From an uncultured Saprospiraceae bacterium (GTDB lineage Bacteria; Bacteroidota; Bacteroidia; Chitinophagales; Saprospiraceae), in contig CALLPN010000002.1 in assembly GCA_938015435.1 (NCBI GenBank), positions 62,001 through 126,000 on the forward strand: a stretch of DNA of 64,000 bases, written 5' to 3'. Every line of letters begins with the position of its first letter. Position 1 is the stretch's first letter. Below the pieces are notes generated by a model. That model was not told the DNA's origin, ran no database searches, and saw only the letters and a list, made by a program, of their open reading frames with translations. A program made the translations under genes and the position numbers. Positions 1 through 64,000 of this stretch are shown here, in pieces.

Positions 1-1420
1 CAACAACTATAAGTATAGACCTGAATATGTAGAATCACAACTCTGGAACTATGCATATCTCAATGCAGGACTCAAAATTATATTTAACGGAAAGACACTA
101 TATTCCAAGAATGGTCTACTAGATCTACTGGAGCGAAAGACTGACACTGCTGTTCTTCGCTACCCTATTATTCACCTCAAAGGTGAGGATATAGAAATCG
201 CACTGACCCACGGACAGCAATATGGAGAAGAATATTATGCATTTGTCAATGGTCAGCATACTACTCAAGGTGGAACTCACTTACAGGCATTTAGAGAAGC
301 AATAGTAAAGACCATAAGAGACTTCTTTGGTAAGAGCTTTGATAGCAAGGATATCCATACTTCTATTATTGGAGCAATATCTGTAAGAGTCGAAGAGCCA
401 GTATTCGAGTCACAGACGAAAACTAAATTGGGTTCTCAAAATATAGGACCCAAAGGACCAAGTGTAAAAGCCTTCGTACTTGACTTCATGAAGAAAGAAT
501 TAGATAACTTCCTTCATCAAAACAAAGAAGTATCTGATGCCTTACTCAAGCGTATTCAACAATCAGAACGTGAGCGTAAAGAGATCGCAGGGATTAAGAA
601 ATTAGCTAATCAACGTGCTAAAAAAGCAAACATTCACAACAAGAAATTACGTGATTGTAGGGTGCATAAAACTTCGAAGACTAGAAGTACAGACGAAAGT
701 GTAAGACTCGCTAGTATGGTATTCATTACAGAGGGTGACTCTGCCAGTGGATCGATAACTAAAGCACGTAACGTACAGCATCAAGCAGTATTTTCATTAA
801 GAGGAAAGCCTCTCAACTGTTACGGCATGACAAAAAAGGTAGTTTACCAAAACGAGGAACTCAATCTACTACAACATGCATTAGATATAGAAGATGGCAT
901 AGAAAATCTCAGATACAATAACGTTATCATTGCTACTGATGCCGATGTAGATGGTATGCACATTAGGTTATTACTTTTGACTTTCTTCTTACAGTTCTTT
1001 CCTGATCTAGTGCGTGATGGTCACCTCTATATATTTAATACACCATTATTTCGTGTGAGAGATAAGAGTAAGACATTTTACTGTTATGATGAGACAGAAA
1101 AACAAGCTGCAATCAAAGCGTTGAGAGGAAAGCCTGAGATTACACGATTCAAAGGACTAGGGGAGATCTCTCCTTCAGAATTTGAAGATTTTATCGGTGA
1201 CGACATTAAGCTAGAGCCAGTAATACTCCAGGACCAAACGAATATAGAAGATGTACTCTCTTACTATATGGGTAAGAATACGCCAGACAGACAGAAATTT
1301 ATTATCGAAAATCTAAAAGTCGAATTGGATCAAATCAAAGAAAAAGAAGTGATGAATCTCGACGACGATTTTGAGCCAACAATCAGAACTGAAGATATTG
1401 CTAACGATATCGTAGGATAA
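1..1420 (+). CDS. parE: DNA topoisomerase IV subunit B (C-terminal part, cut by the window edge)
   Basis: The reading frame is open from base 2 to the stop at 1420, so this is the 3' part of a longer gene; an apparent TTG start at 428 is internal. The upstream part reads as the end of the GHKL/transducer region ([12 protein letters not shown]). It is followed by the TOPRIM domain with EGDSASGS and the metal-binding [10 protein letters not shown], and by the PLFRV and RFKGLGE segments of GyrB/ParE. The end ([16 protein letters not shown]) is typical of the Bacteroidota ParE type rather than GyrB. The enzyme is the ATPase/TOPRIM subunit that decatenates chromosomes together with ParC; parC is not in the window. 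The assignment to ParE over GyrB is by sequence feel. Confidence 0.9.
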
Positions 1421-1448
1421 TATTTATACTTATGACTTAGAAGCAATG

Positions 1449-1492
1449 TAATTAAATTGGCGACCCTTCTTAAAGTGTCGCCAATTTAATTA
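1449..1492 (+). terminator. Hairpin terminator after parE
   Basis: A perfect 16-bp inverted repeat (1449-1464 with 1477-1492) with a 12-nt loop lies 29 bp after the parE stop and before proC. The GC core is GGCGAC/GTCGCC and the outer stem is A/T. The tail is only moderately T-rich (CTCCCTTTATT), so the direction is inferred from position. Confidence 0.6.
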
Positions 1493-1519
1493 ACGGTATC
1501 TCCCTTTATTACAAAACGA

Positions 1520-2335
1520 ATGACAAACTCTCTATTTATGAAAGATCAAAAAATAGCAATTATTGGATGTGGAAATTTAGGTTTGTCTATTCTAAATGGC
1601 TTACTGAGTAAATCCAATATCCAACCTTCCAATATCACAGTGACCAAGAGAAACATAAAGACTCTGGAACATCTAAGGAATAAAGGTATTCAGATCACTA
1701 CTGATAATATTAAGGCAATCAATGAATCGGAAATTATCATTGTAGCACTCAAACCATATAACATACTCGACATACTCAAAGAACTTAATGGTACACTAGT
1801 CATAAACAAACATATCCTCGTTTCTTTAGCTACAGGAATTTCCTTAGATCAAATACAGGAAACTATTAAGATTCCTATTCCTGTGTTTAGGGCCATGCCG
1901 AATACTGCTGCGGACGTAGCTATGTCTATGACATGTATCTCTTCTCAAAATGCAGATGATCTAACTACAGAAAAAGTAAAACAATGCTTTGATTCTATAG
2001 GAGATACTATCGTCATTGATGAAAGCTTGATGGATTCTGCTACTGTACTCGGTGCTTGCGGTATTGCATATGTATTAAGATTTATACGTGGAATGATACA
2101 AGGAGGTGTAGAGATAGGCTTCGATGCCAAGACAGCAACGAAGATCGTTACGCAGACAGCAAAAGGTGCAGCAGAATTACTAATTCAACGCAATCAGCAC
2201 CCAGAGCATGAAATAGATAAAGTAACTACTCCAAAAGGCTGCACGATAGCTGGTCTTAATGAAATGGAGCATAATGGATTTAGCTCTGCGCTGATCAAAG
2301 GTATAGTTACTTCATATGATAAAATAGAAAAATAG
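1520..2335 (+). CDS. proC: Pyrroline-5-carboxylate reductase
   Basis: A 271-residue protein that reduces 1-pyrroline-5-carboxylate to L-proline with NAD(P)H, the last step of proline synthesis in the cytoplasm. The N-terminus has the Rossmann nucleotide-binding motif IIGCGNLG. The middle holds FRAMPNTA, a hallmark of ProC, and the C-terminal dimerisation domain ends in the family signature around TTPKGCTIAGLNEME. The length matches the family (about 270 residues). A second in-frame ATG at 1538 gives a 265-residue protein and is an equally good start. The gene stands alone between a terminator-like hairpin and the lipoprotein pair. Confidence 0.95.
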   Translation: MTNSLFMKDQKIAIIGCGNLGLSILNGLLSKSNIQPSNITVTKRNIKTLEHLRNKGIQITTDNIKAINESEIIIVALKPYNILDILKELNGTLVINKHILVSLATGISLDQIQETIKIPIPVFRAMPNTAADVAMSMTCISSQNADDLTTEKVKQCFDSIGDTIVIDESLMDSATVLGACGIAYVLRFIRGMIQGGVEIGFDAKTATKIVTQTAKGAAELLIQRNQHPEHEIDKVTTPKGCTIAGLNEMEHNGFSSALIKGIVTSYDKIEK

Positions 2336-2452
2336 ATATAGATTTTACTTTTCTATCGAAGACATACTGACGTTTCTATAAGACTTACTTGATTGGATCA
2401 TAAATAGTAATTGAACTCTGTATAACTCTATAAAACATTTCCAAAAAGCAAT

Positions 2453-2460
2453 TACCTTTG
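2453..2460 (+). promoter_or_regulatory. Bacteroidota-type -7 element upstream of the lipoprotein pair
   Basis: TACCTTTG fits the TAnnTTTG -7 consensus of Bacteroidota sigma factors. It lies 26 bp before the ATG at 2487, giving a short predicted leader. No convincing -33 TTTG was found at the right distance. Confidence 0.5.
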
Positions 2461-2486
2461 TTGCGGATTAAACATCACACACATAC

Positions 2487-3626
2487 ATGAAATTCAATAC
2501 CCTTTTATATTTAGCTTTATTGACTGTTAGCTTTGGTTTATTTGCCTCTTGCAAAGACAAAAATCCGGAAAGGCAAGAAATGGTCGACATCACTCCTGTC
2601 GAAGTAAAAAAACAAGCAACCTATTACATCACAACCGTAAATAACCTTAGAGGTCGAGAAGGAGAATTAAAATCTTCCAAGGTGGTCAATAAGATTAAAG
2701 AAGGGACCATTGTAAAATATCTAAATGAAGAATCGAAAAGCAAGGAGACGATAACACTAAGAGGAAAATCGTATACCGAACCTTACAAAAAAATACTAGT
2801 TGATGGTACGGATGAAATGTGGGTATACGGAGGCGGTTTAGAGGTATTTCATTCCGGTGATGATATAGATGATATATCTTCTATTAATAACTTTAAAACC
2901 TATGTTTCTAACTTGGCTACAAATGACATTTCAAATGGTAATGTAATCCTCAAAAAATTAATGCAAGTCAGCACTGATAATCCATCTACCAATGACGCAC
3001 TTTACTTTATGAGTAAAGATTATTTGGACAAACTGAGTTATCAAGCAACATTGGAGTTTGATAAACAAGGAATAAGTATGTCTCCAGAAGATTATAAAGC
3101 AATAATAGACCGCACTTATGACATGAATTCTAGTCGCATCGGAAAAGATGGGGAGAAGAATGGTTTCGTCCTTATTGCTTCAGAGGGCATGGTTGGATAC
3201 AAAACCGATCCTTATGCACTCGAAGGGGCTATTGGCGGTATTTTTTCTCCAGCTGTAAAAGAATATATTCGGCTACAGAAAAATCAATACAAACATAGAT
3301 TATTTAGTGATGCGGCGATTTCTGGATCTATGGAAAATCTTATGAATGACGTAATTGCTTGGAGTAATTTTAAAGAAAGATATCCTAAATTTACTTTATC
3401 GAAAGAAGTTAACAGTCAAGTCAACTATTTGAAATCTAGTTTATTTAATGGCACATTAAATACTCCAGCTTTTGATCCAAACTCTTATATCGCAAAAAAA
3501 GAATTTAGAGATATATGGAATACGACTCTAGAGACTTATCCTAATGCACCCTTTGCAAAAGAGCTTTACGATCATGTACAAAAATTAGAAACTAATAATT
3601 GGATGTTCGAAGAACAAAATCAATAG
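2487..3626 (+). CDS. SH3-like domain lipoprotein, first of two tandem paralogues
   Basis: A 379-residue exported protein. It starts with a signal peptide ending in a lipobox (LFASC, Cys22), so it is probably lipid-anchored in the periplasm or outer membrane. Residues about 45-120 resemble a bacterial SH3-type domain: a YYITTVNNLRG start, a KVVNKIKEGTIVKYL strand and a closing MWVYGGGLEV. The rest is mostly helical with no recognised fold. The neighbouring gene at 3655 encodes a clear paralogue, with matching segments such as NDALYFMSKDYL/NDAMFFMAYDYI and KKEFRDIWN/KKEYREIWN. Function is unknown; SH3-like domains often bind peptidoglycan, but that is only an inference here. Confidence 0.75.
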   Translation: MKFNTLLYLALLTVSFGLFASCKDKNPERQEMVDITPVEVKKQATYYITTVNNLRGREGELKSSKVVNKIKEGTIVKYLNEESKSKETITLRGKSYTEPYKKILVDGTDEMWVYGGGLEVFHSGDDIDDISSINNFKTYVSNLATNDISNGNVILKKLMQVSTDNPSTNDALYFMSKDYLDKLSYQATLEFDKQGISMSPEDYKAIIDRTYDMNSSRIGKDGEKNGFVLIASEGMVGYKTDPYALEGAIGGIFSPAVKEYIRLQKNQYKHRLFSDAAISGSMENLMNDVIAWSNFKERYPKFTLSKEVNSQVNYLKSSLFNGTLNTPAFDPNSYIAKKEFRDIWNTTLETYPNAPFAKELYDHVQKLETNNWMFEEQNQ

Positions 3627-3654
3627 ATAAATTAATAAGACGCATTAGAAAGAT

Positions 3655-4812
3655 ATGAAACACATCTATATATTTATCTTCATTTCTGCTATAGCACTTT
3701 GTAGTTGTGGTAGTAAGAATAAAAATACAAGCCAAAGCAATGCTCCTTCTACTTCTGTGGCTACCCATAAAACTACTCCTGCATTTAGCCATAAGTATTT
3801 TATCACTAAGGTTAATATTGATAGTAAAGTAGAACCTACAAGAAATAGTAAAACTCAAGAGTCACTTAAAAAAAGTACTGTTGTCAAGCTTTTAAATGAA
3901 ACTTCAGAATTTCGAGATACAATAATCGTAGGTAAGCGAAAGCATATTGAAACTTATGAAAAAGTACGAGTATTAACTACAGGAACAGAGACATGGGTAT
4001 CTGGTGCTGCATTGAAATCAATCTATACTGGTGAAAATGATATTACCGACCCAGAAAACCTACAATCTTTTTCCAGTTTAGTCTCTGATCAAGATCCTAA
4101 AGAGCTATCCTCAGGTAAGAAGGTAATAAACAAACTCAAAAAATTAAAGTCTACTGATATTACGACTAATGATGCCATGTTTTTTATGGCCTATGATTAC
4201 ATCAATAGTTTGGCTAGATCATCCAAGGCACATTCAGAATTAATTGCTAATCATGATTGGACCTTAGATGACTATAGTGAAATCATCAATGGTACTATGA
4301 ATATGGATTATCATCCTGTCGGAAAACTTATGCATGAAAATGGATTAGGATTAGAAGGATCTTTAGGAGAAATACTTGTTAAAAGTAATATCAATGTTAT
4401 ATCAGATGTACTTGGAAATATTGTATCAAAATCAGTAAAAGAATATATCAATATGATCCAACTTTCTGAGAAGTCGAAAATATTTGATAATGACAACATT
4501 ATTACTCCGCTTTCATCGTTAGCTAACCAAGCTAATATTTGGTCACAGTTTGCAGTAGATTACCCAGACTTCGCACATATATCTAATGTCGAGATGAAAA
4601 GTGATAGACTTACTCAAGCACTATTAAGTGGCACGAAAAATACTTCTGCATTTGACCATTCGAGTAGAGTAGCAAAGAAAGAATACAGAGAGATCTGGAA
4701 TTATGTATTAAAGTATTATGGTGACACTCCTATTGGCAAAGAAGTCAGCAGTCATGTGAAATGGCTAGAAGGTAGAGATTGGAAATTTCCTATTGAAAAA
4801 CATGTACATTAA
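3655..4812 (+). CDS. SH3-like domain lipoprotein, second tandem paralogue
   Basis: A 385-residue lipoprotein precursor (signal peptide ending ALCSC) with a low-complexity Ser/Thr/Asn linker to about residue 40. An SH3-like domain follows (FITKVNIDSKVEPTRNS to TWVSGAALKSIY), then a long helical region. It aligns over its whole length with the gene just upstream, 28 bp away, so the pair arose by tandem duplication. The second copy carries an extra glycine-rich stretch around GNIVSKSVKEYI. tadA starts 5 bp after its stop, which suggests co-transcription. Function unknown. Confidence 0.75.
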   Translation: MKHIYIFIFISAIALCSCGSKNKNTSQSNAPSTSVATHKTTPAFSHKYFITKVNIDSKVEPTRNSKTQESLKKSTVVKLLNETSEFRDTIIVGKRKHIETYEKVRVLTTGTETWVSGAALKSIYTGENDITDPENLQSFSSLVSDQDPKELSSGKKVINKLKKLKSTDITTNDAMFFMAYDYINSLARSSKAHSELIANHDWTLDDYSEIINGTMNMDYHPVGKLMHENGLGLEGSLGEILVKSNINVISDVLGNIVSKSVKEYINMIQLSEKSKIFDNDNIITPLSSLANQANIWSQFAVDYPDFAHISNVEMKSDRLTQALLSGTKNTSAFDHSSRVAKKEYREIWNYVLKYYGDTPIGKEVSSHVKWLEGRDWKFPIEKHVH

Positions 4813-4817
4813 ATTAT

Positions 4818-5279
4818 ATGGCATTATCAGTACACAGCGACGAGCATTTTATGAAGCAAGCGCTCAAAGAAGCAGAAAAAGCATATGAGGCAGGAGAGGT
4901 GCCTGTAGGTGCTGTGATCGTAAGTAATAATGTGATCATAGCTAGAGCGCACAACCAGACAGAAATACTAACAGATGTAACCGCACATGCTGAAATCGTT
5001 GCTATTACATCCGCAAGTCAATATCTCGGCAATAAATTTTTAGAAAAATGTACGCTTTTCGTTACTATGGAACCTTGCCCTATGTGTGCAGGTGCATTAA
5101 ATTGGGCAAGATTTAGTCGAGTGGTATATGCCGCTGCTGATGATGAAAAAGGTTTTATGAGATTTGGTAAAGAAATGCTTCACCCAAAGACAAAGCTGGA
5201 ATATGGTGTAATGCATCAAGAATCCGAAGTGCTGGTCAAAAAATTTTTTAAAGAATTACGAGCAAAACAAATTCATTAA
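4818..5279 (+). CDS. tadA: tRNA-specific adenosine deaminase TadA
   Basis: A 153-residue cytidine-deaminase-fold enzyme that converts A34 to inosine in tRNA-Arg(ACG), allowing wobble decoding. The zinc and catalytic motifs are complete: HAE (His57, Glu59 as proton shuttle) and PCPMC (Cys87, Cys90). The family segment GALNWARFSRVVYAA also fits. Length is normal. The ATG lies 5 bp after the lipoprotein stop, and the next gene starts 2 bp after its own stop, so the three are likely one transcript. A guanine-deaminase function is possible within the superfamily, but the context and motifs favour TadA. Confidence 0.9.
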   Translation: MALSVHSDEHFMKQALKEAEKAYEAGEVPVGAVIVSNNVIIARAHNQTEILTDVTAHAEIVAITSASQYLGNKFLEKCTLFVTMEPCPMCAGALNWARFSRVVYAAADDEKGFMRFGKEMLHPKTKLEYGVMHQESEVLVKKFFKELRAKQIH

Positions 5280-5281
5280 TT

Positions 5282-5878
5282 ATGATCTATGCCTTCAAAG
5301 GATTCACTCCTGTGGTACACCCTTCATCTTTTGTACATCCTTTAGCCGCAGTGACCGGCAATGTCATTATTGGTAAAGATGTATATATCGGTCCAGGTGC
5401 GGCAATCAGAGGAGACTGGGGCGGTATCATTATCAAAGACGGATGCAATGTGCAAGAGAACTGTACGATACATATGTTTCCAGGTGTGGAAGTGATACTA
5501 GAAGAATCTGCACATGTGGGTCATGGAGCTATTATCCATGGAGCTCATCTTATGGCCAACTGTATGATAGGAATGAATAGCGTGATTATGGACCGGGCTA
5601 TTGTAGGTGAAGGAAGTATCGTTGGTGCGATGACTTTTGTTCCTGCAGATATGGAAATTCCTAATCGCAAAATAGCCGTTGGTAACCCAGCCAAAATTAT
5701 AAAAGATGTTACCGACAAAATGCTAGATTGGAAAACTAAGGGTACAAATCTTTACCAATCATTACCGGCAGATATGCATGAATACCTTGAAGAGACGGAG
5801 GCACTTACAGCGATCCCAAAAAACAGGCCCAATCAAGAAAAACTATTCGAAGTTTGGAATGAAATTAAAAATAAATAA
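5282..5878 (+). CDS. Left-handed beta-helix (hexapeptide) protein, PaaY/CaiE and gamma-carbonic-anhydrase-like
   Basis: A 198-residue protein built of hexapeptide repeats in its first 150 residues (VIIGKDVYIGPGAAIRGDWG and later turns). It has the gamma-carbonic-anhydrase-type histidines in IHMFPG and HVGHGAIIHG and the closing VGNPAKIIKDV of PaaY/CaiE proteins. The helical C-terminal tail to residue 198 also matches PaaY length. PaaY is a thioesterase in phenylacetate degradation, but no other paa gene is present, so the substrate here is open. It is tightly coupled to tadA (2-bp gap). Confidence 0.8.
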   Translation: MIYAFKGFTPVVHPSSFVHPLAAVTGNVIIGKDVYIGPGAAIRGDWGGIIIKDGCNVQENCTIHMFPGVEVILEESAHVGHGAIIHGAHLMANCMIGMNSVIMDRAIVGEGSIVGAMTFVPADMEIPNRKIAVGNPAKIIKDVTDKMLDWKTKGTNLYQSLPADMHEYLEETEALTAIPKNRPNQEKLFEVWNEIKNK

Positions 5879-5935
5879 CATTAGTGTGCTTCTCAAATCG
5901 CATTGATATTCCTCTTCTAATTTATTTAAAAGTTT

Positions 5936-5984
5936 TTTTAAAATTAAAAAAGCGTACATCATTACTAATAGTAACAATGTACGC
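5936..5984 (-). terminator. Terminator of the CUB-like T9SS gene
   Basis: A long hairpin (5952-5984, outer arms GCGTACAT/ATGTACGC, extended inward with small mismatches). On the minus strand a T-rich run (5936-5951) follows it. It sits 50 bp after the stop of the minus-strand gene at 6034 and 74 bp after the convergent plus-strand stop. Confidence 0.75.
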
Positions 5985-6033
5985 CTGACTAGTACTGTCA
6001 TGTTTTCACATCAATGAAATTTATCATTAGGAT

Positions 6034-7491
6034 CTAGTTGATCACTTGTCTTACTACTTTCATAGTCGTCCCACATTGTACGACTAAGGTATATATACCC
6101 TTAGATAAATTGGATACGTCTAGATCTATTGGAAGGGCTGATTCTCTTTGCAAAACCATTGATCCCATAGAATCAAATATAGTTACATTTGCGATTGCTG
6201 TATTGTCTCCAGCTTCTATGTACAAACTTTCTTTAGCTGGATTAGGGCAAGTAAATATTGCTACTTCCTTTTCAATTTTTACTGACTTAATATCAAAATC
6301 AGTTGTAGTACCGTCCAAATCTATCTGACGTAAGTAGTAATATACATTTCTATTAGCCAATACATTAAAATCAGTATATGCGTAGTCTGTAATTGATCCA
6401 ATATTCCCTTTGGCTTTTATCTCTGCAATCAATTCGAATTCATCTTTATCAAAAGATCGATACAATTCAAATCCTTGATTATTTATTTCTTGGGCTGTTG
6501 TCCATTTTACATCTACATTATCACCGCGTATAATCGCACTGTAATCTATCAGCTCTACTGGCAGCGATAAAGTACTGAGATCGTTAAACAATCTTACCTT
6601 ACCTTGTACATTAGATGCTACTGCTATTATATATGATGAATTAGGGCTAACATTGAATATCAAGGAAGACGGATCTTCGGCAGTCTTACAGTCTACGACA
6701 AATCCACCTGTATACTCTGGACAATCTCCGGTAAGTGGTCCAAAAGCATAGAAAGCAAATACACCTAAATCGTCAATAGGATCAACGTTAATAGAAGTGA
6801 AAGTACCTACAGAGTTTGCTTCAAATTTATAATATGCTTTGAAAGGTAACATTTCTGCTGCAATCATATCTGGAGGAGTAAGATCATCATACTCATAGTC
6901 AGTAAAGTTAGATATACTTCCTTGTCTGACACAGTTCAAATCTACTTCAAAATCAAATACTACACCTTGATTTATCGCTTCAGGACAGCTTACACCATCA
7001 GATATGTGACTTGGTAATGTTGGCTCACAACATTCTATTAGTGCTTCCCATCCATTTCGTGTGTTCGCTTCATCTGATTCAAATTTAAAGTAAAAGCATC
7101 CTCCCAAATTATTGGGCGTAAATGCCATACCTACATGTAGTGTATTAGCATCCACAAAAGGAGTTTCGCCATTGGTACTCTCCTGACCACAGAAGCTTCC
7201 TACCAAAGGTGCATTGTCATCAATACCATCATAAATATAGAGCACATCTCTACACCCTGTATTTTTGACACCTACATCATCAGCAGTTTCAATATCTACA
7301 TACGTAAACTCGACGTTTAAGTACTTCGAATTATCATCTGGACAAATTAGCCAGTCTGAAATTTCATCATTAAAGTAATGGGACTCTTGGCCTCCAATGT
7401 CTGCGAAAGAAGAGGAGCAGTTTGTGATTGAGTTTTGTGCGTACGTGAAAGTACTGCACATAGCTAGCGCTATGTAGGTTAGTTTTTTCAT
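6034..7491 (-). CDS. Secreted protein with CUB-like domain and T9SS type A sorting domain
   Basis: A 485-residue exported protein with a signal peptide (to about YAQ19). A CUB-like beta-sandwich follows: DVLYIYDGIDDNAPLVGSFC and FYFKFESDE are typical strands. Next comes a Cys-containing middle domain (about 150-310). A fibronectin-like segment begins LPVELIDYSAIIRGDNVDVK, with WTTAQEINNQGFELYRS, very common just before Bacteroidota sorting domains. The last 75 residues (CPNPAKESLYIE to KVVRQVIN) form a type A T9SS C-terminal domain, so the protein should pass the outer membrane and be anchored or released outside. Binding target unknown. Confidence 0.85.
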   Translation of the reverse strand: MKKLTYIALAMCSTFTYAQNSITNCSSSFADIGGQESHYFNDEISDWLICPDDNSKYLNVEFTYVDIETADDVGVKNTGCRDVLYIYDGIDDNAPLVGSFCGQESTNGETPFVDANTLHVGMAFTPNNLGGCFYFKFESDEANTRNGWEALIECCEPTLPSHISDGVSCPEAINQGVVFDFEVDLNCVRQGSISNFTDYEYDDLTPPDMIAAEMLPFKAYYKFEANSVGTFTSINVDPIDDLGVFAFYAFGPLTGDCPEYTGGFVVDCKTAEDPSSLIFNVSPNSSYIIAVASNVQGKVRLFNDLSTLSLPVELIDYSAIIRGDNVDVKWTTAQEINNQGFELYRSFDKDEFELIAEIKAKGNIGSITDYAYTDFNVLANRNVYYYLRQIDLDGTTTDFDIKSVKIEKEVAIFTCPNPAKESLYIEAGDNTAIANVTIFDSMGSMVLQRESALPIDLDVSNLSKGIYTLVVQCGTTMKVVRQVIN

Positions 7492-7521
7492 TTGGTTAAT
7501 TCGTTATAATTCCTAGTTAGA

Positions 7522-7560
7522 AAATATCCGAAAAAAGTTAAAAGGGCTCGATTCGGATAT
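7522..7560 (-). promoter_or_regulatory. Inverted repeat upstream of the CUB/T9SS gene
   Basis: Perfect 10-bp arms AATATCCGAA (7522-7531) and TTCGGATATT (7551-7560) around a 19-bp spacer, 31 bp before the gene's ATG. It could be an operator or a leader hairpin; no known regulator site is recognised. Confidence 0.45.
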
Positions 7561-7889
7561 TATACAATTGGATAAATCCAAAAACAATGCCATAGCAATA
7601 GGGGTACTGTTCCAAAAATGTGTCTATCTAAGCTATAAAACTAACCTCAGTTGTTGAATTGGCTAAAAAATGAATTTACTTTGATTCTATAAAATCAAAC
7701 TATATAAAACAAATGTCATATGTGTAAAATGTAAACTAACTCAACTATACTTTTAACCGTCAATGTGTTACAATATTGATGTTTTTATAATACCAAAATA
7801 GAAAGTAACGATTTGAATAGTAGATAATTTTAGATAGCTCCACTATTTAGTTCAAATTCAAGGTGAAAATATTTCTTTAAATTTTAGCA
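7561..7889. other. Intergenic stretch without a recognised gene
   Basis: Very AT-rich spacer between the start of the CUB/T9SS gene and the terminator of the Bax-inhibitor gene. No ORF with coding character, RNA gene or repeat was seen apart from the flanking inverted repeat and terminator. Confidence 0.5.
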
Positions 7890-7926
7890 AAAAAAAAGAT
7901 GTTCGTGGGACGAACATCTTTTTTCT
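7890..7926 (-). terminator. Terminator of the Bax-inhibitor-1 family gene
   Basis: Perfect 9-bp stem GATGTTCGT/ACGAACATC (7898-7906, 7910-7918) with a GGG loop, flanked by A and T runs on either side. It is bidirectional in form and lies 42 bp after the minus-strand gene at 7968. Confidence 0.85.
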
Positions 7927-7967
7927 TGAAATTACAATTAGTATATCTTATTTGTATTATGATAGTT

Positions 7968-8723
7968 TTAATCTCGCTGAAGCTTACTTAGAAGTCTTAA
8001 AAATTCTACGTATAACCAAACTATAGTAAATACTAGTCCCATAGCTGCTGCCCATTCCATATAAGCAGGAGCACCTTCTTTTTCACCTTTTTCGAAAGTA
8101 TCAAAATCTAATAATAAATTTAGTGATGCTATCACTATCACCACTACACTCAGACCGATACCCATGATACCATTGTCATGAATAAATGGTAATTCAAAAC
8201 CTACCATTTGACCTATCCATCCTACTAAGTAGAACAACATTACAGCACCAACAGCCATGGATACTCCCATTCTAAATTTGTCAGTAACCTTTATAATTCC
8301 TGATTTATATATCATCAGCATCATTGCTAGGGTACCAAATGTAAGACCCACAGCTTGCATTACTAACCCATCAAATTGGGAAGCGTATATAGCAGTAATG
8401 GTTCCTACAAATAGTCCATGTAATAATGCATACATCGGAGCTATATAAGGTGCTAAGTGCGGCTTAAATCCAACAGCCAAAAAGCTAACAAATAGCCCAC
8501 CTGCTCCAACATAAAGAAGAAACATAGAAGGCATCATATAAGATAATGATGATGTAATAAGTAATAGTGCGAATAAAAATATGGTCTTATTCACAGCTCC
8601 GTTAGCTGTCATCTGACCACTATTATCATTTATCATCATTCCTGATGAATCATACTTCGGCTTGAAAGATTCCTCTTTCAACATTGGATTACTTGAAGAC
8701 CCAAACATATTTTTTATTGACAT
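7968..8723 (-). CDS. Bax inhibitor-1 / YccA family membrane protein
   Basis: A 251-residue integral membrane protein with about seven hydrophobic segments after a 45-residue soluble N-terminus. The order of segments, the YALLHGLFVGTI stretch, the FDTFEKGEKEGAP loop and the final LYVEFLRLLSKL match the Bax1-I/YccA group found across Bacteroidota. The family includes calcium-leak channels (BsYetJ) and the FtsH modulator YccA. Which role applies here cannot be told from sequence. It lies 84 bp downstream of an M48 protease gene on the same strand; YccA-type proteins are linked to membrane proteolysis, so a joint role in membrane quality control is plausible inference. Confidence 0.85.
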   Translation of the reverse strand: MSIKNMFGSSSNPMLKEESFKPKYDSSGMMINDNSGQMTANGAVNKTIFLFALLLITSSLSYMMPSMFLLYVGAGGLFVSFLAVGFKPHLAPYIAPMYALLHGLFVGTITAIYASQFDGLVMQAVGLTFGTLAMMLMIYKSGIIKVTDKFRMGVSMAVGAVMLFYLVGWIGQMVGFELPFIHDNGIMGIGLSVVVIVIASLNLLLDFDTFEKGEKEGAPAYMEWAAAMGLVFTIVWLYVEFLRLLSKLQRD

Positions 8724-8807
8724 AATATTTTTATTGTTCTAATTAATTAATTTAATCCCTCAGTATATATAACACCATGGGGTTGATAAAAAATTCCTTT
8801 CAATGGA

Positions 8808-9638
8808 CTACTGCCCCAGTTCGGTATTATATTTTTCTATAGACTCTTCTATCGTCTCTCTTCTATTTTCGTGGCTAGGATGGGTACTTTGCCACTCTGG
8901 CTTAGCTCCTCCACCTCCGGACCCTGACTCTAGGATATCCATTACACCTTTAAGTTGACTTGGGTCATATCCTGATTCCATCATCAATCTGACTCCAAAA
9001 TCATCCGACTCCAACTCTTGTTCTCGTCCGTATTTCATATTGACCAAATTACCGATCATCTGTGCTGCTTGCTGCGTATTATAATCACCACTAGCGATTA
9101 CTGCTGCTCCTGTAAGACCATTGGTAAGCTCCATCTTAGCCATACGCTCAGCACCATGTCTATGTATTACATGTCCGATCTCATGACCAAGTACTCCAGC
9201 AAGCTGGTCTTCGTTTTCTAGTTTGGCGTATAATGCTGCTGTGATAAATACCTGTCCACCAGGTAAAGCAAATGCATTCATTACATTAGGGTCAGCTAAT
9301 AGATGAAATTCATAATTATATCCTGAAGATCTAGCAATTGTATTATTAATCAATCTAGCTCCCACTTTGTCTACATGGTCTTGAGCCGCTTGATCCGGAT
9401 GCAAGCCACCATGCTGTTGCGCCATTTGTGGTGCAGATTGAAGGCCTATAGCTACCTCTTGCTCGGCCGATATGCTTACGTGTTGTTTTTCTCCTGTAAT
9501 AGGGTTAACCTGAGTATTAGTTAAATACTTAAATAGTGAAAAACCTCCAACCAAAAGAAAGAGAAACAACATTCCTTTTAATGATCTCCCTCTTCTTCGT
9601 TGGCCTCCGCCACCGTAATTGGGTTGTCTATATGCCAT
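8808..9638 (-). CDS. M48 family zinc metallopeptidase (HtpX/Oma1-like), membrane anchored
   Basis: A 276-residue protein with a Gly/Arg-rich N-terminus, one membrane segment (about 21-40) and an M48 peptidase domain. The zinc motif HEIGH (152-156) and the downstream third ligand in ELESDDFG (Glu210) are present. NAFALPGGQVF just before the active site is a hallmark of BepA/LoiP/Oma1-type peptidases. The single anchor suggests the catalytic domain faces the periplasm, where such enzymes degrade misfolded envelope proteins. The C-terminus ends with the usual THPSHENRRETI. The gene lies upstream of the Bax-inhibitor gene, possibly in one transcript. Confidence 0.9.
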   Translation of the reverse strand: MAYRQPNYGGGGQRRRGRSLKGMLFLFLLVGGFSLFKYLTNTQVNPITGEKQHVSISAEQEVAIGLQSAPQMAQQHGGLHPDQAAQDHVDKVGARLINNTIARSSGYNYEFHLLADPNVMNAFALPGGQVFITAALYAKLENEDQLAGVLGHEIGHVIHRHGAERMAKMELTNGLTGAAVIASGDYNTQQAAQMIGNLVNMKYGREQELESDDFGVRLMMESGYDPSQLKGVMDILESGSGGGGAKPEWQSTHPSHENRRETIEESIEKYNTELGQ

Positions 9639-9890
9639 TAGTTTCGTTTGTTTTGTATTGTAAAAATTCTTGTACCCGTAAATATAATGGAAAAGTGGCT
9701 ATTGGTAGTTCCAAGAATACCAAAATAAAAATCATAGCATTGTCTAAATAAGCCGTCAATATTAAGTTTAGGCCGAATTACACTTTCATTTTGGCTCCCA
9801 TGAAAATAGAATTTCAGGTGATGATTAGTGTGTTTTTTGGATCAATATTTTAAATATTGAAAGACGATAACGTCTATTTCTAACATAAAA
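9639..9890. other. Spacer without a recognised gene
   Basis: No coding stretch seen. It contains a small inverted repeat (AGACG/CGTCT around 9862-9875) just before the terminator of the TPR gene, and the leader of the M48 gene at its left end. Confidence 0.5.
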
Positions 9891-9926
9891 TAAAAAGAGC
9901 CGTTCCTATTGGTACAGCTCTTTGTA
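9891..9926 (-). terminator. Terminator of the TPR lipoprotein gene
   Basis: Hairpin with outer arms AAAGAGC (9894-9900) and GCTCTTT (9917-9923) and partly paired interior. A short T run follows on the minus strand. It lies 28 bp after the stop at 9952. Confidence 0.75.
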
Positions 9927-9951
9927 TTATATTTAATTGAATGTAATATAT

Positions 9952-11391
9952 CTATTTCACTCTTACTTTTGTTGTCTCATTGATCCAACAAGGTACAGTG
10001 AATGTACTTCCCTCTTTGATACCTCTTTGAAAGATATCCTCACGACTTGGCATATATTGAGAGTATGTATTGATCCACTTATTGGCCTCTCCAGCCACAG
10101 ATGGATCTATCTTCTTTGCATATTGAAACTTATCTATAGCTGGCCAAGTTACCACCTGACTATCCCAACCTCGACCAGGACCACACAAAGGACCGCTACT
10201 GGCATAGAGTTTACCTATAAGTATATAAGGCTCACCCCAATTAGATTTTAGCTTAGCGGCTTCTCTTGCATATTTCCTCGCCGACGCAAAATTTTTAATA
10301 TCACCATAATAGATCTTAGCTATCACAAGCGTATACTTCGCTTTCTTTTCTACATCCGTAGTTTTATCTATAAAATTTTCAAATAATACTATTGCCCCTT
10401 TATAATCTCCAGTAGAATATTTGTCAAATGCTTGTCTGAGAGGTCCCACTGGCGGTGGTGCGGTATAGCAATTTTGATCTTTAGCGTTCTTAACTTCTAA
10501 TAACCTGGGATCATTAATATCGCACTTTCCTCTCAGCATACGACGATACGCCAACTCTATAATTTCACAATCATTAGGGTTCTCTTGGAACTGTGTATAA
10601 TACTTATTACTGTAATAGTCACAATCGTAGAAGTCATCCACTCCCTCAAGTGATTCCAGCCTATTAGGTGCATAATCAGCTATGATATACCAAGCTTCAC
10701 ACTTATTACCACATGTAGCTAGTCCATTAGAAATAGCTTGATCTAGTAAAACAGCTAATTTAGCACCTTCGCTTTTGCCGATCTTACCTTCCACTACCCT
10801 ATCGTGTAATAACTTAGAAAATGGATTGATTACAAAGTAATCCGCGTCCTTTCCTTTGGCTTCAACAGATTCTTTGAAAAGGTTAAATGTTTTATCGGCA
10901 TCGCTATATTCATAAAAGTTATAATAATAGTCAAAAGCCTTTCTTCCTTTGATAGTAGCTTCGTTGCCAAAGCATTCCGCCCTTTTATCATAGATCATCA
11001 TCACTGTATCTATATAGGCTTGCTTTTGAGCCTTATCTGTCTCCTTTTTGAAAAGATCAGTATACAACTTGATCCCATCATCATAGTGATATTGGATCCG
11101 TCCATTGGCTCCAGGAGCTAGATTATATGCAGTTTTCCATAGAGGAAAAGCCTGTGCCATATCTCCTGTCTTTATAAAATCTCGATATAGTACAAAGGCG
11201 GTTTCAGCCTCATCTCTATCTCCACTACTTAGTTGTGACAATGTGGTACATGGAGTAAGTAATTCCACTGGCTCCTCTATTACAGGAATTTCTTCCACTG
11301 TATCTTCAACAATTGCAGTAGCTGTCTTACCACCACAAGAGACAAACGCCAAAAGCGCAAATCCCAATACTATTATTTTAACTTCTTTCAT
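9952..11391 (-). CDS. TPR-repeat lipoprotein
   Basis: A 479-residue protein with a lipoprotein signal peptide (lipobox FVSC, Cys19), a Val/Glu/Pro-rich linker and then helical repeats with TPR-like spacing. The C-terminal repeat region (about 310-430) includes YSTGDYKGAIVLFENFIDK, ASARKYAREAAKLKSNWGEP and YILIGKLYASSG. The first two-thirds are also helical. These features fit a group of Bacteroidota TPR lipoproteins of unknown role in the periplasm, presumably a protein-protein scaffold. The gene has its own terminator, and a repeat-rich spacer separates it from the next minus-strand gene upstream. Confidence 0.75.
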   Translation of the reverse strand: MKEVKIIVLGFALLAFVSCGGKTATAIVEDTVEEIPVIEEPVELLTPCTTLSQLSSGDRDEAETAFVLYRDFIKTGDMAQAFPLWKTAYNLAPGANGRIQYHYDDGIKLYTDLFKKETDKAQKQAYIDTVMMIYDKRAECFGNEATIKGRKAFDYYYNFYEYSDADKTFNLFKESVEAKGKDADYFVINPFSKLLHDRVVEGKIGKSEGAKLAVLLDQAISNGLATCGNKCEAWYIIADYAPNRLESLEGVDDFYDCDYYSNKYYTQFQENPNDCEIIELAYRRMLRGKCDINDPRLLEVKNAKDQNCYTAPPPVGPLRQAFDKYSTGDYKGAIVLFENFIDKTTDVEKKAKYTLVIAKIYYGDIKNFASARKYAREAAKLKSNWGEPYILIGKLYASSGPLCGPGRGWDSQVVTWPAIDKFQYAKKIDPSVAGEANKWINTYSQYMPSREDIFQRGIKEGSTFTVPCWINETTKVRVK

Positions 11392-11442
11392 ATATGTATA
11401 TATAATTATAAATCTATACTTTTCTCGATATTGGCCTTTTCA

Positions 11443-11537
11443 ATGTTTCCGTTTTTCTTCGAAAAGCTTACTGCTCTTATACGAAATACTGAAATGCGTA
11501 TTTCGATGTTTCCGTTTTTCTTCGAAAAGCCGGAAAC
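11443..11537. repeat. 25-bp direct repeat with nested hairpins
   Basis: The 25-bp sequence starting ATGTTTCCGTTTTTC and ending CGAAAAGC occurs twice (11443-11467 and 11506-11530). Between the copies is a second inverted repeat, CGAAATAC (11482-11489)/GTATTTCG (11498-11505). The second copy is part of a larger hairpin (11508-11537, GTTTCCG.../...CGGAAAC) that touches the stop codon of the gene at 11538. On the minus strand this could end transcription of that gene, although no long T run follows. Confidence 0.7.
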
Positions 11538-12233
11538 TTAATCTATGTATTCAACTTTCCTCATAAACCTCATCCCAAACTTAATTTCAAAAGATAGATT
11601 TCTAACCTTTCTCTCTCTCAAAGTAACGGTTTGATTATTGAAGGGATTTATAATATTCGGAATAGCTTGTTGTTCATACTGGTTGGAAAGATCCGGATTT
11701 ACGGTAAACTCTATCAGCCCACCAATTAGTTCACTGAACTCAAACTCCCAGCCCCCTCCGACAGTAATACCGTAGTTAAACTTACGCACAAAGTCTTCAA
11801 TAGGATAAAAAGCGGAATTGAATCTAACATACTCTCCAAGATTAGTACCCAATGTATATTCCCCTCTCACTGCGACTAGATAGTACGGCCCAGAATTAGT
11901 TTTACTTGTTAATTTTTGCTTTGCTCCTATTTCAAGAACAAGGTTATCAAATTGAAAGCTTTGATTGGCCGAACCTCCATTGAAAAAATTCACTCTAGTA
12001 GAACTACCTCTCGTATGGAAGCCTAGCTGTGAATACAACGAACTTCGACTATACTCATTATATGTCTCAATGAATATATCTCCATTAAAGCTTAGGTAAG
12101 GGTCACGTTCAAATCCATTCCAATTTTGGATATTAAAGGAAACTGCACCTTTAGGTCCAAACCAAAAGCTCTGAGAAAAGGTAGTAATTGATGTAAAAAG
12201 GCAAAGTGCCAGTATGAAAGTATTCTTTAGCAT
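11538..12233 (-). CDS. Outer membrane beta-barrel protein (porin-like, small)
   Basis: A 231-residue exported protein with a signal peptide (about 1-20, ending TTFSQS). Alternating hydrophobic/polar strands, Gly/Tyr/Phe-rich turns and strand-like segments such as YLVAVRGEYTLGTN and FNYGITVGGGWEFEF are typical of small barrels of the OmpA/PorT type in Bacteroidota. It ends in basic and aromatic residues (FGMRFMRKVEYID). There is no specific functional signature. It follows the response regulator on the same strand (65-bp gap) and may share its transcript. Confidence 0.7.
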   Translation of the reverse strand: MLKNTFILALCLFTSITTFSQSFWFGPKGAVSFNIQNWNGFERDPYLSFNGDIFIETYNEYSRSSLYSQLGFHTRGSSTRVNFFNGGSANQSFQFDNLVLEIGAKQKLTSKTNSGPYYLVAVRGEYTLGTNLGEYVRFNSAFYPIEDFVRKFNYGITVGGGWEFEFSELIGGLIEFTVNPDLSNQYEQQAIPNIINPFNNQTVTLRERKVRNLSFEIKFGMRFMRKVEYID

Positions 12234-12298
12234 AGTTATATGATTGATCTGTCATAGAGATATTTGCTCCATGGGCTAAAGATATAGGATTACCTAAC

Positions 12299-12961
12299 CT
12301 AATCCAACAATTTGTTCTCGATCGTGATTCTTACCAGTCCAGCGGTGTTACGTGCATTGGTCTTAGCCAATAGACTAGATCTGTGAGATTCCACAGTTTT
12401 GAGGCTAATGAACAACTCTTTTGCGATCTCTTGAGTGGTAAATTCTTCTATTATCAGCTTAAGTACTTCTTTTTCTCTACGTGATATCTTTGGTATAAAC
12501 CCTTTAGAACTATTAGAAGCTTTACGCGATTTCATAAGACTCTTCATAATAGTCTGTGTCACATCTTTACTAAAGTAGGTCTTGCCACCATTAACCGTAC
12601 GTATTGCAGTAAGTAATTCTTCTCTACCTGTGTTTTTAAGAATATAACCTTCGGCGCCATGGTTGAGAATCTCTGTTACGAAGCTCTCTTCATTAAACAT
12701 GGAGATAGCAAGAATCTTGGTACCAGAAAAGTCCTTATTGACAATCTTACATACCTCGATACCATTCATATCAGGAAGATTAACATCCAGTAATACAAGA
12801 TCAGCAGATTCTTTTTTTAAAAATTCAATTACAGAAGGACCGTCATAACATCTACCTACAACTTCTATATCCCTTTCATCTTTGAGAATGGAATCGATTC
12901 CATCTACAAACATAGTGTGGTCATCCGCTACTAGTACTTTTATTGTTTCTTCCATTTTCAT
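12299..12961 (-). CDS. NarL/FixJ-type response regulator
   Basis: A 220-residue two-domain regulator. The receiver domain has acidic residues Asp13/Asp14 (VADDHT), phospho-acceptor Asp59 (LVLLDVNLPDMNG), Ser87 (LAISMF) and Lys109 (YILKN). The C-terminal LuxR helix-turn-helix (about 155-215) contains SRREKEVLKLI and TTQEIAKELFISLKTVESHR. It is transcribed away from the histidine kinase at 13750, its obvious partner. Starts at ATG 12961 or, two codons later, 12955 are both possible. Target genes are unknown; the beta-barrel gene just downstream is a candidate. Confidence 0.92.
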   Translation of the reverse strand: MKMEETIKVLVADDHTMFVDGIDSILKDERDIEVVGRCYDGPSVIEFLKKESADLVLLDVNLPDMNGIEVCKIVNKDFSGTKILAISMFNEESFVTEILNHGAEGYILKNTGREELLTAIRTVNGGKTYFSKDVTQTIMKSLMKSRKASNSSKGFIPKISRREKEVLKLIIEEFTTQEIAKELFISLKTVESHRSSLLAKTNARNTAGLVRITIENKLLD

Positions 12962-13325
12962 TGCTTTTATAGAGTGTATTTAATAGCGAACTACCAAAAG
13001 ACTTGAGTCATATATATAATACAACAAGTTCCAAATTGATTGCACAAAAGTGTACTTATTTGGGAATGACTAGTGAAGTGTTATGAACCATTTCTATTGG
13101 TGGTTACTAAATCTCTTCAAACTGAGAAACACTAAGTGAAACTCACAATCCAAAGGTATAGCGAATTCCACTATATATCTAGGGGTATTCCCCCAATAAA
13201 ATAAATGGGTGTAATTGCCGATTGCTAATGCGATGGCTTAACCGATATTTGTATCATACAATTGCTAAAGAGCAGGTTGTTATCAAAATGAATAAAATTA
13301 AAAGTTGGTTTCTAGTTAAGACTTA
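12962..13325. other. Left half of the long regulator/kinase spacer
   Basis: No gene recognised. It holds the leader of the response regulator and a small hairpin (AGGGG/CCCCC near 13180-13195). The right half of the spacer (13326-13690) is unusually structured and is described separately. Confidence 0.5.
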
Positions 13326-13385
13326 GAAGTGAATTGTTATCAGATCACTTCTCATATCAAAGTGTAGTAGTTATGCACTTTGATA
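13326..13385 (+). other. Two consecutive hairpins preceding the long stem
   Basis: GAAGTGA/TCACTTC (13326-13332 and 13345-13351) and TATCAAAGTG/CACTTTGATA (13355-13364 and 13376-13385) form perfect stems of 7 and 10 bp, 3 bp apart. With the 28-bp stem at 13401-13530 and the terminator at 13651 they make this the most structured non-coding stretch of the window. They could be part of an RNA or operator sites. Confidence 0.5.
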
Positions 13386-13400
13386 AGTTTACGGAATGAG

Positions 13401-13530
13401 CAATGCGAACACTACCGAGTAACAGGTAGATGTTGTGATCCTAACCTAAGAGTTCTACCCTAGAGTTTTAGATTTCATAAGAAAACATGAAAAATTTAAA
13501 ATTCTATCTGCAACTCGGTAGTTCGCATTG
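13401..13530 (+). ncRNA. Candidate structured RNA: near-perfect 28-bp stem with 72-nt loop
   Basis: Positions 13401-13430 and 13503-13530 pair almost completely. Ten bp (CAATGCGAAC/GTTCGCATTG), then a 2-nt bulge, 8 bp (TACCGAGT/ACTCGGTA), a 2-nt internal loop and 8 bp with one G-U wobble follow in order. Bulges and the wobble suggest selection on RNA structure more than a recent DNA repeat. The loop (13431-13502) contains the start codon of a 44-codon ORF. A strong plus-strand terminator follows at 13651. It is not a tmRNA, tRNA or RNase P RNA by any visible motif. A 6S-like RNA or a riboregulated small mRNA are possible, and a small MITE is an alternative. Confidence 0.45.
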
Positions 13531-13621
13531 TCAATCGAACCGATTTAAAAAAAAATACATCGCTGCCAAAAGTGAAAATATCAAAGCCGATATTCTAGCT
13601 ATAGTAGCGATCAAGACGTAA
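13487..13621 (+). CDS. Possible small protein, 44 residues
   Basis: ATG at 13487, TAA at 13619-13621. The product has a central basic stretch (RFKKKYIAAK) and a hydrophobic C-terminus (ADILAIVAIKT); it contains one Cys and no signal peptide. The start lies in the loop of the long hairpin and codons 6-15 lie in its 3' arm, so translation and folding would compete. A purine-rich AAGAAAA precedes the ATG, as for many genes here. A perfect 15-bp terminator begins 30 bp after the stop. Codon choice resembles the neighbours, but a 45-codon ORF in AT-rich DNA can occur by chance. No family recognised. Confidence 0.35.
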   Translation: MKNLKFYLQLGSSHCQSNRFKKKYIAAKSENIKADILAIVAIKT

Positions 13622-13650
13622 ATACTCATTGGGATTGACTATTGCATTCT

Positions 13651-13690
13651 AAGAAATACCCTTAAAAAGTTAAGGGTATTTCTTTATTTT
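13651..13690 (+). terminator. Strong intrinsic terminator upstream of the kinase gene
   Basis: Perfect 15-bp stem (13651-13665 with 13670-13684, core TACCCTTAA/TTAAGGGTA) with an AAAG loop and a T-rich tail (TTTATTTT) only on the plus strand. Since the kinase gene starts 60 bp later and the regulator is transcribed the other way, it must end a plus-strand transcript that begins within the spacer. Confidence 0.85.
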
Positions 13691-13749
13691 AGGACTATCC
13701 GTTTTATAATTGCATAGTTAATCAATTGATTTACGTTCTTTAACTAATA

Positions 13750-15552
13750 ATGATCTACAAAGGCACATATCGCTTCCTCCAATCCTTCCTTGTCCATGCA
13801 ATTATTTGGGCAATAGCAATCTGCACCCCACTTTCTGCTCAGACACATCTTGATAGCACTTACAGCTTTACTCAGCTCAATGAAAACCTTAAGAAAGCAA
13901 GAGACACCAAAGACATTAGAGATTTAGCTATCAACTACTACTTGCTAGCCGATTTTGAAGCCGAAATTAATGGTAATCAGATACAAGCATTTGATTACTA
14001 TACACGCGCAATAGAGTACTATCGGATACTCGATGACAAAGAGAAGATCAACGAAATCAAATATATAATAGGAAATCGATACGCAGATGCAGGCCTATAT
14101 AAGGAAGCTGTGGATCAATATGAAGAGCTACTGACGTACTACGAAGAAAATGATAATCTATATATGCGGACGTATCTATTTTCAAAATTAGCGGACGTAT
14201 ATCACATCACCGGAAATATAGATCAGGAATATGAATACCTTAACAAATCGATAGAGCTTAATAAAACGCTGCGCGATACTTCTTTAATGATCGATTTCAT
14301 GCTGAAGAAATCGAGAAATTATGTAACTCTTAATGAAAAAGACAGTGCTCTAGTTATGTCATTCGAAGCTTTTAAGATCGCGGATAAAGTAGATGACAAA
14401 AATCGACTAAGTCAAAGTTTGTTTACTATAGCTCAGATCAACCTTGAGAATTTTGAATACAAAAAAGCTCTAAAGTACTATTCGGATGCAGAAAGGATCA
14501 TTCCCAAAATATCGTATAGCAGAGATAGAAGGGATATCTATTTGCAACTTTCTATTGTACATGACTCACTCGGTAGTCATAAACAAGCCTATGACTACGC
14601 GCTCAAATATGCATTTATCAATGATAGTATTCTGAACCAAGATAAAGTAAAAGCCGAATACAAATTAGCGCTTCGATTTGAAACGAATGAAAAGAAAAAA
14701 GACATCGCTAATCTTGAGCAGGAAAAAGAAAAGGAGCAAGAAAAAAATAAGCAACAAAAAAGAGCACTTTATTTTCTTTCTGCCGGTCTAGCGATGCTGC
14801 TTGCCTTGGTATATTTCATTATTAGATTTTATACTACTCGAATCCGAACAGAGAAAATCATTACTCTACAAGAGAAAGAAATACGGATGCGTAAAATTAA
14901 GACTCTAGAAGATGATGTGAAAATGGAAGGGATGCAATCTATGATCGCTGGTCAAGAAATGGAAAGGGAAAGAATCGCTCAGGATCTTCATGATAGCTTA
15001 GGAGGGTTATTGTCAACCGTCAAATTACAGTTTGATAGTGTACAAGCTCGAAACCCTGACATCAAAAATCTTGTCGAATATCAAAATGCCAATAAGTTAT
15101 TAGATTCTGCTGTGGATGAAGTACGATCTATATCTCGTAATCTTCAACCAGGAGCATTAGCAGAACTAGGATTAGTACCCGCACTGAAAGATCTAATAAA
15201 TAATTTTGATGGTGATCATTATCCAGAAGTGGATCTGCAAGTCTACGATGTACCCAAAAAAATCAACAATATAGTAGCACTATCTATCTTTAGAGTAATA
15301 CAAGAACTATTGTACAACAGTATCAAACATGCCAAGGCTTCGGACATTTTGATACAAATCAACAGAGAGAACAACGAGCTTGTAATCCAATTTGAAGATG
15401 ACGGTATCGGCTTCGATATGGATAATCTAAAACATAAAGGAATGGGTCTTGAAAATATGAAGTCAAGAATCAATTTTCTAAAAGGTACCATCTCGTTTGA
15501 CAGCAAAGAAGGGGAAGGTCTATCTGTGCTAATCCATGTCGATTACAACTAG
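13750..15552 (+). CDS. TPR-containing sensor histidine kinase (HisKA_3 / NarX type)
   Basis: A 600-residue kinase. Signal-like hydrophobic N-terminus (about 10-30), periplasmic TPR repeats (about 60-300), a charged coiled coil, one membrane helix (about 340-360), then a cytoplasmic kinase core. The H-box is ERERIAQDLHDSLGG with phospho-accepting His414. The ATPase domain shows an N-box (FRVIQELLYNSIKHA), G1 (DDGIGFD) and G2 (KGMGLENMKSRI). This build, with TPRs and one helix followed by HisKA_3/HATPase_c, is widespread in Bacteroidota. The divergently transcribed NarL-type regulator at 12299 is the likely partner. The stimulus is unknown. Confidence 0.93.
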   Translation: MIYKGTYRFLQSFLVHAIIWAIAICTPLSAQTHLDSTYSFTQLNENLKKARDTKDIRDLAINYYLLADFEAEINGNQIQAFDYYTRAIEYYRILDDKEKINEIKYIIGNRYADAGLYKEAVDQYEELLTYYEENDNLYMRTYLFSKLADVYHITGNIDQEYEYLNKSIELNKTLRDTSLMIDFMLKKSRNYVTLNEKDSALVMSFEAFKIADKVDDKNRLSQSLFTIAQINLENFEYKKALKYYSDAERIIPKISYSRDRRDIYLQLSIVHDSLGSHKQAYDYALKYAFINDSILNQDKVKAEYKLALRFETNEKKKDIANLEQEKEKEQEKNKQQKRALYFLSAGLAMLLALVYFIIRFYTTRIRTEKIITLQEKEIRMRKIKTLEDDVKMEGMQSMIAGQEMERERIAQDLHDSLGGLLSTVKLQFDSVQARNPDIKNLVEYQNANKLLDSAVDEVRSISRNLQPGALAELGLVPALKDLINNFDGDHYPEVDLQVYDVPKKINNIVALSIFRVIQELLYNSIKHAKASDILIQINRENNELVIQFEDDGIGFDMDNLKHKGMGLENMKSRINFLKGTISFDSKEGEGLSVLIHVDYN

Positions 15553-15708
15553 AAATTGGTTTATTACATCTGCCATTCAAGAGAATTTCGACATACTATT
15601 ATCGATTTTGAGTGTCATTAGAATTTGTCAAATCCCATTGACCTTATCATTACAAATCAGATAGCGACGCTACCTAAGTTAAGATCAAAGAGCTACCTTA
15701 GCGCGTAG

Positions 15709-16656
15709 ATGAATCTACCAAGTCCAATCCAACGTATATTTGATCCAATTTGGGATGATAAAGAAATAGAACTTTATATCAAAAGGGAAGATCTTATACA
15801 TCCAATAGTTAATGGAAATAAGTATCGGAAACTCAAATACAATCTTGAAACTAATCCAAAAAGCATCATCACGTTTGGTGGGGCTTTTTCTAATCACATC
15901 CACGCCACTGCATCCGCTGGAAAACTTTTTAACATCCCCACTGTCGGAATCATAAGAGGTGAATTTGATGATAAAAATCCTACGCTCATACATGCTCTCT
16001 CTTGTGGAATGGAGCTTCGATTTGTCGATCGATCTGAATACAAATTAAAAGAACAATCCGAGATCGCCAAAGAAATAATAGCGGAATATAATGACCCATT
16101 AATCTTACCTGAAGGTGGTAATAATATACTCGCCAGAAAAGGTACTAGTGAAGTATCTACAGAAATTAACCAGCAACTACCGACCGTAAATTATATTGCT
16201 CTATCTGCAGGCACAGGTGGAACTGCCAGTGGAATAATAAATGAAAAACACAAGGATCAAAAGCTGTTAGTCGTTAGCAGTTTGAAAGGTAATTTTTTGA
16301 AAGATGATATTACTAAGATGTCTGGTTCGTCAGATTTCAAGTTACTTACAGACTATCATTTCGGCGGATATGCACGTACTAAACCTGAGCTCATCTCGTA
16401 TATCAATCAATTTTATAAAGATCACGAAATCGTGCTAGACCCTATCTACAATGGTAAAGGTCTATTCGGAATTACCGATCTTATGACAAAAGGGTTGATT
16501 CCTAACGGATCTAAGATTGTCTGGATACTTACTGGCGGACAACAAGGCAACACCGCTTGGAATTACATGAATGGAGGAGGACTGGTGGAAAAAAATAACT
16601 CATCTATTTCATCACCTTACAATAAACATTCTAGATTGATAGATATAAAGCCTTAA
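15709..16656 (+). CDS. PLP enzyme of the ACC deaminase / D-cysteine desulfhydrase family
   Basis: A 315-residue fold-type II PLP enzyme. Lys38 in VNGNKYRKLKYNL is the expected Schiff-base lysine. GGAFSNHIHATA carries the conserved Ser, SAGTGGTASGI binds the PLP phosphate, and ILTGGQQG closes the active site. The family splits 1-aminocyclopropane-1-carboxylate (ACC deaminase) or D-cysteine (desulfhydrase); Bacteroidota members are usually called by both names. The residues that separate the two activities cannot be judged with confidence here, so no symbol is given. It lies 45 bp upstream of an aminotransferase gene on the same strand. Confidence 0.85.
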   Translation: MNLPSPIQRIFDPIWDDKEIELYIKREDLIHPIVNGNKYRKLKYNLETNPKSIITFGGAFSNHIHATASAGKLFNIPTVGIIRGEFDDKNPTLIHALSCGMELRFVDRSEYKLKEQSEIAKEIIAEYNDPLILPEGGNNILARKGTSEVSTEINQQLPTVNYIALSAGTGGTASGIINEKHKDQKLLVVSSLKGNFLKDDITKMSGSSDFKLLTDYHFGGYARTKPELISYINQFYKDHEIVLDPIYNGKGLFGITDLMTKGLIPNGSKIVWILTGGQQGNTAWNYMNGGGLVEKNNSSISSPYNKHSRLIDIKP

Positions 16657-16701
16657 TATCTTATACCTTTATCATTTTTATTAGTCACTACAATCTAAGA
16701 A

Positions 16702-17895
16702 ATGCCAACACTTTCATCTAGAGGTCTTGATATTGGAGCATCTCCAATTAGAAACCTATTGCCATTTGCTCGCAAAGCTAAAGAGCAAGGCAAGCATATA
16801 TATCATCTTAATATTGGACAACCAGATATTGCCACTCCAGCGCCTGCATTAAAGGCAATAAAAGAATTGAAAGAAAACATAGTATCATATGGCCCTTCTG
16901 AAGGATTACCTGCTCTTCGCGAAACTGTTGCTTCTTATTACAACAGGTTTCATGCCGAATTAAGTGCTGATGATCTTTATGTAACCACTGGTGCATCTGA
17001 AGCTATACTTTTTACATTCTTGTCTATTTGCGATAATGGAGATGAAATTATTATACCTGAACCTTTTTATGCAAATTATTTAGGGTTTGCACATCTTACC
17101 AACATAAAAATTGTACCACTTACTTCTAGATTAGAAGAAGAATTTAAATTACCTAATACAGAAGATTTTGAAAAACTAATTAACACTAAAACGAAAGCAA
17201 TATTTCTTTGTAATCCTGGCAATCCAACTGGTCAACTCTATTCAGCTGAACAACTCGAAAGGTTAATTCATGTTGTAAAAAAGCACAGATTATTTCTGAT
17301 TGTTGACGAAGTATATCGTGAATTTTGCTACGAAAATAAATTCACATCCATTCTATCATTCAAAGGAATAGAGGATAATGTAATTGTTATTGATTCCATT
17401 TCTAAAGTTTTTAGTTCTTGTGGAGCAAGAGTCGGCTACTTAATATCAAAAAATAAATCCTTCTTGCAATCCGTTACCAAGTATGCCCAACTAAGGTTAT
17501 CTCCTCCTTATTTCGGTCAAATATTAGCCTTGTCATGTTATGAAAACTGTAGCGAATATATACATAAGGCAAAAGAAGAATACAGATATAGAAGAGATGT
17601 TTTATTTGATGAGATTACAAAAATTGGTACTATAAAGCATTATAAACCTGCTGCAGCATTCTACAATATTGTTGAGCTTCCGGTTAAAGACGCAGAAGAA
17701 TTCTGTAAATGGCTCCTAACCGATTTTGAATATGATGGTTCAACATTAATGATGGCTCCAGCTAATGGATTTTATTGCAATAAAGCCATCGGAAAGCAAC
17801 AGGTTAGAATAGCTTATGTTCTGAATTCGGCTGATCTAAAAACATCAATGAAATGTCTTAAAGTAGCTCTGAGTAAATATCCTGAGTGTCAATAA
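16702..17895 (+). CDS. Class I/II PLP aminotransferase (aspartate/aromatic type)
   Basis: A 397-residue fold-type I aminotransferase. It has the N-terminal HLNIGQPDI motif, the substrate/PLP segment NPGNPTG (171-177), Asp202 (VDEVYREF) and the PLP lysine Lys235 in SISKVFSSCGARVGYL. Full length and no gaps. The GQPDI start and MPTLS N-terminus match a group of aspartate aminotransferase-like proteins common in Bacteroidota and Firmicutes. Amino-acid specificity is not decidable from sequence. It follows the D-cysteine desulfhydrase/ACC deaminase-like gene, so the two may work in amino-acid breakdown. Confidence 0.85.
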   Translation: MPTLSSRGLDIGASPIRNLLPFARKAKEQGKHIYHLNIGQPDIATPAPALKAIKELKENIVSYGPSEGLPALRETVASYYNRFHAELSADDLYVTTGASEAILFTFLSICDNGDEIIIPEPFYANYLGFAHLTNIKIVPLTSRLEEEFKLPNTEDFEKLINTKTKAIFLCNPGNPTGQLYSAEQLERLIHVVKKHRLFLIVDEVYREFCYENKFTSILSFKGIEDNVIVIDSISKVFSSCGARVGYLISKNKSFLQSVTKYAQLRLSPPYFGQILALSCYENCSEYIHKAKEEYRYRRDVLFDEITKIGTIKHYKPAAAFYNIVELPVKDAEEFCKWLLTDFEYDGSTLMMAPANGFYCNKAIGKQQVRIAYVLNSADLKTSMKCLKVALSKYPECQ

Positions 17896-17936
17896 TGGAA
17901 ATAAATTAATTAACCTAAGAGAATAATTAAATCTCA

Positions 17937-17968
17937 TTGACATCGCAATGATAGTTAGCATATCTTTG
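17937..17968 (+). promoter_or_regulatory. Promoter of the MFS transporter gene
   Basis: TTG at 17937-17939 and TATCTTTG at 17961-17968, 21 bp apart, fit the Bacteroidota -33/-7 pattern. The predicted start near 17975 gives a leader of about 34 nt before ATG 18009 and makes the TTG at 17994 an unlikely start codon. Confidence 0.6.
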
Positions 17969-18008
17969 CAAAAGATAACCAAACCAATACACCTTGCGCT
18001 TAGATATA

Positions 18009-19205
18009 ATGAAAATATATCGTGATGCTTTCTCTGGACTCAATAGAGACATCTGGCTCATTACCATTGTAATGTTTGTCAATCGCTTGGGTACGCTTAT
18101 ACTTCCATTCATTACATTATATACCACTCAAGAAATTGGATGGACTAAGCCTCAAGCCGGAGTGGCTGTAGCTTGCTTCGGAGCTGGATCACTAGCTGGG
18201 TCGTATCTGGGTGGATGGCTTACGGATAAGATTGGATATTACAAAGTGTTTCTATTCTCTCTTATCGGTGGAGGTATTGCGTATTTCGTTTTGCAGTATT
18301 TCACTTCATATATCACCTTATCTATTGGTTTATTTGTAGCCTCTACAGTTGCTGATTTATTAAGACCAGCGCTATATACCGGCATACGTTTCTTTACCGA
18401 CGAACATACTCAGACTAGAGCGGTCTCATTACTCCGTATGGCGTTTAACTTGGGCTTTGTAATTGGACCTGCGATCGGTGGTGCTATCATTGCCTTAACT
18501 TCTTATAAGTGGATATTTATCATTGATGGAATCACTTGTTGGGGAGCAGCAGCCATGACATTCTTTGTTATAAAAGATTATAGTCATAAGCAGTTTGAAA
18601 ATAAGGAAGATGAGATGGACATTATAAAAGACGTTAAGAATCCATACAAGGACAAACCTTATATGTTATTTCTATTCTATAGTTTATTAATGCTGATAGG
18701 GTTTTTCCAAATTCTATTTACCGTTCCGTTATATCTAGAAGAAATTGCTAATTACGGTACTGAAGCCATAGGTCTTTTCTTTGGTATTAATGGTGCCTTA
18801 GTTTTTCTATTAGAGATGCCATTGGTGCAATATGTAGACAAACGAAATGTGATTATGAAAGCCATGATATACGGTTCGCTTATGATAGGAGTTGGATTCT
18901 TGATTCTAATTATGCAATCTCCAATGTTACTAATACTTGGTCTCTTCTTGATTTTAACTGGTGTAGGCGAGATTATAAATTTTCCATTCATAAGCACAAC
19001 TGCCCTCAAGCGTGCTACAGATCATAACAGTGGTAAGATGATGGCGTTGACAAGTATTATGTTCTCTATATCTCTGATAATTGCACCTCCATTAGGCACT
19101 ACCATATTGGAGCATTATGGATACACTGCGTTGTGGGTAACGATGGCTGGACTCTGTTTCATCTCTGCTATGGGCTTACAAAGTATCAAACATGAATTCG
19201 ACTGA
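18009..19205 (+). CDS. MFS (major facilitator) transporter
   Basis: A 398-residue inner-membrane transporter with about twelve hydrophobic helices in two halves. The loop GGWLTDKIGYYKV after helix 2 is the MFS motif A (GxLaDrxGrkxv), and LRMAFNLGFVIGPAIGG matches the helix 5 motif C region. The group resembles drug:H+ antiporters of the YdeR/MdtH kind, which usually export toxic compounds; the substrate is unknown. ATG 18009 is preferred over TTG 17994 because the family begins shortly before the DIWLITIVMF helix and a promoter-like site lies at 17937-17968. Confidence 0.85.
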   Translation: MKIYRDAFSGLNRDIWLITIVMFVNRLGTLILPFITLYTTQEIGWTKPQAGVAVACFGAGSLAGSYLGGWLTDKIGYYKVFLFSLIGGGIAYFVLQYFTSYITLSIGLFVASTVADLLRPALYTGIRFFTDEHTQTRAVSLLRMAFNLGFVIGPAIGGAIIALTSYKWIFIIDGITCWGAAAMTFFVIKDYSHKQFENKEDEMDIIKDVKNPYKDKPYMLFLFYSLLMLIGFFQILFTVPLYLEEIANYGTEAIGLFFGINGALVFLLEMPLVQYVDKRNVIMKAMIYGSLMIGVGFLILIMQSPMLLILGLFLILTGVGEIINFPFISTTALKRATDHNSGKMMALTSIMFSISLIIAPPLGTTILEHYGYTALWVTMAGLCFISAMGLQSIKHEFD

Positions 19206-19419
19206 TTGAATGCAGCGGATCATAGTTTTACTGACTCTATTATACAGAATTAACAACTTAATGCCGCGTAAAATCCAATGCCGGAAATCAATATCATCGT
19301 TAAAATTCTCGTCAAAGCTAAGCCTTTGCCTGCGTTTGTGCCTTGAGCTAGATTATCTGTCTCTATATTTTATCTGCGATTTAAAATAATTAAATCTGTA
19401 TTAGTTAAATCCCAAGACT

Positions 19420-22284
19420 ATGAAATCCCAATTAACACTAGTTCTGTATTTATTATTATTACCCCTTTCCATGATTTGCCAGATCTCTTCACCCATTTGT
19501 GGTCATAGTGAGTTGCAAATACAATTAAAAGTGGATGATGGTTCAATAGTTGAAAAAGAAGAAAATTTCGAAACACAATATCTTGATTTTGTTTATGCCA
19601 AAAATTCTTTTACTTCATTAGATTCAATTAGCCTACCAGTTGTTATTCATATCGTTCATCTACCAGGCACTGCTCTAGGTGATGAAGAAAATATTACTGA
19701 TGAGGATGTACGGATCGGTCTTGATCGACTCAACAGTACTTTTGCAGGAATGGCTTGTGATGCTAATCCATTAGGGAATGATATGCATATCAAATTTGAA
19801 TTAGCTACTCGAGATATTAATGGTCAAGCTACGAATGGTATAATTCGCAAGAGCAGTAATCTTTCTGTCTTTGGTCTAGGGGGATATTCATTTATGATAT
19901 TTGATGCAGTAGGGTTTGCAAGCCCTTTTCCAACAACAGACTACATCAATATTTACTTGGTCAAGAGTATATGTTACACTATGGTTGACGGAGAATGTTC
20001 TGGGCCTCTTGGTTTGGCCACTTCAGCATCTAGTCATGGTGCTATTGCTGATGGTATAGCCATCGAAGCTGGAATATGGAGTAATGAAGATTCTTGTTTG
20101 AGTGGTAAATTAGCAGCACATGAAATGGGTCATTATTTCAATCTGTTACATACTTTTGAGAATGGATGTCCGAATGACAATTGCCTTACTCAGGGAGATC
20201 GCATTTGTGATACTGCTCCTGATAATATAGCTAATCGAAATGATGATACTTGCTTAAGTGGAACACCCAATAATTCTTGCTCTACAGATACTGATGATGG
20301 ATATTGCAATCCAATTACCGAAGATACATTTGATCCAGAAGATAACATCATGGATTATTCTCCATTTGCCTGTCAATACCGATTCACTGAAGGACAAAAA
20401 GTACGTATGCATTCTGCACTTAGATTGGCAAGAACTAGTCTATATCAATCAAACGGTCTTACTGATCCTTGTACATCAGTGATCACTACAAAGAAACAAT
20501 GGATTCGAGATGTTTTACAAGATTCAATACTTGTGTATCAATCCAATGCTGTAAACGCAGATTCTATAGCTTGGTTAGTAGATGGAGTATTTATATCCAA
20601 TGATGTTAATCTGTCGTACGCTTTTCCTGAGATTGGTCTGCATGCTTTAACACTCCAAGCATTTAATAATACAGGATGTATGACAGAGGTCGAACATGAG
20701 ATTAAAGTCTATCGATCGGATTGTAATCTTACAGCAAACATTTCCGAGATCCCACCAGTTTGTTCTTCATTTGCAGATGGGTTTATCGAATTACGGGCTT
20801 CCCCTTCAGGACAATGGCAAAATGAAAATGGTGCATTTATCAATGGTGCAATCAGAAGTGAATATTATATTGGAGGACTATTACCTGGAACACATTCTTT
20901 GTTTTACACGATAAGAGAAGGTTGGTGTCAGCAAACTTTCGAAACAGAATTTACCCTTTTACCAGAACAAATAGATGTTACATTTTCTGGTGAAATTAAT
21001 TGCGCTAATACTGAACCTTCAGCTATCGAAATGTCAATCTCAACTATTGGTCAAGGTACTTGGCAAGACAATCAAAATAATACTGGAGATTTCGATTTCT
21101 TCACGGACATTCCAATTACTATTGCCGGCACTTACAACTTTAATATGTTTACACAATCTGGAGAAGAATGTCAATTAAAATTTGAAGCTCCAGCTTACAA
21201 TGAAACAACGATTCAGATAGAAACCTGTACAGACTGCCAACCCGGAAGTGCAAATCTGTGTATTACTGGCGCTCCGGATAATGCCAATGTAAATTGGTTT
21301 GGAGGATACCCTGTTGTAGCTGGAAGATGGGAAGCGATGGTGATAGATAATAACACTGGCTGTCAAAGTTGGGCTAAAATAGAAACAACCTCATTGGAAA
21401 ATCTATTTCCATCTTGTAGCGCAGGTTCTTCACCAAGTATTACATGCGGTGAAACATATACTCTTCTTGGCGTAATTAATTCTTTAGAAGGAGACATTGA
21501 TTATTGGTGGACTACTACTAATGGGAGGATAATAGGAAACACAAAGACACTAACTCCTACCATAGATCGTGCAGGAACATATGAACTCCATGTACTCAAT
21601 CGATTGTCTGGATGTGAGGCCATAGATGCAACGACCGTTACTCGTTTGACAAAGAATACTGAAGTGGAAGAAGCAATTTGTTTTGGAGAGAGCTATGAAG
21701 GTTATACTGAAAGTGGTACTTATATAGATACACTTACTTACGCTTGCGATTGCGATAGTATAAGAACTGTAAATTTGGTAGTATCGAAAACTGAGATTAA
21801 TTATGAAATCACAGATGTAGATGGAGAAAATAATGGAAGTATAGAGATCTTAGATGTAGATGGTGCAGCTCCTTTTACATTTTTGTGGAGTACTGGAGAG
21901 ACTGTTCAAAATATTAATACCTTGCCTTCAGCTAATTACTCATTACTCATTACAGATGCTAACGGCTGCGAAACTGATTATGACTTTTTTGTAGGGCTCG
22001 TTAATAGTATTACATCTTTCAATGACAAAGTAAAAATCGAATTATCTCCAAATCCTGTTGCTAAAGGTGAAGAAGTATCATTGAAGATCAATTCAAATCT
22101 CAAGGGACAATACAAAATAAGCGTCCATGATTTATTGGGTGGTGCCATTCAAAAATTTAATCATCCACATTTTTCCGAAACTAGTACAGCAAATTTTTAT
22201 TTGCATAGAGCTGGTCTTTATATTGTTTCTGTAGAATATGAAAACGTAGGAAAACAAGTATTCAAGTTGATGGTGATTGAATGA
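19420..22284 (+). CDS. Secreted M43 (pappalysin/cytophagalysin-like) metalloprotease with T9SS sorting domain
   Basis: A 954-residue exported protease. After the signal peptide and a propeptide (to about 70), the catalytic domain has the extended zinc site HEMGHYFNLLH (His234, Glu235, His238, His244) and a Met-turn at NIMDYSPFACQ. Several disulfide-forming Cys pairs lie between them (NGCPNDNCLTQGDRICDTAPD region), as in M43 enzymes. The C-terminal half holds Ig/PKD-like domains and a SprB-like repeat (SIEILDVDGAAPFTFLWSTG, then SLLITDANGC). A type A T9SS sorting domain lies at about 865-954 (ELSPNPVAKGEEV to KQVFKLMVIE). Likely secreted to degrade extracellular protein. Confidence 0.9.
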   Translation: MKSQLTLVLYLLLLPLSMICQISSPICGHSELQIQLKVDDGSIVEKEENFETQYLDFVYAKNSFTSLDSISLPVVIHIVHLPGTALGDEENITDEDVRIGLDRLNSTFAGMACDANPLGNDMHIKFELATRDINGQATNGIIRKSSNLSVFGLGGYSFMIFDAVGFASPFPTTDYINIYLVKSICYTMVDGECSGPLGLATSASSHGAIADGIAIEAGIWSNEDSCLSGKLAAHEMGHYFNLLHTFENGCPNDNCLTQGDRICDTAPDNIANRNDDTCLSGTPNNSCSTDTDDGYCNPITEDTFDPEDNIMDYSPFACQYRFTEGQKVRMHSALRLARTSLYQSNGLTDPCTSVITTKKQWIRDVLQDSILVYQSNAVNADSIAWLVDGVFISNDVNLSYAFPEIGLHALTLQAFNNTGCMTEVEHEIKVYRSDCNLTANISEIPPVCSSFADGFIELRASPSGQWQNENGAFINGAIRSEYYIGGLLPGTHSLFYTIREGWCQQTFETEFTLLPEQIDVTFSGEINCANTEPSAIEMSISTIGQGTWQDNQNNTGDFDFFTDIPITIAGTYNFNMFTQSGEECQLKFEAPAYNETTIQIETCTDCQPGSANLCITGAPDNANVNWFGGYPVVAGRWEAMVIDNNTGCQSWAKIETTSLENLFPSCSAGSSPSITCGETYTLLGVINSLEGDIDYWWTTTNGRIIGNTKTLTPTIDRAGTYELHVLNRLSGCEAIDATTVTRLTKNTEVEEAICFGESYEGYTESGTYIDTLTYACDCDSIRTVNLVVSKTEINYEITDVDGENNGSIEILDVDGAAPFTFLWSTGETVQNINTLPSANYSLLITDANGCETDYDFFVGLVNSITSFNDKVKIELSPNPVAKGEEVSLKINSNLKGQYKISVHDLLGGAIQKFNHPHFSETSTANFYLHRAGLYIVSVEYENVGKQVFKLMVIE

Positions 22285-22346
22285 TAATGAAAAATTATAA
22301 AATACTTAACCCATCAATTTTTACAATCTAGAATAGCTGAATATAG

Positions 22347-22565
22347 TTAAGCTAACTCTTCGTCTGGTACATACTCGAGAATATCCCCAGGTTGACATTC
22401 CAAGGCTTTGCATATCGCTGCTAGAGTTGCGAAACGAATCGCTTTAGCTTTTCCTGTTTTGAGTATAGATAAATTCGCTGTTGTGATTCCTATAGCTTCT
22501 GCCAAATCTTTGCTTTTCATTTTTCGTTTGGCGAGCATTACGTCTAAGTTTACGATGATGTTCAT
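22347..22565 (-). CDS. Small XRE-family helix-turn-helix regulator (YozG type)
   Basis: A 72-residue Cro/C1-type DNA-binding protein. KDLAEAIGITTANLSILKTGKAKAI is the helix-turn-helix, followed by the family ending ICKALECQPGDILEY. Such short YozG-like regulators are typically encoded right after a DUF2975 membrane protein, as here (3-bp gap, same strand). It probably binds the 18-bp inverted repeat over the operon promoter (23083-23133) and represses its own operon; that link is inference from position. Confidence 0.88.
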   Translation of the reverse strand: MNIIVNLDVMLAKRKMKSKDLAEAIGITTANLSILKTGKAKAIRFATLAAICKALECQPGDILEYVPDEELA

Positions 22566-22568
22566 AGT

Positions 22569-23075
22569 TTATATCGTTAACTCGTTTTCAGATTTCATTA
22601 CGACACCTTCTTTTAGTACTCTTGCCATTAGCATTAGAAATAGACCTACAATTATCATAAATATTTCAGACTTCAGTAAATCAGTTTCCATCCCTATCGT
22701 CAGAAGGCCATCGGATAAGTCATGTGCAAAATCGAATATTACTGTTCCGATACTAACTACAGTTAAAATCACTCCAGCGAGGTTGAGATTTTTTGCAACA
22801 TGCAAATTAAAAAAATGCTCTTTTACCATTCCATGAATTCCTTTCCTTAGAAAAAATAAGGTGGCAATGAATAACAGTTGAACCACACCAGAAAACAAAA
22901 ATTTTATACCCTTAAAAGAGCTTAATGAATCAAGTCCGTCATTTGAAAGTACATGAAATGGAAGTTCGCTTACGAAAATCGAATAGAATATCAATCCTGA
23001 AGTTACCAGTAGTATTATCAATAACAGAGTGAAGAAAATGTCAATTAGTATTAAAAGTGTTTTAGAAAGGATCAT
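22569..23075 (-). CDS. DUF2975 family membrane protein
   Basis: A 168-residue protein with four hydrophobic segments (about 8-30, 50-75, 95-115, 135-160) and short charged loops. It lies directly upstream of the XRE regulator with a 3-bp gap. The arrangement, length and topology match the DUF2975/YozG pairs common in Bacteroidota and Firmicutes. The biochemical role of the membrane protein is not known. It might sense membrane state and control the regulator, but this is speculation. The ATG at 23075 lies only 7 bp from the operator repeat. Confidence 0.82.
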   Translation of the reverse strand: MILSKTLLILIDIFFTLLLIILLVTSGLIFYSIFVSELPFHVLSNDGLDSLSSFKGIKFLFSGVVQLLFIATLFFLRKGIHGMVKEHFFNLHVAKNLNLAGVILTVVSIGTVIFDFAHDLSDGLLTIGMETDLLKSEIFMIIVGLFLMLMARVLKEGVVMKSENELTI

Positions 23076-23082
23076 AATAGAT

Positions 23083-23133
23083 ATTATTGTTTTACGATAA
23101 CAAACATAGCATTAATTATCGTAAAACAATAAT
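23083..23133 (-). promoter_or_regulatory. Promoter embedded in an 18-bp perfect inverted repeat (DUF2975/XRE operon)
   Basis: The arms 23083-23100 and 23116-23133 are perfect reverse complements (core TTTTACGATAA/TTATCGTAAAA). On the minus strand the 15-bp spacer contains TATGTTTG (23101-23108), an exact TAnnTTTG -7 element. A -33 TTG (23127-23129) sits 18 bp upstream inside one arm. The expected start site (about 23094) lies in the other arm. A protein bound to both arms would cover the whole promoter. Confidence 0.75.
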
Positions 23134-23173
23134 TTATTTTTCAACAAGAGATCTTACAAGTCCTAATTTTGGT

Positions 23174-23779
23174 TTAATCTCTGTTTTTACCCATAAATAC
23201 ATTCATCTTAGGACTAACTGGATTTTCATTCGTTCTACGGAAACTAACTACCTGACCTGTGTGGTATAATGCATCCGCTAGATGACCATTGAGCAAATGC
23301 CAAAATTCGAATACAGATTCAGTATCACCTCTTTTAAAAATCACTTTTTTGGTACTCATATCCATCTCAGGATTAGCAATTAGTAAATCACTTGCCTTTT
23401 TGAGATTCACAAGACTTTGGTGTCTCATCTGTTCATATGACAATTCCTTTTTTTCTTGCGGCCGTATATTAGGAAGATCAGATATACAATTTAGAATAGC
23501 TTCTGTTAGGCCTTGTAAGTGCTCCAATGTCTCTATCACATTAGATGCATCTTCGCTAGGTCGAAAGATAAGATCATCATCAGTTAAGCCCTCAGTTGCC
23601 CAATAGTACCGATAACCTAATCCGTCAATAGTTCGAGCTACCGTGGTAGCAGCTGTATATACTTCTGGATATGATTCGATAGAAGCGTAAGGTGTCTCTG
23701 GCATAGTCTTGTCTTGAGATTGTGCTGATGTGATAGATAGAAATATACTTACCACAAATAAAGAAAAGTAAGGTTTCAT
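23174..23779 (-). CDS. Exported DinB-like protein
   Basis: A 201-residue protein with a signal peptide (to about AQS21). A four-helix domain of the DinB/YfiT-like superfamily follows, shown by the ending FWHLLNGHLADALYHTGQVVSFRR with its metal-type histidines and by the segment around VIETLEHLQGLTEAIL. Most members are cytoplasmic thiol-dependent S-transferases or of unknown role; secreted ones are common in Bacteroidota. No partner gene points to a function. It lies upstream of the DUF2975/XRE pair on the same strand but is separated by that pair's own promoter. Confidence 0.78.
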   Translation of the reverse strand: MKPYFSLFVVSIFLSITSAQSQDKTMPETPYASIESYPEVYTAATTVARTIDGLGYRYYWATEGLTDDDLIFRPSEDASNVIETLEHLQGLTEAILNCISDLPNIRPQEKKELSYEQMRHQSLVNLKKASDLLIANPEMDMSTKKVIFKRGDTESVFEFWHLLNGHLADALYHTGQVVSFRRTNENPVSPKMNVFMGKNRD

Positions 23780-23870
23780 GGCTTTAGGATAGTAAAATGA
23801 TGATCAATGCTTCAAATGTAAGCAATCATAAAGTTATTGATCACCATCCTACCCTAATATGATACCTTCT

Positions 23871-24506
23871 TTAGCCTCGGAAAACAAGATTTAGTTTGAG
23901 GAATCGATTTTTAAGTTTCACATCTCCCAAAACAATATTACCGGCACCAGTCAAAGGAAAGGTATTTACCGCATTGAAATGTTGACTAGCGGTAAGTTGA
24001 ATTTCTGCGTACCTACCAATACTATATGCGAGCCCTGCACTAGCGCCAAAGAGATTTTTGGTATTTGCACGATCGGTAAATGAGCCGTGTTCTCCTCGAT
24101 ATTCATAAGATTGATTCAAGAGAAAATCATAAAAGACATCACCCATTAGAGATAAGTTACCCAATATTCTATGTTGAGCTCCAATGGGCAAATGGAGATA
24201 CATAGAAGAAAGATTACGAGTTGTGTATGGCTCATTGTGTAAAAGAAAGTTCATGCCAGGACTAGTTGTAATCTTAGTCTTCTCGGCAACCCGATAAGCA
24301 GCGTAAGCATTAATTGATGGGGATATCCGAGCCTCATCGATATCAAACTCAAAACCATCTGGAAGATTATTGATTTCATGATAATCGCTATAGAGAATAC
24401 CAATACCTATGCCGTATTCCATTTTGGATTGAGCGAAGATGGTCGAAGTGAAAAATATTAAAACTAAGAGAGCTAAAGAACTCTGTTGGGATTTTAAAAA
24501 ATGCAT
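23871..24506 (-). CDS. Outer membrane beta-barrel protein
   Basis: A 211-residue exported protein with a signal peptide (to about FAQS26). Strand-rich segments include YGIGIGILYSDYHEI, TSPGMNFLLH and AEIQLTASQHFNAVN. A final strand ends in an aromatic pattern (FLKLNLVFRG), as in small Bacteroidota barrels. The copy number and ligand are unknown. It is divergent from rlmG (131-bp spacer) and 91 bp upstream of the DinB-like gene on the same strand. Confidence 0.65.
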   Translation of the reverse strand: MHFLKSQQSSLALLVLIFFTSTIFAQSKMEYGIGIGILYSDYHEINNLPDGFEFDIDEARISPSINAYAAYRVAEKTKITTSPGMNFLLHNEPYTTRNLSSMYLHLPIGAQHRILGNLSLMGDVFYDFLLNQSYEYRGEHGSFTDRANTKNLFGASAGLAYSIGRYAEIQLTASQHFNAVNTFPLTGAGNIVLGDVKLKNRFLKLNLVFRG

Positions 24507-24637
24507 TGTAAATAAATAGTTTAGTGAAGTATATCTTCTTCATTGCTTGCTTTTGATTAGTTATGTAACTGCGAATAAGCAGTTTTATTTTATGCGAAGT
24601 TTGATTTGTCACTAAGACTAATAATATATCTTGCAGC

Positions 24638-25714
24638 ATGAAAAAATATATTCGTCTTCCTAATACCGCCGATCGGTCTTTAAGAGCTTGGAGTGCTGTG
24701 GATGAATATCTATTGACCTATATAGAAGATGCAGAGTATAATCTGGACCAGATTACTATTTTTCATGATCGATTTGGTTATTTAACTTGTAATCTAGTAG
24801 CGCACAAGCCAAAGACCGTTGCCTACTTAGATAGTCAAAAGCATTCTATCCTTAGCAACGCTTCTACTAATTGGATCTCTTTGGACGATATCAATATTAT
24901 ATCGATTCTCGATGACATTTCTTCTATTGGAGCCTTGTCCATAATCAAAATTCCTAAGTCATTAGACTTATTTCGGCTCTACTTAATCAAAATTGTGGAT
25001 CTGATACCTTCCGATGGAATGGTGATTGCCGGATTTATGACTAGGCATTTTACAAAATCTATGCTTGATATTGCTACTGAATATTTTGATGTAGTTGAGC
25101 AATCTAAAGCATGGAAAAAATCGAGATTGATCATACTTTCCCACCCAAATAAAAATAATAAAGTTGAATCAAAAATCTTAAAATCGATACACTTCAAAAA
25201 GTTTGACTACCAACAATATTTGGGTGTGTTTTCTGCTAATCATATTGATTACGCGACTCAATTTTTGTTAGAACATTTGGAAGTATTAAATTCTGAAAAA
25301 AGCTTTCTAGATCTCGGAACCGGAAATGGTATCATCGGAAAACATCTACTAGATCAGCGTTCATGGGATGAAGCTGTAATGATGGATGATTCATATTTAG
25401 CTACCGCTTCTACCAAGAAAAATGTATTAAATGATAATGCCAGAGTGATTACACAATACAATTTAGCTTCTTTCAAAGAAAGTCAATTTGATCTTGTGAT
25501 TACAAATCCTCCTTTTCATTTTGAGTATGAAGTGGATCCAAGCATAGCCATCCAATTAATGTCTGATACATACAGAATATTATCTGATCATGGGCGGCTT
25601 ATCATTGTCGCCAATAGACACCTCAACTATAAAAGCCAACTCTCCAAATGGTATAAAGAGGTCTCTGTACTGAATCAAAATGATAAGTTTATTATCTATG
25701 AAGCGACGAAATAA
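24638..25714 (+). CDS. rlmG: 23S rRNA (guanine-N2)-methyltransferase, RlmG/RsmC family
   Basis: A 358-residue SAM-dependent methyltransferase with two related domains. The N-terminal half (1-200) is degenerate without a SAM motif. The C-terminal half has SAM motif I (FLDLGTGNGIIGKHLL) and the catalytic NPPF (DLVITNPPFHF) of N2-guanine methyltransferases. Two-domain build and length fit RlmG (m2G1835 of 23S rRNA) and RsmC (m2G1207 of 16S rRNA). The LNYKSQLSKWYKEVSVL ending resembles RlmG more, but the choice between the two is not certain. Acts in ribosome assembly. Confidence 0.8.
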   Translation: MKKYIRLPNTADRSLRAWSAVDEYLLTYIEDAEYNLDQITIFHDRFGYLTCNLVAHKPKTVAYLDSQKHSILSNASTNWISLDDINIISILDDISSIGALSIIKIPKSLDLFRLYLIKIVDLIPSDGMVIAGFMTRHFTKSMLDIATEYFDVVEQSKAWKKSRLIILSHPNKNNKVESKILKSIHFKKFDYQQYLGVFSANHIDYATQFLLEHLEVLNSEKSFLDLGTGNGIIGKHLLDQRSWDEAVMMDDSYLATASTKKNVLNDNARVITQYNLASFKESQFDLVITNPPFHFEYEVDPSIAIQLMSDTYRILSDHGRLIIVANRHLNYKSQLSKWYKEVSVLNQNDKFIIYEATK

Positions 25715-25800
25715 GTTATCCTTATAAGTATCTACTTAGATGATAGACAGCGATTTACCGTAAATTAGGGTCTTATTGATAGCGCTAACCAATTATCGAC

Positions 25801-28800
25801 ATGAAAAACCTACTTACTCTAGTGGGCATTGTACTTTTGTGCAATTCCTTACTTGCTACGACATACACTTTTACAGCGACCTCTGGAGAATGGAACAATG
25901 TTGCCAATTGGGACAACTATCCAGGTGGATCCATTAGTAGCTCCGATGATGTAATTATAAACGGAATATGTACTATCCCTAGTGATCTTAGCATCCAAAA
26001 TAATGGCACCATTACCATTAGTGAAGGAGCCGAATTATCAACAATTTCTGGAGGCCCAATTTTCCTAAACTCAACAAATGGGACTATCAATATAGTTGGG
26101 AAATTGATAACGAACAGTAACTTTTATAATCAAGGAATATTAACGAACGATGGTGAATTAGAATCAAATCATGTATTGATAAACTTTAATACTTTTATCA
26201 ATAATGGAAAAGCTACTATCCAAGGAAATCAATTTTCTAACGTAGGATTATTTACCAACAATGATGAATTCATTGCATTGACCCATATGTCTAATCAAGA
26301 GAATTTTAATCAGCTGGGAGTCTATAGAGGTACTGATGCTTTTGATCTTGATGCATTTACTAACGAAGGAACAATGGCACCAGGAGCTGCCGCTAATACT
26401 ATTGGCGAATTGACATTTAATACCGATTACATAGAATTAGGTACTTATCAAGTAGATATTGCAGGAGACACCGGTGCTGGACAAGAAGGAGGAAACGATC
26501 TACTTGACATCAATCTAGGTACAACCCTTACTGGAACACTGCAAATTCAACTTTTAGGTGGATATATACCTGAAATAGGAGACGAGTTTACCATACTAAC
26601 CAGTAGTAATTCCATAAATGGTACTTACAGCTCTATTGATTATCCTAGTCTTCCTTCGGGTAGATCCTGGGAGATTGACTACAATACTCTAGATGTCAGA
26701 GTAAGAGTAATAGTAGGCAATACTTCTCCAAATGTAGCAACATACTATGTATCCAACTCTATTGGTAATGATACTAATGATGGATTATCTCCGTCTACGC
26801 CTTGGCAATCCATAAGCAAAATAGCCAGTCTAACTTACGAAACTGGCGATAGCGTGTTACTCAAAAAAGGAGATTCTTGGATTGGTGTTAGTCAATATTT
26901 TAATCGCTCATTTGTTTACATTGGGGCTTATGGTTCAGGGCCCTTTCCAAAAATCACAAATGTACAAGAGCTTCCGAATGTTAACATAGCAAGTAACTGG
27001 ACATCGGTCAATAGTATTTGGGAATGTGATCTTTCAGCGTCAACCACGAGATTGTTTTTGGATGATACAGAAGTTCTGCGCGGATCATTATTATCAGAAG
27101 TAGGGGTCACTGATAGTGAAGGCTATATACCCAAATGGTTTCATACTAATGGGAAGATATATATAGATCACCCCACCAATCCAGCCTCAACATGGAATAG
27201 TATAAAAGGAAGTCAAAACTATATTACTTTCAATGTCGAAAATTCGAATCAGGTAACGATAGAGGAGATCGCTTTTGAAGGCGGCACAGGTCCTAGTTTG
27301 CAGTTAGCTGGTGCCAATAATATTATCATCCAAAACTGTGAACTAGGTAAGCACGCATCATCTGGACTACTACTTGTCAATGGTAGTAATAACTGCACCA
27401 TAAATAATAACATAGTCAACTCTCACTATGCTCAGATGCATGGAATAGGAAACGGCACTGATCGAGGATGTAGAGATGGTATCAGACTTGCTAATGATGC
27501 TAGCAATAATATTATAGAAAATAACACGCTTACAAATTGGTCTCATAATGGAATCGAATTGCTCAATACTTTTGTAACTAGTAATGGAGTAAACAATAAT
27601 ATTATCAGATACAACCACATCTCCGCACCAGATATTCCATACGCACATCCGATAGGTGCAGATGGGCCATCGGGTAGATGTACAGGTAATGATATTGGCT
27701 ATAACTATATCACTGATTGCCGCACTACTTGTCAGATAAATGGAGAGTATAATAGATTTCACCACAACATACTTAAGAATTTTCAACGATCTCCTGCAAA
27801 GGCATCTTTCTCTGCGCATGCAATTACAATAGCGGCATATGATGTCCTTGGTATTGGTAATATTTCAAGGAATAATATTTTTGAAAACAACTTAATAATC
27901 AATACTGACGAAGCTGCTTTTCGATTCGATGATCAAGGTTTTAACATCTTAGTGGACAGTATTTATATTCGCAATAATATCATAATCGATTCAGGATTAG
28001 ATCCTATCAATGGAGCGTACAATACAGGCACAGCTATTTATTTTGACGATACAGAATATATGAACGACATATTTTTTGAGAATAATTTATTTTATCAAAC
28101 TGCAGTATTAGGCGATGTGCTTCATAAAGTAATATCTAATGAATACTTAGATATATCCACGTTTAATCTACTAGAAGAAATTGACGGAATTAAATCTCTC
28201 AACAATCAAAAATCTGATCCGCTACTAGATATAAACGATGAACCATTAGATGCAAGTCCTGCGGTAAATAGCGGTCGGAATACCGATCAACTTATATTAG
28301 AGCTAGATTATAATAGTAATAATATCCAAGGCGGAATGATAGATATTGGACCTTTTGAAAATCAAAACTCTTGTGGTAACCGATCAATCATAATGGTAAA
28401 CCAAATGGCACAAGGATCTAATGATGGAACAAGTTGGCGTAACGGATACCTTACTTTAGTTGATGCATTTTTGGCTTGTCCAACTAGTATCGATAAAGAA
28501 TTTTGGGTAGCAGAAGGACTGTACTACCCTACTGCAGGTTTGGATCAGACGATAGCATTATCCATTCCAAATGACAGCAAACTCTTTGGAGGATTTAGAG
28601 GGGCTGAAATTAATCGAAACCAAAGAAACTACGCAATGAACGAAACTGTACTGAGCGGCAATATTGGTCTAGAAAACATCAACACAGACAATAGTCATCA
28701 GATAATTGATCAAACCAATGGATCTAATATAGTGATCGATGGAGTCATCATCGAAAATGCCAATAGTACTTTAAATCGATCTGCAATACATCTTAATAAT

Positions 28801-29043
28801 AGTACAATAGAAATAAGAAATACTATAATAAAAGAAAACACTTCCAATCAATATCCTGTTATCAATTGTATACAATGTAACCTTACACTAGATCAAGTTG
28901 TAGCTATAAATAACACAACGACTAGTGCAGGCGTAATTTATACTGATGCCAATGGAACACTCACGCTTAAAGATAGTGAGATCGAAGGACAAGTCGATAT
29001 CCATGGTATTTTAGACTTAATTTCACATTGTATTTTCAAGTAA
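25801..29043 (+). CDS. Large secreted right-handed beta-helix protein
   Basis: A 1080-residue exported protein (signal peptide to about LLAT20). Residues 20-310 carry strand repeats with many NNG/TNE turns. From about 315 (YYVSNSIGNDTNDGLSPSTP), a start typical of pectate-lyase-like proteins leads into a right-handed parallel beta-helix with Asn ladders (NNIIIQNCELG, NNCTINNNIVN, NNIIENNTL). A second such start (IIMVNQMAQGSNDGTSWRNG) begins near 860 with a further helix. Family members are polysaccharide lyases or adhesins. It lacks a T9SS sorting domain: the end (LDLISHCIFK) is a helix turn, so export route or a truncation is open. Confidence 0.8.
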   Translation: MKNLLTLVGIVLLCNSLLATTYTFTATSGEWNNVANWDNYPGGSISSSDDVIINGICTIPSDLSIQNNGTITISEGAELSTISGGPIFLNSTNGTINIVGKLITNSNFYNQGILTNDGELESNHVLINFNTFINNGKATIQGNQFSNVGLFTNNDEFIALTHMSNQENFNQLGVYRGTDAFDLDAFTNEGTMAPGAAANTIGELTFNTDYIELGTYQVDIAGDTGAGQEGGNDLLDINLGTTLTGTLQIQLLGGYIPEIGDEFTILTSSNSINGTYSSIDYPSLPSGRSWEIDYNTLDVRVRVIVGNTSPNVATYYVSNSIGNDTNDGLSPSTPWQSISKIASLTYETGDSVLLKKGDSWIGVSQYFNRSFVYIGAYGSGPFPKITNVQELPNVNIASNWTSVNSIWECDLSASTTRLFLDDTEVLRGSLLSEVGVTDSEGYIPKWFHTNGKIYIDHPTNPASTWNSIKGSQNYITFNVENSNQVTIEEIAFEGGTGPSLQLAGANNIIIQNCELGKHASSGLLLVNGSNNCTINNNIVNSHYAQMHGIGNGTDRGCRDGIRLANDASNNIIENNTLTNWSHNGIELLNTFVTSNGVNNNIIRYNHISAPDIPYAHPIGADGPSGRCTGNDIGYNYITDCRTTCQINGEYNRFHHNILKNFQRSPAKASFSAHAITIAAYDVLGIGNISRNNIFENNLIINTDEAAFRFDDQGFNILVDSIYIRNNIIIDSGLDPINGAYNTGTAIYFDDTEYMNDIFFENNLFYQTAVLGDVLHKVISNEYLDISTFNLLEEIDGIKSLNNQKSDPLLDINDEPLDASPAVNSGRNTDQLILELDYNSNNIQGGMIDIGPFENQNSCGNRSIIMVNQMAQGSNDGTSWRNGYLTLVDAFLACPTSIDKEFWVAEGLYYPTAGLDQTIALSIPNDSKLFGGFRGAEINRNQRNYAMNETVLSGNIGLENINTDNSHQIIDQTNGSNIVIDGVIIENANSTLNRSAIHLNNSTIEIRNTIIKENTSNQYPVINCIQCNLTLDQVVAINNTTTSAGVIYTDANGTLTLKDSEIEGQVDIHGILDLISHCIFK

Positions 29044-29070
29044 AAAATCCGTACTACACGGAATAGAATT

Positions 29071-29574
29071 ATGACAGAAAATATATTGGTCATCAGTGGA
29101 AGCACTCGAGCAGGTAGTAATACTACACTACTAGTGGAACACTTATTCGGCAAAGATGTAAATCATATTGAACTATGTAAAAGTCATATCGCGCAATACG
29201 ATTACGACGATAACTATGCTGTCGAAGACGGTTTTCAAAATATCGTAAATCAGATGTTACTTTCAGATTTAATCATCTTAGCTACTCCAGTTTATTGGTA
29301 TACCATGAGTGGTTATACGAAAGTGTTTCTCGATCGCTGGACTGACCTAGTGACTACGTGCAAGGATAAGGGTCGTGCTCTCAAAGGAAAGAGACTAGCC
29401 GTAATCGCGCAATCAACTAGTGAAGCTATGCCACAAGGCTTTGAGTTACCCATTAAGCTAACTGCAGAGTATATGGATATGAAATATGTAGGTGAAGTAT
29501 TTTGGGATATGCGTAGAGATCTCGACCAAAGTCAAAAATTACAACTAGCCATTAACCAATGGACTAATGGTTAA
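29071..29574 (+). CDS. Flavodoxin-fold NAD(P)H-dependent oxidoreductase
   Basis: A 167-residue protein of the FMN reductase/flavodoxin-like family. ISGSTRAGSNTTLLVEHLF is the FMN-phosphate loop and ATPVYWYTMSGYTKVFLDRW the second flavin-binding segment. KGKRLAVIAQST forms the third strand. The length and motifs match multimeric flavodoxin WrbA or iron-sulfur flavoprotein-like reductases lacking the Fe-S cysteines. It is likely cytoplasmic; the electron acceptor is unknown. It lies 27 bp after the beta-helix gene. Confidence 0.82.
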   Translation: MTENILVISGSTRAGSNTTLLVEHLFGKDVNHIELCKSHIAQYDYDDNYAVEDGFQNIVNQMLLSDLIILATPVYWYTMSGYTKVFLDRWTDLVTTCKDKGRALKGKRLAVIAQSTSEAMPQGFELPIKLTAEYMDMKYVGEVFWDMRRDLDQSQKLQLAINQWTNG

Positions 29575-29677
29575 TAACAACAATTATCCTTAGTTCTTTA
29601 AGCTTAAAAAATCATATCAAGAACAGGAAATTCCCCATACTGCAAAAGTATAAAATAAAGTATTTGCTACTTCACAA

Positions 29678-30643
29678 TTATTTATTGTTAACCTTCTCTG
29701 ACTTCAGTGGAGAATAATCATTTCTTAAAACTCCGTTGACATAAATAGAATTAAAATAACATTTAACACCTATCGCTTCATTCATATCCTCTACATCCTG
29801 AACATGAAAATGCAAATGGGCTTCAGTTGAATTTCCAGAATTTCCACAAAGTCCTAATGTATCACCCACTGTCACTTTTTCGCCTTCCTTTACGACAATA
29901 GAATGTTGCTTAAAGTGAGCGAAAAATATGAATTCATTTTTGACTGTTTTTAATACGACAGTATTTCCAGGTACATATATAGGATTTACATTACCTGGAA
30001 TATTATCTTTAATTCCATCTACTACCATCACTACTTCTGCATCACAAGGAGCTAAGAGTTCCTTCCCAAAGGCGTAATAGTCTTCATTATGTTTTCCGTT
30101 CGTTTTGTATGACTTTCCCACATCGTCTGTAATCACTATATCAAATGCAAAGTTTTGCGCTTTATTAAGGTGATGGTGATTTTGCTCTTTCGTATCTCCT
30201 CCCCAAATCACCGTCCATTCACCAGTAAACGGTAAATACATTTTTGTGATATTCCGTTCAAAATTCGGTGACCTATCTTCGCTAAATGGTTTAATTGACA
30301 ATCCATTTATTTTCTCTTTATCATCAATCGAAATATTAACTTCAAAAGTAACGTAGTCAAACTTTGTTTTATAGGAAGCAAATGATCTCTTATCATATTT
30401 AACAAATTTTCGAGATTGTATTTTTCCAGCAGATTTTTTTACTCCCTTCAAAAATTCAATAGTTTTCTCGCGCGTTAAATATGATTTCATATCGCTAGAA
30501 AACATTTCAAAAATCATTTCATACTCACCCGAATTAAAGTATCCTTCAAATTGTAAAGAAACTCTTTTTGATGAATCGTTTTCAAGTTGGGCGAACGCCA
30601 TTATAGGTACCAATAGGATAAGCACTATTGTTATTAATTTCAT
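29678..30643 (-). CDS. Secreted M23 (LytM-type) peptidase
   Basis: A 321-residue exported protein. After the signal peptide (to about FAQ19), residues 20-120 form a small helical/strand domain (DUF3887-like start, VSLQFEGYFNSGEYEMIFEMF). The M23 domain follows with zinc ligands His158 (HHHLNKAQNFAFDIV), Asp168 and the HLHFH motif (276-280). FFAHFKQHSIVVKEGEKV and GDTLGLCGNSGNSTEAHLHF are typical of LytM/lysostaphin-type enzymes that cut peptidoglycan peptides. All ligands are present, so the enzyme should be active in the periplasm. RidA lies upstream with a 39-bp gap. Confidence 0.88.
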   Translation of the reverse strand: MKLITIVLILLVPIMAFAQLENDSSKRVSLQFEGYFNSGEYEMIFEMFSSDMKSYLTREKTIEFLKGVKKSAGKIQSRKFVKYDKRSFASYKTKFDYVTFEVNISIDDKEKINGLSIKPFSEDRSPNFERNITKMYLPFTGEWTVIWGGDTKEQNHHHLNKAQNFAFDIVITDDVGKSYKTNGKHNEDYYAFGKELLAPCDAEVVMVVDGIKDNIPGNVNPIYVPGNTVVLKTVKNEFIFFAHFKQHSIVVKEGEKVTVGDTLGLCGNSGNSTEAHLHFHVQDVEDMNEAIGVKCYFNSIYVNGVLRNDYSPLKSEKVNNK

Positions 30644-30682
30644 TCTTAATTGTTTTTATTCTCTTTGACTATTTTCTCCTGA

Positions 30683-31060
30683 TTAGACGGCAAGACAACT
30701 AATTTCTACATTGACATACTTTGGCAGGTTAGCTACTTCTACTAATTCTCTAGCAGGTGCAGTGTCTTCGTCAAAGTATTGAGAATAGACCGCGTTGATT
30801 CTACCATACATTTCCATATCTGCTACGAATACTGAACATTTCACTACATTCTCCAGAGTCATTCCGGCTTCAGTCAATACCGCTTTAATATTTTTAAAAA
30901 CTTGATGGGTTTCATCCTCAATATTTTCCGTAATTAGATTTCCTGTGGATGGATCTATAGCAATCTGACCAGACATATAAAGTGTTCCATTGGCTAATAC
31001 TGATTGATTATAAGGTCCAACTGGTGCAGGAGCGTTTACCGTGTTTATTATTTTTTTCAT
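30683..31060 (-). CDS. ridA: RidA family (YjgF/YER057c) enamine/imine deaminase
   Basis: A 125-residue protein that hydrolyses reactive 2-aminoacrylate and other enamines released by PLP enzymes. It begins with the family start NTVNAPAPVGPYNQSV; SGQIAIDPSTG and the late VEVANLPKYVNVEIS are hallmarks. A frame-open extension to 31129 exists, but the ATG at 31060 matches the normal family length. The catalytic Arg (PARELVEVA) is present. Active as a trimer in the cytoplasm. Confidence 0.93.
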   Translation of the reverse strand: MKKIINTVNAPAPVGPYNQSVLANGTLYMSGQIAIDPSTGNLITENIEDETHQVFKNIKAVLTEAGMTLENVVKCSVFVADMEMYGRINAVYSQYFDEDTAPARELVEVANLPKYVNVEISCLAV

Positions 31061-31309
31061 GGTATTATAATTTCGTAACTCTAAGATATAGAATATGTTG
31101 GAATATTGTTTGCGGTCAAGCTTAGGCAAAGTAAAAATTGGTTTACTGTATTCGTATCCGCTGCTTCACTAAAACAAAGATGTTTCATCTAGTAAAATAA
31201 GTAGAGAGTGTAGTATGTGATTTGAAATTGAAGGTTGGGGATATGGAATGAAGGGTCTGGAATTGAGAGATCTAGAATGGGCATATGGGATATGGGATAT
31301 GGGCAGATC
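31061..31309. other. Spacer upstream of ridA
   Basis: No gene seen. From about 31215 the DNA becomes G-rich with degenerate GATATGG/ATGGGATATGGG repeats that run into the 22-bp tandem array. Confidence 0.45.
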
Positions 31310-31480
31310 AGGATCTCGTTTGAGGAAGACTAGGATCTAGTAAGGGGAGACCAGAATCTGGTATGAGGAAATTTAAGTCCTAGTAATGTGAGAATAGGAT
31401 CTCGTATGAGGGAGAATAGGATCTCTTATGAGGGAGATTTGGATCTCTTATGAGGGAAATTAGGATCTCTTATGGGAATC
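31310..31480. repeat. 22-bp degenerate tandem repeat, eight units
   Basis: Units of 21-22 bp with consensus AGGATCTCTTATGAGGGAGA run from 31310 to 31480 without spacers: starts at about 31310, 31332, 31353, 31375, 31396, 31418, 31440 and 31462. The last four are almost identical; the first four are progressively degraded. The purine bias on the plus strand contrasts with the surroundings. There is no ORF across it. Confidence 0.85.
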
Positions 31481-31489
31481 ATCGTGGCA

Positions 31490-31526
31490 GAATTCAACGT
31501 GTTTTACTAAAACACTGCCTGAATTC
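31490..31526. repeat. Nested inverted repeat
   Basis: Outer arms GAATTCA/TGAATTC (31490-31496, 31520-31526) enclose inner arms GTGTTTT/AAAACAC (31499-31505, 31509-31515). It sits between the tandem array and the 20-bp palindrome. Confidence 0.65.
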
Positions 31527-31534
31527 CGCAATTC

Positions 31535-31578
31535 GCGTTTATTATAATATGAAAAATATTTCATATTATAATAAACGC
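31535..31578. repeat. Perfect 20-bp inverted repeat with 4-nt loop
   Basis: Positions 31535-31554 and 31559-31578 are exact reverse complements around AATA. Apart from GCG/CGC ends the arms are A/T only. There is no T run after it on either strand, so a normal terminator is unlikely. It can form a stable hairpin or cruciform. Confidence 0.8.
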
Positions 31579-31597
31579 TATATATATTCTGAGAAGA

Positions 31598-31620
31598 TAT
31601 AAGCCCTAATAGGACTTATA
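31598..31620 (-). terminator. Probable terminator of the yceD-like/rpmF operon
   Basis: Hairpin TATAAG/CTTATA (31598-31603, 31615-31620) with a partly paired CCT/AGG interior, 8 bp after the rpmF stop. A T-rich tail (ATCTTCTC) follows on the minus strand. Confidence 0.5.
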
Positions 31621-31627
31621 GTAAATA

Positions 31628-31825
31628 CTAATCTTCAGCTAACTCAGGAGCCGGTATGATTACCTGACCTCTGTAGTACATCGCTCCATCATGCCAGTAT
31701 GCTCTGTGCATTTGGTGAGCTTCACCTGTCACCTGACAGATAGATACCTGTGGTGCTGTTGCTTTGTAATGAGTTCTTCTTTTTGCTTTTCTCTGCTTAG
31801 AGATCTTACTCTTTGGATGTGCCAT
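31628..31825 (-). CDS. rpmF: 50S ribosomal protein L32
   Basis: A 65-residue ribosomal protein. The start [19 protein letters not shown] and the ending QMHRAYW...YYRGQVI are typical of Bacteroidota L32. The usual zinc-binding cysteines are mostly absent (only one Cys, in QVSICQVT), which is the Zn-independent form. It follows the DUF177/YceD gene on the same strand with a 59-bp gap, the conserved bacterial order. Confidence 0.97.
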
Positions 31826-31884
31826 TTTTATTTTTTTATTGAAGTGTAAAATGTATCACTTCGTAGTTATTAATATTTCTGACC

Positions 31885-32412
31885 TTATTGGTCCAGATTT
31901 AAATCGTTTAGGGCGTCCCACATAGGGTTCGTTTTGACTTCACCACCGTCATCTTCAGCTTCTTGTTCGAAGAGGCTAAGGATGTCTTCATTGCAACTCG
32001 CATTAGGATCAGACTCGCAAGTCTTCATCATAGGTATTGACAAATGTATGTACTCATATATATACTGAGCTACATTAAGTCTATCTAACCTTGGATGAAT
32101 ATAAATAATTTCATCTGTAGGTTCCATATCTTCTTCACTATATTTAGCATGTAAAATATGATTACCCTGAATAGGTAAAACAATATCTTCCATACATCTA
32201 TCACAATCAGTGACCACAGTTCCTTTTAGACTAAATTCTAAAACGGCCATATGCGACCTCTTATCAAGATCAAGGTTTATAGTGAGTTTTCCTTTTTTTA
32301 CCAGCGAATTTTCATACTCTGCAAAGAAAAGATTGTCAACTTCGAATTTCAATTGATGAAGACCAACTTTCAAACCTATAAAAGGAATCGAAAAATGATC
32401 TAGGACTTCCAT
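31885..32412 (-). CDS. DUF177/YceD family protein
   Basis: A 175-residue acidic protein linked throughout bacteria to rpmF. The Cys motifs TDCDRCMEDI and the later pair around CESDPNASCNEDI match the family, which in plants and bacteria is needed for 23S rRNA maturation. Cytoplasmic. It is the first gene of the two-gene operon with rpmF, transcribed from the promoter at 32441-32470. Confidence 0.9.
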   Translation of the reverse strand: MEVLDHFSIPFIGLKVGLHQLKFEVDNLFFAEYENSLVKKGKLTINLDLDKRSHMAVLEFSLKGTVVTDCDRCMEDIVLPIQGNHILHAKYSEEDMEPTDEIIYIHPRLDRLNVAQYIYEYIHLSIPMMKTCESDPNASCNEDILSLFEQEAEDDGGEVKTNPMWDALNDLNLDQ

Positions 32413-32440
32413 AGTTATTGAACTTTTTCAAAATGGAGTG

Positions 32441-32470
32441 CAAAGATAAGTTTTGTTGTGTAAAAATCAA
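32441..32470 (-). promoter_or_regulatory. Promoter of the DUF177-rpmF operon
   Basis: On the minus strand TTG (32468-32470) and TATCTTTG (32441-32448) are 19 bp apart, an excellent match to the Bacteroidota -33/-7 pattern. The expected start is about 32434, giving a leader of about 22 nt. Confidence 0.7.
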
Positions 32471-32652
32471 GGCTTTGCTTAGTTTTTAGTGCTAAGTCTG
32501 AATTCATCAATAGAATAAATGTACCTATTCATCTAATTACAGCGATATATATTACATCTTGGATAATCCACTAAATAAGGTATTTCAATTATTATTGTTG
32601 TGGATAAGTACAATGCCTTAAATTCGTCTTATTCCAACAATAGCTATATCAA

Positions 32653-33429
32653 ATGAATATTCCATTAAATATTAGCCTTATACAGCCGAATACAGTATGG
32701 CATGACACTACAGCAAATATTGCAATAGTAGACCGCATGATATCAAGTCTCACTGATTCCGAGCTGATTATATTACCAGAGATGTGGAATACAGGATTTT
32801 CAATGACCCCAGAGCCTTTAGCCACCACTATGGATGGCATAGTGGTGAAGCAAATGCAAACGTGGGCTGCGGAAAAGTCAGCAATGATTGGTGGCAGTGT
32901 TATCATTGAAGAAAATGGTAAATACTACAATAGGTTTTTACTGGTAGATCAAAGCGGTCCAGTTGTTACATACGACAAGAAACATCTATTTACACTTGCT
33001 GGAGAGCACAAAGCCTATTCCGTAGGGCACCAACAAGTTACTCACCAATTTCGTGATTGGAATATACACCTTAATGTATGTTATGATCTTAGATTTCCAG
33101 TGTGGAGTCGTAATACTACTGGTTATGACCTACTCATCTATGTAGCGAACTGGCCATCTCCTAGACACCATGCCTGGAGGACTCTATTACAGGCAAGAGC
33201 CATAGAGAACCAATGCTTTGTAATCGGTGTCAATAGATCTGGAAGCGATCCTAATGGCCATACTTATCTTGGAGGATCGACCGTAATCGATTATAAAGGA
33301 AATCACCTCTTAGAAATGGATGCAACAGAGAATACAGCAAGTATTGCAATTGATAAATCGCAGCTTCTAACATTCCGTTCTAAATTGGATTTTTTATCAG
33401 ACAGAGACATGTTTACTCTAAGAGAATAA
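32653..33429 (+). CDS. Carbon-nitrogen hydrolase (omega-amidase/YafV-like)
   Basis: A 258-residue nitrilase-superfamily enzyme with the complete Glu-Lys-Cys triad: Glu in LIILPEMWNTGF, Lys in YDKKHLF and Cys in LNVCYDLRFPVW. The spacing and the ending (FRSKLDFLSDRD) match YafV/NIT2-type omega-amidases, which hydrolyse 2-oxoglutaramate and 2-oxosuccinamate formed by glutamine and asparagine transamination. Cytoplasmic. It stands alone in the plus orientation, divergent from the DUF177 gene. Confidence 0.88.
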   Translation: MNIPLNISLIQPNTVWHDTTANIAIVDRMISSLTDSELIILPEMWNTGFSMTPEPLATTMDGIVVKQMQTWAAEKSAMIGGSVIIEENGKYYNRFLLVDQSGPVVTYDKKHLFTLAGEHKAYSVGHQQVTHQFRDWNIHLNVCYDLRFPVWSRNTTGYDLLIYVANWPSPRHHAWRTLLQARAIENQCFVIGVNRSGSDPNGHTYLGGSTVIDYKGNHLLEMDATENTASIAIDKSQLLTFRSKLDFLSDRDMFTLRE

Positions 33430-33563
33430 GCCATAAGGGCCGACCAATATTCAAATATATCGGTGCATTAATAGTTCTATCCTAGACTAGTCCAATCGAG
33501 ACTGGCTCAATCTTTGATATATTATTATTAATTATAATACGTAAGCCTCTATTGTACATAAAA

Positions 33564-33592
33564 ATAGCTCAACACCATAGGTTCTGAGCTAT
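33564..33592. other. Hairpin between amidase and NlpC/P60 genes
   Basis: ATAGCTCA (33564-33571) pairs with TGAGCTAT (33585-33592). On the minus strand TTTTTA follows it, but no minus-strand gene ends here. It may weakly end the amidase transcript. Confidence 0.4.
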
Positions 33593-33677
33593 CAAACATG
33601 CAATAATTAAGCTTACTAACTAACGATACTTAATTGTTCGTGCTATACCTTATTTCAATTGGTTAAATAACACTATT

Positions 33678-34304
33678 ATGATAAAGAACGGTCTTATTCG
33701 CTATTCGCTGCTTGGAGCAATGTTAATTTTCTTAATGTCAGCCTGCAGTACACCAAGATATAGTCACGCTGGTGATCGACACTCGACCAAGAAATCAGAG
33801 CGGTATGCTAAGAATGAAAGAAAATCTAGAAGCACCAAATCCTCTAGAGTATCTAAAAAAAGCAGAAAACCGTCTAAATCCAATCGAAGCAAGACCACGG
33901 TCGCTAAAGTAGAGAAGCTTGACCTAAGGCTCAATGTAGTAGCCTCAGCAGAAAAATTTATTGGTTTAAAATATACTTGGGGAGGAAAGACTCCTAAGTC
34001 AGGGTTTGATTGTTCTGGATTTACAAGTTATGTGATGCAAGAAAATGGTGTAGATGTGCAAGGTGCTTCTCAGCATCAATCAAAGTTAGGTAAAAGAGTA
34101 TCCAAATCTAAAGTAGCTCCTGGCGATCTAATATTTTTTGGGAAAGGCTCTAAAGTCTCTCATGTAGCTATCGTAAAGGCCAATACGGGCAAATCACTAG
34201 AAGTTATACATGCAACTAGTGGATCTGGAGTAAGAATAGACGATATCAATGACTCTCGTTATTGGAATAAGAGATACCTTTACGCTCGCCAAGTTATAAG
34301 ATAA
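33678..34304 (+). CDS. NlpC/P60 family lipoprotein endopeptidase
   Basis: A 208-residue lipoprotein (lipobox LMSAC, Cys23) with a basic Ser/Lys/Arg-rich linker (about 30-80). A C40 peptidase domain follows with catalytic Cys112 (GFDCSGFT), His162 (SHVAIV) and the third polar residue His178 (VIHATS). Such enzymes cut peptide cross-bridges (gamma-D-Glu to diamino acid) in peptidoglycan. Anchored to the outer membrane, facing the cell wall. All three active residues are present. The highly positive linker may bind the negatively charged wall or membrane. Confidence 0.9.
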   Translation: MIKNGLIRYSLLGAMLIFLMSACSTPRYSHAGDRHSTKKSERYAKNERKSRSTKSSRVSKKSRKPSKSNRSKTTVAKVEKLDLRLNVVASAEKFIGLKYTWGGKTPKSGFDCSGFTSYVMQENGVDVQGASQHQSKLGKRVSKSKVAPGDLIFFGKGSKVSHVAIVKANTGKSLEVIHATSGSGVRIDDINDSRYWNKRYLYARQVIR

Positions 34305-34372
34305 AAGGTGCAGAATAAACTGGCTACTGTCAAAAATCTGCGATAAATCGCATAATCATTGAACTTTAAAAG

Positions 34373-35017
34373 ATGTTCAACAAGTTAATTCAATGGGTTT
34401 TGGATATTTTTGCCGGCCCTAACAGCAAATCAAATAATTCAATGATGAACATCATTCTCTTTGGTCCTCCAGGATCAGGTAAAGGAACACAAGCAAGCAG
34501 CATAGTAGAAAAATACAATTTACTACATATTTCTACAGGTGACCTGTTTAGATACGAAATCGGTAACTCTACTGAATTAGGACTACTAGCTAAGTCTTAT
34601 ATGAATAAAGGAGAGCTCGTGCCAGATGATGTAACGATAGGAATGCTCAAAAACAAAGTAGATGCTAATCCAGATGTGGCAGGTTATATTTTCGATGGTT
34701 TTCCAAGGAATGTATATCAGTCAGAAGCGCTGGATCGCATCTTAGATGAAAAAGGACAGACAGTCAATGTATTATTACAATTGGATGTAGATGATGAAGA
34801 GATTGTAAAACGTATTCTCAATAGAGGGAAGACCTCAGGAAGAAGCGACGACAACGATGAGAGCATCATCAGAAATCGTATTTCTATATTCAATGATGAG
34901 ACTGCTCCAGTTTACAACTATTACGAAAAATTAGAAAAATCAGTTCGCATCAATGGCATTGGAAGCCTAGAAGATATTTTTGATAGACTTACAGCAGCTA
35001 TCGACGCTACTAAATAA
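34373..35017 (+). CDS. adk: Adenylate kinase
   Basis: Adenylate kinase (ATP + AMP to 2 ADP) with P-loop FGPPGSGKGTQ, the AMP-binding STGDLFRYEI and VFDGFPRN-like segment (IFDGFPRNVYQ), and Arg-rich GRSDDNDESIIRNR. The LID is of the short type without zinc-finger cysteines. From ATG 34373 it has 214 residues, but the family normally starts at MNIILFGPPG. ATGs at 34442 and 34445 would give 191 or 190 residues, the usual length. The 23-residue extension is in frame and coding-like, so the true start is uncertain. obg follows on the same strand. Confidence 0.93.
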   Translation: MFNKLIQWVLDIFAGPNSKSNNSMMNIILFGPPGSGKGTQASSIVEKYNLLHISTGDLFRYEIGNSTELGLLAKSYMNKGELVPDDVTIGMLKNKVDANPDVAGYIFDGFPRNVYQSEALDRILDEKGQTVNVLLQLDVDDEEIVKRILNRGKTSGRSDDNDESIIRNRISIFNDETAPVYNYYEKLEKSVRINGIGSLEDIFDRLTAAIDATK

Positions 35018-35150
35018 TAGACATACGAGAACCACTTAAAGGTGTAACTCATGTTAGACATACTATAGAAAGATCAAACTGGTCGTCTATCGTAACAATA
35101 AGTAAATCAACTGACGATTTTCTAATCGATCAGCAGTACAATACAACACT

Positions 35151-36149
35151 ATGTCTCATCAAAACTTCATAGACTATGTTAAGATGCACATCAAATCTGG
35201 AAACGGAGGTGCTGGATCTAACTATATGTTTCGTGACAACTATACAGCTAAAGGTGGACCTGACGGTGGTGATGGTGGACGAGGTGGCGATGTCATTCTG
35301 AGAGGAAACAAACAGTTATGGACACTTCTCAATCTTAGATACCGTAAGCACGTCAAAGCAGGTCATGGAGGTCATGGAGGTAAATCACGTAGCTTTGGAG
35401 CTGCTGGAGAAGACGTTATACTAGAGGTACCTCTTGGTACTGTAGCTAAAGATTTTGAAACTGGTGAAGTACACTTTGAAATTACTGAGGATGGCGAAGA
35501 GCAAATAATCATGCTCGGAGGTAAAGGAGGTAGAGGAAATGTCCACTTCAAATCATCAACAAATCAAAATCCAAATTACTGTCAGCCTGGACAAAATGGT
35601 GAAGAATCATGGAAAGTACTAGAACTTAAAGTACTGGCAGATGTAGGTCTTGTAGGATTCCCAAATGCTGGTAAGTCTACCCTACTTTCTGTAATCACAG
35701 CTGCCAAACCCAAAATTGCTAGCTACGCATTTACCACATTAGTGCCAAATCTAGGTATCGTATCTTACAGAGACAGACGATCATTTGTAATGGCCGATAT
35801 TCCAGGTATCATAGAAGATGCCCATCAAGGAAAAGGTATCGGACATCGATTTTTAAGACATATAGAGCGCAATGCATGTCTGCTATTTATGATACCAGCA
35901 GATAGCGAGGATATCAATAAAGAATATAAAATCTTACTTAACGAGCTAGAGCAATACAATCAAGAACTACTTCATAAGCCTAGATTAATCGCTATCACTA
36001 AATCTGATATGCTAGATGATGATCTCAAAGCTCTAATGGATGAAGAGATCAAAATAGATGCTCCATATATGTACATATCATCTGTTGCAATGCAAGGCAT
36101 CGATGAATTAAAGGATGAACTTTGGAAGTTAATGAATGAGGGTATGTAA
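35151..36149 (+). CDS. obgE: GTPase Obg
   Basis: A 332-residue GTPase in 50S subunit assembly and stress control. It has the Gly-rich Obg fold (1-157, with [14 protein letters not shown]) and the G domain with P-loop [12 protein letters not shown], switch/G3 DIPGIIED and G4 TKSD. Full length without the C-terminal OCT domain that some species have. Start at ATG 35151 is the normal family start. It lies 133 bp after adk. Confidence 0.95.
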
Positions 36150-36250
36150 AGTATTCGATGGTTTTATGTCTTTAACTTTATGGGATTTTTTCTTAATTTA
36201 AATAAATTTCATATACTCCTAATCCCGAAAAATATATAAACTTCAATCCA

Positions 36251-37924
36251 TTAAAAACCCACATCTCCACTCCTAATTAAAGTCCCTTTTTCATCATAAT
36301 ACTCTCTTTTAATAGTAAAGTATTGTTCACAAGGGTCAGCTATATTTTTTCTCTCTTCTACCTCTTGCATAGTAGGATAATAGCTTATTGATTCTATAGA
36401 ACTATCTTTCCGATAGCGAATATGCTTTCCAACATTTCTCCCCATATTCATTTCTCCTTCATACAGCTTTTGGTCTGTTCCATAAAACATTTGAATATTA
36501 TAGCCATGTGAAAAGCCATTGACTTTTGGTGCGTTAGTAGATGTAGTATAAACAGTCGTTTCACGGCCATTCTTATAGATTGACTCTTGAATTATGTTTC
36601 CTTCTTTATCATACTCTATGTAAGTCCCATTTTTAGAACCATTTTTATATTCACAATGCTTCCTTACTACACCTTGAGAATCTATTTCTTGTTCTAATCC
36701 ATGCCTCTTGTCATTACGATAAGGAGTGTGTAATCTGCTACCATTATTATAATAATTTACCGACCACTCCAATTCAGAATCGACATTATAATAAAATTCA
36801 ATATCCAATTGGCTATTATAATATTGCCTCCAGATTCCTACTCTCCGTCCATTCTTAAGCACTCCCTTGTATCCTGGACCTGTTCTGCTTCCATATATAA
36901 TAGTTTTCGAAGCGTTAATTTCTGGATAATCATACTCTTCGACATCAACTATTTTACCTAATTTATTAAAGTATTTCCAGACACCTACTTTTTTACCACT
37001 AACATACTCTCCTTCAGCTAATGGGGAAAATGATGTGGAATCTCTCATATTAAAATAATACCCTTCTTTATAATGAATCCAATTCGACTTTCCCCTCTCA
37101 AAGTCTATATACTTTGTGGTATAAGTCTTCACTGTATCACCAGATTCATTCAACGAAGTATACTCAACTAACTTTGTTGTACTTTCAGGATACGTATATA
37201 CCATAAAGCTTCTTTGACTATATATTTCGTATTGAAGCAATCCATCTTTTGTACAACTTTCATAATCCAATATCTTAGTATATTCATCTAATAAGTACTT
37301 GTAGGTCTTTCCCTCTATCTTGCCCAATTTATAATCCATTTCAGCAAAGGTTCTAAGCCTATCCATTTCCCAATTATACCGAAAGTGAGTCCAAGTTCCA
37401 TGAGCTAAACCATCCTTAAATCTTGCTTCTGCATAAACATTACCTTGCGTCGATAAATTGATATTTCCTGAAAACTTATTGCCAACTAATTCAAAATACT
37501 GATTGATAATGTCTATTGATCGCTTTCCTTTAATCGTATCTTTAAGGGCACATGCCTCAGTTCTATTTTCCAATCGTCTTGAAAGATTATAGCATCCTGT
37601 GGTATGATATTTTTGATTTGCTCCTATCTCACTTATAATTAGCCATCGCTCTCCAGCAATTACTATATCACGACCAGTCATTGAACCATCTCCAGTATAT
37701 ATTTCGACAGTATCTGAAGGAACACCACGGTAAACATCTCGTACTATAGCTTTGGTATATCCTAGATTAGATGAAAGTATTTCACAAGTAAAAATATGGT
37801 GCTTAAGTTCTTCATTTGCTAAAACTTCAGTCAGATAATAATTAGGACCACTGCATGTAGATGCTATACCAAAGAATGAGTAGCCGATAAATAATAAACT
37901 TACTACAAATTTCTTCATTTTCAC
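36251..37924 (-). CDS. Secreted MORN-repeat protein
   Basis: A 557-residue exported protein (signal peptide to about GIAST22). The N-terminal part (25-130) holds four Cys and strands that resemble an NTR-like domain. The remainder has MORN-type repeats: EARFKDGLAHGTWTHFRYN, EGEYVSGKKVGVWKYFNKLG, GVLKNGRRVGIWRQYYN, CEYKNGSKNGTYIEYDKEGN. MORN repeats often bind lipid or protein; some such proteins are annotated as antitoxin YwqK, but no toxin is nearby. MATE transporter lies just upstream (18-bp gap) and the two may share a transcript. Confidence 0.8.
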   Translation of the reverse strand: MKMKKFVVSLLFIGYSFFGIASTCSGPNYYLTEVLANEELKHHIFTCEILSSNLGYTKAIVRDVYRGVPSDTVEIYTGDGSMTGRDIVIAGERWLIISEIGANQKYHTTGCYNLSRRLENRTEACALKDTIKGKRSIDIINQYFELVGNKFSGNINLSTQGNVYAEARFKDGLAHGTWTHFRYNWEMDRLRTFAEMDYKLGKIEGKTYKYLLDEYTKILDYESCTKDGLLQYEIYSQRSFMVYTYPESTTKLVEYTSLNESGDTVKTYTTKYIDFERGKSNWIHYKEGYYFNMRDSTSFSPLAEGEYVSGKKVGVWKYFNKLGKIVDVEEYDYPEINASKTIIYGSRTGPGYKGVLKNGRRVGIWRQYYNSQLDIEFYYNVDSELEWSVNYYNNGSRLHTPYRNDKRHGLEQEIDSQGVVRKHCEYKNGSKNGTYIEYDKEGNIIQESIYKNGRETTVYTTSTNAPKVNGFSHGYNIQMFYGTDQKLYEGEMNMGRNVGKHIRYRKDSSIESISYYPTMQEVEERKNIADPCEQYFTIKREYYDEKGTLIRSGDVGF

Positions 37925-37942
37925 ATTCCATTTATTCAGAAT

Positions 37943-39235
37943 CTAAGTATCAACTTTCCTCCAATAGATTGTCAATAATACTCCTCTCACAATCAAAAAA
38001 CTAAACATAGCTAACCATAAACCTTGCAATGGATCTTCCATTTCTATAAAATGATACAAGCCCAAGAATACTATCACCGCGACTATCATACTATCTCGCA
38101 TCTGTCTACTGGCCAATAGGCCAATAAAGACACCATCCCATATATAACATGCAAATGCAATAATCGGAAAGACTACCATCCATATTTTGTATCGAAGAGC
38201 AAAATCGATTACATCTTGATCACTAGAGAATAGATGAAGTAATACATCGTAATACATAAAATAAAATAAGGAATATGCAATCGCTAATATCAAACCCCAT
38301 AGAAAAGATAGCTTGACTGATCTACTTAAACTCAAATTGTCATTGGCGCCTTTGTACTTCCCTACCATACTCTCTGCGGCATAAGCAAATCCATCTATAC
38401 CGTAACTCATCCAATTGACAAACTGAAGTAATATAGCATTAGCCGCCAATGCCAATGCACCAGCTATAGACGACTCTCTATAGAAATATGCAAACACGAA
38501 AGTGAGGCAAACTGTACGTATAAATAGATTACTATTTACTTTGAAAAAATCAACCAACTCACTGAATTTCGAAGCCGCTTTGATTAATTCTAAATGAAGA
38601 TATTGGCGATAATTATAAGCTACAGCTGCAAAGCAAAGTAATACGCCAGTATACTGAGCGATGACAGTCCCTAGCGCTACACCTTTGATATCCATTCCGT
38701 ATTGATGGACTAACAAATAGCTAACTATAATATTGACAATATTGATTATAATAGTAATCATCATTGGATATATAGCATTCTGTAATCCAAAAAACCAACC
38801 CATCATTACGTACATCAACATAGTAGCGGGTGCCGCCCACATACGCATTGTGAAATACTCAACGATCAAAGGTGCATGAGTATCCTGAACTGAAAAAAAC
38901 CATGATGCTGCTTGTAACAACCAACCCTGTGTTAGAAAAATTGTAATAGCCAGCAACAGCGCTAAAAGCATACCTCTCACTAAAGTCACTCCCACCTTAT
39001 AATCATCTTGTGCACCATATGCCTGCGCGGTCAATCCAGTAGTTCCCATTCTGAGAAAACCAAAATTCCAATAGACAAAATTAAAGATCATACCCCCTAA
39101 GCCTATTGCACCTAAATGCAATGCTGAGAGCTGACCCATCAAAATAGTATCTACTGTCGATAACAGTGGGATAGAGATATTACTAACGATATTGGGTATC
39201 GCTAGTTTGAGTATTTCTTTGTGCGAAGCTGACAT
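37943..39235 (-). CDS. MATE family efflux transporter
   Basis: A 430-residue inner-membrane protein with twelve hydrophobic helices in two bundles. The start ILKLAIPNIVSNISIPLLSTVDTILMGQL and later WGLILAIAYSLF and VFPIIAFACYIWDGVFIGL are typical of the DinF-like MATE branch. It exports cationic drugs or metabolites using a Na+ or H+ gradient; the substrate is unknown. The first 27 codons and start region have two decayed copies further right (40914-40992 and 42817-42916). Confidence 0.88.
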   Translation of the reverse strand: MSASHKEILKLAIPNIVSNISIPLLSTVDTILMGQLSALHLGAIGLGGMIFNFVYWNFGFLRMGTTGLTAQAYGAQDDYKVGVTLVRGMLLALLLAITIFLTQGWLLQAASWFFSVQDTHAPLIVEYFTMRMWAAPATMLMYVMMGWFFGLQNAIYPMMITIIINIVNIIVSYLLVHQYGMDIKGVALGTVIAQYTGVLLCFAAVAYNYRQYLHLELIKAASKFSELVDFFKVNSNLFIRTVCLTFVFAYFYRESSIAGALALAANAILLQFVNWMSYGIDGFAYAAESMVGKYKGANDNLSLSRSVKLSFLWGLILAIAYSLFYFMYYDVLLHLFSSDQDVIDFALRYKIWMVVFPIIAFACYIWDGVFIGLLASRQMRDSMIVAVIVFLGLYHFIEMEDPLQGLWLAMFSFLIVRGVLLTIYWRKVDT

Positions 39236-39294
39236 GGCTCAAAGGTAGCCATTTGTAACTTGAAGCAAGTTTAGAATCCACTGATAAAAAAGCC

Positions 39295-40503
39295 TTAAAG
39301 TTTGACATGAATAATATACACAAATCGATTGTATTCATTAGCGATAACACTCCCCTCTACTTCCACAGTGTTGTAGTCCTCTATATCAATATTATCTATT
39401 GATGCTTCTTTCATTAGAGGTAGAAGGTTGTTACTCTTTATTGCATAGTTAACGAGATCTGTAGTACTATCTCGATAACCACTACTAACTACACCAATTA
39501 CATTTCCATAATTATCAAACAAAGGTCCACCGCTATTTCCACCTGTTATTGGAGCACTAATTTGATACATAGTATTATCATCACCAAAACCACTAGTGGC
39601 ATTAATAATCCCTTCTGTAATCTTAGCCGTGCTACCCAAAATACTTTGCTTTGGGTAACCTACAACAAATATATCTTTGCCACTAATTGCTTCTTTCATT
39701 TTTATACGATATGGAATATTACCCAAGTTCTTATTCACTTTCAATATTGCCAAATCACTTTCTTTATCAAAGGCTATAACTTTTGCCGTTAGCTTCTCAT
39801 CCATATTTCCATTTACACCCAAAACTTTTATACCTTTCTCATTTTCTATCACATGATAATTTGTCACGATATACCCTTCTTCTGATATTGCAAAACCTGT
39901 ACCTTGTGAACTATCCGCTTTCTTAGGTTTGGCTACTGAAATATAGCTACTCCCTTCTTCGTAATTTGACATAGACCACCCTTCTTCTTTAGAGAAAAAT
40001 TCATTTAGTCCTATGCTCAATTTAGCGTACACACCTTTTCTATTTAACCTTGGATTATCAGAATCAGGATTACCACTATAACCCAATTCAATATTTGCTA
40101 ATGCCGTATTAAATTTGACATAGGCTTCGTAACCAAAAGCTCCGTTGACTTTATCATTATCTAATCTGTCAAATAAATTGTACGTACCATTTACATTTAA
40201 TGTAGTTGTAGCGAATTTCATATGATGAAGTGGTATTCCAAGTCCCATCTTTCCCGTCACGTACAAATTCCTTATTGTCTTTAAAGAATCTCCTAAGGTT
40301 GAGGAAATATCTACACTAGAGTTAAATATTCTATATCTATAACCATTGCTTATGTGTAGAATATTTTCATCGTTCCCCGCATTTTTACTAATTCCAACAT
40401 TCAATCCTCTACTTCCCATATTACTATATTCTGATTTAAGAATACTCTGAGAAAATATTAATGACGAACATAACATTGAAACTAAAAATAATACACACTT
40501 CAT
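39295..40503 (-). CDS. Exported trypsin-like (HtrA-type) serine protease without PDZ domain
   Basis: A 402-residue protein with a signal peptide (to about FSQS20). Residues 21-180 are strand-rich and unlike any common domain, perhaps half a beta-barrel or a new sensor domain. A serine protease domain follows with complete triad: His217 (VTNYHVIE), Asp250 (ESDLAIL), Ser324 (GGNSGGPLFD). No PDZ domain follows; the last 70 residues are short and end in strands. This is gene one of three unrelated exported-protein genes lying between the MATE and ddl genes. Confidence 0.82.
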   Translation of the reverse strand: MKCVLFLVSMLCSSLIFSQSILKSEYSNMGSRGLNVGISKNAGNDENILHISNGYRYRIFNSSVDISSTLGDSLKTIRNLYVTGKMGLGIPLHHMKFATTTLNVNGTYNLFDRLDNDKVNGAFGYEAYVKFNTALANIELGYSGNPDSDNPRLNRKGVYAKLSIGLNEFFSKEEGWSMSNYEEGSSYISVAKPKKADSSQGTGFAISEEGYIVTNYHVIENEKGIKVLGVNGNMDEKLTAKVIAFDKESDLAILKVNKNLGNIPYRIKMKEAISGKDIFVVGYPKQSILGSTAKITEGIINATSGFGDDNTMYQISAPITGGNSGGPLFDNYGNVIGVVSSGYRDSTTDLVNYAIKSNNLLPLMKEASIDNIDIEDYNTVEVEGSVIANEYNRFVYIIHVKL

Positions 40504-40861
40504 ACCTAATTATTTTATTGTAAAAGAATAATTGCATTCACATGGAGATGCATTCATCCACAAAATAACAAATATTCCATTTTAAAAATACTCAACTAAC
40601 AATTAAGTCTATAACAGAATGAAACTTAAAATAGTAGAATCAAGGTCTAACTAGGAAATAGTAGAAATATCTTTACCCTCTAAAATGTTGATCTTCTAAT
40701 AGAACAACATATAATTTAAAGCCATTCGTCCAATAGTTACAAATATCCTTAGAGTTATCTCCTTAGTATTATACTTCCAAAATCCTTCAACAAGCAAATG
40801 ATGAACTGTATTTTAGTAGATTACAAATGAGTCATTGAATACATTGAGCGTTGAACGATCG
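40504..40861. other. Spacer upstream of the protease gene
   Basis: No gene seen. It corresponds in position to the 318- and 332-bp upstream regions of the next two exported-protein genes (ATG to the GATCTC of the ddl-like remnant), but only weak similarity (such as CTAATTATTTTA near 40506 and 44648) is visible. Confidence 0.4.
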
Positions 40862-41004
40862 TAGTATAAGTATAAAAAAGACGATAGAAAGATCTCATTT
40901 GCTGGTGGATATCCCACTGTAGAAAGCAGTGTAATCGAGATTACTTTAACGATAATGGTTATTGCAAATCTGAAAATTTATTTTACGAAGCCAATAATTT
41001 ATAA
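40862..41004. pseudogene. Decayed ddl'/MATE' joint, copy 1
   Basis: About 40872-40905 matches the start of the ddl gene in plus orientation (the 16-bp AGATCTCATTTGCTGG is identical to 44974-44989). From about 40914 to 40992 the DNA matches the 5' end of the MATE gene in its minus orientation (ACTGTaGAaAgCAGTG, TTACT..AACGATAaTGG, CGAAGC aligned with 39153-39230), at roughly 70% identity with small gaps. Start codons are lost. Junction sequence ATATCCC lies between the two parts. Confidence 0.6.
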
Positions 41005-41128
41005 TCCACAAATTGCATCTTTTCCGAAATCAATCCGCAAATTATGTCATATCGAGTTGCAAATCCACACTAACATCCACTATCAATGGACTTAAGCCTT
41101 CATATATTTATATTTGACTCTAAGCTGA

Positions 41129-42475
41129 TTATTCAGTTTTTATAACTTGTTCATACACTTGTACCGATACTGGCCGGCCTCTATTTTTACCTACTTTATA
41201 TTTTGGTAAATTCTCGCTAAAAACTTTAATGAAATAATTTTCAAATTTCTCATTTTCAACCTTGTCTCCTACAGGATAAGAGTAAACATTACCGCTCTTT
41301 GATCTAGGACCTTGATAATTTTGAGAGATTCTAAAATTTTCAACTTTACTATCCTTGGTTACTATGAATTCAAACTTAACTTTGAACAATCTCTTTGGAA
41401 ATTTATCAATTAATTTCTGCGTAAGCTTGTCAAAATATTTTTTATCAATAAGCTTAGGCATCTCTTCAACTACTTTATGAATTTCGTTCTCGTCTACCTT
41501 GTCTGTCTTTTTCATAGCAAGTCGAAACATTTCTTCCATTTCCCTACGAATAGAATCTTTCTGTGCAGGCGTTCTAGCTGCTATTTTTCTTTCCTTTTCC
41601 TGTGATTCTAACTTCTCTAATTTAAATAATTCCATAGCAACACTATCTAAATTTTCTGATTTAATTGAAAACAGATAAGTAACATCTTTCTTGGACCAAT
41701 AGCCTTTTTTATTTATAGTCCATCCCTCAATATCATCAAGGCATTTTGTCAAAATTTGATTCAACTTATAATCAATACTCAATAGGGTCCGTTTTAATGA
41801 AATATGATTTACAGAAGCAATTCCCTTATCGTCAAATTCAAATACAATCGAAACTACATTCAATGATTCTAGAACTTCCGAAGGAACACAATCAATAAAA
41901 TAATTCCGGATGTATCGTTCCGTTTCATCAGACTTCGCACTTTTTCCATTTAAAAATACAGAGTTATTACCATTTGACAGAAAAGCAGAATGTTCAACTA
42001 ATCTAACTTTAGATGTCTTATAGTTTTTTAACGGCTTAATATGCCTCAACATCTCATTTACAACTTCAGTGATTTTTTCGATATTTTCTGTATACTTCCA
42101 ATATCGAATATAGACCCGATCAGTTTTTTTAGGCTTATCAAAATAATTTCCGTCTATCCACACTCCCGTCTCGTCAATATTCTTTTGATCAGAAATTATT
42201 TTAATACCACAAACAATATTGTCTTTATCTGAGACCACCTGAATTGTATCGATATCGGCGAACTTTCCTCTATACTCATCAAGTACAACATAACCACTAA
42301 ATCTATTATTTCTCTGAGAAGTAAGAAGAAATTCCTCAGCAATAGTATCGAGTTGAATATTTACTATTTGGTAATTGAGGGAATCATAGTCTGTTGTTGG
42401 AAATGATAAATTGACTGATTGCGCATCACAGAAAAATGTTTGAACCAATAGATAAAATATAATTATTCCTTTCAT
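41129..42475 (-). CDS. Exported protein of unknown function
   Basis: A 448-residue protein when started at ATG 42475, which gives a good signal peptide (MKGIIIFYLLVQTFFCDAQS); an upstream ATG at 42523 would bury it behind 16 polar residues. The body is rich in Lys, Glu, Asp and Ile with alternating strands and helices. The segment YIRNYFIDCVPSEVLESLNVVSIVF and the end (LFKVKFEFIVTKDSKVENFRIS) resemble TonB-like C-terminal strands, but not clearly. Second of the three exported-protein genes in the MATE-ddl interval. Confidence 0.65.
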   Translation of the reverse strand: MKGIIIFYLLVQTFFCDAQSVNLSFPTTDYDSLNYQIVNIQLDTIAEEFLLTSQRNNRFSGYVVLDEYRGKFADIDTIQVVSDKDNIVCGIKIISDQKNIDETGVWIDGNYFDKPKKTDRVYIRYWKYTENIEKITEVVNEMLRHIKPLKNYKTSKVRLVEHSAFLSNGNNSVFLNGKSAKSDETERYIRNYFIDCVPSEVLESLNVVSIVFEFDDKGIASVNHISLKRTLLSIDYKLNQILTKCLDDIEGWTINKKGYWSKKDVTYLFSIKSENLDSVAMELFKLEKLESQEKERKIAARTPAQKDSIRREMEEMFRLAMKKTDKVDENEIHKVVEEMPKLIDKKYFDKLTQKLIDKFPKRLFKVKFEFIVTKDSKVENFRISQNYQGPRSKSGNVYSYPVGDKVENEKFENYFIKVFSENLPKYKVGKNRGRPVSVQVYEQVIKTE

Positions 42476-42677
42476 ATCATTTTTTTTTGCATCATTAATT
42501 ATCGTTGCATTATTACTCTTCAAATATAATAATGTTTACCCTTATCTTATGGAAGATCCGAATTAAATCACGAATACGTAATATTACGTATCTTCCTCTT
42601 AATCATGGGACCATTTTAAACATTCCTCTTATTGTACTTTTAATTTCAGTCAAGCAACTAACCATGAAGCACATATT

Positions 42678-42930
42678 ATACAATAATTCATTCGAACTGA
42701 TCAATTATTATAAGTAAAGAGCTAATTACCGCTAGATTTAAAGAAAATCAAAATAGAGTGTTTTTTGGTAGAGCGTCGCAGAAGAAAGAAGGATCTCATT
42801 TATCGAAATCCCTTTTCAATGTCGATAACAGAAGGATGAAGATATTACTAACAATATTGGGGATCGCCAGATTGAATATTTCATTATGAGAAGTTGACAT
42901 ATTACAAAGGTTGCTATTATGATGTTATGC
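42678..42930. pseudogene. Decayed ddl'/MATE' joint, copy 2
   Basis: 42678-42802 matches the ddl upstream region and first codons (44858-44983): GTAAAGAGCT, AATTAC, TTTTTTGG and GATCTCATTT are kept while the ATG is changed to TTT. From 42817 to 42916 it matches the 5' end of MATE in minus orientation (compare 39153-39255): TGTCGATAACAG, AGATATTACTAAC, ATATTGGG, TGACAT with the start codon CAT at 42898-42900 aligned to 39233-39235. Identity is roughly 75-80%. Reading frames are broken, so neither is a gene. Confidence 0.85.
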
Positions 42931-42984
42931 AACAGCTTTCATCACTAACCAATATATATCTTAAGTAAGAAACCTTCAACCAAA

Positions 42985-44643
42985 TCAATACTTTACAAAT
43001 TTCGCTGAATACTCTTTTTCCTGAGCTTCTACAATAATAAAATACACCCCAGAAGAAAAATCATTAACATCAAGTTGGATATATTCTTCATTGATCAATT
43101 CAGTGATAGATTTTACCAAAATTCGACTTCCTAGATAATTGAAAACTGAGACATTGACTTCACCAGTATAGCTAATTGGAATATTAAGAACATTAGATAC
43201 AGGGTTAGGAAAAACTTTTAATTCACCTATCTCAAATGAAGAAGACCTTCTTATAACTTTAATTTTGGAGCGATCACTTACCGACAAATAACTCATATCA
43301 ATTTTCGCATCATCTATAAGATATACATGAAGTTGCAGTCCATCAACATAACTATTTAAAAACGCTCCTTCTATAAATTTAAGCTCCCCACCTTTTTCGA
43401 CATAACACTTGGGCTGACCTTTGTTTTTTCTTTGGTTAAATGTAAAATTACCTCCAATCAATAAACTTGAATTCTCTTCAACATTAATGGTTGCGTCATC
43501 ATAGAGTGCTAGCATACCAATAGAATTTTTTCCAACTTGAAGTTCATCTTGCTGAATGTGTATTGAGCTACCATACTCTATTCTAATACATGCTTCTCTC
43601 GATTTCAATTCTATTTCAGAATCATTCCTAAAGAATAAATCCACATTGTTGCCACTTACTAATTCAACTATCTGTACGCACATTCCGTTATTATCGAATA
43701 TAAAATTTACATTGTGTCTAATAGAATCATCACCCTCGACTAACTCTCCTCTCAATTCTACGTAATCCTGAAGAAACACACTCATATAATCTTCAGAAAA
43801 CAAATTTATAGTTTGCTGAACATCTTGTTTTTCTTCTAGGATTACTTCTATATAATCTATATTATCACTGGATGGACAAGCTCCATTGTTGTGTTGAAGA
43901 ATCACTATTTCGTTCTGAAAAAGTTCTCCTAATTGTGCGCTGTAAGTATCGTCATCCACTCTATACAATTCTGAAACTGATATTTCATTTTCTATAGATG
44001 CACCCCACCAGTCTTCCCATACACCGAAAGAAGGCAAATACAATTTATTTTGAGTTCCTGGATCATCATCAATCACTATTTTTATCATTACATCTACCAA
44101 ATATTGCTCTTCGATATTTTGAGATACGAAGCAAGATTCGATTCCTTCACATTCTGGATAATAATATTCTCTCACTTTAGATTGATCATTCCCGTCTTCA
44201 TCTTTTGAATATTTCACTTTTAAACTCAACAACGTACAATCATCATTTGAACAATCATTGCCATCAAGTAAATCATGATTAGAGAATGGCATTCGCGAAA
44301 TTAGATAATGCAACTGGTTGGCAAGAATAGGATATTGCAAAGAATCCTGAAGTCTCAGTTTGACAAAAATCGGCTTAGTTATGTCTATATTTTCTAGACT
44401 AACATATTCATCCGGTCCTTCTTGTTCAACGACAAAACATTGAGTACTATCTATAGGACTATTAATTCCACCATCAAGAGTCTGAAAGATATTAAAGTCT
44501 CGTAATTGAGTAATGACTTGAGTAGAAGTAGGATCGAAATCACATATTCTATCTTCCATCTGATATGTTGAAGGCAACTGCCCCAGTAGCAATGAATGAA
44601 AACTAAAGAATAGTACTGCGTATATAAAAGATGATCTTTTCAT
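42985..44643 (-). CDS. Secreted protein with T9SS type A sorting domain
   Basis: A 552-residue exported protein (signal peptide to about LLGQL22). The body (30-470) holds Asp/Cys-rich strands of unknown fold, such as YYYPECEGIESCFVSQNIEE and EARIRIEYGS-like beta strands; a middle stretch has the sequence of a short repeated beta-prism or beta-helix (INVEENSSLLIGGNFTFNQRK). The last 75 residues (FEIGELKVFPNPVSNVLNIP to AKFVKY) are a type A T9SS sorting domain. Third of the exported-protein genes in the MATE-ddl interval. Role unknown. Confidence 0.8.
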   Translation of the reverse strand: MKRSSFIYAVLFFSFHSLLLGQLPSTYQMEDRICDFDPTSTQVITQLRDFNIFQTLDGGINSPIDSTQCFVVEQEGPDEYVSLENIDITKPIFVKLRLQDSLQYPILANQLHYLISRMPFSNHDLLDGNDCSNDDCTLLSLKVKYSKDEDGNDQSKVREYYYPECEGIESCFVSQNIEEQYLVDVMIKIVIDDDPGTQNKLYLPSFGVWEDWWGASIENEISVSELYRVDDDTYSAQLGELFQNEIVILQHNNGACPSSDNIDYIEVILEEKQDVQQTINLFSEDYMSVFLQDYVELRGELVEGDDSIRHNVNFIFDNNGMCVQIVELVSGNNVDLFFRNDSEIELKSREACIRIEYGSSIHIQQDELQVGKNSIGMLALYDDATINVEENSSLLIGGNFTFNQRKNKGQPKCYVEKGGELKFIEGAFLNSYVDGLQLHVYLIDDAKIDMSYLSVSDRSKIKVIRRSSSFEIGELKVFPNPVSNVLNIPISYTGEVNVSVFNYLGSRILVKSITELINEEYIQLDVNDFSSGVYFIIVEAQEKEYSAKFVKY

Positions 44644-44921
44644 GGTTCTAATTATTTTAATCCTTCTAAAGCTACGAATATCTACATGAGGGTTTTTAAT
44701 TTACTGTTAGAAAAGTCTCATTCGACACAACAGTATTTGGCAGTTTCTACTTGGAAACAAATAATCGCTAATCTCCAACGAATACTAATCAATTAATTAG
44801 TTATAAATAGCTTCCTATATATTTACTACAAATAGGTTAATCTTAAAGGGGGATAGAAACATAACAATTCACCATAATTGATTAATTTTGCTAATACGTA
44901 AAGAGCTGATTACTAGTAGAC

Positions 44922-47609
44922 ATGAAGAAGATCAAAGTAGGAATATTTTTTGGAGGACCATCGAGGGAGAGAGAGATCTCATTTGCTGGAGGTCGTACTG
45001 TATATGACAATCTCAATAAAGACATATTTGAGGCGGTGCCCATATTTGTAGATAGCCACCAAACACTTATAGAACTCAATTGGGAATATATCTACAAAGG
45101 TACTATCAGAGATTTCTATCCGCCTGCGGCATATCAGTCCGCTGGAGATAGTGATTATCAGATATATGTAGAATCTCTAGGGCCGATCGATAGCTATGAT
45201 TATGATTCTTTAGTTAGTCAAGTAGGTAAGCGAATCTCTTGGGATGAGGTACAATCTAAGATAGATATCGCATTCCTTGCTCTCCATGGGAGCTTTGGAG
45301 AAGACGGACAGATACAATCTATCTGCGATGCTAGAGGGATAGCATATACGGGGTCTGGTGTGTTGCCTTGTGCAATAGGTATGGATAAGTACACTCAAAA
45401 AAATCTAATGGAAGCGGCAGGCTTTCATTGTCCAGAGATACTAGCGATCACTCGTGAAGAGTGGATTAATAGCACAGAAGCTGAAATCGATGCTCTCTTT
45501 ACTCGATCCAAAGAAGCAATCGGATCGACTATGGTTATTCGTCCGAGCAATCAAGGAAGTAGTATCGGAGTAAGTATACTCAAAGCGGTCGACCTCAAGA
45601 CTTATAGAGATTCTATAGATGCTGCGTTTTTTGTAGGGCACCTTGACGCTCAAAATTGGAAGGCATATAATGATGAAGAAAAACATAATTGGGCGGTAGA
45701 AGTATCAGACATCCGTGGAGGGATAGGTTTCCCTGTACAGATAGCTGAGAAAACCATCTATCATCCTCAAGCATTGGTTCAATACGTTGATAGCCATCTG
45801 AAGTCTCACGACTCGTGCACTATCGAAGGTCATATGACTGAGCAAAGGGTTATCGTAGAGTCATTTATCGATGGAAGAGAATTTTCGTGTATCGTACTGC
45901 GTAATGAAGATCAAAATGCCGTAGCATTACCACCGACTGAGATCGTAAAATCTGGTGAAGTATATGATTATAGATCAAAGTACCTTCCTGGATTATCTCG
46001 AAAAATCACACCAATAGCCGTATCTGATGATTACCTTAAAGCGATCAGATCAGAATGTGAAAAACTCTATGATTATCTAGGTTTCCATACTTACGCGAGG
46101 ATTGATGGATTTATCAATGCAGAAGGAAAGATATTTTTGAATGATCCCAATACGACTTCAGGGATGCTACCCTCTTCATTCTTTTTTCATCAGGCGGCAG
46201 AGATTGGGTTGAATCCTAGTCAGTTTTTAAGTTTTATCATTAGATGTTCTGTCCAAGAGCGTCTCAAGGACCAACTGCATCTCAGAGGACATAAGCAATT
46301 ACTCCAGCGTATCGACGTTTCGCTAGAGAAGCTGCAGAAGGAAGAAAGCCAAAAGAAAAAAGTAGCGGTCATCATGGGTGGATACTCATTCGAGAGACAT
46401 ATATCCATGGAAAGTGGTCGTAACATCTATGAAAAGCTAGCAAGCTCAGATGGATATGAACCGATCCCTATGTTTTTAATGAAAGACGGAGATAGCCATA
46501 AGTTATATAAGATACCCGTAAAAATGCTACTCAAGGATAATGCTGATGATGTAAGAGATAAGATCTTAGGATATTCTGTACATCCTGTGATACAACAGAT
46601 CCAAGGAGAGTGCAAAGCCATCATGGATAGATACTTAGATGCGAGTTATATATCTGAGCCCTCAGAAATCAGCTATCCGCAATTGGCGGAGGAAGTAGAT
46701 GTAGCATTTATAGCGCTACATGGAAGGCCTGGAGAAGATGGTACTGTACAAGCGAAACTGAGAGCCCATGGCATTGTTCATAATGGATCGCTAGCAGAAT
46801 CAGCAGCAAAAACAATAGATAAATACGAAACGCTACAAATACTCAAGAGTAATGGATTTACAGTAGCCAATCAATTTGTGATCTCTCAAGAAAGCTATGA
46901 GAGAGATGCAGATCAAGCTATATCTAATATGACTGAGCTGATCGGTGGATTCCCAATCATAGCTAAGCCTATGGATGATGGATGTAGTTCAGCAGTCCGT
47001 AAGATCAAGTCTGCGGACGAACTCAAAGTATATCTTAAAGGATTATTTCGTGCTGATTGGGAGATGTCGCCTGAGTTGAGATCCGAACTAAATCTCAACT
47101 ATAATGAGGAATTCCCTATGAAGCCAGAAGTGCTTTGCGAACAACTCATCGATAGAGGTGACGCAGACCATTTCCTTGAGATCACTGGGGGTATGTTGAC
47201 TCATATGGAAGGTGACCAAGTAAGATTTGAAATATTCGAACCCTCAGAAGCATTAGCCACAGGTGAGGTATTATCTCTAGAAGAAAAATTCTTAGCTGGA
47301 GAGGGACAGAATATTACACCGGCTAGATTTAGCGAAGACCCAGAGAAATTTAGAGCAATATCTGACCAAGTGAGGGCTGACCTACAACGAGCCGCAGAGC
47401 TACTAGATGTCCGTGGATACTCTAGGATAGACGCGTTTGTAAAGATAAAAGGAGACGACGTAGAAACAATTGTCATCGAAATCAATTCGTTACCTGGTAT
47501 GACGCCTGCTACTTGCATTTTTCATCAGTGTGCCATTAATGGATATAAGCCTTATGAATTTATTGATAAAATATTGCAATTTGCAGTCCAGCGTGACTTT
47601 CCTTTGTAA
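44922..47609 (+). CDS. ddl: Double-length D-alanine-D-alanine ligase (two fused ligase domains)
   Basis: An 895-residue cytoplasmic protein made of two ATP-grasp ligase modules (about 1-450 and 479-895) joined by a helical linker; ordinary Ddl has 300-370 residues. Module 1 has GGPSREREIS, ALHGSFGEDG, YDYRSKY and NDPNTTSGM, but Arg207 (VIRPSNQGSS) replaces the usual ATP-binding Lys and Asp408 the usual Glu. Module 2 has GGYSFERHIS, ALHGRPGEDG, the Lys (AKP) and canonical EINSLPGMT, but Phe790 (EEKF) replaces the omega-loop Tyr. The product joins two D-Ala for peptidoglycan; one module may differ in substrate. PASTA gene follows. Confidence 0.88.
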   Translation: MKKIKVGIFFGGPSREREISFAGGRTVYDNLNKDIFEAVPIFVDSHQTLIELNWEYIYKGTIRDFYPPAAYQSAGDSDYQIYVESLGPIDSYDYDSLVSQVGKRISWDEVQSKIDIAFLALHGSFGEDGQIQSICDARGIAYTGSGVLPCAIGMDKYTQKNLMEAAGFHCPEILAITREEWINSTEAEIDALFTRSKEAIGSTMVIRPSNQGSSIGVSILKAVDLKTYRDSIDAAFFVGHLDAQNWKAYNDEEKHNWAVEVSDIRGGIGFPVQIAEKTIYHPQALVQYVDSHLKSHDSCTIEGHMTEQRVIVESFIDGREFSCIVLRNEDQNAVALPPTEIVKSGEVYDYRSKYLPGLSRKITPIAVSDDYLKAIRSECEKLYDYLGFHTYARIDGFINAEGKIFLNDPNTTSGMLPSSFFFHQAAEIGLNPSQFLSFIIRCSVQERLKDQLHLRGHKQLLQRIDVSLEKLQKEESQKKKVAVIMGGYSFERHISMESGRNIYEKLASSDGYEPIPMFLMKDGDSHKLYKIPVKMLLKDNADDVRDKILGYSVHPVIQQIQGECKAIMDRYLDASYISEPSEISYPQLAEEVDVAFIALHGRPGEDGTVQAKLRAHGIVHNGSLAESAAKTIDKYETLQILKSNGFTVANQFVISQESYERDADQAISNMTELIGGFPIIAKPMDDGCSSAVRKIKSADELKVYLKGLFRADWEMSPELRSELNLNYNEEFPMKPEVLCEQLIDRGDADHFLEITGGMLTHMEGDQVRFEIFEPSEALATGEVLSLEEKFLAGEGQNITPARFSEDPEKFRAISDQVRADLQRAAELLDVRGYSRIDAFVKIKGDDVETIVIEINSLPGMTPATCIFHQCAINGYKPYEFIDKILQFAVQRDFPL

Positions 47610-47626
47610 AAGGAAATTACGCGAGT

Positions 47627-47668
47627 GCATATTGTTGAAGTATTTTAATAAAAACACGTACAATATGC
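47627..47668 (+). other. Inverted repeat after ddl
   Basis: Arms GCATATTGT (47627-47635) and ACAATATGC (47660-47668) with a 24-nt loop, 18 bp after the ddl stop and 76 bp before the PASTA gene. No T run follows; it could be an attenuator or RNA-processing site. A GAGGAGG lies just after it (47676-47682) but too far from the next ATG to act as its ribosome site. Confidence 0.4.
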
Positions 47669-47743
47669 TTATTGAGGAGGCTCAAATCAAAAACATAAGC
47701 ATTAAGAAGGCACAGTATAGCTTTCAACAACTTTTTAGATCAC

Positions 47744-48550
47744 ATGAAAATTTTAAAATTCTTGACTAGCAAAGCATTTTTCAAACAACTGGTGTACATC
47801 GCTATCTTCTTAGGAGTAATACTATTTGCCGTATTGATGTGGCTCAAGTCTTATACCAATCATGGACAAAAGCTTGCTTTACCTGATTATGTAGGACAGC
47901 AATTGGCAGATGCACGTACTGATGCTGAGGATAAGACATTTCAAATCCTTGTCAATGATTCCATACACATAGTAGGAACGCCGGGAGGACAGATATTAGA
48001 TCAAAATCCAAAGCCAGGATCAGAGGTAAAAGAAGGTCGTAAAATATATGTGCGTACTACCAAATACAATTCTGATCAATATCCACTATCCAAGTTGCCA
48101 AAGCTCTATGGTAATGATTTTGACCAAAAGAAAAGAGAGCTGAAATTTCAAGAAATCAATGCTGTAATCAAAAGTTACAAGTATGATCCAGCTGAACCTA
48201 ATCATATACTTGAGGTATACTATAATGGAGAAAAGATTGTAAGTAGCACTGTATTTAAAAAATCAGTAATGATCGAAAAAGGTGGTACTCTAGAGATGGT
48301 ACTAAGTAGTCGTGGAGGTGGAGAAACTGATCTTCCAGATCTTAAATGTTACTCTTATCCTGAGGCCGTTTTCTACTTAGAGCAATTAAAACTTAAAGTG
48401 GGGAACGTCAATAAGATTGGGACAGTTACTAATCTAGATAGCGCATATGTAGTCAAGCAAAATCCTGCTTTTGATCCTATCAAAACAATAGAAAGAGGAA
48501 CACCGATAGATATCTCAGTGCAACAATCTAAGCCATCTCAGTGCAACTAG
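47744..48550 (+). CDS. PASTA domain membrane protein
   Basis: A 268-residue protein with one membrane helix near the N-terminus (about 13-33) and three PASTA-like repeats outside: LPDYVGQQLADARTDAEDKT to IYVRTT, LSKLPKLYGNDFDQKKRELK to LVLS-like end, and TDLPDLKCYSYPEAVFYLEQ to ISVQQS. PASTA domains bind muropeptides and beta-lactams in wall-regulating kinases and transpeptidases. Here there is no kinase domain, a form typical for Bacteroidota. Its place directly after ddl (134 bp) supports a cell-wall role. Confidence 0.87.
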   Translation: MKILKFLTSKAFFKQLVYIAIFLGVILFAVLMWLKSYTNHGQKLALPDYVGQQLADARTDAEDKTFQILVNDSIHIVGTPGGQILDQNPKPGSEVKEGRKIYVRTTKYNSDQYPLSKLPKLYGNDFDQKKRELKFQEINAVIKSYKYDPAEPNHILEVYYNGEKIVSSTVFKKSVMIEKGGTLEMVLSSRGGGETDLPDLKCYSYPEAVFYLEQLKLKVGNVNKIGTVTNLDSAYVVKQNPAFDPIKTIERGTPIDISVQQSKPSQCN

Positions 48551-48577
48551 ACCACTAAAATAAGTAATATAATACCA

Positions 48578-48886
48578 ATGATAGATATTGAAATACCGGA
48601 ATTGAAAGCCAAGATAGACGCTAAAGAAAATTTTCTTTTCATCGATGTAAGAGAGCCTTTCGAATATGCTGAATATAATCTTGGAGCAAAGCTAATTCCT
48701 CTAGGCAATCTAGTAGGGGCACTGAACGAACTTGAGCCCTACAAAGAAAAAGAAATAATAATCCATTGTAGATCTGGCATGCGAAGTAATACAGCAAAAA
48801 ACATGTTGGCCGAATTAGGTTACAAAAACGTTAGAAATGTTTTGGGTGGAATACTAGAATGGCAGAGACTGTATGTAAATCCTTAG
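48578..48886 (+). CDS. Single-domain rhodanese-like sulfurtransferase
   Basis: A 102-residue rhodanese domain with active-site Cys in IIHCRSGMRSNT and the start FIDVREPFEYAEYNL. It handles persulfide sulfur or acts as a thiol-redox protein in the cytoplasm. It starts 28 bp after the PASTA gene, so it is probably in the ddl transcript. The stop overlaps the end of the convergent regulator gene by 4 bp. Confidence 0.9.
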   Translation: MIDIEIPELKAKIDAKENFLFIDVREPFEYAEYNLGAKLIPLGNLVGALNELEPYKEKEIIIHCRSGMRSNTAKNMLAELGYKNVRNVLGGILEWQRLYVNP

Positions 48887-49605
48887 TCTTTTTTCTTAGA
48901 TTTTTTTTTGGTTGACTTAGATATTCCCCTGAGGTGAACTCTCATTGCATTTTTTGCACCTTTAGCATCTTGCTCAATGATCTTATCTACAATATCTCTG
49001 TGCTCTTTTAGCAAAGCTTTTTTTCGCCCTTTTTTGATTAACGATTGATTTCTATTTTTTTGCATCACATCTGGAGTTATTATTTTCATCAATAACTTCA
49101 GAACTGAATTGCCTCCTACTTCAGCGATTTGAAGGTGCAATCGAAAATCCTCTTCTTTGGCTGAATCTCCTTGCGCAATCTTATCTTCAAACGCTTTTAA
49201 AGCCTTTTGGATAAGAACTATATCTGCATCTGTTCTTTTTAATGCCGCCATTCCAGCAGACTTTATTTCAAGTAGATTTCTAGTTTCTGCCATGGAAGCG
49301 AAATCAGCTTCTTCAAAATTAAGTATCTCAGTCATTAAACTTTCAAACGCTAATAATCCACTACCTTTAATTTTGGTTCCAGATTGAGGTTCAGTTTTTA
49401 CCATACCATAAAACTCCAATCTCTTTATAGCATCTCTTATTGTTAGTCTACCAACATTGAGCTCTTCAGCTAATTTTCTTTCAGAAGGCAATGTATCCCC
49501 AGGAGCTAATTCTCCATTCGTTATCATATTCCTTAAGTGATCCATTACCATTTTTACTGGTTGCTGATTTTTCTTTTCATTAGATTGTTCGTTCATACTC
49601 CTCAT
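48883..49605 (-). CDS. FadR-family (GntR superfamily) transcriptional regulator
   Basis: A 240-residue DNA-binding regulator. The winged helix (20-90) has the GntR signature NGELAPGDTLPSERKLAEEL followed by GRLTIRDAIKRLEFYG. The all-helical FCD ligand domain follows (FASMAETRNLLEIKSAGMAA to LLKEHRDIVDKI). His residues of FCD metal/ligand sites are partly visible (RLHLQIAEVGG, EHRDIV). A lysine-rich tail (KSTKKKSKKKD) is unusual. Likely senses a small carboxylic acid; the target genes are not near. ATGs at 49605 and 49596 are both possible. Confidence 0.85.
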   Translation of the reverse strand: MRSMNEQSNEKKNQQPVKMVMDHLRNMITNGELAPGDTLPSERKLAEELNVGRLTIRDAIKRLEFYGMVKTEPQSGTKIKGSGLLAFESLMTEILNFEEADFASMAETRNLLEIKSAGMAALKRTDADIVLIQKALKAFEDKIAQGDSAKEEDFRLHLQIAEVGGNSVLKLLMKIITPDVMQKNRNQSLIKKGRKKALLKEHRDIVDKIIEQDAKGAKNAMRVHLRGISKSTKKKSKKKD

Positions 49606-49934
49606 AGTGAGTTTTGACCTTTTAAAATGATAGCTAGCCCTAAGGGTTTAGCGTAGTACTAATCAATATTACTATTATACGAATTGGGCATATAATACAA
49701 TTTAATATCAACTCATTTATTTCCGAGATAGTTTATAAAGTATTGCATCATATATATTCTAATCTATAATCACATGAATTTCAAAAAAAAGAAATTTTGC
49801 ATCACTACACTTCAATTTAATTATACCTAATTAATGTCTTGTATAAAATAACCCTTATACACTTCTAACTTACCTTCTTTATGTGCATCTAAATTTTCAT
49901 TCATGAATAACGAAAGTGGTAGTTAATTACTTGC
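49606..49934. other. Spacer without a recognised gene
   Basis: AT-rich region between the GntR regulator start and the dcd stop. No ORF with coding character, RNA gene or strong hairpin was noticed. It should hold the regulator's promoter, but no TAnnTTTG was found. Confidence 0.45.
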
Positions 49935-50471
49935 TTAAAATTTATTTTTCCACATCATACTTTCCATTGGCTTTGGAGTTTTCTGATTGTATTTAGCGTT
50001 TTTCTTCTTGTTGTAATAGTTTTCGATATCACCTTCTACCATAAAGTAGATCAATTGGCCTACTGGCATTCCTGCATATAGTCTTACTGGATGCACACAA
50101 GAAATCTCTAAAGTCCAGTGATTACAAAATCCAACATCTCCTTTACCTGCAGTCGCGTGGATATCGATACCTAATCTTCCGACAGATGACTTACCTTCTA
50201 GAAAAGGTACTGTGGCGTGTGTCTCTGTATACTCAAGAGTGGCACCTAAGTACAATGTACCTGGCTGAATTACGAACCCTTCGTCCGGAATCTCAAATTG
50301 AGTTACAGTGTTATGTTTCTTCGCATCTAATACTTCGCTATCGTAAGTTGCTAAGAACTTGCTAAGGTGGACATCGTATGAGTTAGTACCCAAACAAGAT
50401 CTATCGTATGGCTCTACTACTATCTCTCCTTTATCTATTGCCTTTAGTATTTGCTTATCGGTAAGTATCAT
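49935..50471 (-). CDS. dcd: dCTP deaminase
   Basis: A 178-residue trimeric enzyme that deaminates dCTP to dUTP in pyrimidine deoxynucleotide synthesis. Family hallmarks: MILTDKQILKAI start, GTNSYDVHL, EGKSSVGRLGIDIHATAG and the catalytic Glu in HWTLEISC. The length and NKF ending fit the Bacteroidota form. Stand-alone gene. Confidence 0.95.
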   Translation of the reverse strand: MILTDKQILKAIDKGEIVVEPYDRSCLGTNSYDVHLSKFLATYDSEVLDAKKHNTVTQFEIPDEGFVIQPGTLYLGATLEYTETHATVPFLEGKSSVGRLGIDIHATAGKGDVGFCNHWTLEISCVHPVRLYAGMPVGQLIYFMVEGDIENYYNKKKNAKYNQKTPKPMESMMWKNKF

Positions 50472-50652
50472 TATTAGGTTCTATTTATAGGCTTTATCTC
50501 ATAAAACCTTAGTTAAAATCTACGATTATCTACGTTCAAACCGCTTGGGCTCTATGTATATCTCACGTAAACGTAATTATGGATAACAAATGTAGGTGTA
50601 TTATTTATCAATTCCATTAATGATCTTAGTAACCATAAGTTACATTTGTGCT

Positions 50653-51300
50653 ATGTCTTTACATTACATACAATCAGTACAGCCCAGTGGCTTATTTGCC
50701 GTATGGGATAATACTGAGCCTATTTCTTATTTTGAAGATAGACTTGATCTCAATATTGGTGAAAAAGAAGTTCTCGAAAACTTTTCTGAACGTAAGCGAT
50801 TGGAATGGTTATCATCTAGATATTTGTTGCATATCATGACGGGCTCCAAGAGTCGGACTTTATGTACTAAAGATGAACATGGGAAGCCAATATTGACCAA
50901 TAGTGAATATCATATATCCCTAAGTCACTCAGCCGATCGTACAGCTGTAATCGCTTCAAAAAGGCCCGTAGGAATAGATATACAAAAGGTTGTAAGTAAA
51001 ATTGGGCGAATAGCCCGTAAATTTTGCAATGAACAAGAACAGAAATATGTACCTCTCGATGAAGATCAAGCATTATTATTCTATCATATCATCTGGGGAG
51101 CCAAAGAGTGCATCTACAAATCATATGGCAAACGTAAAGTAGACTTTAGAGGTCATATGACGATATCTAACATCGAAAAGAATGTCAACTATGGAAGCGC
51201 TAAAGGGAAAATTGATATTAATGACTTTGTAGCTACTTATGATATCGAGTATCAACTAATGGAGGACTATATGATTGTCACAAGTGTTGAAATAGAATAA
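50653..51300 (+). CDS. 4'-phosphopantetheinyl transferase (Sfp/AcpT superfamily)
   Basis: A 215-residue enzyme that moves the phosphopantetheine arm from CoA to a carrier-protein serine. The motifs SLSHSADRTAV, VGIDIQ and WGAKECIYK contain the CoA- and Mg-binding residues (Asp, Glu, Lys). ATG 50653 fits the family start; a GTG at 50596 would add a hydrophobic 19-residue leader with no role. TACATTTG (50641-50648) matches the -7 element, which would make a nearly leaderless message. Substrate carrier protein unknown. Confidence 0.85.
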   Translation: MSLHYIQSVQPSGLFAVWDNTEPISYFEDRLDLNIGEKEVLENFSERKRLEWLSSRYLLHIMTGSKSRTLCTKDEHGKPILTNSEYHISLSHSADRTAVIASKRPVGIDIQKVVSKIGRIARKFCNEQEQKYVPLDEDQALLFYHIIWGAKECIYKSYGKRKVDFRGHMTISNIEKNVNYGSAKGKIDINDFVATYDIEYQLMEDYMIVTSVEIE

Positions 51301-51736
51301 AAAAGTAAATTTCTAATAGTGGCGAGATAGTACTTATCTCAATGAAAACTTCGAGGTAGTGAAAGTGTATTTATCAAAAAAAATGAAGAGAACTACGCAT
51401 ATCAATTCACCAATCATTTAGCGGATTCTATAATTCTTTACTGTCAAATAGGATTACCCAAATTAGGTTAACATCGTGTTTGAAACCGATAATAATAGTT
51501 CTCTCAATTTTGATGAGTCATTAAAAGCCAATACACCTAAAAGCTCTCATAACCACTTACAATAGGACTACCAAAATGAAATGATTTAATACTTCAGTAT
51601 CAATCCATTTCAATATCAAAATATCTCCATCCATATTTTCTAACATCATAAATTACAGTGGAGTAGATATATCCTTTATATTGCTTAGCAGAGTCATTAC
51701 TCTACACTAAATATCAAAGAGCAAAATAGATGCCAT
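51301..51736. other. Spacer without a recognised gene
   Basis: No gene or conserved RNA seen. A short hairpin GAGATA/TATCTC (about 51324-51340) follows the transferase stop. The remainder is AT-rich with stop codons in all frames. Confidence 0.45.
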
Positions 51737-54700
51737 ATGTTTAAAACCAAGCTTACAAAAATTGTAAATAAAAAAACATTTTTAAAAATTGTCTTTTTAT
51801 TCGTTCTGTCAACTATGACCTCAACGGTGGCAATCACTCAAAATAGTATTGCTCAACCCGTTGACTATGAATACTATAGTACAGTTCAATGGAGAAATCT
51901 CGGCCCAAATCGAGGGGGAAGATCATGCGCGGTGGCTGGAGTCCCAGGAAAACCTAATTTATTTTATTTCGGCGCGACTGGTGGCGGTGTATGGAAAACT
52001 CTGGACGGAGGTAGATCATGGGATAATATATCAGATGGTTTTTTTGGTGGATCGGTAGGAAGTATTGCAGTAGCACCTTCTGACGGCAACGTGATCTACG
52101 TCGGCGGTGGAGAAAAAACAGTAAGAGGAAATGTATCCTATGGCTATGGCGTATGGAAATCTGTAAATGCAGGTAAAACATGGACGCAAGCAGGCTTACC
52201 AAAAAGTAGACATATCTCTAGAATCCGTATTCACCCGACCAATCCAGATATCGTATTCGCAGCAGTGATGGGTGATCTATTTAAAGATACTCCAGACCGA
52301 GGTATATACAAAAGTATCAATGGTGGTAAGACTTGGAAGAAAGTACTATACAGCAATGCTAGTTCTGGCGCTGTAGATCTTCTCATAGATCCTACCAATC
52401 ATCGCATCATGTACGCTAACACATGGACGATCCGAAGAACACCATACAGTCTATCTAGTGGTGGCGAAGGTTCCGCTATGTACAAAAGTACTGATGGTGG
52501 AGAAACATGGATCGACATCAGCAAAAATGAAGGCCTCCCAAAAGGAACATGGGGAATATCTGGTATCGCTGTATCGCCACTCAATGGAGAGCGAATGTGG
52601 GCTATCATCGAGAATGATAAAGGTGGAGTATACAGATCTGACAATGGTGGTGAAACTTGGAAGAAACTAAATGACCAAAGAGAACTTAGACAAAGAGCAT
52701 GGTACTACACAAGAATCTATGCTGATACTGAAGATGAAAATACCGTCTATGTAATGAATGTCCGTTATCATAAATCTACAGATGGTGGAAAGACTTTTTC
52801 TGCGAATCGTGCTCCGCATGGAGACCATCATGATTTATGGATCGCTCCAGAAGATCCAAGTCGTATGATCATAGGTGATGACGGTGGAGCACAAGTAACA
52901 TATGATGGTGGCGAGACATGGAGTACTTATCATAATCAACCTACTTCACAGTTTTATAGAGTGACTACGGACAATCACTTCCCTTATCGGATCTATGCCG
53001 CTCAGCAAGATAATAGTACGATCAGAATTGCCCATAGGACCACTGGAAGGTCTATAGGTGAAGATGATTGGGAACAGACTGCAGGAGGCGAATCTGCGCA
53101 TATCGCTATAGATCCAGAAGATAATGAAATCGTATATGGAGGAAGCTATGATGGATTTCTCACTCGTTACAATCACAAGACCGGAGATATTAGAGCAATC
53201 AATGTATGGCCTGATAATCCTATGGGCCACGGTGCCGAAGGTATGAAATATAGATTCCAATGGAATTTTCCGATTTTCTTTTCCCAGCATAATTCTAATA
53301 GATTGTATACCGCATCACAGCATCTCCATGTAACAGAAGACGAAGGTCAAACATGGAAAATAATATCTCCTGATCTCACCCGTAATGAATCCGAAAAACT
53401 AGTCTCATCTGGTGGACCGATCACGCAAGACAACACAAGTGTGGAATATTACGCTACCATATTTGCAGCTGCAGAATCTCCAGTCAAGGAAGGAGTTATC
53501 TGGGTCGGTAGTGATGATGGACGATTACATGTAACGCAAGACGGCGGTAACAATTGGACCGATATCACCAGTAGTAAAATGCCAAAGTATCTAATGATCA
53601 ATAGTATCGATCCAAGCCCATTTGACGAAGCCACATGCTATATCGCAGGCACTATGTATAAGTCTGGTGATTACAAACCGTATCTATTCAAAACGAATAA
53701 CTACGGTAAGTCATGGACGCAGATTACTACAGGAATACCTAATGATCATTTTACAAGAGTAATAAGATCGGATAAATCTCAAAAAGGATATCTGTATGCA
53801 GGTGGAGAATCAGGAATGTACATCAGCCGCAATGATGGTAAATCTTGGGAATCACTTCAACTCAATATGCCTATAGTACCTGTGACGGATTTAGCAGTAA
53901 AAGGAAATCACCTAATCGCAGCGACTCAAGGTAGAGGCCTATGGATTATAGATGATCTACATATACTCAAGCAAGCTAGTGACAAGAAAGGTAACAGTGA
54001 TTTCGTATATGCTCCGGACATCTCATATCGCATGTCTGGCTCAGCTCCTAAAGATGCGAAAGGCGCTGGCGTGAATCATTCTGGAGGGGTTAGTATTCAC
54101 TATTATCTAGATCAATATGATGCTAAAAAAGACACCGTTTCGATAAGCTATTTGCAGGGTGCAGATACCATCGTTACATACTCTACTCACGCCGCACAGA
54201 AAAGCTTTAAACTTAAAGATATCGAGCAAGGCGCTAATAAGCATAGATGGAATATGCGCTACCCTACCGCCAAAAAATTTGATGGCATGATACTATGGTG
54301 GGGAAGTACTAATGGAGCTATGGTAGCACCTGGTACCTATACCGCTTCCATTGATGTTAATGGAAAGACATTGTCTACCCCATTCCAAATTGAGAAAAAT
54401 CCGAATACTGAACAGACCGCAAAAGATATAGAAGCCCAAGTTACATTTGTCCAATCTATCAACGACAAAGTAACGGAAGCTCACGAAGCCATTATTGATA
54501 TCAGATCTCTACGTAAACAAATAAAAGCTTACGTAGGTAAATCAAAAGAAGATCAGCTCATCGCAGAATCTGAAAAGATAGATAGCATTATGACTATAGT
54601 GGAAGAAGCGCTCTATCAGACCAAAAACAGAAGCGGTCAAGATCCTCTAAATTTCCCAATTAGACTTACTAATAAACTAGCCCATCTCAATTCACTCACT

Positions 54701-54874
54701 CAAATGGGTACTAACGATTATCCACCAACTGCCGCAGCGATAGCCGTCCGAGATGAGCTAGTAATGGCCATAGATAATCAACTATCCACATGGGCAGAAG
54801 TAAAAAGCAAAATGATACCTCAATTCAATCAAATGATAAGAGATAAAGCACTTGATGTCATTATTATTGAATAA
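51737..54874 (+). CDS. Large secreted sortilin/VPS10-like beta-propeller protein (BNR repeats)
   Basis: A 1045-residue exported protein (signal peptide to about AITQN35). Over about 50-760 it has many Asp-box/BNR repeats of the form S.DGG.TW: KTLDGGRSWDNIS, KSVNAGKTWTQA, KSINGGKTWKKV, KSTDGGETWIDI, RSDNGGETWKKL, VTYDGGETWSTY and others, giving one or two beta-propellers. A C-terminal beta-sandwich (about 800-900) and a coiled-coil tail follow. Proteins of this type are abundant in Bacteroidota and are called glycosyl hydrolase or sortilin-like; a catalytic role is not demonstrated by the motifs. No T9SS domain. Confidence 0.85.
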   Translation: MFKTKLTKIVNKKTFLKIVFLFVLSTMTSTVAITQNSIAQPVDYEYYSTVQWRNLGPNRGGRSCAVAGVPGKPNLFYFGATGGGVWKTLDGGRSWDNISDGFFGGSVGSIAVAPSDGNVIYVGGGEKTVRGNVSYGYGVWKSVNAGKTWTQAGLPKSRHISRIRIHPTNPDIVFAAVMGDLFKDTPDRGIYKSINGGKTWKKVLYSNASSGAVDLLIDPTNHRIMYANTWTIRRTPYSLSSGGEGSAMYKSTDGGETWIDISKNEGLPKGTWGISGIAVSPLNGERMWAIIENDKGGVYRSDNGGETWKKLNDQRELRQRAWYYTRIYADTEDENTVYVMNVRYHKSTDGGKTFSANRAPHGDHHDLWIAPEDPSRMIIGDDGGAQVTYDGGETWSTYHNQPTSQFYRVTTDNHFPYRIYAAQQDNSTIRIAHRTTGRSIGEDDWEQTAGGESAHIAIDPEDNEIVYGGSYDGFLTRYNHKTGDIRAINVWPDNPMGHGAEGMKYRFQWNFPIFFSQHNSNRLYTASQHLHVTEDEGQTWKIISPDLTRNESEKLVSSGGPITQDNTSVEYYATIFAAAESPVKEGVIWVGSDDGRLHVTQDGGNNWTDITSSKMPKYLMINSIDPSPFDEATCYIAGTMYKSGDYKPYLFKTNNYGKSWTQITTGIPNDHFTRVIRSDKSQKGYLYAGGESGMYISRNDGKSWESLQLNMPIVPVTDLAVKGNHLIAATQGRGLWIIDDLHILKQASDKKGNSDFVYAPDISYRMSGSAPKDAKGAGVNHSGGVSIHYYLDQYDAKKDTVSISYLQGADTIVTYSTHAAQKSFKLKDIEQGANKHRWNMRYPTAKKFDGMILWWGSTNGAMVAPGTYTASIDVNGKTLSTPFQIEKNPNTEQTAKDIEAQVTFVQSINDKVTEAHEAIIDIRSLRKQIKAYVGKSKEDQLIAESEKIDSIMTIVEEALYQTKNRSGQDPLNFPIRLTNKLAHLNSLTQMGTNDYPPTAAAIAVRDELVMAIDNQLSTWAEVKSKMIPQFNQMIRDKALDVIIIE

Positions 54875-54899
54875 ATGAAGTAATCCAAATCAAGTCATT

Positions 54900-54939
54900 A
54901 AAGACCTTCAAAGTTGTAAAATACTTTGAGGGTCTTTTG
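54900..54939 (+). terminator. Terminator after the sortilin-like gene
   Basis: Stem AAAGACC(T)TCAAAGT/ACTTTGA(G)GGTCTTT (54900-54914, 54923-54937) with an 8-nt loop and a following T-rich run (TTTTGCTTG). 26 bp after the stop. Confidence 0.85.
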
Positions 54940-54979
54940 CTTGAGAAACAATAGATATGACGTTAATGTAGGTGATGCA

Positions 54980-55030
54980 TTGAATATTTGTATAAAATTG
55001 ACTATTTTTGTCATGTTTATTTTAGTCAAT
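54980..55030 (+). promoter_or_regulatory. Promoter with overlapping operator-like inverted repeat (HTH-Fic gene)
   Basis: TTG (54980-54982) and TATTTTTG (55003-55010) are 20 bp apart and fit the -33/-7 pattern. An inverted repeat ATTGACTA (54997-55004)/TAGTCAAT (55023-55030) covers the -7 element and the predicted start (about 55017). It is a natural place for the encoded HTH domain to bind. Confidence 0.6.
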
Positions 55031-55038
55031 ACATTAGA

Positions 55039-56115
55039 ATGGTTACTTTAGGATTTAGAATTCGAGAAATACGAAAGGCTCATAGCATGACTATAAGAGA
55101 TCTAGCTACTGCTGTAGATCTTGACCAAGCACTTATTAGTAAGTATGAGAATGACAAAAGGTATCCGCCAGAAGATCATATACAAGCAATAGCAAAAAGA
55201 TTTCCTGAGTGTAACGATGCGATTATGACACAGTGGATCAGTGATAAGATCTATCAAACAGTAAAAAAATATCCGAACTATGCAGAGCAGGCTATTGCTG
55301 TAGCCGAAGAGCGTATCGCCTACTTATCCAAAGCACAGGCTATGGAAGCTCCAGCGTTGGATGCCCAAATCATAGCTAAAATTGCACGAGTAGATGTCCT
55401 GCATACCCAATGGAACAATCTAAGACCTATACAAGGTATTGCTTTAGAGAAAATGAAAGAACACTTCAGAATAGCATATACACACGAAAGCAATAAAATA
55501 GAAGGCAATACTCTGACTCTCCAAGATACATTCTTAGTAATCAGTGAAGGACTCACTATTAGTGGTAAAACTATGACTGAGCACCTGGAAGCCATCAATC
55601 ATTCTGATGCTATAGAATTTGTAGATGATATAGTCAGTCGTAAAGAGGAGCTCTCTAGCCGTACCGTGAATGAAGTACACTCATTAGTATTGCGTGGAAT
55701 AGATACGACTAATGCAGGAATATATCGCACAGTAAGCGTCATGATCAGTGGCAGTACACATCGTCCGCCAGAGCCATATAAGTTAGGCAGCCATATGGAA
55801 GATTATTTCCAGTTTTATGAGAGAAATAAGGATGTAATCCATCCTGTTATACTAGCGGCAGAGATGCACGAAAGATTAGTGACCATCCATCCTTACATCG
55901 ATGGCAATGGACGCACTAGTAGATTGATAATGAACCTCATTTTACTTAGACATGGGTACACTATAGCTAATCTCAAAGGCGATAATGAGTCACGCATGAA
56001 ATACTATAGAGCACTTAACAAAGTGCAATCAGATCATGACTCTACCGCTTTCTATCATCTCATATTGGAAGCAGAGATAGAATCTCTTCAAGAGCATATC
56101 CGATTAGTAGAATAG
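55039..56115 (+). CDS. Fic family protein with N-terminal XRE helix-turn-helix
   Basis: A 358-residue protein. An XRE-type HTH at 1-55 (FRIREIRKAHSMTIRDLATA, LISKYENDKRYP) is followed by a helical region and a Fic domain. It has the complete core HPYIDGNGRTSR (284-295) and the class II inhibitory motif SNKIEGN (151-157, Glu155) that blocks ATP binding until relieved. Active Fic enzymes transfer AMP to protein hydroxyls. ATG 55039 is chosen over TTG 54988 because the HTH begins there and a promoter with operator overlaps the region before. Target unknown; related HTH-Fic proteins are widely found in Bacteroidota. Confidence 0.9.
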   Translation: MVTLGFRIREIRKAHSMTIRDLATAVDLDQALISKYENDKRYPPEDHIQAIAKRFPECNDAIMTQWISDKIYQTVKKYPNYAEQAIAVAEERIAYLSKAQAMEAPALDAQIIAKIARVDVLHTQWNNLRPIQGIALEKMKEHFRIAYTHESNKIEGNTLTLQDTFLVISEGLTISGKTMTEHLEAINHSDAIEFVDDIVSRKEELSSRTVNEVHSLVLRGIDTTNAGIYRTVSVMISGSTHRPPEPYKLGSHMEDYFQFYERNKDVIHPVILAAEMHERLVTIHPYIDGNGRTSRLIMNLILLRHGYTIANLKGDNESRMKYYRALNKVQSDHDSTAFYHLILEAEIESLQEHIRLVE

Positions 56116-56143
56116 TATATCAAATCAAATTTATAAGACTAGG

Positions 56144-56178
56144 CCTTCGAGAGTTAAAAATCCTCGAAGGACTTTTTA
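56144..56178 (+). terminator. Terminator after the HTH-Fic gene
   Basis: CCTTCGAG/CTCGAAGG (56144-56151, 56163-56170) with an 11-nt loop followed by ACTTTTTAT. Confidence 0.85.
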
Positions 56179-56202
56179 TCTTCGCCGCAAATACAATCGA
56201 TT

Positions 56203-57252
56203 ATGATAGATGTCTCAGCAGCCGTACTTAACCAACTAGTAATCCATAGAGTAGGTAACCAATCCAAGGAAGAAGGTTTTTTTATTTCCAATGATATGGC
56301 TATTATTGATCAGCCACTATCAGAATTATTATTAGATTATTTTTTGAAGTCGTTTGCCAATTCTTCAGAGACTTATCAGTTTGTGCATAATGTAGATGTT
56401 AATATGAATGTGGTGTATCATTCTGCCAAGAATTCGTTTCAAGATCCTGCCACTGTGCATGAGCAGTCTACCAACATACTTCGCCATCTATATGATCAGT
56501 CGAGACATCCACATATCAAACCAGGAGATCTATTCGTAGCGACCTTTGATAATATATTAATATATGACGAGCTAGTATCTGCAGTAGGAATATTCAAAGC
56601 AGAGAATAAGGATAGCTTCATCACGCTTAAGGAAAATGATAATCGTATCATGATCAATAAAGAGATGGGTATCGGTACTCGAAGGATAGACAAAGGTTGT
56701 CTTATACTCGAAACAGAAATGGATGAAGGGTACCGTCTTTTCTCAATAGACCATAACAACTACGATGCTGATTATTGGATGCGTCAGTTTTTAGGGATAG
56801 ACTATATCAAGGATGATAACTTTGATACTAAAGCGTATATAAATTTCTGCAAATCTTTCTCTGAAGAAGTGGTCAAAGAGAAACTAGATAAGAAAGGACA
56901 GATTGATTTCCTCAATCAATCGGTGAGATACTTAGAAGAATCCGAAACGGTTAACTTAGAAGAATTCAAGGATACTATTTTTGGCGACGAAGAATTAAAA
57001 GAAGATTTTGATGCTTATAAAAAATCTTTCGAAGCAAATAACAACCTAGAGATCAAAGAAAAATTTGAGGTTTCTGCTGTTGTACTCAAAAAAGAAAAAA
57101 AGAAATTAAAATCTTTGATACAATTAGATACTGGAATAAAGATCAAACTTGATTTTCAAAATACAGAATCAGTAGATCGATTTATCCATAAAGGATATGA
57201 TATGGAACGCGGCATGCAATTTTATAAAGTATATTTCAATACTGAAAAATAG
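56203..57252 (+). CDS. Nucleoid-associated protein (YejK/NdpA, NA37 family)
   Basis: A 349-residue protein. It starts with a typical NA37 beginning (VLNQLVIHRVGNQSKEEG), has the central FVATFDNILIYDELVSAVGIFKAENKDS and the ending region DFQNTESVDRFIHKGYD. Length is close to E. coli YejK (335). The E. coli protein is a minor nucleoid component; other members occur in phage defence islands, but none is evident here. Cytoplasmic. It stands between two terminators or convergent genes. Confidence 0.88.
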   Translation: MIDVSAAVLNQLVIHRVGNQSKEEGFFISNDMAIIDQPLSELLLDYFLKSFANSSETYQFVHNVDVNMNVVYHSAKNSFQDPATVHEQSTNILRHLYDQSRHPHIKPGDLFVATFDNILIYDELVSAVGIFKAENKDSFITLKENDNRIMINKEMGIGTRRIDKGCLILETEMDEGYRLFSIDHNNYDADYWMRQFLGIDYIKDDNFDTKAYINFCKSFSEEVVKEKLDKKGQIDFLNQSVRYLEESETVNLEEFKDTIFGDEELKEDFDAYKKSFEANNNLEIKEKFEVSAVVLKKEKKKLKSLIQLDTGIKIKLDFQNTESVDRFIHKGYDMERGMQFYKVYFNTEK

Positions 57253-57259
57253 AAAACCT

Positions 57260-58681
57260 CTATTTTTTCAAATTCATTTTAATCCCTAATTCCAATCCAT
57301 AAAGTTTATAATTAGAATTTAAGGTAGATATAGACTGATGATCAGAAAGAGATAATCCTCTAAAATTGATTCTACTATTAATTGACCATTTATCATTAAG
57401 ATTATAACCAACTAATAATGCCCCGCTAAAAGATGGACTTACCCATTTGCCACCTACTTTATTAATTGATGCTTTTCCTTCTGGATTTAATATCACATGA
57501 GTATCAGCTAATTGGTAGTTGACATCTACCCCAAATCCAAATCCCAAATTTAGTTTATCAAATGATTTACCAAAGGATATTTCCAAAGGAATAGTAATCA
57601 GACGTTGGCTATTATATTGTTCTGTAGAATAGGCAAAAGATTGGTCCATAGAATCTACAACTACGACCATACTGTCAAGCACTACGATTTCATCATTTAT
57701 TAACCTTGACTTGATATAAGTATATTCCGTAAGGTCTTTGTACTCATTAAGCATCTGCATTCTATCTGTAATCATAGCGTATCTTACTCCTGATTGCAAC
57801 TGAAAATCCATTACTTTCAAAAGATCAAATCTTAAACCTACATTCCATTGCTCAAGTAATCGTTCTGAAGAATTTCTTGAATCTGCATACGCTTGATCTA
57901 CATCACTAACAGTCTTATTACCTAATGACAATCCAGTATACAATTCTAATCCAGATAATAAACTGACGGCATTCTCATTTGCTACTTTCGGATAATCGTA
58001 AGCGAAAAATTCATGACTTTCAATCTCAACAACTCTATCCTCTATCTCAAATTTACCAAACTTCAGTTGCTCTGATTTAACTACAAAATATTCCTCTCTA
58101 TTCCTTACTTCAACCACTGCATTCTCATTCACAAAATTATTTACACTCTTGGTTACAGATGAAAAATTAGATGTATATTCTATAGATTCATTTTCATCTA
58201 AATTCGACAAACCTAGGTTATACTTGTTTTTATCTACTAAATTATTATACGTTACATTAGTTTCATTTACAATACTATTCGAAGCATTATTGATTTTTTG
58301 ATTGTCCGATATAGATTCTATTTCTTTAATTTTCTCTGATGCTTCTATCTTAGATTCGTTTGCAATTCTATTAATGCTTTTATCCAATTCCAGTACTCCT
58401 TGTGATCCCTCTTCAACAATCAATTCTTGCTTTAATTCAACATCTATAGTTGCATCTACAAATTTTGATGTTTTAATATCATCTTGAGAAGACCATATAA
58501 AGGTATAAATCAAAATAGCTGTTATCAAACTCAATCCACTAAAAATCCAATAGCCCAAAAAACGTTTTTTCTTTTTTTTGCCCAACTTATCCTCAATGCC
58601 TGACCAAATCACATCCGGATTGATTCCATCCGTATGATTATCGACGGTTTGTTTGATTATATTTTTTATATCTTCCTTCAT
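57260..58681 (-). CDS. Inner-membrane-anchored protein with beta-barrel-like C-terminus, probable sigma-factor partner
   Basis: A 473-residue protein encoded 13 bp after an ECF sigma factor. The N-terminal 40 residues are cytoplasmic-type (KEDIKNIIKQTVDNHTDG..PDVIWSGIEDKLGKKKKK), followed by one membrane helix (about 42-64). A low-complexity Ser/Asn/Glu region (80-200) and a C-terminal part with barrel-like strands (LGFGFGVDVNYQLADTH, GALLVGYNLNDKWSIN, YGLELGIKMNLKK) follow. This fits the anti-sigma-like partner family of Bacteroidota ECF operons. Having an inner-membrane helix and barrel strands in one chain is odd; the barrel could not sit in both membranes unless the linker spans the periplasm. 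Confidence 0.75.
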   Translation of the reverse strand: MKEDIKNIIKQTVDNHTDGINPDVIWSGIEDKLGKKKKKRFLGYWIFSGLSLITAILIYTFIWSSQDDIKTSKFVDATIDVELKQELIVEEGSQGVLELDKSINRIANESKIEASEKIKEIESISDNQKINNASNSIVNETNVTYNNLVDKNKYNLGLSNLDENESIEYTSNFSSVTKSVNNFVNENAVVEVRNREEYFVVKSEQLKFGKFEIEDRVVEIESHEFFAYDYPKVANENAVSLLSGLELYTGLSLGNKTVSDVDQAYADSRNSSERLLEQWNVGLRFDLLKVMDFQLQSGVRYAMITDRMQMLNEYKDLTEYTYIKSRLINDEIVVLDSMVVVVDSMDQSFAYSTEQYNSQRLITIPLEISFGKSFDKLNLGFGFGVDVNYQLADTHVILNPEGKASINKVGGKWVSPSFSGALLVGYNLNDKWSINSRINFRGLSLSDHQSISTLNSNYKLYGLELGIKMNLKK

Positions 58682-58694
58682 AATATCTTCGTTA

Positions 58695-59261
58695 CTATAC
58701 TACCATCTTATTAGGTATAATCGATTTCTGAAGTAGTACTTTTGCTCTAGAGTATGTAGATCTAGATGTACTAGTCTGTATATTCAACATTTCGGCAATC
58801 TCTTTATGAGAGTACCCGTCTATTGCATACAATCCTAATACTTGCTTATACTTCAGCGGTAATTTATAAATGGCCTTCATCAATTCTTCTGCATCAAAAT
58901 TTGCCAAGACAAGAGGTTCTACAGATTTTTCTAATACGTTATCTAAAGAATGTGCTTCTTTGGTATAGCTCATCTTTTTGTACTTTGCTAATCCAGCATT
59001 CCTTACGATTTTTTTCATCCAGCCAATCAATGCTTTCTCCTCACTTCCTTTAAACTGATCTATATGCTGATAGATAGAAATAAAAGCATCTTGAAGTATA
59101 TCTTTAGCATCCTCATTATTACGAGTATAGATTCTAGCAACAGTCATTAACTTTGGTGTATGGGTGTACACCAGCTCTCTAAAGGTATCGTGATTACCTT
59201 TTTTAAGTTTTGCTATGACTGTTGCTAGATTCAAATTATACTGTATTGTTTTATAATTCAA
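58695..59261 (-). CDS. ECF-type RNA polymerase sigma factor
   Basis: A 188-residue sigma-70 family factor. Region 2 (15-85: FRELVYTHTPKLMTVARIYT, AKDILQDAFISIYQHI) and region 4 (125-180: LPLKYKQVLGLYAIDGYSHKEIAEMLN) are clear. The start codon is a TTG at 59261 inside the end of the upstream gene, overlapping its stop by 11 bp, so translation is probably coupled; no ATG lies before region 2. It belongs to the ECF group common in Bacteroidota with downstream membrane-anchored partners. Confidence 0.9.
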   Translation of the reverse strand: MNYKTIQYNLNLATVIAKLKKGNHDTFRELVYTHTPKLMTVARIYTRNNEDAKDILQDAFISIYQHIDQFKGSEEKALIGWMKKIVRNAGLAKYKKMSYTKEAHSLDNVLEKSVEPLVLANFDAEELMKAIYKLPLKYKQVLGLYAIDGYSHKEIAEMLNIQTSTSRSTYSRAKVLLQKSIIPNKMVV

Positions 59262-61017
59262 TGGCTAAACTGAATAACAATGGATTGTATGATGAATCAT
59301 ATAATGCTGCGTTAGTAATATCTATTTCTGACAATGTTCCAGTCGCTGTGATATATTCTTTACCACCTTGAGCTACCTTTTGAATTGAAGCTACTCCAGT
59401 TGCAGTAAATCCAGCATCAGATACTGGAACGGTTACAGTTTGCAAGGGAGAACCCTCTTGGTAAAGCAGAACTATATTAAATACATTACCTGTGATCCAT
59501 TCTAATACTGTCACAGTATATAATTCTTTATCAGGCGCACCAGTTACTGGTATTATCTGAACTGAATACCCTAAGAAAACAGAGTCCTGTTGACCATTAC
59601 TAAAATTAATTTCCTGATCTCCATATTGATAGTATAAATGTTGATTTACTGATTCTTCACAAAGTTCAAGTATACCCGCATCTACATCTCCGTCTACAGA
59701 GAACATACTATTTGCACTGGCCAAACTATTAATCGGATCTATCGCTCCAACTGTCAATTCGGATTCTGAATTACAATAAAAAATATTCGCCTCAAATGCA
59801 TTATTTTGATCTAGACTAAGTACAGAAGTAAAATCAGCCTGCTCAACTACGACATAAGTTGCATCTGATGGTTCACCCGAACATGAGACGACTGTTCCTG
59901 AGAGCGATACTTGATCAACTAAAATATTAAGATTAAAGGGATCTAAAACTACATCTTCAGAATATGGACCTACTGTAGTGGTATATATTAGACTACCGCA
60001 TTGGTCATATACCTCTAAAATCAATTCCTCACCATTAGGAACATAACCTCCAAACACTCCATTGTCATTAGTTATTCCAGAACCATTCGTTCCATTGCTT
60101 GTATTCGTGATTTTCACCAATACATTTTGAACTGGAATTCCTCTATTCAATATACTACCAGATAGATTTATAAAATTACTTGGCACATCATAATTCCAGA
60201 AAGAAAAGTGAGTTAAATTCGTCTCATAAACTCCATTAATTAATGTAGCCTCACCTTCTTCTACCCAAGTTCCAGCTTCCTCATCGAAGTGCCACATAGG
60301 AATAGTTTGCGGGGCAGATGCAATCAATGCTGCAGGCACAGGTGTAGTTACCTCTACAGACATTCCAGTTTTTACCTGTAACTCATTACCCGAATCATCT
60401 CTAAGTTCGACAGCTATCATTCCAAACGAAGTTAACCCCACTCGCTCACCGCCTGCATTTATAGCCGTAAGATCACCTGGCATTTGATCAAGTGTAGCTA
60501 AGATAGTAGGATCTAGATATTGGGCGAATACTTTAACATTCCCATTATAATCAGAACCATCCTTTTTCATTAAACTATTATTACCAAAGGCGATTTCAGT
60601 TCCTTCAAATTGCACTTTTTCTCCTGCACTGCTTGCAAAACTAGCTACCTCTACCATAGGCATAATTTCTATTTTGATTCTACTGGTAGCATTAGCTACT
60701 GGATAGAATTTTCTTGAACCTAAGAAATATCCCTCTTTCTCAACTTTTATATACGTGCCATCAGAATATAATGTCTCGTTATTAAATTGAAATACACCAT
60801 AGTCATCAGTACTTTTGGTAAGATTACCATAGGTCACTAGAGCATCGACTACTGCTTGTCCATTTTCATCTACTACTGTACCCATTACTGATCCTTGCAC
60901 CGTGAGTCCAGTTTGAGGATTAGACGGTGTTACATCTATAATATCGCTATCTTTTCTACATGATTGCATTCCTAGAGAAGCCACCATGAGAAATATTAAT
61001 AATTTTATTGTTTTCAT
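59251..61017 (-). CDS. Lipoprotein with carboxypeptidase-regulatory-like domains
   Basis: A 588-residue lipoprotein (lipobox GMQSC, Cys20). After a short linker, a carboxypeptidase-regulatory-like/beta-sandwich domain (VQGSVMGTVVDENGQAVVDALVTYG) is followed by a strand-rich region with FLGSRKFYPVANATSRIKIE. Further beta-sandwich repeats follow (LSGSILNRGIPVQNVLVKIT, VSLSGTVVSCSGEPSDATYV). It is first in a three-gene operon and overlaps the sigma factor gene by 11 bp. In Bacteroidota such lipoproteins are candidates for surface sensors of the cognate sigma system; that role is inference. Confidence 0.78.
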   Translation of the reverse strand: MKTIKLLIFLMVASLGMQSCRKDSDIIDVTPSNPQTGLTVQGSVMGTVVDENGQAVVDALVTYGNLTKSTDDYGVFQFNNETLYSDGTYIKVEKEGYFLGSRKFYPVANATSRIKIEIMPMVEVASFASSAGEKVQFEGTEIAFGNNSLMKKDGSDYNGNVKVFAQYLDPTILATLDQMPGDLTAINAGGERVGLTSFGMIAVELRDDSGNELQVKTGMSVEVTTPVPAALIASAPQTIPMWHFDEEAGTWVEEGEATLINGVYETNLTHFSFWNYDVPSNFINLSGSILNRGIPVQNVLVKITNTSNGTNGSGITNDNGVFGGYVPNGEELILEVYDQCGSLIYTTTVGPYSEDVVLDPFNLNILVDQVSLSGTVVSCSGEPSDATYVVVEQADFTSVLSLDQNNAFEANIFYCNSESELTVGAIDPINSLASANSMFSVDGDVDAGILELCEESVNQHLYYQYGDQEINFSNGQQDSVFLGYSVQIIPVTGAPDKELYTVTVLEWITGNVFNIVLLYQEGSPLQTVTVPVSDAGFTATGVASIQKVAQGGKEYITATGTLSEIDITNAALYDSSYNPLLFSLAIEL

Positions 61018-61041
61018 TTTTGTTCTTTTTATTATGATTGG

Positions 61042-61062
61042 GAAGCGTATTCTAAACGCTTC
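61042..61062 (-). promoter_or_regulatory. Leader inverted repeat of the lipoprotein/sigma operon
   Basis: GAAGCGT (61042-61048) and ACGCTTC (61056-61062) with a 7-nt loop lie 25 bp before the lipoprotein ATG. It could be an operator or a hairpin in the leader. Confidence 0.45.
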
Positions 61063-61182
61063 TAATTAAACAGGTTAATGATAAAAATATTGAATAATTA
61101 GCTAATAATCTAAGCGATCTAGTGACACATCGACGGCTTACATATACTAGAAGGGAATCAAGTTGCAAAAAGCTGCAAAACA

Positions 61183-61213
61183 GTCGTGATATTTTTAAAA
61201 AAAATATCACGAC
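61183..61213. repeat. Perfect 14-bp inverted repeat in divergent promoter region
   Basis: GTCGTGATATTTTT and its reverse complement are separated by 3 A. The element lies between the divergent sigma/lipoprotein operon and the gene at 61342, so it is not a terminator for an upstream gene. It is a candidate operator; on the minus side it ends in a T run within the stem. Confidence 0.7.
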
Positions 61214-61246
61214 CCTATTGATCCTAATATAGAACAGCCGTATACA

Positions 61247-61275
61247 TTGGTATTTAACGATATTATCTACCTTTG
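61247..61275 (+). promoter_or_regulatory. Promoter of the gene at 61342
   Basis: TTG (61247-61249) and TACCTTTG (61268-61275), 18 bp apart, match the Bacteroidota -33/-7 pattern. Expected start about 61282 with a leader of about 60 nt. Confidence 0.65.
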
Positions 61276-61341
61276 CTAGATTCCATTAGTAAATGGAAAT
61301 TTCGTAAATCAAAAGACTTCTAGAATTAATAAAGACTAGTA

Positions 61342-61803
61342 ATGGCTAAATATAAAACACTCAGTATAGAAGATCTCCAATCATTAGAAAAGGAATTTGT
61401 AGAATTTCTTGTGATCAATGGTATGATGCACGATGATTGGACCAAGATGAAAGATGAAGATCCTGTGGATGCTCAGAAAATGACAGAACTATTCTCTGAT
61501 GTTGTTTGGGAAAGTATCTTACGTAACGCTAAATTTTTAGACTTTAGATCTGCTCATAGCATCAAGTGCTTCCAATGTCTTGATGATAAGATTGTGCTTG
61601 TAGGAGTTGATAGTAAAGAGACAGATATGTCCACACCTGCATTCTTAGCACTAAAAACCCAGGAATATCCAGACGATGTTGTTGCTTTTACTACAGAGAA
61701 AAAATATAACAAACTTAGAGAACTAGAAATATTTGAAATGCTGGATTGGGGCTGCGAAATCTCTGAAGGAAAACTTTTCAAAGAACTTTGTTTGGCATTA
61801 TAA
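61342..61803 (+). CDS. Conserved small cytoplasmic protein of unknown function (possibly DUF6495)
   Basis: A 153-residue acidic protein without signal or membrane segment. Sequence such as LEKEFVEFLVINGMMHDDW, AQKMTELFSDVVWESIL and SAHSIKCFQCLDDKIVLVGV suggests an alpha/beta fold conserved in Bacteroidota; I believe it corresponds to DUF6495 but could not check. Three Cys occur late. Its own promoter (61247-61275) and the separate orientation from the sigma operon suggest independent expression. Confidence 0.65.
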   Translation: MAKYKTLSIEDLQSLEKEFVEFLVINGMMHDDWTKMKDEDPVDAQKMTELFSDVVWESILRNAKFLDFRSAHSIKCFQCLDDKIVLVGVDSKETDMSTPAFLALKTQEYPDDVVAFTTEKKYNKLRELEIFEMLDWGCEISEGKLFKELCLAL

Positions 61804-61901
61804 TCCATCGAGTTTGAAGACTCGCTATTATTAAAGCGTATAGTTGAAATACTTAAAAAAGCAGTATGCTGATAGCTGTTTGACTGTTTGACTGCAAGCT
61901 G

Positions 61902-63485
61902 TTATTGGCGTTTCACCACATACATCAGCTTCCAATCTTCTCTCTTTCGAAAAGTATCTATTACTTCATAATGTACTGGAATCTCTGTGCGGCTAGTATC
62001 TACTATGAGGTATATATCATCCTCATCAGGAGCTTGATTCCGATAATTAATCACTCCCCTTTCTCTAGCTATATAGAACGAACTCGTATGATCTAATTTC
62101 GCATTCTTGTACAATTCAAGTTTTACATCTTTATATTTCTGTCCTATAGCTGTAGCTTGGTTTTTGGCAATCGTTCCAAAATCTTTCTCTTGACGAATGG
62201 GCATCAAAAACCAGTTAAACCCAATACGCAGCAATAGAACTAACATGATAATGAAAAATGGTCGGTATCCTTTGTCTTTGAAATAAATAACAGCCAAGCT
62301 TATCATAGCTAACACTAAGACTCCAATCTTCCATTGGTAGCCATCAATTTGCTTGACTTCGTCTATGGCTATTAATGCCGCCACAACGAATGGAACCGCT
62401 ATTATTATTACTTGATATAATCTTCTTAATAAGAGTATTCTCCATCCTTCCTCCTCTTTAGAATATAGATATACTAATACTGTAAATATCAATGGTATTA
62501 ACATCAATATATATCTCGGATAGGTACCCGGTGATATCCAATAGACTATAATATTGGCTAAGAAGCAAACTGATATATAGTGTATATATCGATTACTCTT
62601 GATCATCTGCCAAATGTCTTTTCGCAAAAACATAACGCCTAAAACCGACCATGGCAAGAAGTGAAAAATATTATCAAATGGGTAAACGAATATATGCTTG
62701 ATCGTCTTCCATAGGCCATGCCTCAATGGTGTACGCTGGGTACTTTGATCTAACAGCCCAGGGACTACTGAGGTGCTTTCATTATACATATCATATAACA
62801 TATAGTACCCACCGAGAATCGCCACCATACATAATCCACCTATGATATGAGGAAGGCTGATCATCTTCTTGAGACTTTTATCTACGTAATGAAAAGCAAT
62901 CATTGTACATGCTACAAACACGAAAGCTGGCAAGCCTTTGAGCATATAAGCTATAGATGCAAGCACATAAGATATGATATACATATGCCAATACTTCTTA
63001 CGCGTACCATAATGATACACAACTATAAACATCGTATATACCACCCATGAAAATCCTATATCTATTAGTCCTCTGAATGAATCCCAGAAAATAATACGAC
63101 CACAAGTGAGAAAAAATAATGAGATCAGAATTGGATATTTGACCTCCTTGAAATAAGGCCGATTAACCTTATATATAGTAAAGCAAAATAATACTAAGCA
63201 AACTATAGTTGGCATCCTAACTGCTAATTCGTCAAAGCGACCGAATAGCATAAAACTTAAATGAATAAACCAATTATACATCGGTGGCTTACTATAATAA
63301 TAAGATCCATTAACGGTAGGTACAATAAAGTTATCAGAGAATCCCATTTCCAAGGCTACCAATGCTCTAATAGACTCATCATTGATGAATGTCTGCAAAC
63401 CAAGATTGATCAGAAGCGCTGGTATCGCTAAGGCAATGATGATGCCTAGATAAATATATAAGCGCTTATCGTCAGTCTTATTCAT
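61902..63485 (-). CDS. GT39/ArnT-like integral membrane glycosyltransferase
   Basis: A 527-residue membrane protein with about twelve hydrophobic helices and a soluble C-terminal part (430-527). The first outside loop has the acidic pair of GT-C enzymes (FINDESIRALVALEM) and the segment YYYSKPPMYNWFIHLSFMLF, typical of family 39/83 (PMT/ArnT-like) dolichyl- or undecaprenyl-phosphate-sugar transferases. It likely adds a sugar to a lipid or protein at the periplasmic side. The start ATG overlaps the stop of the M16 peptidase gene (TAATG), so they are coupled. Confidence 0.82.
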   Translation of the reverse strand: MNKTDDKRLYIYLGIIIALAIPALLINLGLQTFINDESIRALVALEMGFSDNFIVPTVNGSYYYSKPPMYNWFIHLSFMLFGRFDELAVRMPTIVCLVLFCFTIYKVNRPYFKEVKYPILISLFFLTCGRIIFWDSFRGLIDIGFSWVVYTMFIVVYHYGTRKKYWHMYIISYVLASIAYMLKGLPAFVFVACTMIAFHYVDKSLKKMISLPHIIGGLCMVAILGGYYMLYDMYNESTSVVPGLLDQSTQRTPLRHGLWKTIKHIFVYPFDNIFHFLPWSVLGVMFLRKDIWQMIKSNRYIHYISVCFLANIIVYWISPGTYPRYILMLIPLIFTVLVYLYSKEEEGWRILLLRRLYQVIIIAVPFVVAALIAIDEVKQIDGYQWKIGVLVLAMISLAVIYFKDKGYRPFFIIMLVLLLRIGFNWFLMPIRQEKDFGTIAKNQATAIGQKYKDVKLELYKNAKLDHTSSFYIARERGVINYRNQAPDEDDIYLIVDTSRTEIPVHYEVIDTFRKREDWKLMYVVKRQ

Positions 63486-64000
63486 TATTTGGGTAGGTAG
63501 ATGATTTCGTTACACTGCTCTGGAGATAATATTTGATTGGCAACTCGCTTAATATCTTCGGCAGTAACATCTTGATATTTCTTCGCTTGGATATTTATCA
63601 TATTGGCATCTCCAAGTATTTCATAATATGCTAAATTCATCGCCTTATGCAACACACTCACTTCAGAATAAACGAGACTACTTTCTGTCTTGTTTCTTAT
63701 CTTTTCTAATTCATCTGCGAGTACACCATTCGCTTTTATATCATTGAGTTCTTTCCAGATTACTTCTCTCGATTGATCGATACTTACGCCTGGCATTGGC
63801 CTAGATTCCACTATAAATAATCCTGGATCAAAAGTCCCAGAAATGAATGCATCAATTGTACTACAAATTGATTGCTTATATATATTGACGAAAAATCTAC
63901 TTGATCTTCCATTAGCCAATATATCTGATAAAAGATCTATAGCGTAATAGTCATCGCTCAGCCTGTTACACATACTGAAAGCCATGATAAGAGATGGCAG
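63485..64000 (-). CDS. M16 family zinc peptidase, C-terminal fragment (cut by window edge)
   Basis: 172 residues of a longer gene whose start lies beyond base 64000; the frame is open to the edge (LPSLIMAFSMCNRLSDD...). YYAIDLLSDILANGRSSRFF is the second-domain core typical of the M16 (insulinase/pitrilysin, mitochondrial processing peptidase-like) fold, and EVSVLHKAMNLAYYEILGDA with ITAED-like KYQDVTAEDIKRVANQIL closes it. The zinc motif HxxEH is in the missing first domain, so activity cannot be judged. Confidence 0.85.
   Translation of the reverse strand: MPSLIMAFSMCNRLSDDYYAIDLLSDILANGRSSRFFVNIYKQSICSTIDAFISGTFDPGLFIVESRPMPGVSIDQSREVIWKELNDIKANGVLADELEKIRNKTESSLVYSEVSVLHKAMNLAYYEILGDANMINIQAKKYQDVTAEDIKRVANQILSPEQCNEIIYLPK

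What the first reader, a model, noticed from the sequence alone, without database searches (positions are those of the whole stretch)
39153..45010. A cassette-like array: MATE'-gene-ddl' units each carrying a different exported-protein gene
The two joints divide the MATE-ddl interval into three slots. Each slot holds one minus-strand gene for an exported protein: HtrA-like protease, unknown protein, T9SS protein. The three are not similar to each other. Distances from gene start to the ddl-like GATCTC are alike (388, 317 and 332 bp). Simple triplication would give paralogues, so different genes seem to have entered the same locus flanked by the same divergent gene ends, one behind another. Additive homologous recombination of alternative alleles of one hotspot is a plausible mechanism; a dedicated cassette mechanism with the joint as recombination site is more speculative.
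Basis: partly seen in the sequence, partly recalled or inferred. Interest (0 to 1): 0.8.

Follow-up and report, generated by a model that had tools for sequence, protein, structure and literature searches.

The report
Stacked foreign genes in one gap
In this uncultured Saprospiraceae bacterium, three unrelated, recently acquired genes sit one behind another in a gap that is empty or holds a single different gene in its nearest relatives, and decayed copies of the two neighbouring gene starts between them show that the gap was duplicated in tandem.

Summary
Between MATE (37943-39235, -) and ddl (44922-47609, +) two joints each carry a decayed ddl 5' end followed by a decayed MATE 5' end. Joint 2 is unequivocal (MATE' E=5.7e-18, ddl' E=2e-9); joint 1 is weaker but supported (E=1.3e-6 and 0.0087). 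Both joints have nearly the same breakpoints, in one register. The three slot genes (trypsin/HtrA-type, unknown, T9SS-tailed) are unrelated. None has an orthologue in three sister species. Two sisters have an empty gap (221-224 bp). No integrase, transposase, tRNA or conserved joint core is present. Slot interiors share nothing, while the joints retain 73-81% identity. Best reading: a gene-acquisition hotspot without a mobile element between two core genes, whose borders were tandemly duplicated twice, with a different foreign gene now in each unit. Whether content was exchanged by homologous recombination or inserted into copies made empty cannot be settled. A dedicated cassette mechanism is unsupported. 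A scan of 1.58 Mb (about one third) of the genome found no second such array. It is an unusual, readable variant of a known kind.

The parts
37943..39235 (-). MATE transporter gene; left border of the hotspot
   Evidence: MatE E=2.5e-35; orthologues 87-92% identical in three sister species
39295..40503 (-). Slot 1 gene: trypsin/HtrA-type serine protease domain (residues ~200-340) with an unassigned N-terminal half
   Evidence: Trypsin_2 E=9e-28; only domain-level hits (up to 42% identity) in 60 related genomes, none of them an orthologue; GC at the 8th percentile
40883..40921 (+). Joint 1, decayed ddl 5' end (ddl')
   Evidence: nhmmer E=0.0087 in 64 kb; 88% over 26 bp
40914..40991 (-). Joint 1, decayed MATE 5' end (MATE')
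   Evidence: nhmmer E=1.3e-6
41129..42475 (-). Slot 2 gene: predicted exported protein of unknown family (ORF open from 42523)
   Evidence: no Pfam or NCBIfam family; no homologue in 60 related genomes; GC at the 2nd percentile
42685..42801 (+). Joint 2, decayed ddl leader and 5' end; start codon lost, 1-bp frameshift, promoter -7 box lost
   Evidence: nhmmer E=2e-9; alignment
42816..42943 (-). Joint 2, MATE 5' end and upstream flank; still reads as a 34-codon open frame
   Evidence: nhmmer E=5.7e-18; translation
42985..44643 (-). Slot 3 gene: exported protein with a type IX secretion sorting tail
   Evidence: Por_Secre_tail E=1.5e-12; no orthologue in sister species, distant full-length relatives at 23-28%
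44847..44921 (+). Conserved ddl leader/promoter (TAATTTTG box); the only part of the gap conserved between species
44922..47609 (+). Fused double D-Ala-D-Ala ligase gene (ddl); right border of the hotspot
   Evidence: Dala_Dala_lig_N and _C, more than one stretch each; 87-91% identical in sister species

Best explanation
The divergent MATE-ddl gap is a gene-acquisition hotspot without a mobile element, bordered by two core genes. In this lineage a segment running from about MATE codon 33 through the gap to about ddl codon 21 was duplicated in tandem, which created the ddl'|MATE' joint once. The joint was copied again in a second duplication, probably by RecA-dependent unequal exchange. The units ended up holding different single foreign genes because incoming homologous DNA carrying other genes between MATE and ddl ends recombined into individual units. 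The genes lie in the MATE strand, downstream of a private upstream region and just before the MATE start. After stacking, the internal gene ends became dispensable and decayed while the genes kept intact frames. Shown: the joints, their like breakpoints, unrelated slot interiors, empty or single-gene gaps in sisters, absence of orthologues. Inferred: one joint-forming event, entry by homologous exchange, natural transformation or transduction as the source. The shared core (hotspot, tandem-duplicated borders, separately acquired genes) I hold at about 0.85; the exchange step is the uncertain part.
For: Joints confirmed by profile. Both MATE' remnants begin at the same profile position. Best-fit breakpoints are ddl 44984 / MATE 39138 (joint 2) and ddl 44992-45002 / MATE 39146-39159 (joint 1), all in the same register to within about 3 bp, so independent breaks are unlikely. 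Sister gaps: G001 about 224 bp and G002 about 221 bp, empty; G003 774 bp with one unrelated 192-aa minus-strand gene whose stop overlaps the MATE start. No orthologue of any slot gene in three sisters; low GC. The non-leader part of the gap is unalignable among the three slots and among all species (z<2.7), while most neighbouring gaps stay alignable (z about 5-175) and the joints keep 73-81% identity. Joint 2 is younger than the species split: MATE' differs from own MATE at 11/69 sites, against about 45% of third positions between species, and it shares six private bases with own MATE versus two with any sister. MATE-ddl adjacency is older than the genus.
Against: No population data: no second strain of this species, so neither exchange nor unit number can be watched. 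The sister with one gene has no joint, so acquisition does not need duplication. No excess of third-position divergence at the MATE or ddl ends next to the hotspot, as recent flank recombination could leave. Remnants of 80-120 bp are short for RecA. Other gaps nearby also gain lone genes, so this one may not be exceptionally hot.
Confidence: 0.48

Rival explanations
1. Empty triplication first: a short segment of about 370 bp (MATE start, 220-bp gap, ddl start) was tandemly triplicated, and single genes later inserted independently into each of the three gap copies by illegitimate recombination.
For: Sister G003 shows insertion of one gene into an unduplicated gap. Short tandem duplications at gene ends are common here: 29 noncoding copies of gene ends lie within 300 bp of the gene in 1.58 Mb, none at 6-12 kb; one bare example is C2:215669-215808 / 215824-215961, 89%.
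Against: The old gap DNA should survive beside the genes in all three slots with the same 73-81% identity as the joints; it is undetectable (z<1.2). At another lone-gene insertion nearby (GntR, 48883-49605) the ancestral gap DNA did survive on one side (z about 97-104). Deletion during insertion could rescue this model.
Confidence: 0.3
2. Differential loss: a unit already holding all three genes was triplicated and each copy lost a different pair.
For: Simple tandem duplication needs no exchange; it fits the like joints.
Against: No trace of the other genes in any slot's noncoding DNA. Three clean deletions are needed, each leaving a gene near both borders. Sisters carry none of the three genes.
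Confidence: 0.1
3. A dedicated cassette system: the ddl'|MATE' joint is a recombination site through which circular one-gene cassettes enter and leave.
For: Same order, orientation and breakpoints in both joints; one gene per unit.
Against: No recombinase in the array, no conserved core in the joints (about 17 bp of unrelated filler), no tRNA or known RNA. The sister's gene has no joint. No second array in 1.58 Mb.
Confidence: 0.04
4. True paralogues or one old operon that diverged beyond recognition.
For: Similar spacing and orientation of the three genes.
Against: Different domains (trypsin, T9SS tail, none), no pairwise similarity, joints still 73-81% alike, sisters lack all three genes.
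Confidence: 0.02

Closest known systems
Hotspots of horizontal gene transfer between core genes, lacking mobile elements (Oliveira et al. 2017, PMC5635113)
   Same: Variable foreign genes between conserved core genes, no integrase; the proposed mechanism is double homologous recombination in the flanking core genes.
   Different: Known hotspots are described as gene turnover between intact core genes; here the core-gene ends themselves are copied and left as dead borders between successive acquisitions. 'Tandem' does not occur in that paper.
Transformation-generated merodiploids (Johnston et al. 2013, PMC3784515)
   Same: A tandem duplication made during homologous uptake, carrying two different versions of the locus, through alternative pairing and unequal crossing-over.
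   Different: Those duplications are about 100-900 kb and start from existing repeats; here the unit is small, ancient, decayed and fixed, and no pre-existing repeat is visible.
Additive and replacement flexible genomic islands (Lopez-Perez et al. 2014, PMC4033161)
   Same: Different genes at one place in related genomes; replacement islands are exchanged by homologous recombination.
   Different: Additive islands are attributed to integrases or transposases; this locus is additive without either.
Orphan toxin/immunity module arrays of CDI and Rhs loci (Poole et al. 2011, PMC3150448)
   Same: Unrelated modules stacked behind one another with partial copies of a conserved region; tandem duplication followed by recombination is proposed there too.
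   Different: Here borders come from two unrelated housekeeping genes and no toxin/immunity logic is visible.

Membership tests
Core-gene-flanked HGT hotspot without mobile element | Conserved core genes on both sides in related genomes | tested here: met
   MATE and ddl orthologues adjacent in all three sisters and in several other Saprospiraceae
Core-gene-flanked HGT hotspot without mobile element | Different accessory genes in the same gap in different genomes | tested here: met
   0, 0, 1 and 3 genes in four species, none shared; G031 carries another gene plus a tRNA
Core-gene-flanked HGT hotspot without mobile element | More acquired genes than chance for the genome (formal hotspot threshold) | tested here: inconclusive
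   Only four genomes of the genus; other gaps nearby also vary
Core-gene-flanked HGT hotspot without mobile element | Raised homologous recombination in flanking core genes | tested here: inconclusive
   No third-position peak at the flank ends, but the species are too far apart for the test
Transformation-generated merodiploid | Tandem duplication of a locus with different content in the copies | tested here: met
   Two joints with like breakpoints, three different genes
Transformation-generated merodiploid | Repeat at the duplication ends that allows alternative pairing | tested here: not met
   Only a 6-bp shared word (TACTGT) near the breakpoints, expected in 11% of random window pairs
Integron-like or other site-specific cassette array | Conserved recombination site between cassettes | tested here: not met
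   Joint cores differ; remnants are ordinary gene ends
Integron-like or other site-specific cassette array | Linked recombinase gene | tested here: not met
   None among the ORFs of the array or its borders

The most novel reading that the evidence does not exclude
The joint is an active, self-regenerating exchange unit: units of one gene plus joint leave as circles or linear fragments and recombine into the MATE'/ddl' borders of other cells, so that lineages add and swap single exported-protein genes at this locus without any recombinase of their own.
Probability: 0.05. Interest if true: 0.8.

Novelty: new variant of a known kind. Interest (0 to 1): 0.42.

Why it matters
How bacteria gain single genes at fixed places without mobile elements is mostly inferred from statistics on intact gaps. 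Here the history is left in the DNA: copies of the border genes mark each step, so the number of steps, their breakpoints and their relative age can be read. If the stacking is confirmed in other strains, it would give a concrete route by which a replacement hotspot becomes additive. It would also provide a simple signature (swapped gene-start remnants between unrelated genes) to search for in other genomes.

Tried and rejected
(1) Joint as a site-specific core: rejected, the two joint cores differ. (2) Microhomology as cause: TACTGT occurs in both genes near the breakpoints, but such sharing is expected in 11% of random window pairs. (3) Remnants imported from a sampled sister species: joint-2 MATE' is closest to own MATE (11 differences versus 15-19) and shares six private bases with it, two with G003; 8 of 11 differences are at third positions, a weak hint of time spent as a coding allele, inconclusive. 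(4) A genome-wide habit: a scan of 1.58 Mb found local gene-end copies, but these are short tandem repeats, paralogue arrays, and repeats around a RAYT-like and a DUF559-like gene, judged by eye. (5) Homology of the upstream regions of the three genes: none; only a shared 12-bp AT-rich stretch next to the start of slots 1 and 3. (6) Recombination peaks in the flanks: none. (8) A first search with the middle gene failed through a wrong frame and was repeated.

Full report
What is there. MATE (37943-39235, -) and a fused double ddl (44922-47609, +) are 5.69 kb apart. Between them lie three minus-strand genes and two joints. Each joint is, from left to right, a decayed ddl 5' end followed by a decayed MATE 5' end. 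That order is swapped relative to the natural MATE...ddl order and is the mark of a tandem duplication of a segment that begins inside MATE and ends inside ddl.

Is it more than chance. A blind repeat search found the pieces. Profiles of the MATE and ddl starts from four species gave E=5.7e-18 and 1.3e-6 (MATE') and 2e-9 and 0.0087 (ddl') at exactly the joints, and nothing else of note except the internal second half of ddl. Joint 1 rests on weaker matches, but its two pieces have the same order, orientation and almost the same breakpoints as joint 2. When all chimeras of ddl and MATE are fitted, joint 2 is best explained by ddl up to 44984 joined to MATE from 39138, and joint 1 by ddl up to 44992-45002 joined to MATE from 39146-39159. 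The offsets agree to about 3 bp. Two independent breaks would hardly fall in one register, so I infer one joint-forming event that was later copied, with decay blurring the breakpoints.

The three genes. Slot 1 has a trypsin/HtrA-type domain (Trypsin_2, E=9e-28), slot 3 a T9SS sorting tail (E=1.5e-12), slot 2 no known family. They are unrelated to each other. None has an orthologue in the three sister species. The slot-2 protein has no hit in 60 related genomes, and the other two have only hits to the common protease domain or sorting tail, or distant relatives at 23-42% identity. Their GC is low for the genome (2nd to 8th percentile). They are therefore later arrivals, not diverged copies of one ancestral gene.

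The same gap in relatives. G001 and G002 have an empty gap of about 221-224 bp. G003 has a 774-bp gap with one minus-strand gene of 192 codons, whose stop codon overlaps the MATE start and which has no relative in the other genomes. None of these has a joint. MATE and ddl are divergent neighbours in other genera too, with gaps of 116-535 bp, and in G031 with 1.87 kb holding another gene and a tRNA-like sequence seen by eye. It is not the only variable gap in the neighbourhood: GntR (48883-49605) is absent from all three sisters, the gene at 36251-37924 is shared only with G003, and the genes at 51737-56115 are missing in G002.

Flanks related, interiors unrelated. Most neighbouring gaps can still be aligned between the species (z about 5 to 175). 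The MATE-ddl gap, apart from the 75-bp ddl leader, cannot be aligned between any two species, not even the two empty ones (z below 2.7), nor between any two of the three slots (z below 1.2), although the joints beside them retain 73-81% identity. A few other short gaps are also unalignable, for instance between the dCTP deaminase and PPT genes, so fast drift is not excluded. The contrast inside one genome, decayed but recognisable borders against wholly unrelated contents, is the best argument that contents arrived or were exchanged as blocks of gene plus upstream DNA.

Age. Joint-2 MATE' differs from own MATE at 11 of 69 sites, whereas third positions differ at about 45% between the species. 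Joint 2 therefore postdates the species split. Joint 1 looks older. The ddl' of joint 2 has lost its start codon, frame and promoter box; the MATE' of joint 2 still reads as 34 codons. The genes are intact over 400-550 codons while the borders have decayed by 19-27%, so they are either kept by selection or arrived later than the joints.

Mechanism. Best supported is a hotspot of the type described by Oliveira et al. (PMC5635113), in which foreign genes enter by homologous recombination in flanking core genes, combined with tandem duplication of the locus of the kind that transformation can cause (PMC3784515). The close rival is that a short empty segment was triplicated first and each copy received a gene. 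Short tandem duplications at gene ends are common in this genome (29 within 300 bp in 1.58 Mb), but the old gap DNA expected beside each gene was not found. At the GntR insertion nearby it was found. A dedicated cassette system is unsupported: no recombinase, no conserved joint core, no tRNA or known RNA in this array, no joint in G003, no second array in about one third of the genome.

Limits. One strain of this species only; about one third of its genome scanned; no reads; metagenome collection not available. The genome is a draft, but the two joints differ from each other and lie deep inside a 406-kb contig, so an assembly artefact is unlikely. Signal peptides and the RAYT-like and DUF559-like names in the passing notes were judged by eye.

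Noticed in passing
window 48883-49605: A GntR-type regulator gene lies between the PASTA-domain gene and the dCTP deaminase gene only in this species; the ancestral gap DNA is preserved on its left side (z about 97-104), not on its right.
   Followed up: partly
window 42787-42900: The MATE' remnant of joint 2 is still an open frame of 34 codons (MSTSHNEIFNLAIPNIVSNIFILLLSTLKRDFDK) with mostly third-position differences from MATE.
   Followed up: partly
window 44922-47609: ddl is a fusion of two complete D-Ala-D-Ala ligase units (895 aa), found also in other Saprospiraceae, Hymenobacter and other Bacteroidota and usually followed by a PASTA-domain gene.
   Followed up: no
G000:C2:389039-389488 (locus L123): A lone gene that looks like a DUF559-type protein is flanked by repeats of 150-190 bp, 87-88% identical; family judged by eye.
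   Followed up: no
G000:C3:320301-320960 (locus L140): A lone gene that looks like a RAYT/Y1 transposase lies between three copies of a 140-160-bp sequence, which also covers the downstream flank of the neighbouring gene; family judged by eye.
   Followed up: no
G000:C2:215669-215961 (locus L114): A bare tandem duplication of about 140 bp (89%) between two minus-strand genes, without any inserted gene.
   Followed up: no
window 51737-56115 and locus L053: The sortilin-like and Fic-type genes are absent in G002, where the PPT-like gene and the gene at 56203 are only about 380 bp apart.
   Followed up: no
L054 and L075, between MATE and ddl: In another Saprospiraceae lineage the MATE-ddl gap (518-535 bp) is filled with repeated and inverted GAATCGCTGCGCTTGTT-like units.
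   Followed up: no

Follow-up and report, generated by a model that had tools for sequence, protein, structure and literature searches.

The locus described here resembles the minimal mobile element of Neisseria, in which, by the published definition (PMC3082526), conserved genes flank a site, differing whole-gene cassettes occupy it from strain to strain, and homologous recombination takes place in the flanks. A tandem (head-to-tail) duplication, in turn, leaves a joint at which the end of one unit runs into the start of the next in the original orientation. Integron gene-cassette arrays carry one gene per unit, all in the same orientation, with a repeated sequence between units. When a single gene enters between two conserved genes without a mobile element, the event is usually traceless and hard to study.

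The DNA analysed is a stretch of 64,000 nucleotides (the window) from an uncultured Saprospiraceae bacterium, located inside a 406-kb contig of a 4.9-Mb genome (G000; 49 contigs, 89% complete). In the gap between a MATE efflux-family gene and ddl, three accessory genes (X1 to X3) are separated by two joints, J1 and J2, each of which fuses a copy of the beginning of ddl (ddl') to a copy of the beginning of the MATE gene (MATE'). On the plus strand, the order is MATE, X1, ddl'/MATE' (J1), X2, ddl'/MATE' (J2), X3, ddl, with the following features:

37943..39235, minus strand: MATE efflux-family gene, parent of MATE' (Pfam MatE, 2.5e-35; orthologues at 87-92% in G001-G003)
39148..39253, minus strand: MATE segment copied into the joints, the 5' end plus 18 bp upstream
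39295..40503, minus strand: X1, accessory gene of 402 aa with a trypsin-like protease domain (Trypsin_2, 9.3e-28)
40883..40908, plus strand: ddl' half of J1, 26 nt, 23 of them identical to 44967-44992
40910..40992, minus strand: MATE' half of J1, identical to its parent in 62 of 85 aligned columns, with a disrupted reading frame
41129..42478, minus strand: X2, accessory gene of 449 aa, without a convincing family match
about 42682..42801, plus strand: ddl' half of J2, covering sequence upstream of ddl and its first ~21 codons, identical in 90 of 124 aligned columns
42802..42918, minus strand: MATE' half of J2, 80 identities in 99 columns
42985..44643, minus strand: X3, accessory gene of 552 aa with a T9SS C-terminal sorting domain (Por_Secre_tail, 1.5e-12)
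44863..44992, plus strand: ddl segment copied into the joints, the upstream region and first ~24 codons
44922..47609, plus strand: ddl, a double-length D-alanine--D-alanine ligase gene, parent of ddl' (Pfam Dala_Dala_lig N and C; NCBIfam)

Adjacency of the two conserved genes is the ancestral state. Specifically, in the sister genomes G001 and G002 the two lie side by side in divergent orientation, with about 224 and about 221 bp between them, respectively. In G003, a single unrelated gene of 192 aa (X4), which is without any family match, lies between the two on the same strand as X1-X3, and its stop overlaps the MATE start. These genomes form a fossil series at one intergenic site: empty (G001, G002), single (G003) and triple with scars (window). 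A hand count from tables finds a divergent MATE-ddl pair on one contig in 40 of 199 sampled family genomes, a number that takes in the window's own genome, G001 and G002. The two genes are less than about 420 bp apart in 34 of these pairs and further apart in six (G000, G016, G031, G060, G121, G157). Divergence is thus the usual arrangement of the pair in the family, which indicates that the pair is old and that its gap has received DNA on several occasions.

The accessory genes share no similarity with one another (X1-X4), and their distribution is patchy. X1 occurs in 6 of 199 family genomes, its own included (E<=1e-25), with no match at that threshold in G001 or G002; X2 is confined to its own genome among the 199 sampled; and X3 occurs in 18 of 199, its own included (E<=1e-12), with relatives in other genera at <=31% identity and none at that threshold in G001/G002. 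G003 lies outside the sample rows listed for these counts. Nothing longer than words of 7-9 nt was found by way of shared termini or target duplications flanking X1-X3, the spacers outside the joint relics bear no similarity to one another, and Pfam identifies no transposase or integrase gene between MATE and ddl.

Two further observations concern the conserved flanks. The gene that adjoins the MATE 3' end (36251-37924) has weak MORN-repeat matches; it has a counterpart of 56% identity in G003, was not found in the stretches examined of G001 and G002, and constitutes a second variable slot beside MATE. In ddl, the upstream region and first ~25 codons (44862-45010) are conserved at 97-99 of 102 nt among four congeneric genomes, in contrast to about 65-90% identity per 75 nt for most of the gene and about 77-81% for the MATE 5' end. 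This conservation points to a possible RNA-level or regulatory constraint; the segment has no Rfam match.

Like a minimal mobile element, the site is flanked by two conserved genes (in G001, G002 and G003 as well as in the wider set of 40 family genomes), holds different whole genes in different genomes, and has no integrase or transposase found with it. This likeness stems from gene content compared between species rather than strains (nothing in G001/G002, X4 in G003, X1-X3 in the window). Unlike a minimal mobile element, the window carries three unrelated genes in tandem, separated by relics of both flanks. These relics have the form of tandem-duplication joints: in both J1 and J2, ddl' is followed by MATE' in plus-strand order and in the original orientation, so that the end of a unit runs into the start of a unit. 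An intact tandem repeat is absent, however, since only the unit ends are homologous, which marks the repeat as decayed or overwritten; moreover, each unit in the window carries a different gene, so that gene addition or exchange would have accompanied or followed the duplication. The locus also resembles an integron array in having one gene per unit, the same orientation throughout and a repeat between units, but here the repeat derives from the flanking host genes. No integron integrase exceeds the TIGR02249 cut-off in the 89%-complete genome (best 110.8 versus 265 bits). The best match below the cut-off, in two pieces of 110.8 and 80.3 bits, is a tyrosine recombinase at G000:C30:2888-3694, and weaker tyrosine recombinase matches lie on contigs other than C2.

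The central result is that J1 is a genuine, decayed ddl'/MATE' joint. The initial annotation had described positions 40862-41004 as a second, older copy of the joint at 42.7 kb, and on the main point this reading stands, its coordinates being right. AGATCTCATTTGCTGG, which is identical to the ddl start, is present in J1, and the ungapped match of 40883-40908 to 44967-44992 comprises 23 of 26 positions; elsewhere in the 64 kb, on either strand, only ddl itself reaches at least 19/26 with this 26-mer. The MATE-like part extends from 40910 to about 40992 (~83 nt) and aligns with 39148-39229 of the window (plus-strand numbering), interrupted by small indels and carrying a stop. For the more upstream ddl sequence that J2 retains, J1 has no recognisable counterpart, 1432 of 2000 shuffles aligning equally well.

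Alignment to both parents and to J2 against shuffled sequence, which the initial annotation had proposed as a check, places J1 beyond all or nearly all of its controls. Local alignment of the 143-nt J1 yields a score of 44 against the ddl 5' end (44922-45010) and 67 against the MATE 5' end (39135-39235), scores that none of 5,000 dinucleotide shuffles of J1 attains (maxima 36 and 39.5, respectively). When 311-nt flanked regions are used, shuffles do as well in 0 of 1000 cases for MATE, 2 of 1000 for ddl and 0 of 1000 for the alignment of J1 to J2. A null built from real sequence, namely 16,334 tiles of 300 bp covering 1.23 Mb of the same genome on both strands, leads to the same placement: the J1 tile has a summed score of 107, only the tiles of the parents and of J2 rank above it, and unrelated tiles reach 70 at most.

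J2 is the clearer of the two joints. Its ddl' has lost the start codon (ATG), and its MATE' (42793-42900), which follows X3 on the minus strand, keeps its ATG, with 34 codons still open (MSTSHNEIFNLAIPNIVSN...). With eight non-synonymous and five synonymous codon changes, we do not claim this frame as a kept small protein. J2 MATE' is nearest to the window's MATE (80/99 columns, compared with 66/94 for G001 and 94/137 for G003, the latter a longer and looser alignment), and the 18 bp upstream of it are likewise closest to the window's own gene. A terminator-like hairpin is found at J2; the number of terminators found (1, versus a shuffle mean of 1.8) is within the range of shuffles.

The two joints agree in order and orientation, and their join points, described earlier as the same, are equal within about 10 bp. 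In chimeric alignments, the join of J1 falls at ddl 44992 and MATE 39148 (ranges 44988-44998 and 39144-39153) and that of J2 at ddl 44984 and MATE 39138 (ranges 44982-44994 and 39137-39148). The best separate joins thus differ by about 8-10 bp, the ranges overlap, and the score drops by 9.5 from 233.5 when both are made to share one join. The ATCCC motif noted at both junctions is indeed shared, but it is mostly inherited from MATE, G001 and G003 reading TATCCAC there. The description of J1 as older draws weak support from its lower identity, its indels and its truncated ddl', but the difference is not significant: columns that differ from MATE number 23/85 in J1 and 19/99 in J2 (Fisher p = 0.22). 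An additional Ser codon close to the start of MATE is present in the window gene, J2 and G001, is absent from G002 and G003, and is apparently absent from J1, which on the alignment may fit either an older origin of J1 or a later deletion. J1 MATE' resembles the window MATE (62/85) and the G003 MATE (69/99 columns) to about the same degree. Dating of the joints by codon position was set aside as the numbers are too small. On balance, we favour one original joint that would later have been copied.

Comparable structures are rare as far as was searched. A scan of 25% of the same genome (1,226,388 bases, 638 intergenic regions) for adjacent relics of gene ends returned only J1 and J2 with both halves above 34 bits, every other pair having at least one weaker half; within the scanned quarter, then, gene addition does not commonly leave joints of this kind, a verdict that holds only as far as such relics last. 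Two intergenic relics of neighbour-gene 3' ends were observed, at G000:C2:39599-39701 (69% over 103 nt) and G000:C5:85430-85495 (76% over 67 nt). Among 17 other MATE-ddl spacers, none has a ddl'/MATE' joint with both halves. The spacer before ddl in G032 (L155) repeats 24 nt of the sequence upstream of that genome's own ddl (0/200 shuffles), the G177 spacer a weak MATE match (2/200), and the G003 spacer scores at 6/200 shuffles, or 96/2000 in a repeat run. Across 91 loci of other genomes (1.0 Mb), four joints were called, all within a single repeat array that lies between MATE and ddl in G060; we reject this array as a ddl/MATE relic, as it is a tandem repeat of intergenic DNA. With its 17-nt and 25-nt tandem units (L151:3199-3830), it constitutes a case of the same gap duplicated internally in another genus. 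In the literature, as represented by titles and abstract openings in a set that leaves subscription papers mostly uncovered, minimal mobile elements are treated, but no flank-derived scars between unrelated genes are mentioned.

We consider it likely, with good confidence, that J1 is what decay has left of a tandem-duplication joint within a triplication of the MATE-ddl gap. In this account, the MATE-ddl intergenic region, together with the adjoining 5' portions of MATE (~88 bp) and ddl (~70 bp), would have been duplicated head to tail, running the ddl start into the MATE start and so creating a ddl'/MATE' joint. Two joints imply three copies of the intergenic unit, and the third could have arisen by unequal recombination between the repeats or by a second duplication at the same place. 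Each intergenic copy would now hold one unrelated accessory gene on the minus strand, upstream of a MATE 5' end. Because the copies hold unrelated genes, these would have entered after the copies were made or come with them; candidate routes of entry are separate insertion into a recurrent target or strain-to-strain cassette exchange via the MATE and ddl flanks. The ancestral adjacency, the two joints with their matching positions, the lack of homology among X1-X3 and the lone unrelated gene at this site in G003 are observed; the copying of one joint and the order of duplication and gene entry are what we infer. The joints themselves, with no evident function and visible decay, are probably functionless fossils. 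Counting against this account, the 17 other spacers contain no such joint, no one-joint intermediate was found, the ddl' of J1 spans only 26 nt, and the spacers outside the relics are dissimilar.

Several other explanations share part of this evidence. J1 and J2 could be two independent duplications with nearly equal break points, J1 being the first. Its weaker resemblance to the parents, the apparent lack of the Ser codon that J2, the window gene and G001 have, the 8-10 bp between the best separate break points on each side, and the fact that only one clear derived change shared by the MATE' halves was noticed (by eye, in the alignment) are all compatible with two events. Independent events are nevertheless improbable when both breaks agree to about 10 bp in genes of 1.3 and 2.7 kb, and the divergence of the two joints is not significantly different; this explanation is unlikely. 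A circle or donor piece consisting of an accessory gene and a ddl'/MATE' joint might instead have recombined with the homologous 5' end of the resident MATE or ddl gene, the joint thus acting as the homology handle of a cassette that needs no transposase. Such entry would account for the same joint bracketing each unrelated gene in the same direction, a single crossover of such a circle should by reasoning yield exactly this structure, and the near-equal similarity of J1 MATE' to the window gene and to G003 fits as well. Against it, searches turned up no circle or donor and no further genome that carries a cassette of this kind, and J2 MATE' with its 18 bp upstream is closest to the window's own gene, as local duplication predicts; we regard this route as unlikely. 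Quite doubtful, too, is the reading in which the gap is a self-reinforcing capture site, the first joint providing a homology handle to any later DNA that carried it, so that unrelated genes could be added serially without a recombinase, each leaving a further scar.

The remaining explanations dispute the nature of the joints altogether. That they are working integron-like recombination sites or kept regulatory elements, and the locus a cassette array, is suggested by the single gene per unit, the uniform orientation with one site between units, and small inverted repeats at both joints. It is very improbable, given that the ddl and MATE 5' ends account for the sequences, which have decayed differently, and that the genome has no integron integrase over the cut-off, the joints no Rfam match and terminators no excess over shuffles. 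Chance similarity in A+T-rich intergenic DNA would find some room in the ddl' half of J1, which taken alone is weak genome-wide (E 0.025, equal to an unrelated match), and in the BLAST score of J1 against MATE (40.1 bits), which the same query equals on a 24-nt match in a coding gene of G002 that we take to be a Tex homologue. Since this latter match is short, stops abruptly and belongs to a different genome, we ascribe it to coincidence. Set against the shuffle results for either half, the margin of 107 over 70 among the tiles, and the fact that the halves are adjacent, ordered and stranded as J2 predicts, chance is extremely improbable. We give just as little credence to an assembly artefact: the genome is a metagenome bin in 49 contigs at 89% completeness and the relatives' records are metagenome-assembled, but the copies lie inside a 406-kb contig, and misassembly joins near-identical sequence, whereas the MATE' relics are 19-27% off their parent.

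Taken together, the tandem scars add a feature to what otherwise resembles a minimal-mobile-element-like site. With no other joint of two strong halves in a quarter of the genome, the finding is in other respects a local curiosity. Here, two scars part three unrelated accessory genes, and the empty and single-gene states are preserved in sister species. With the scars and the sister states together, it becomes possible to test in what order and by what route genes were added.
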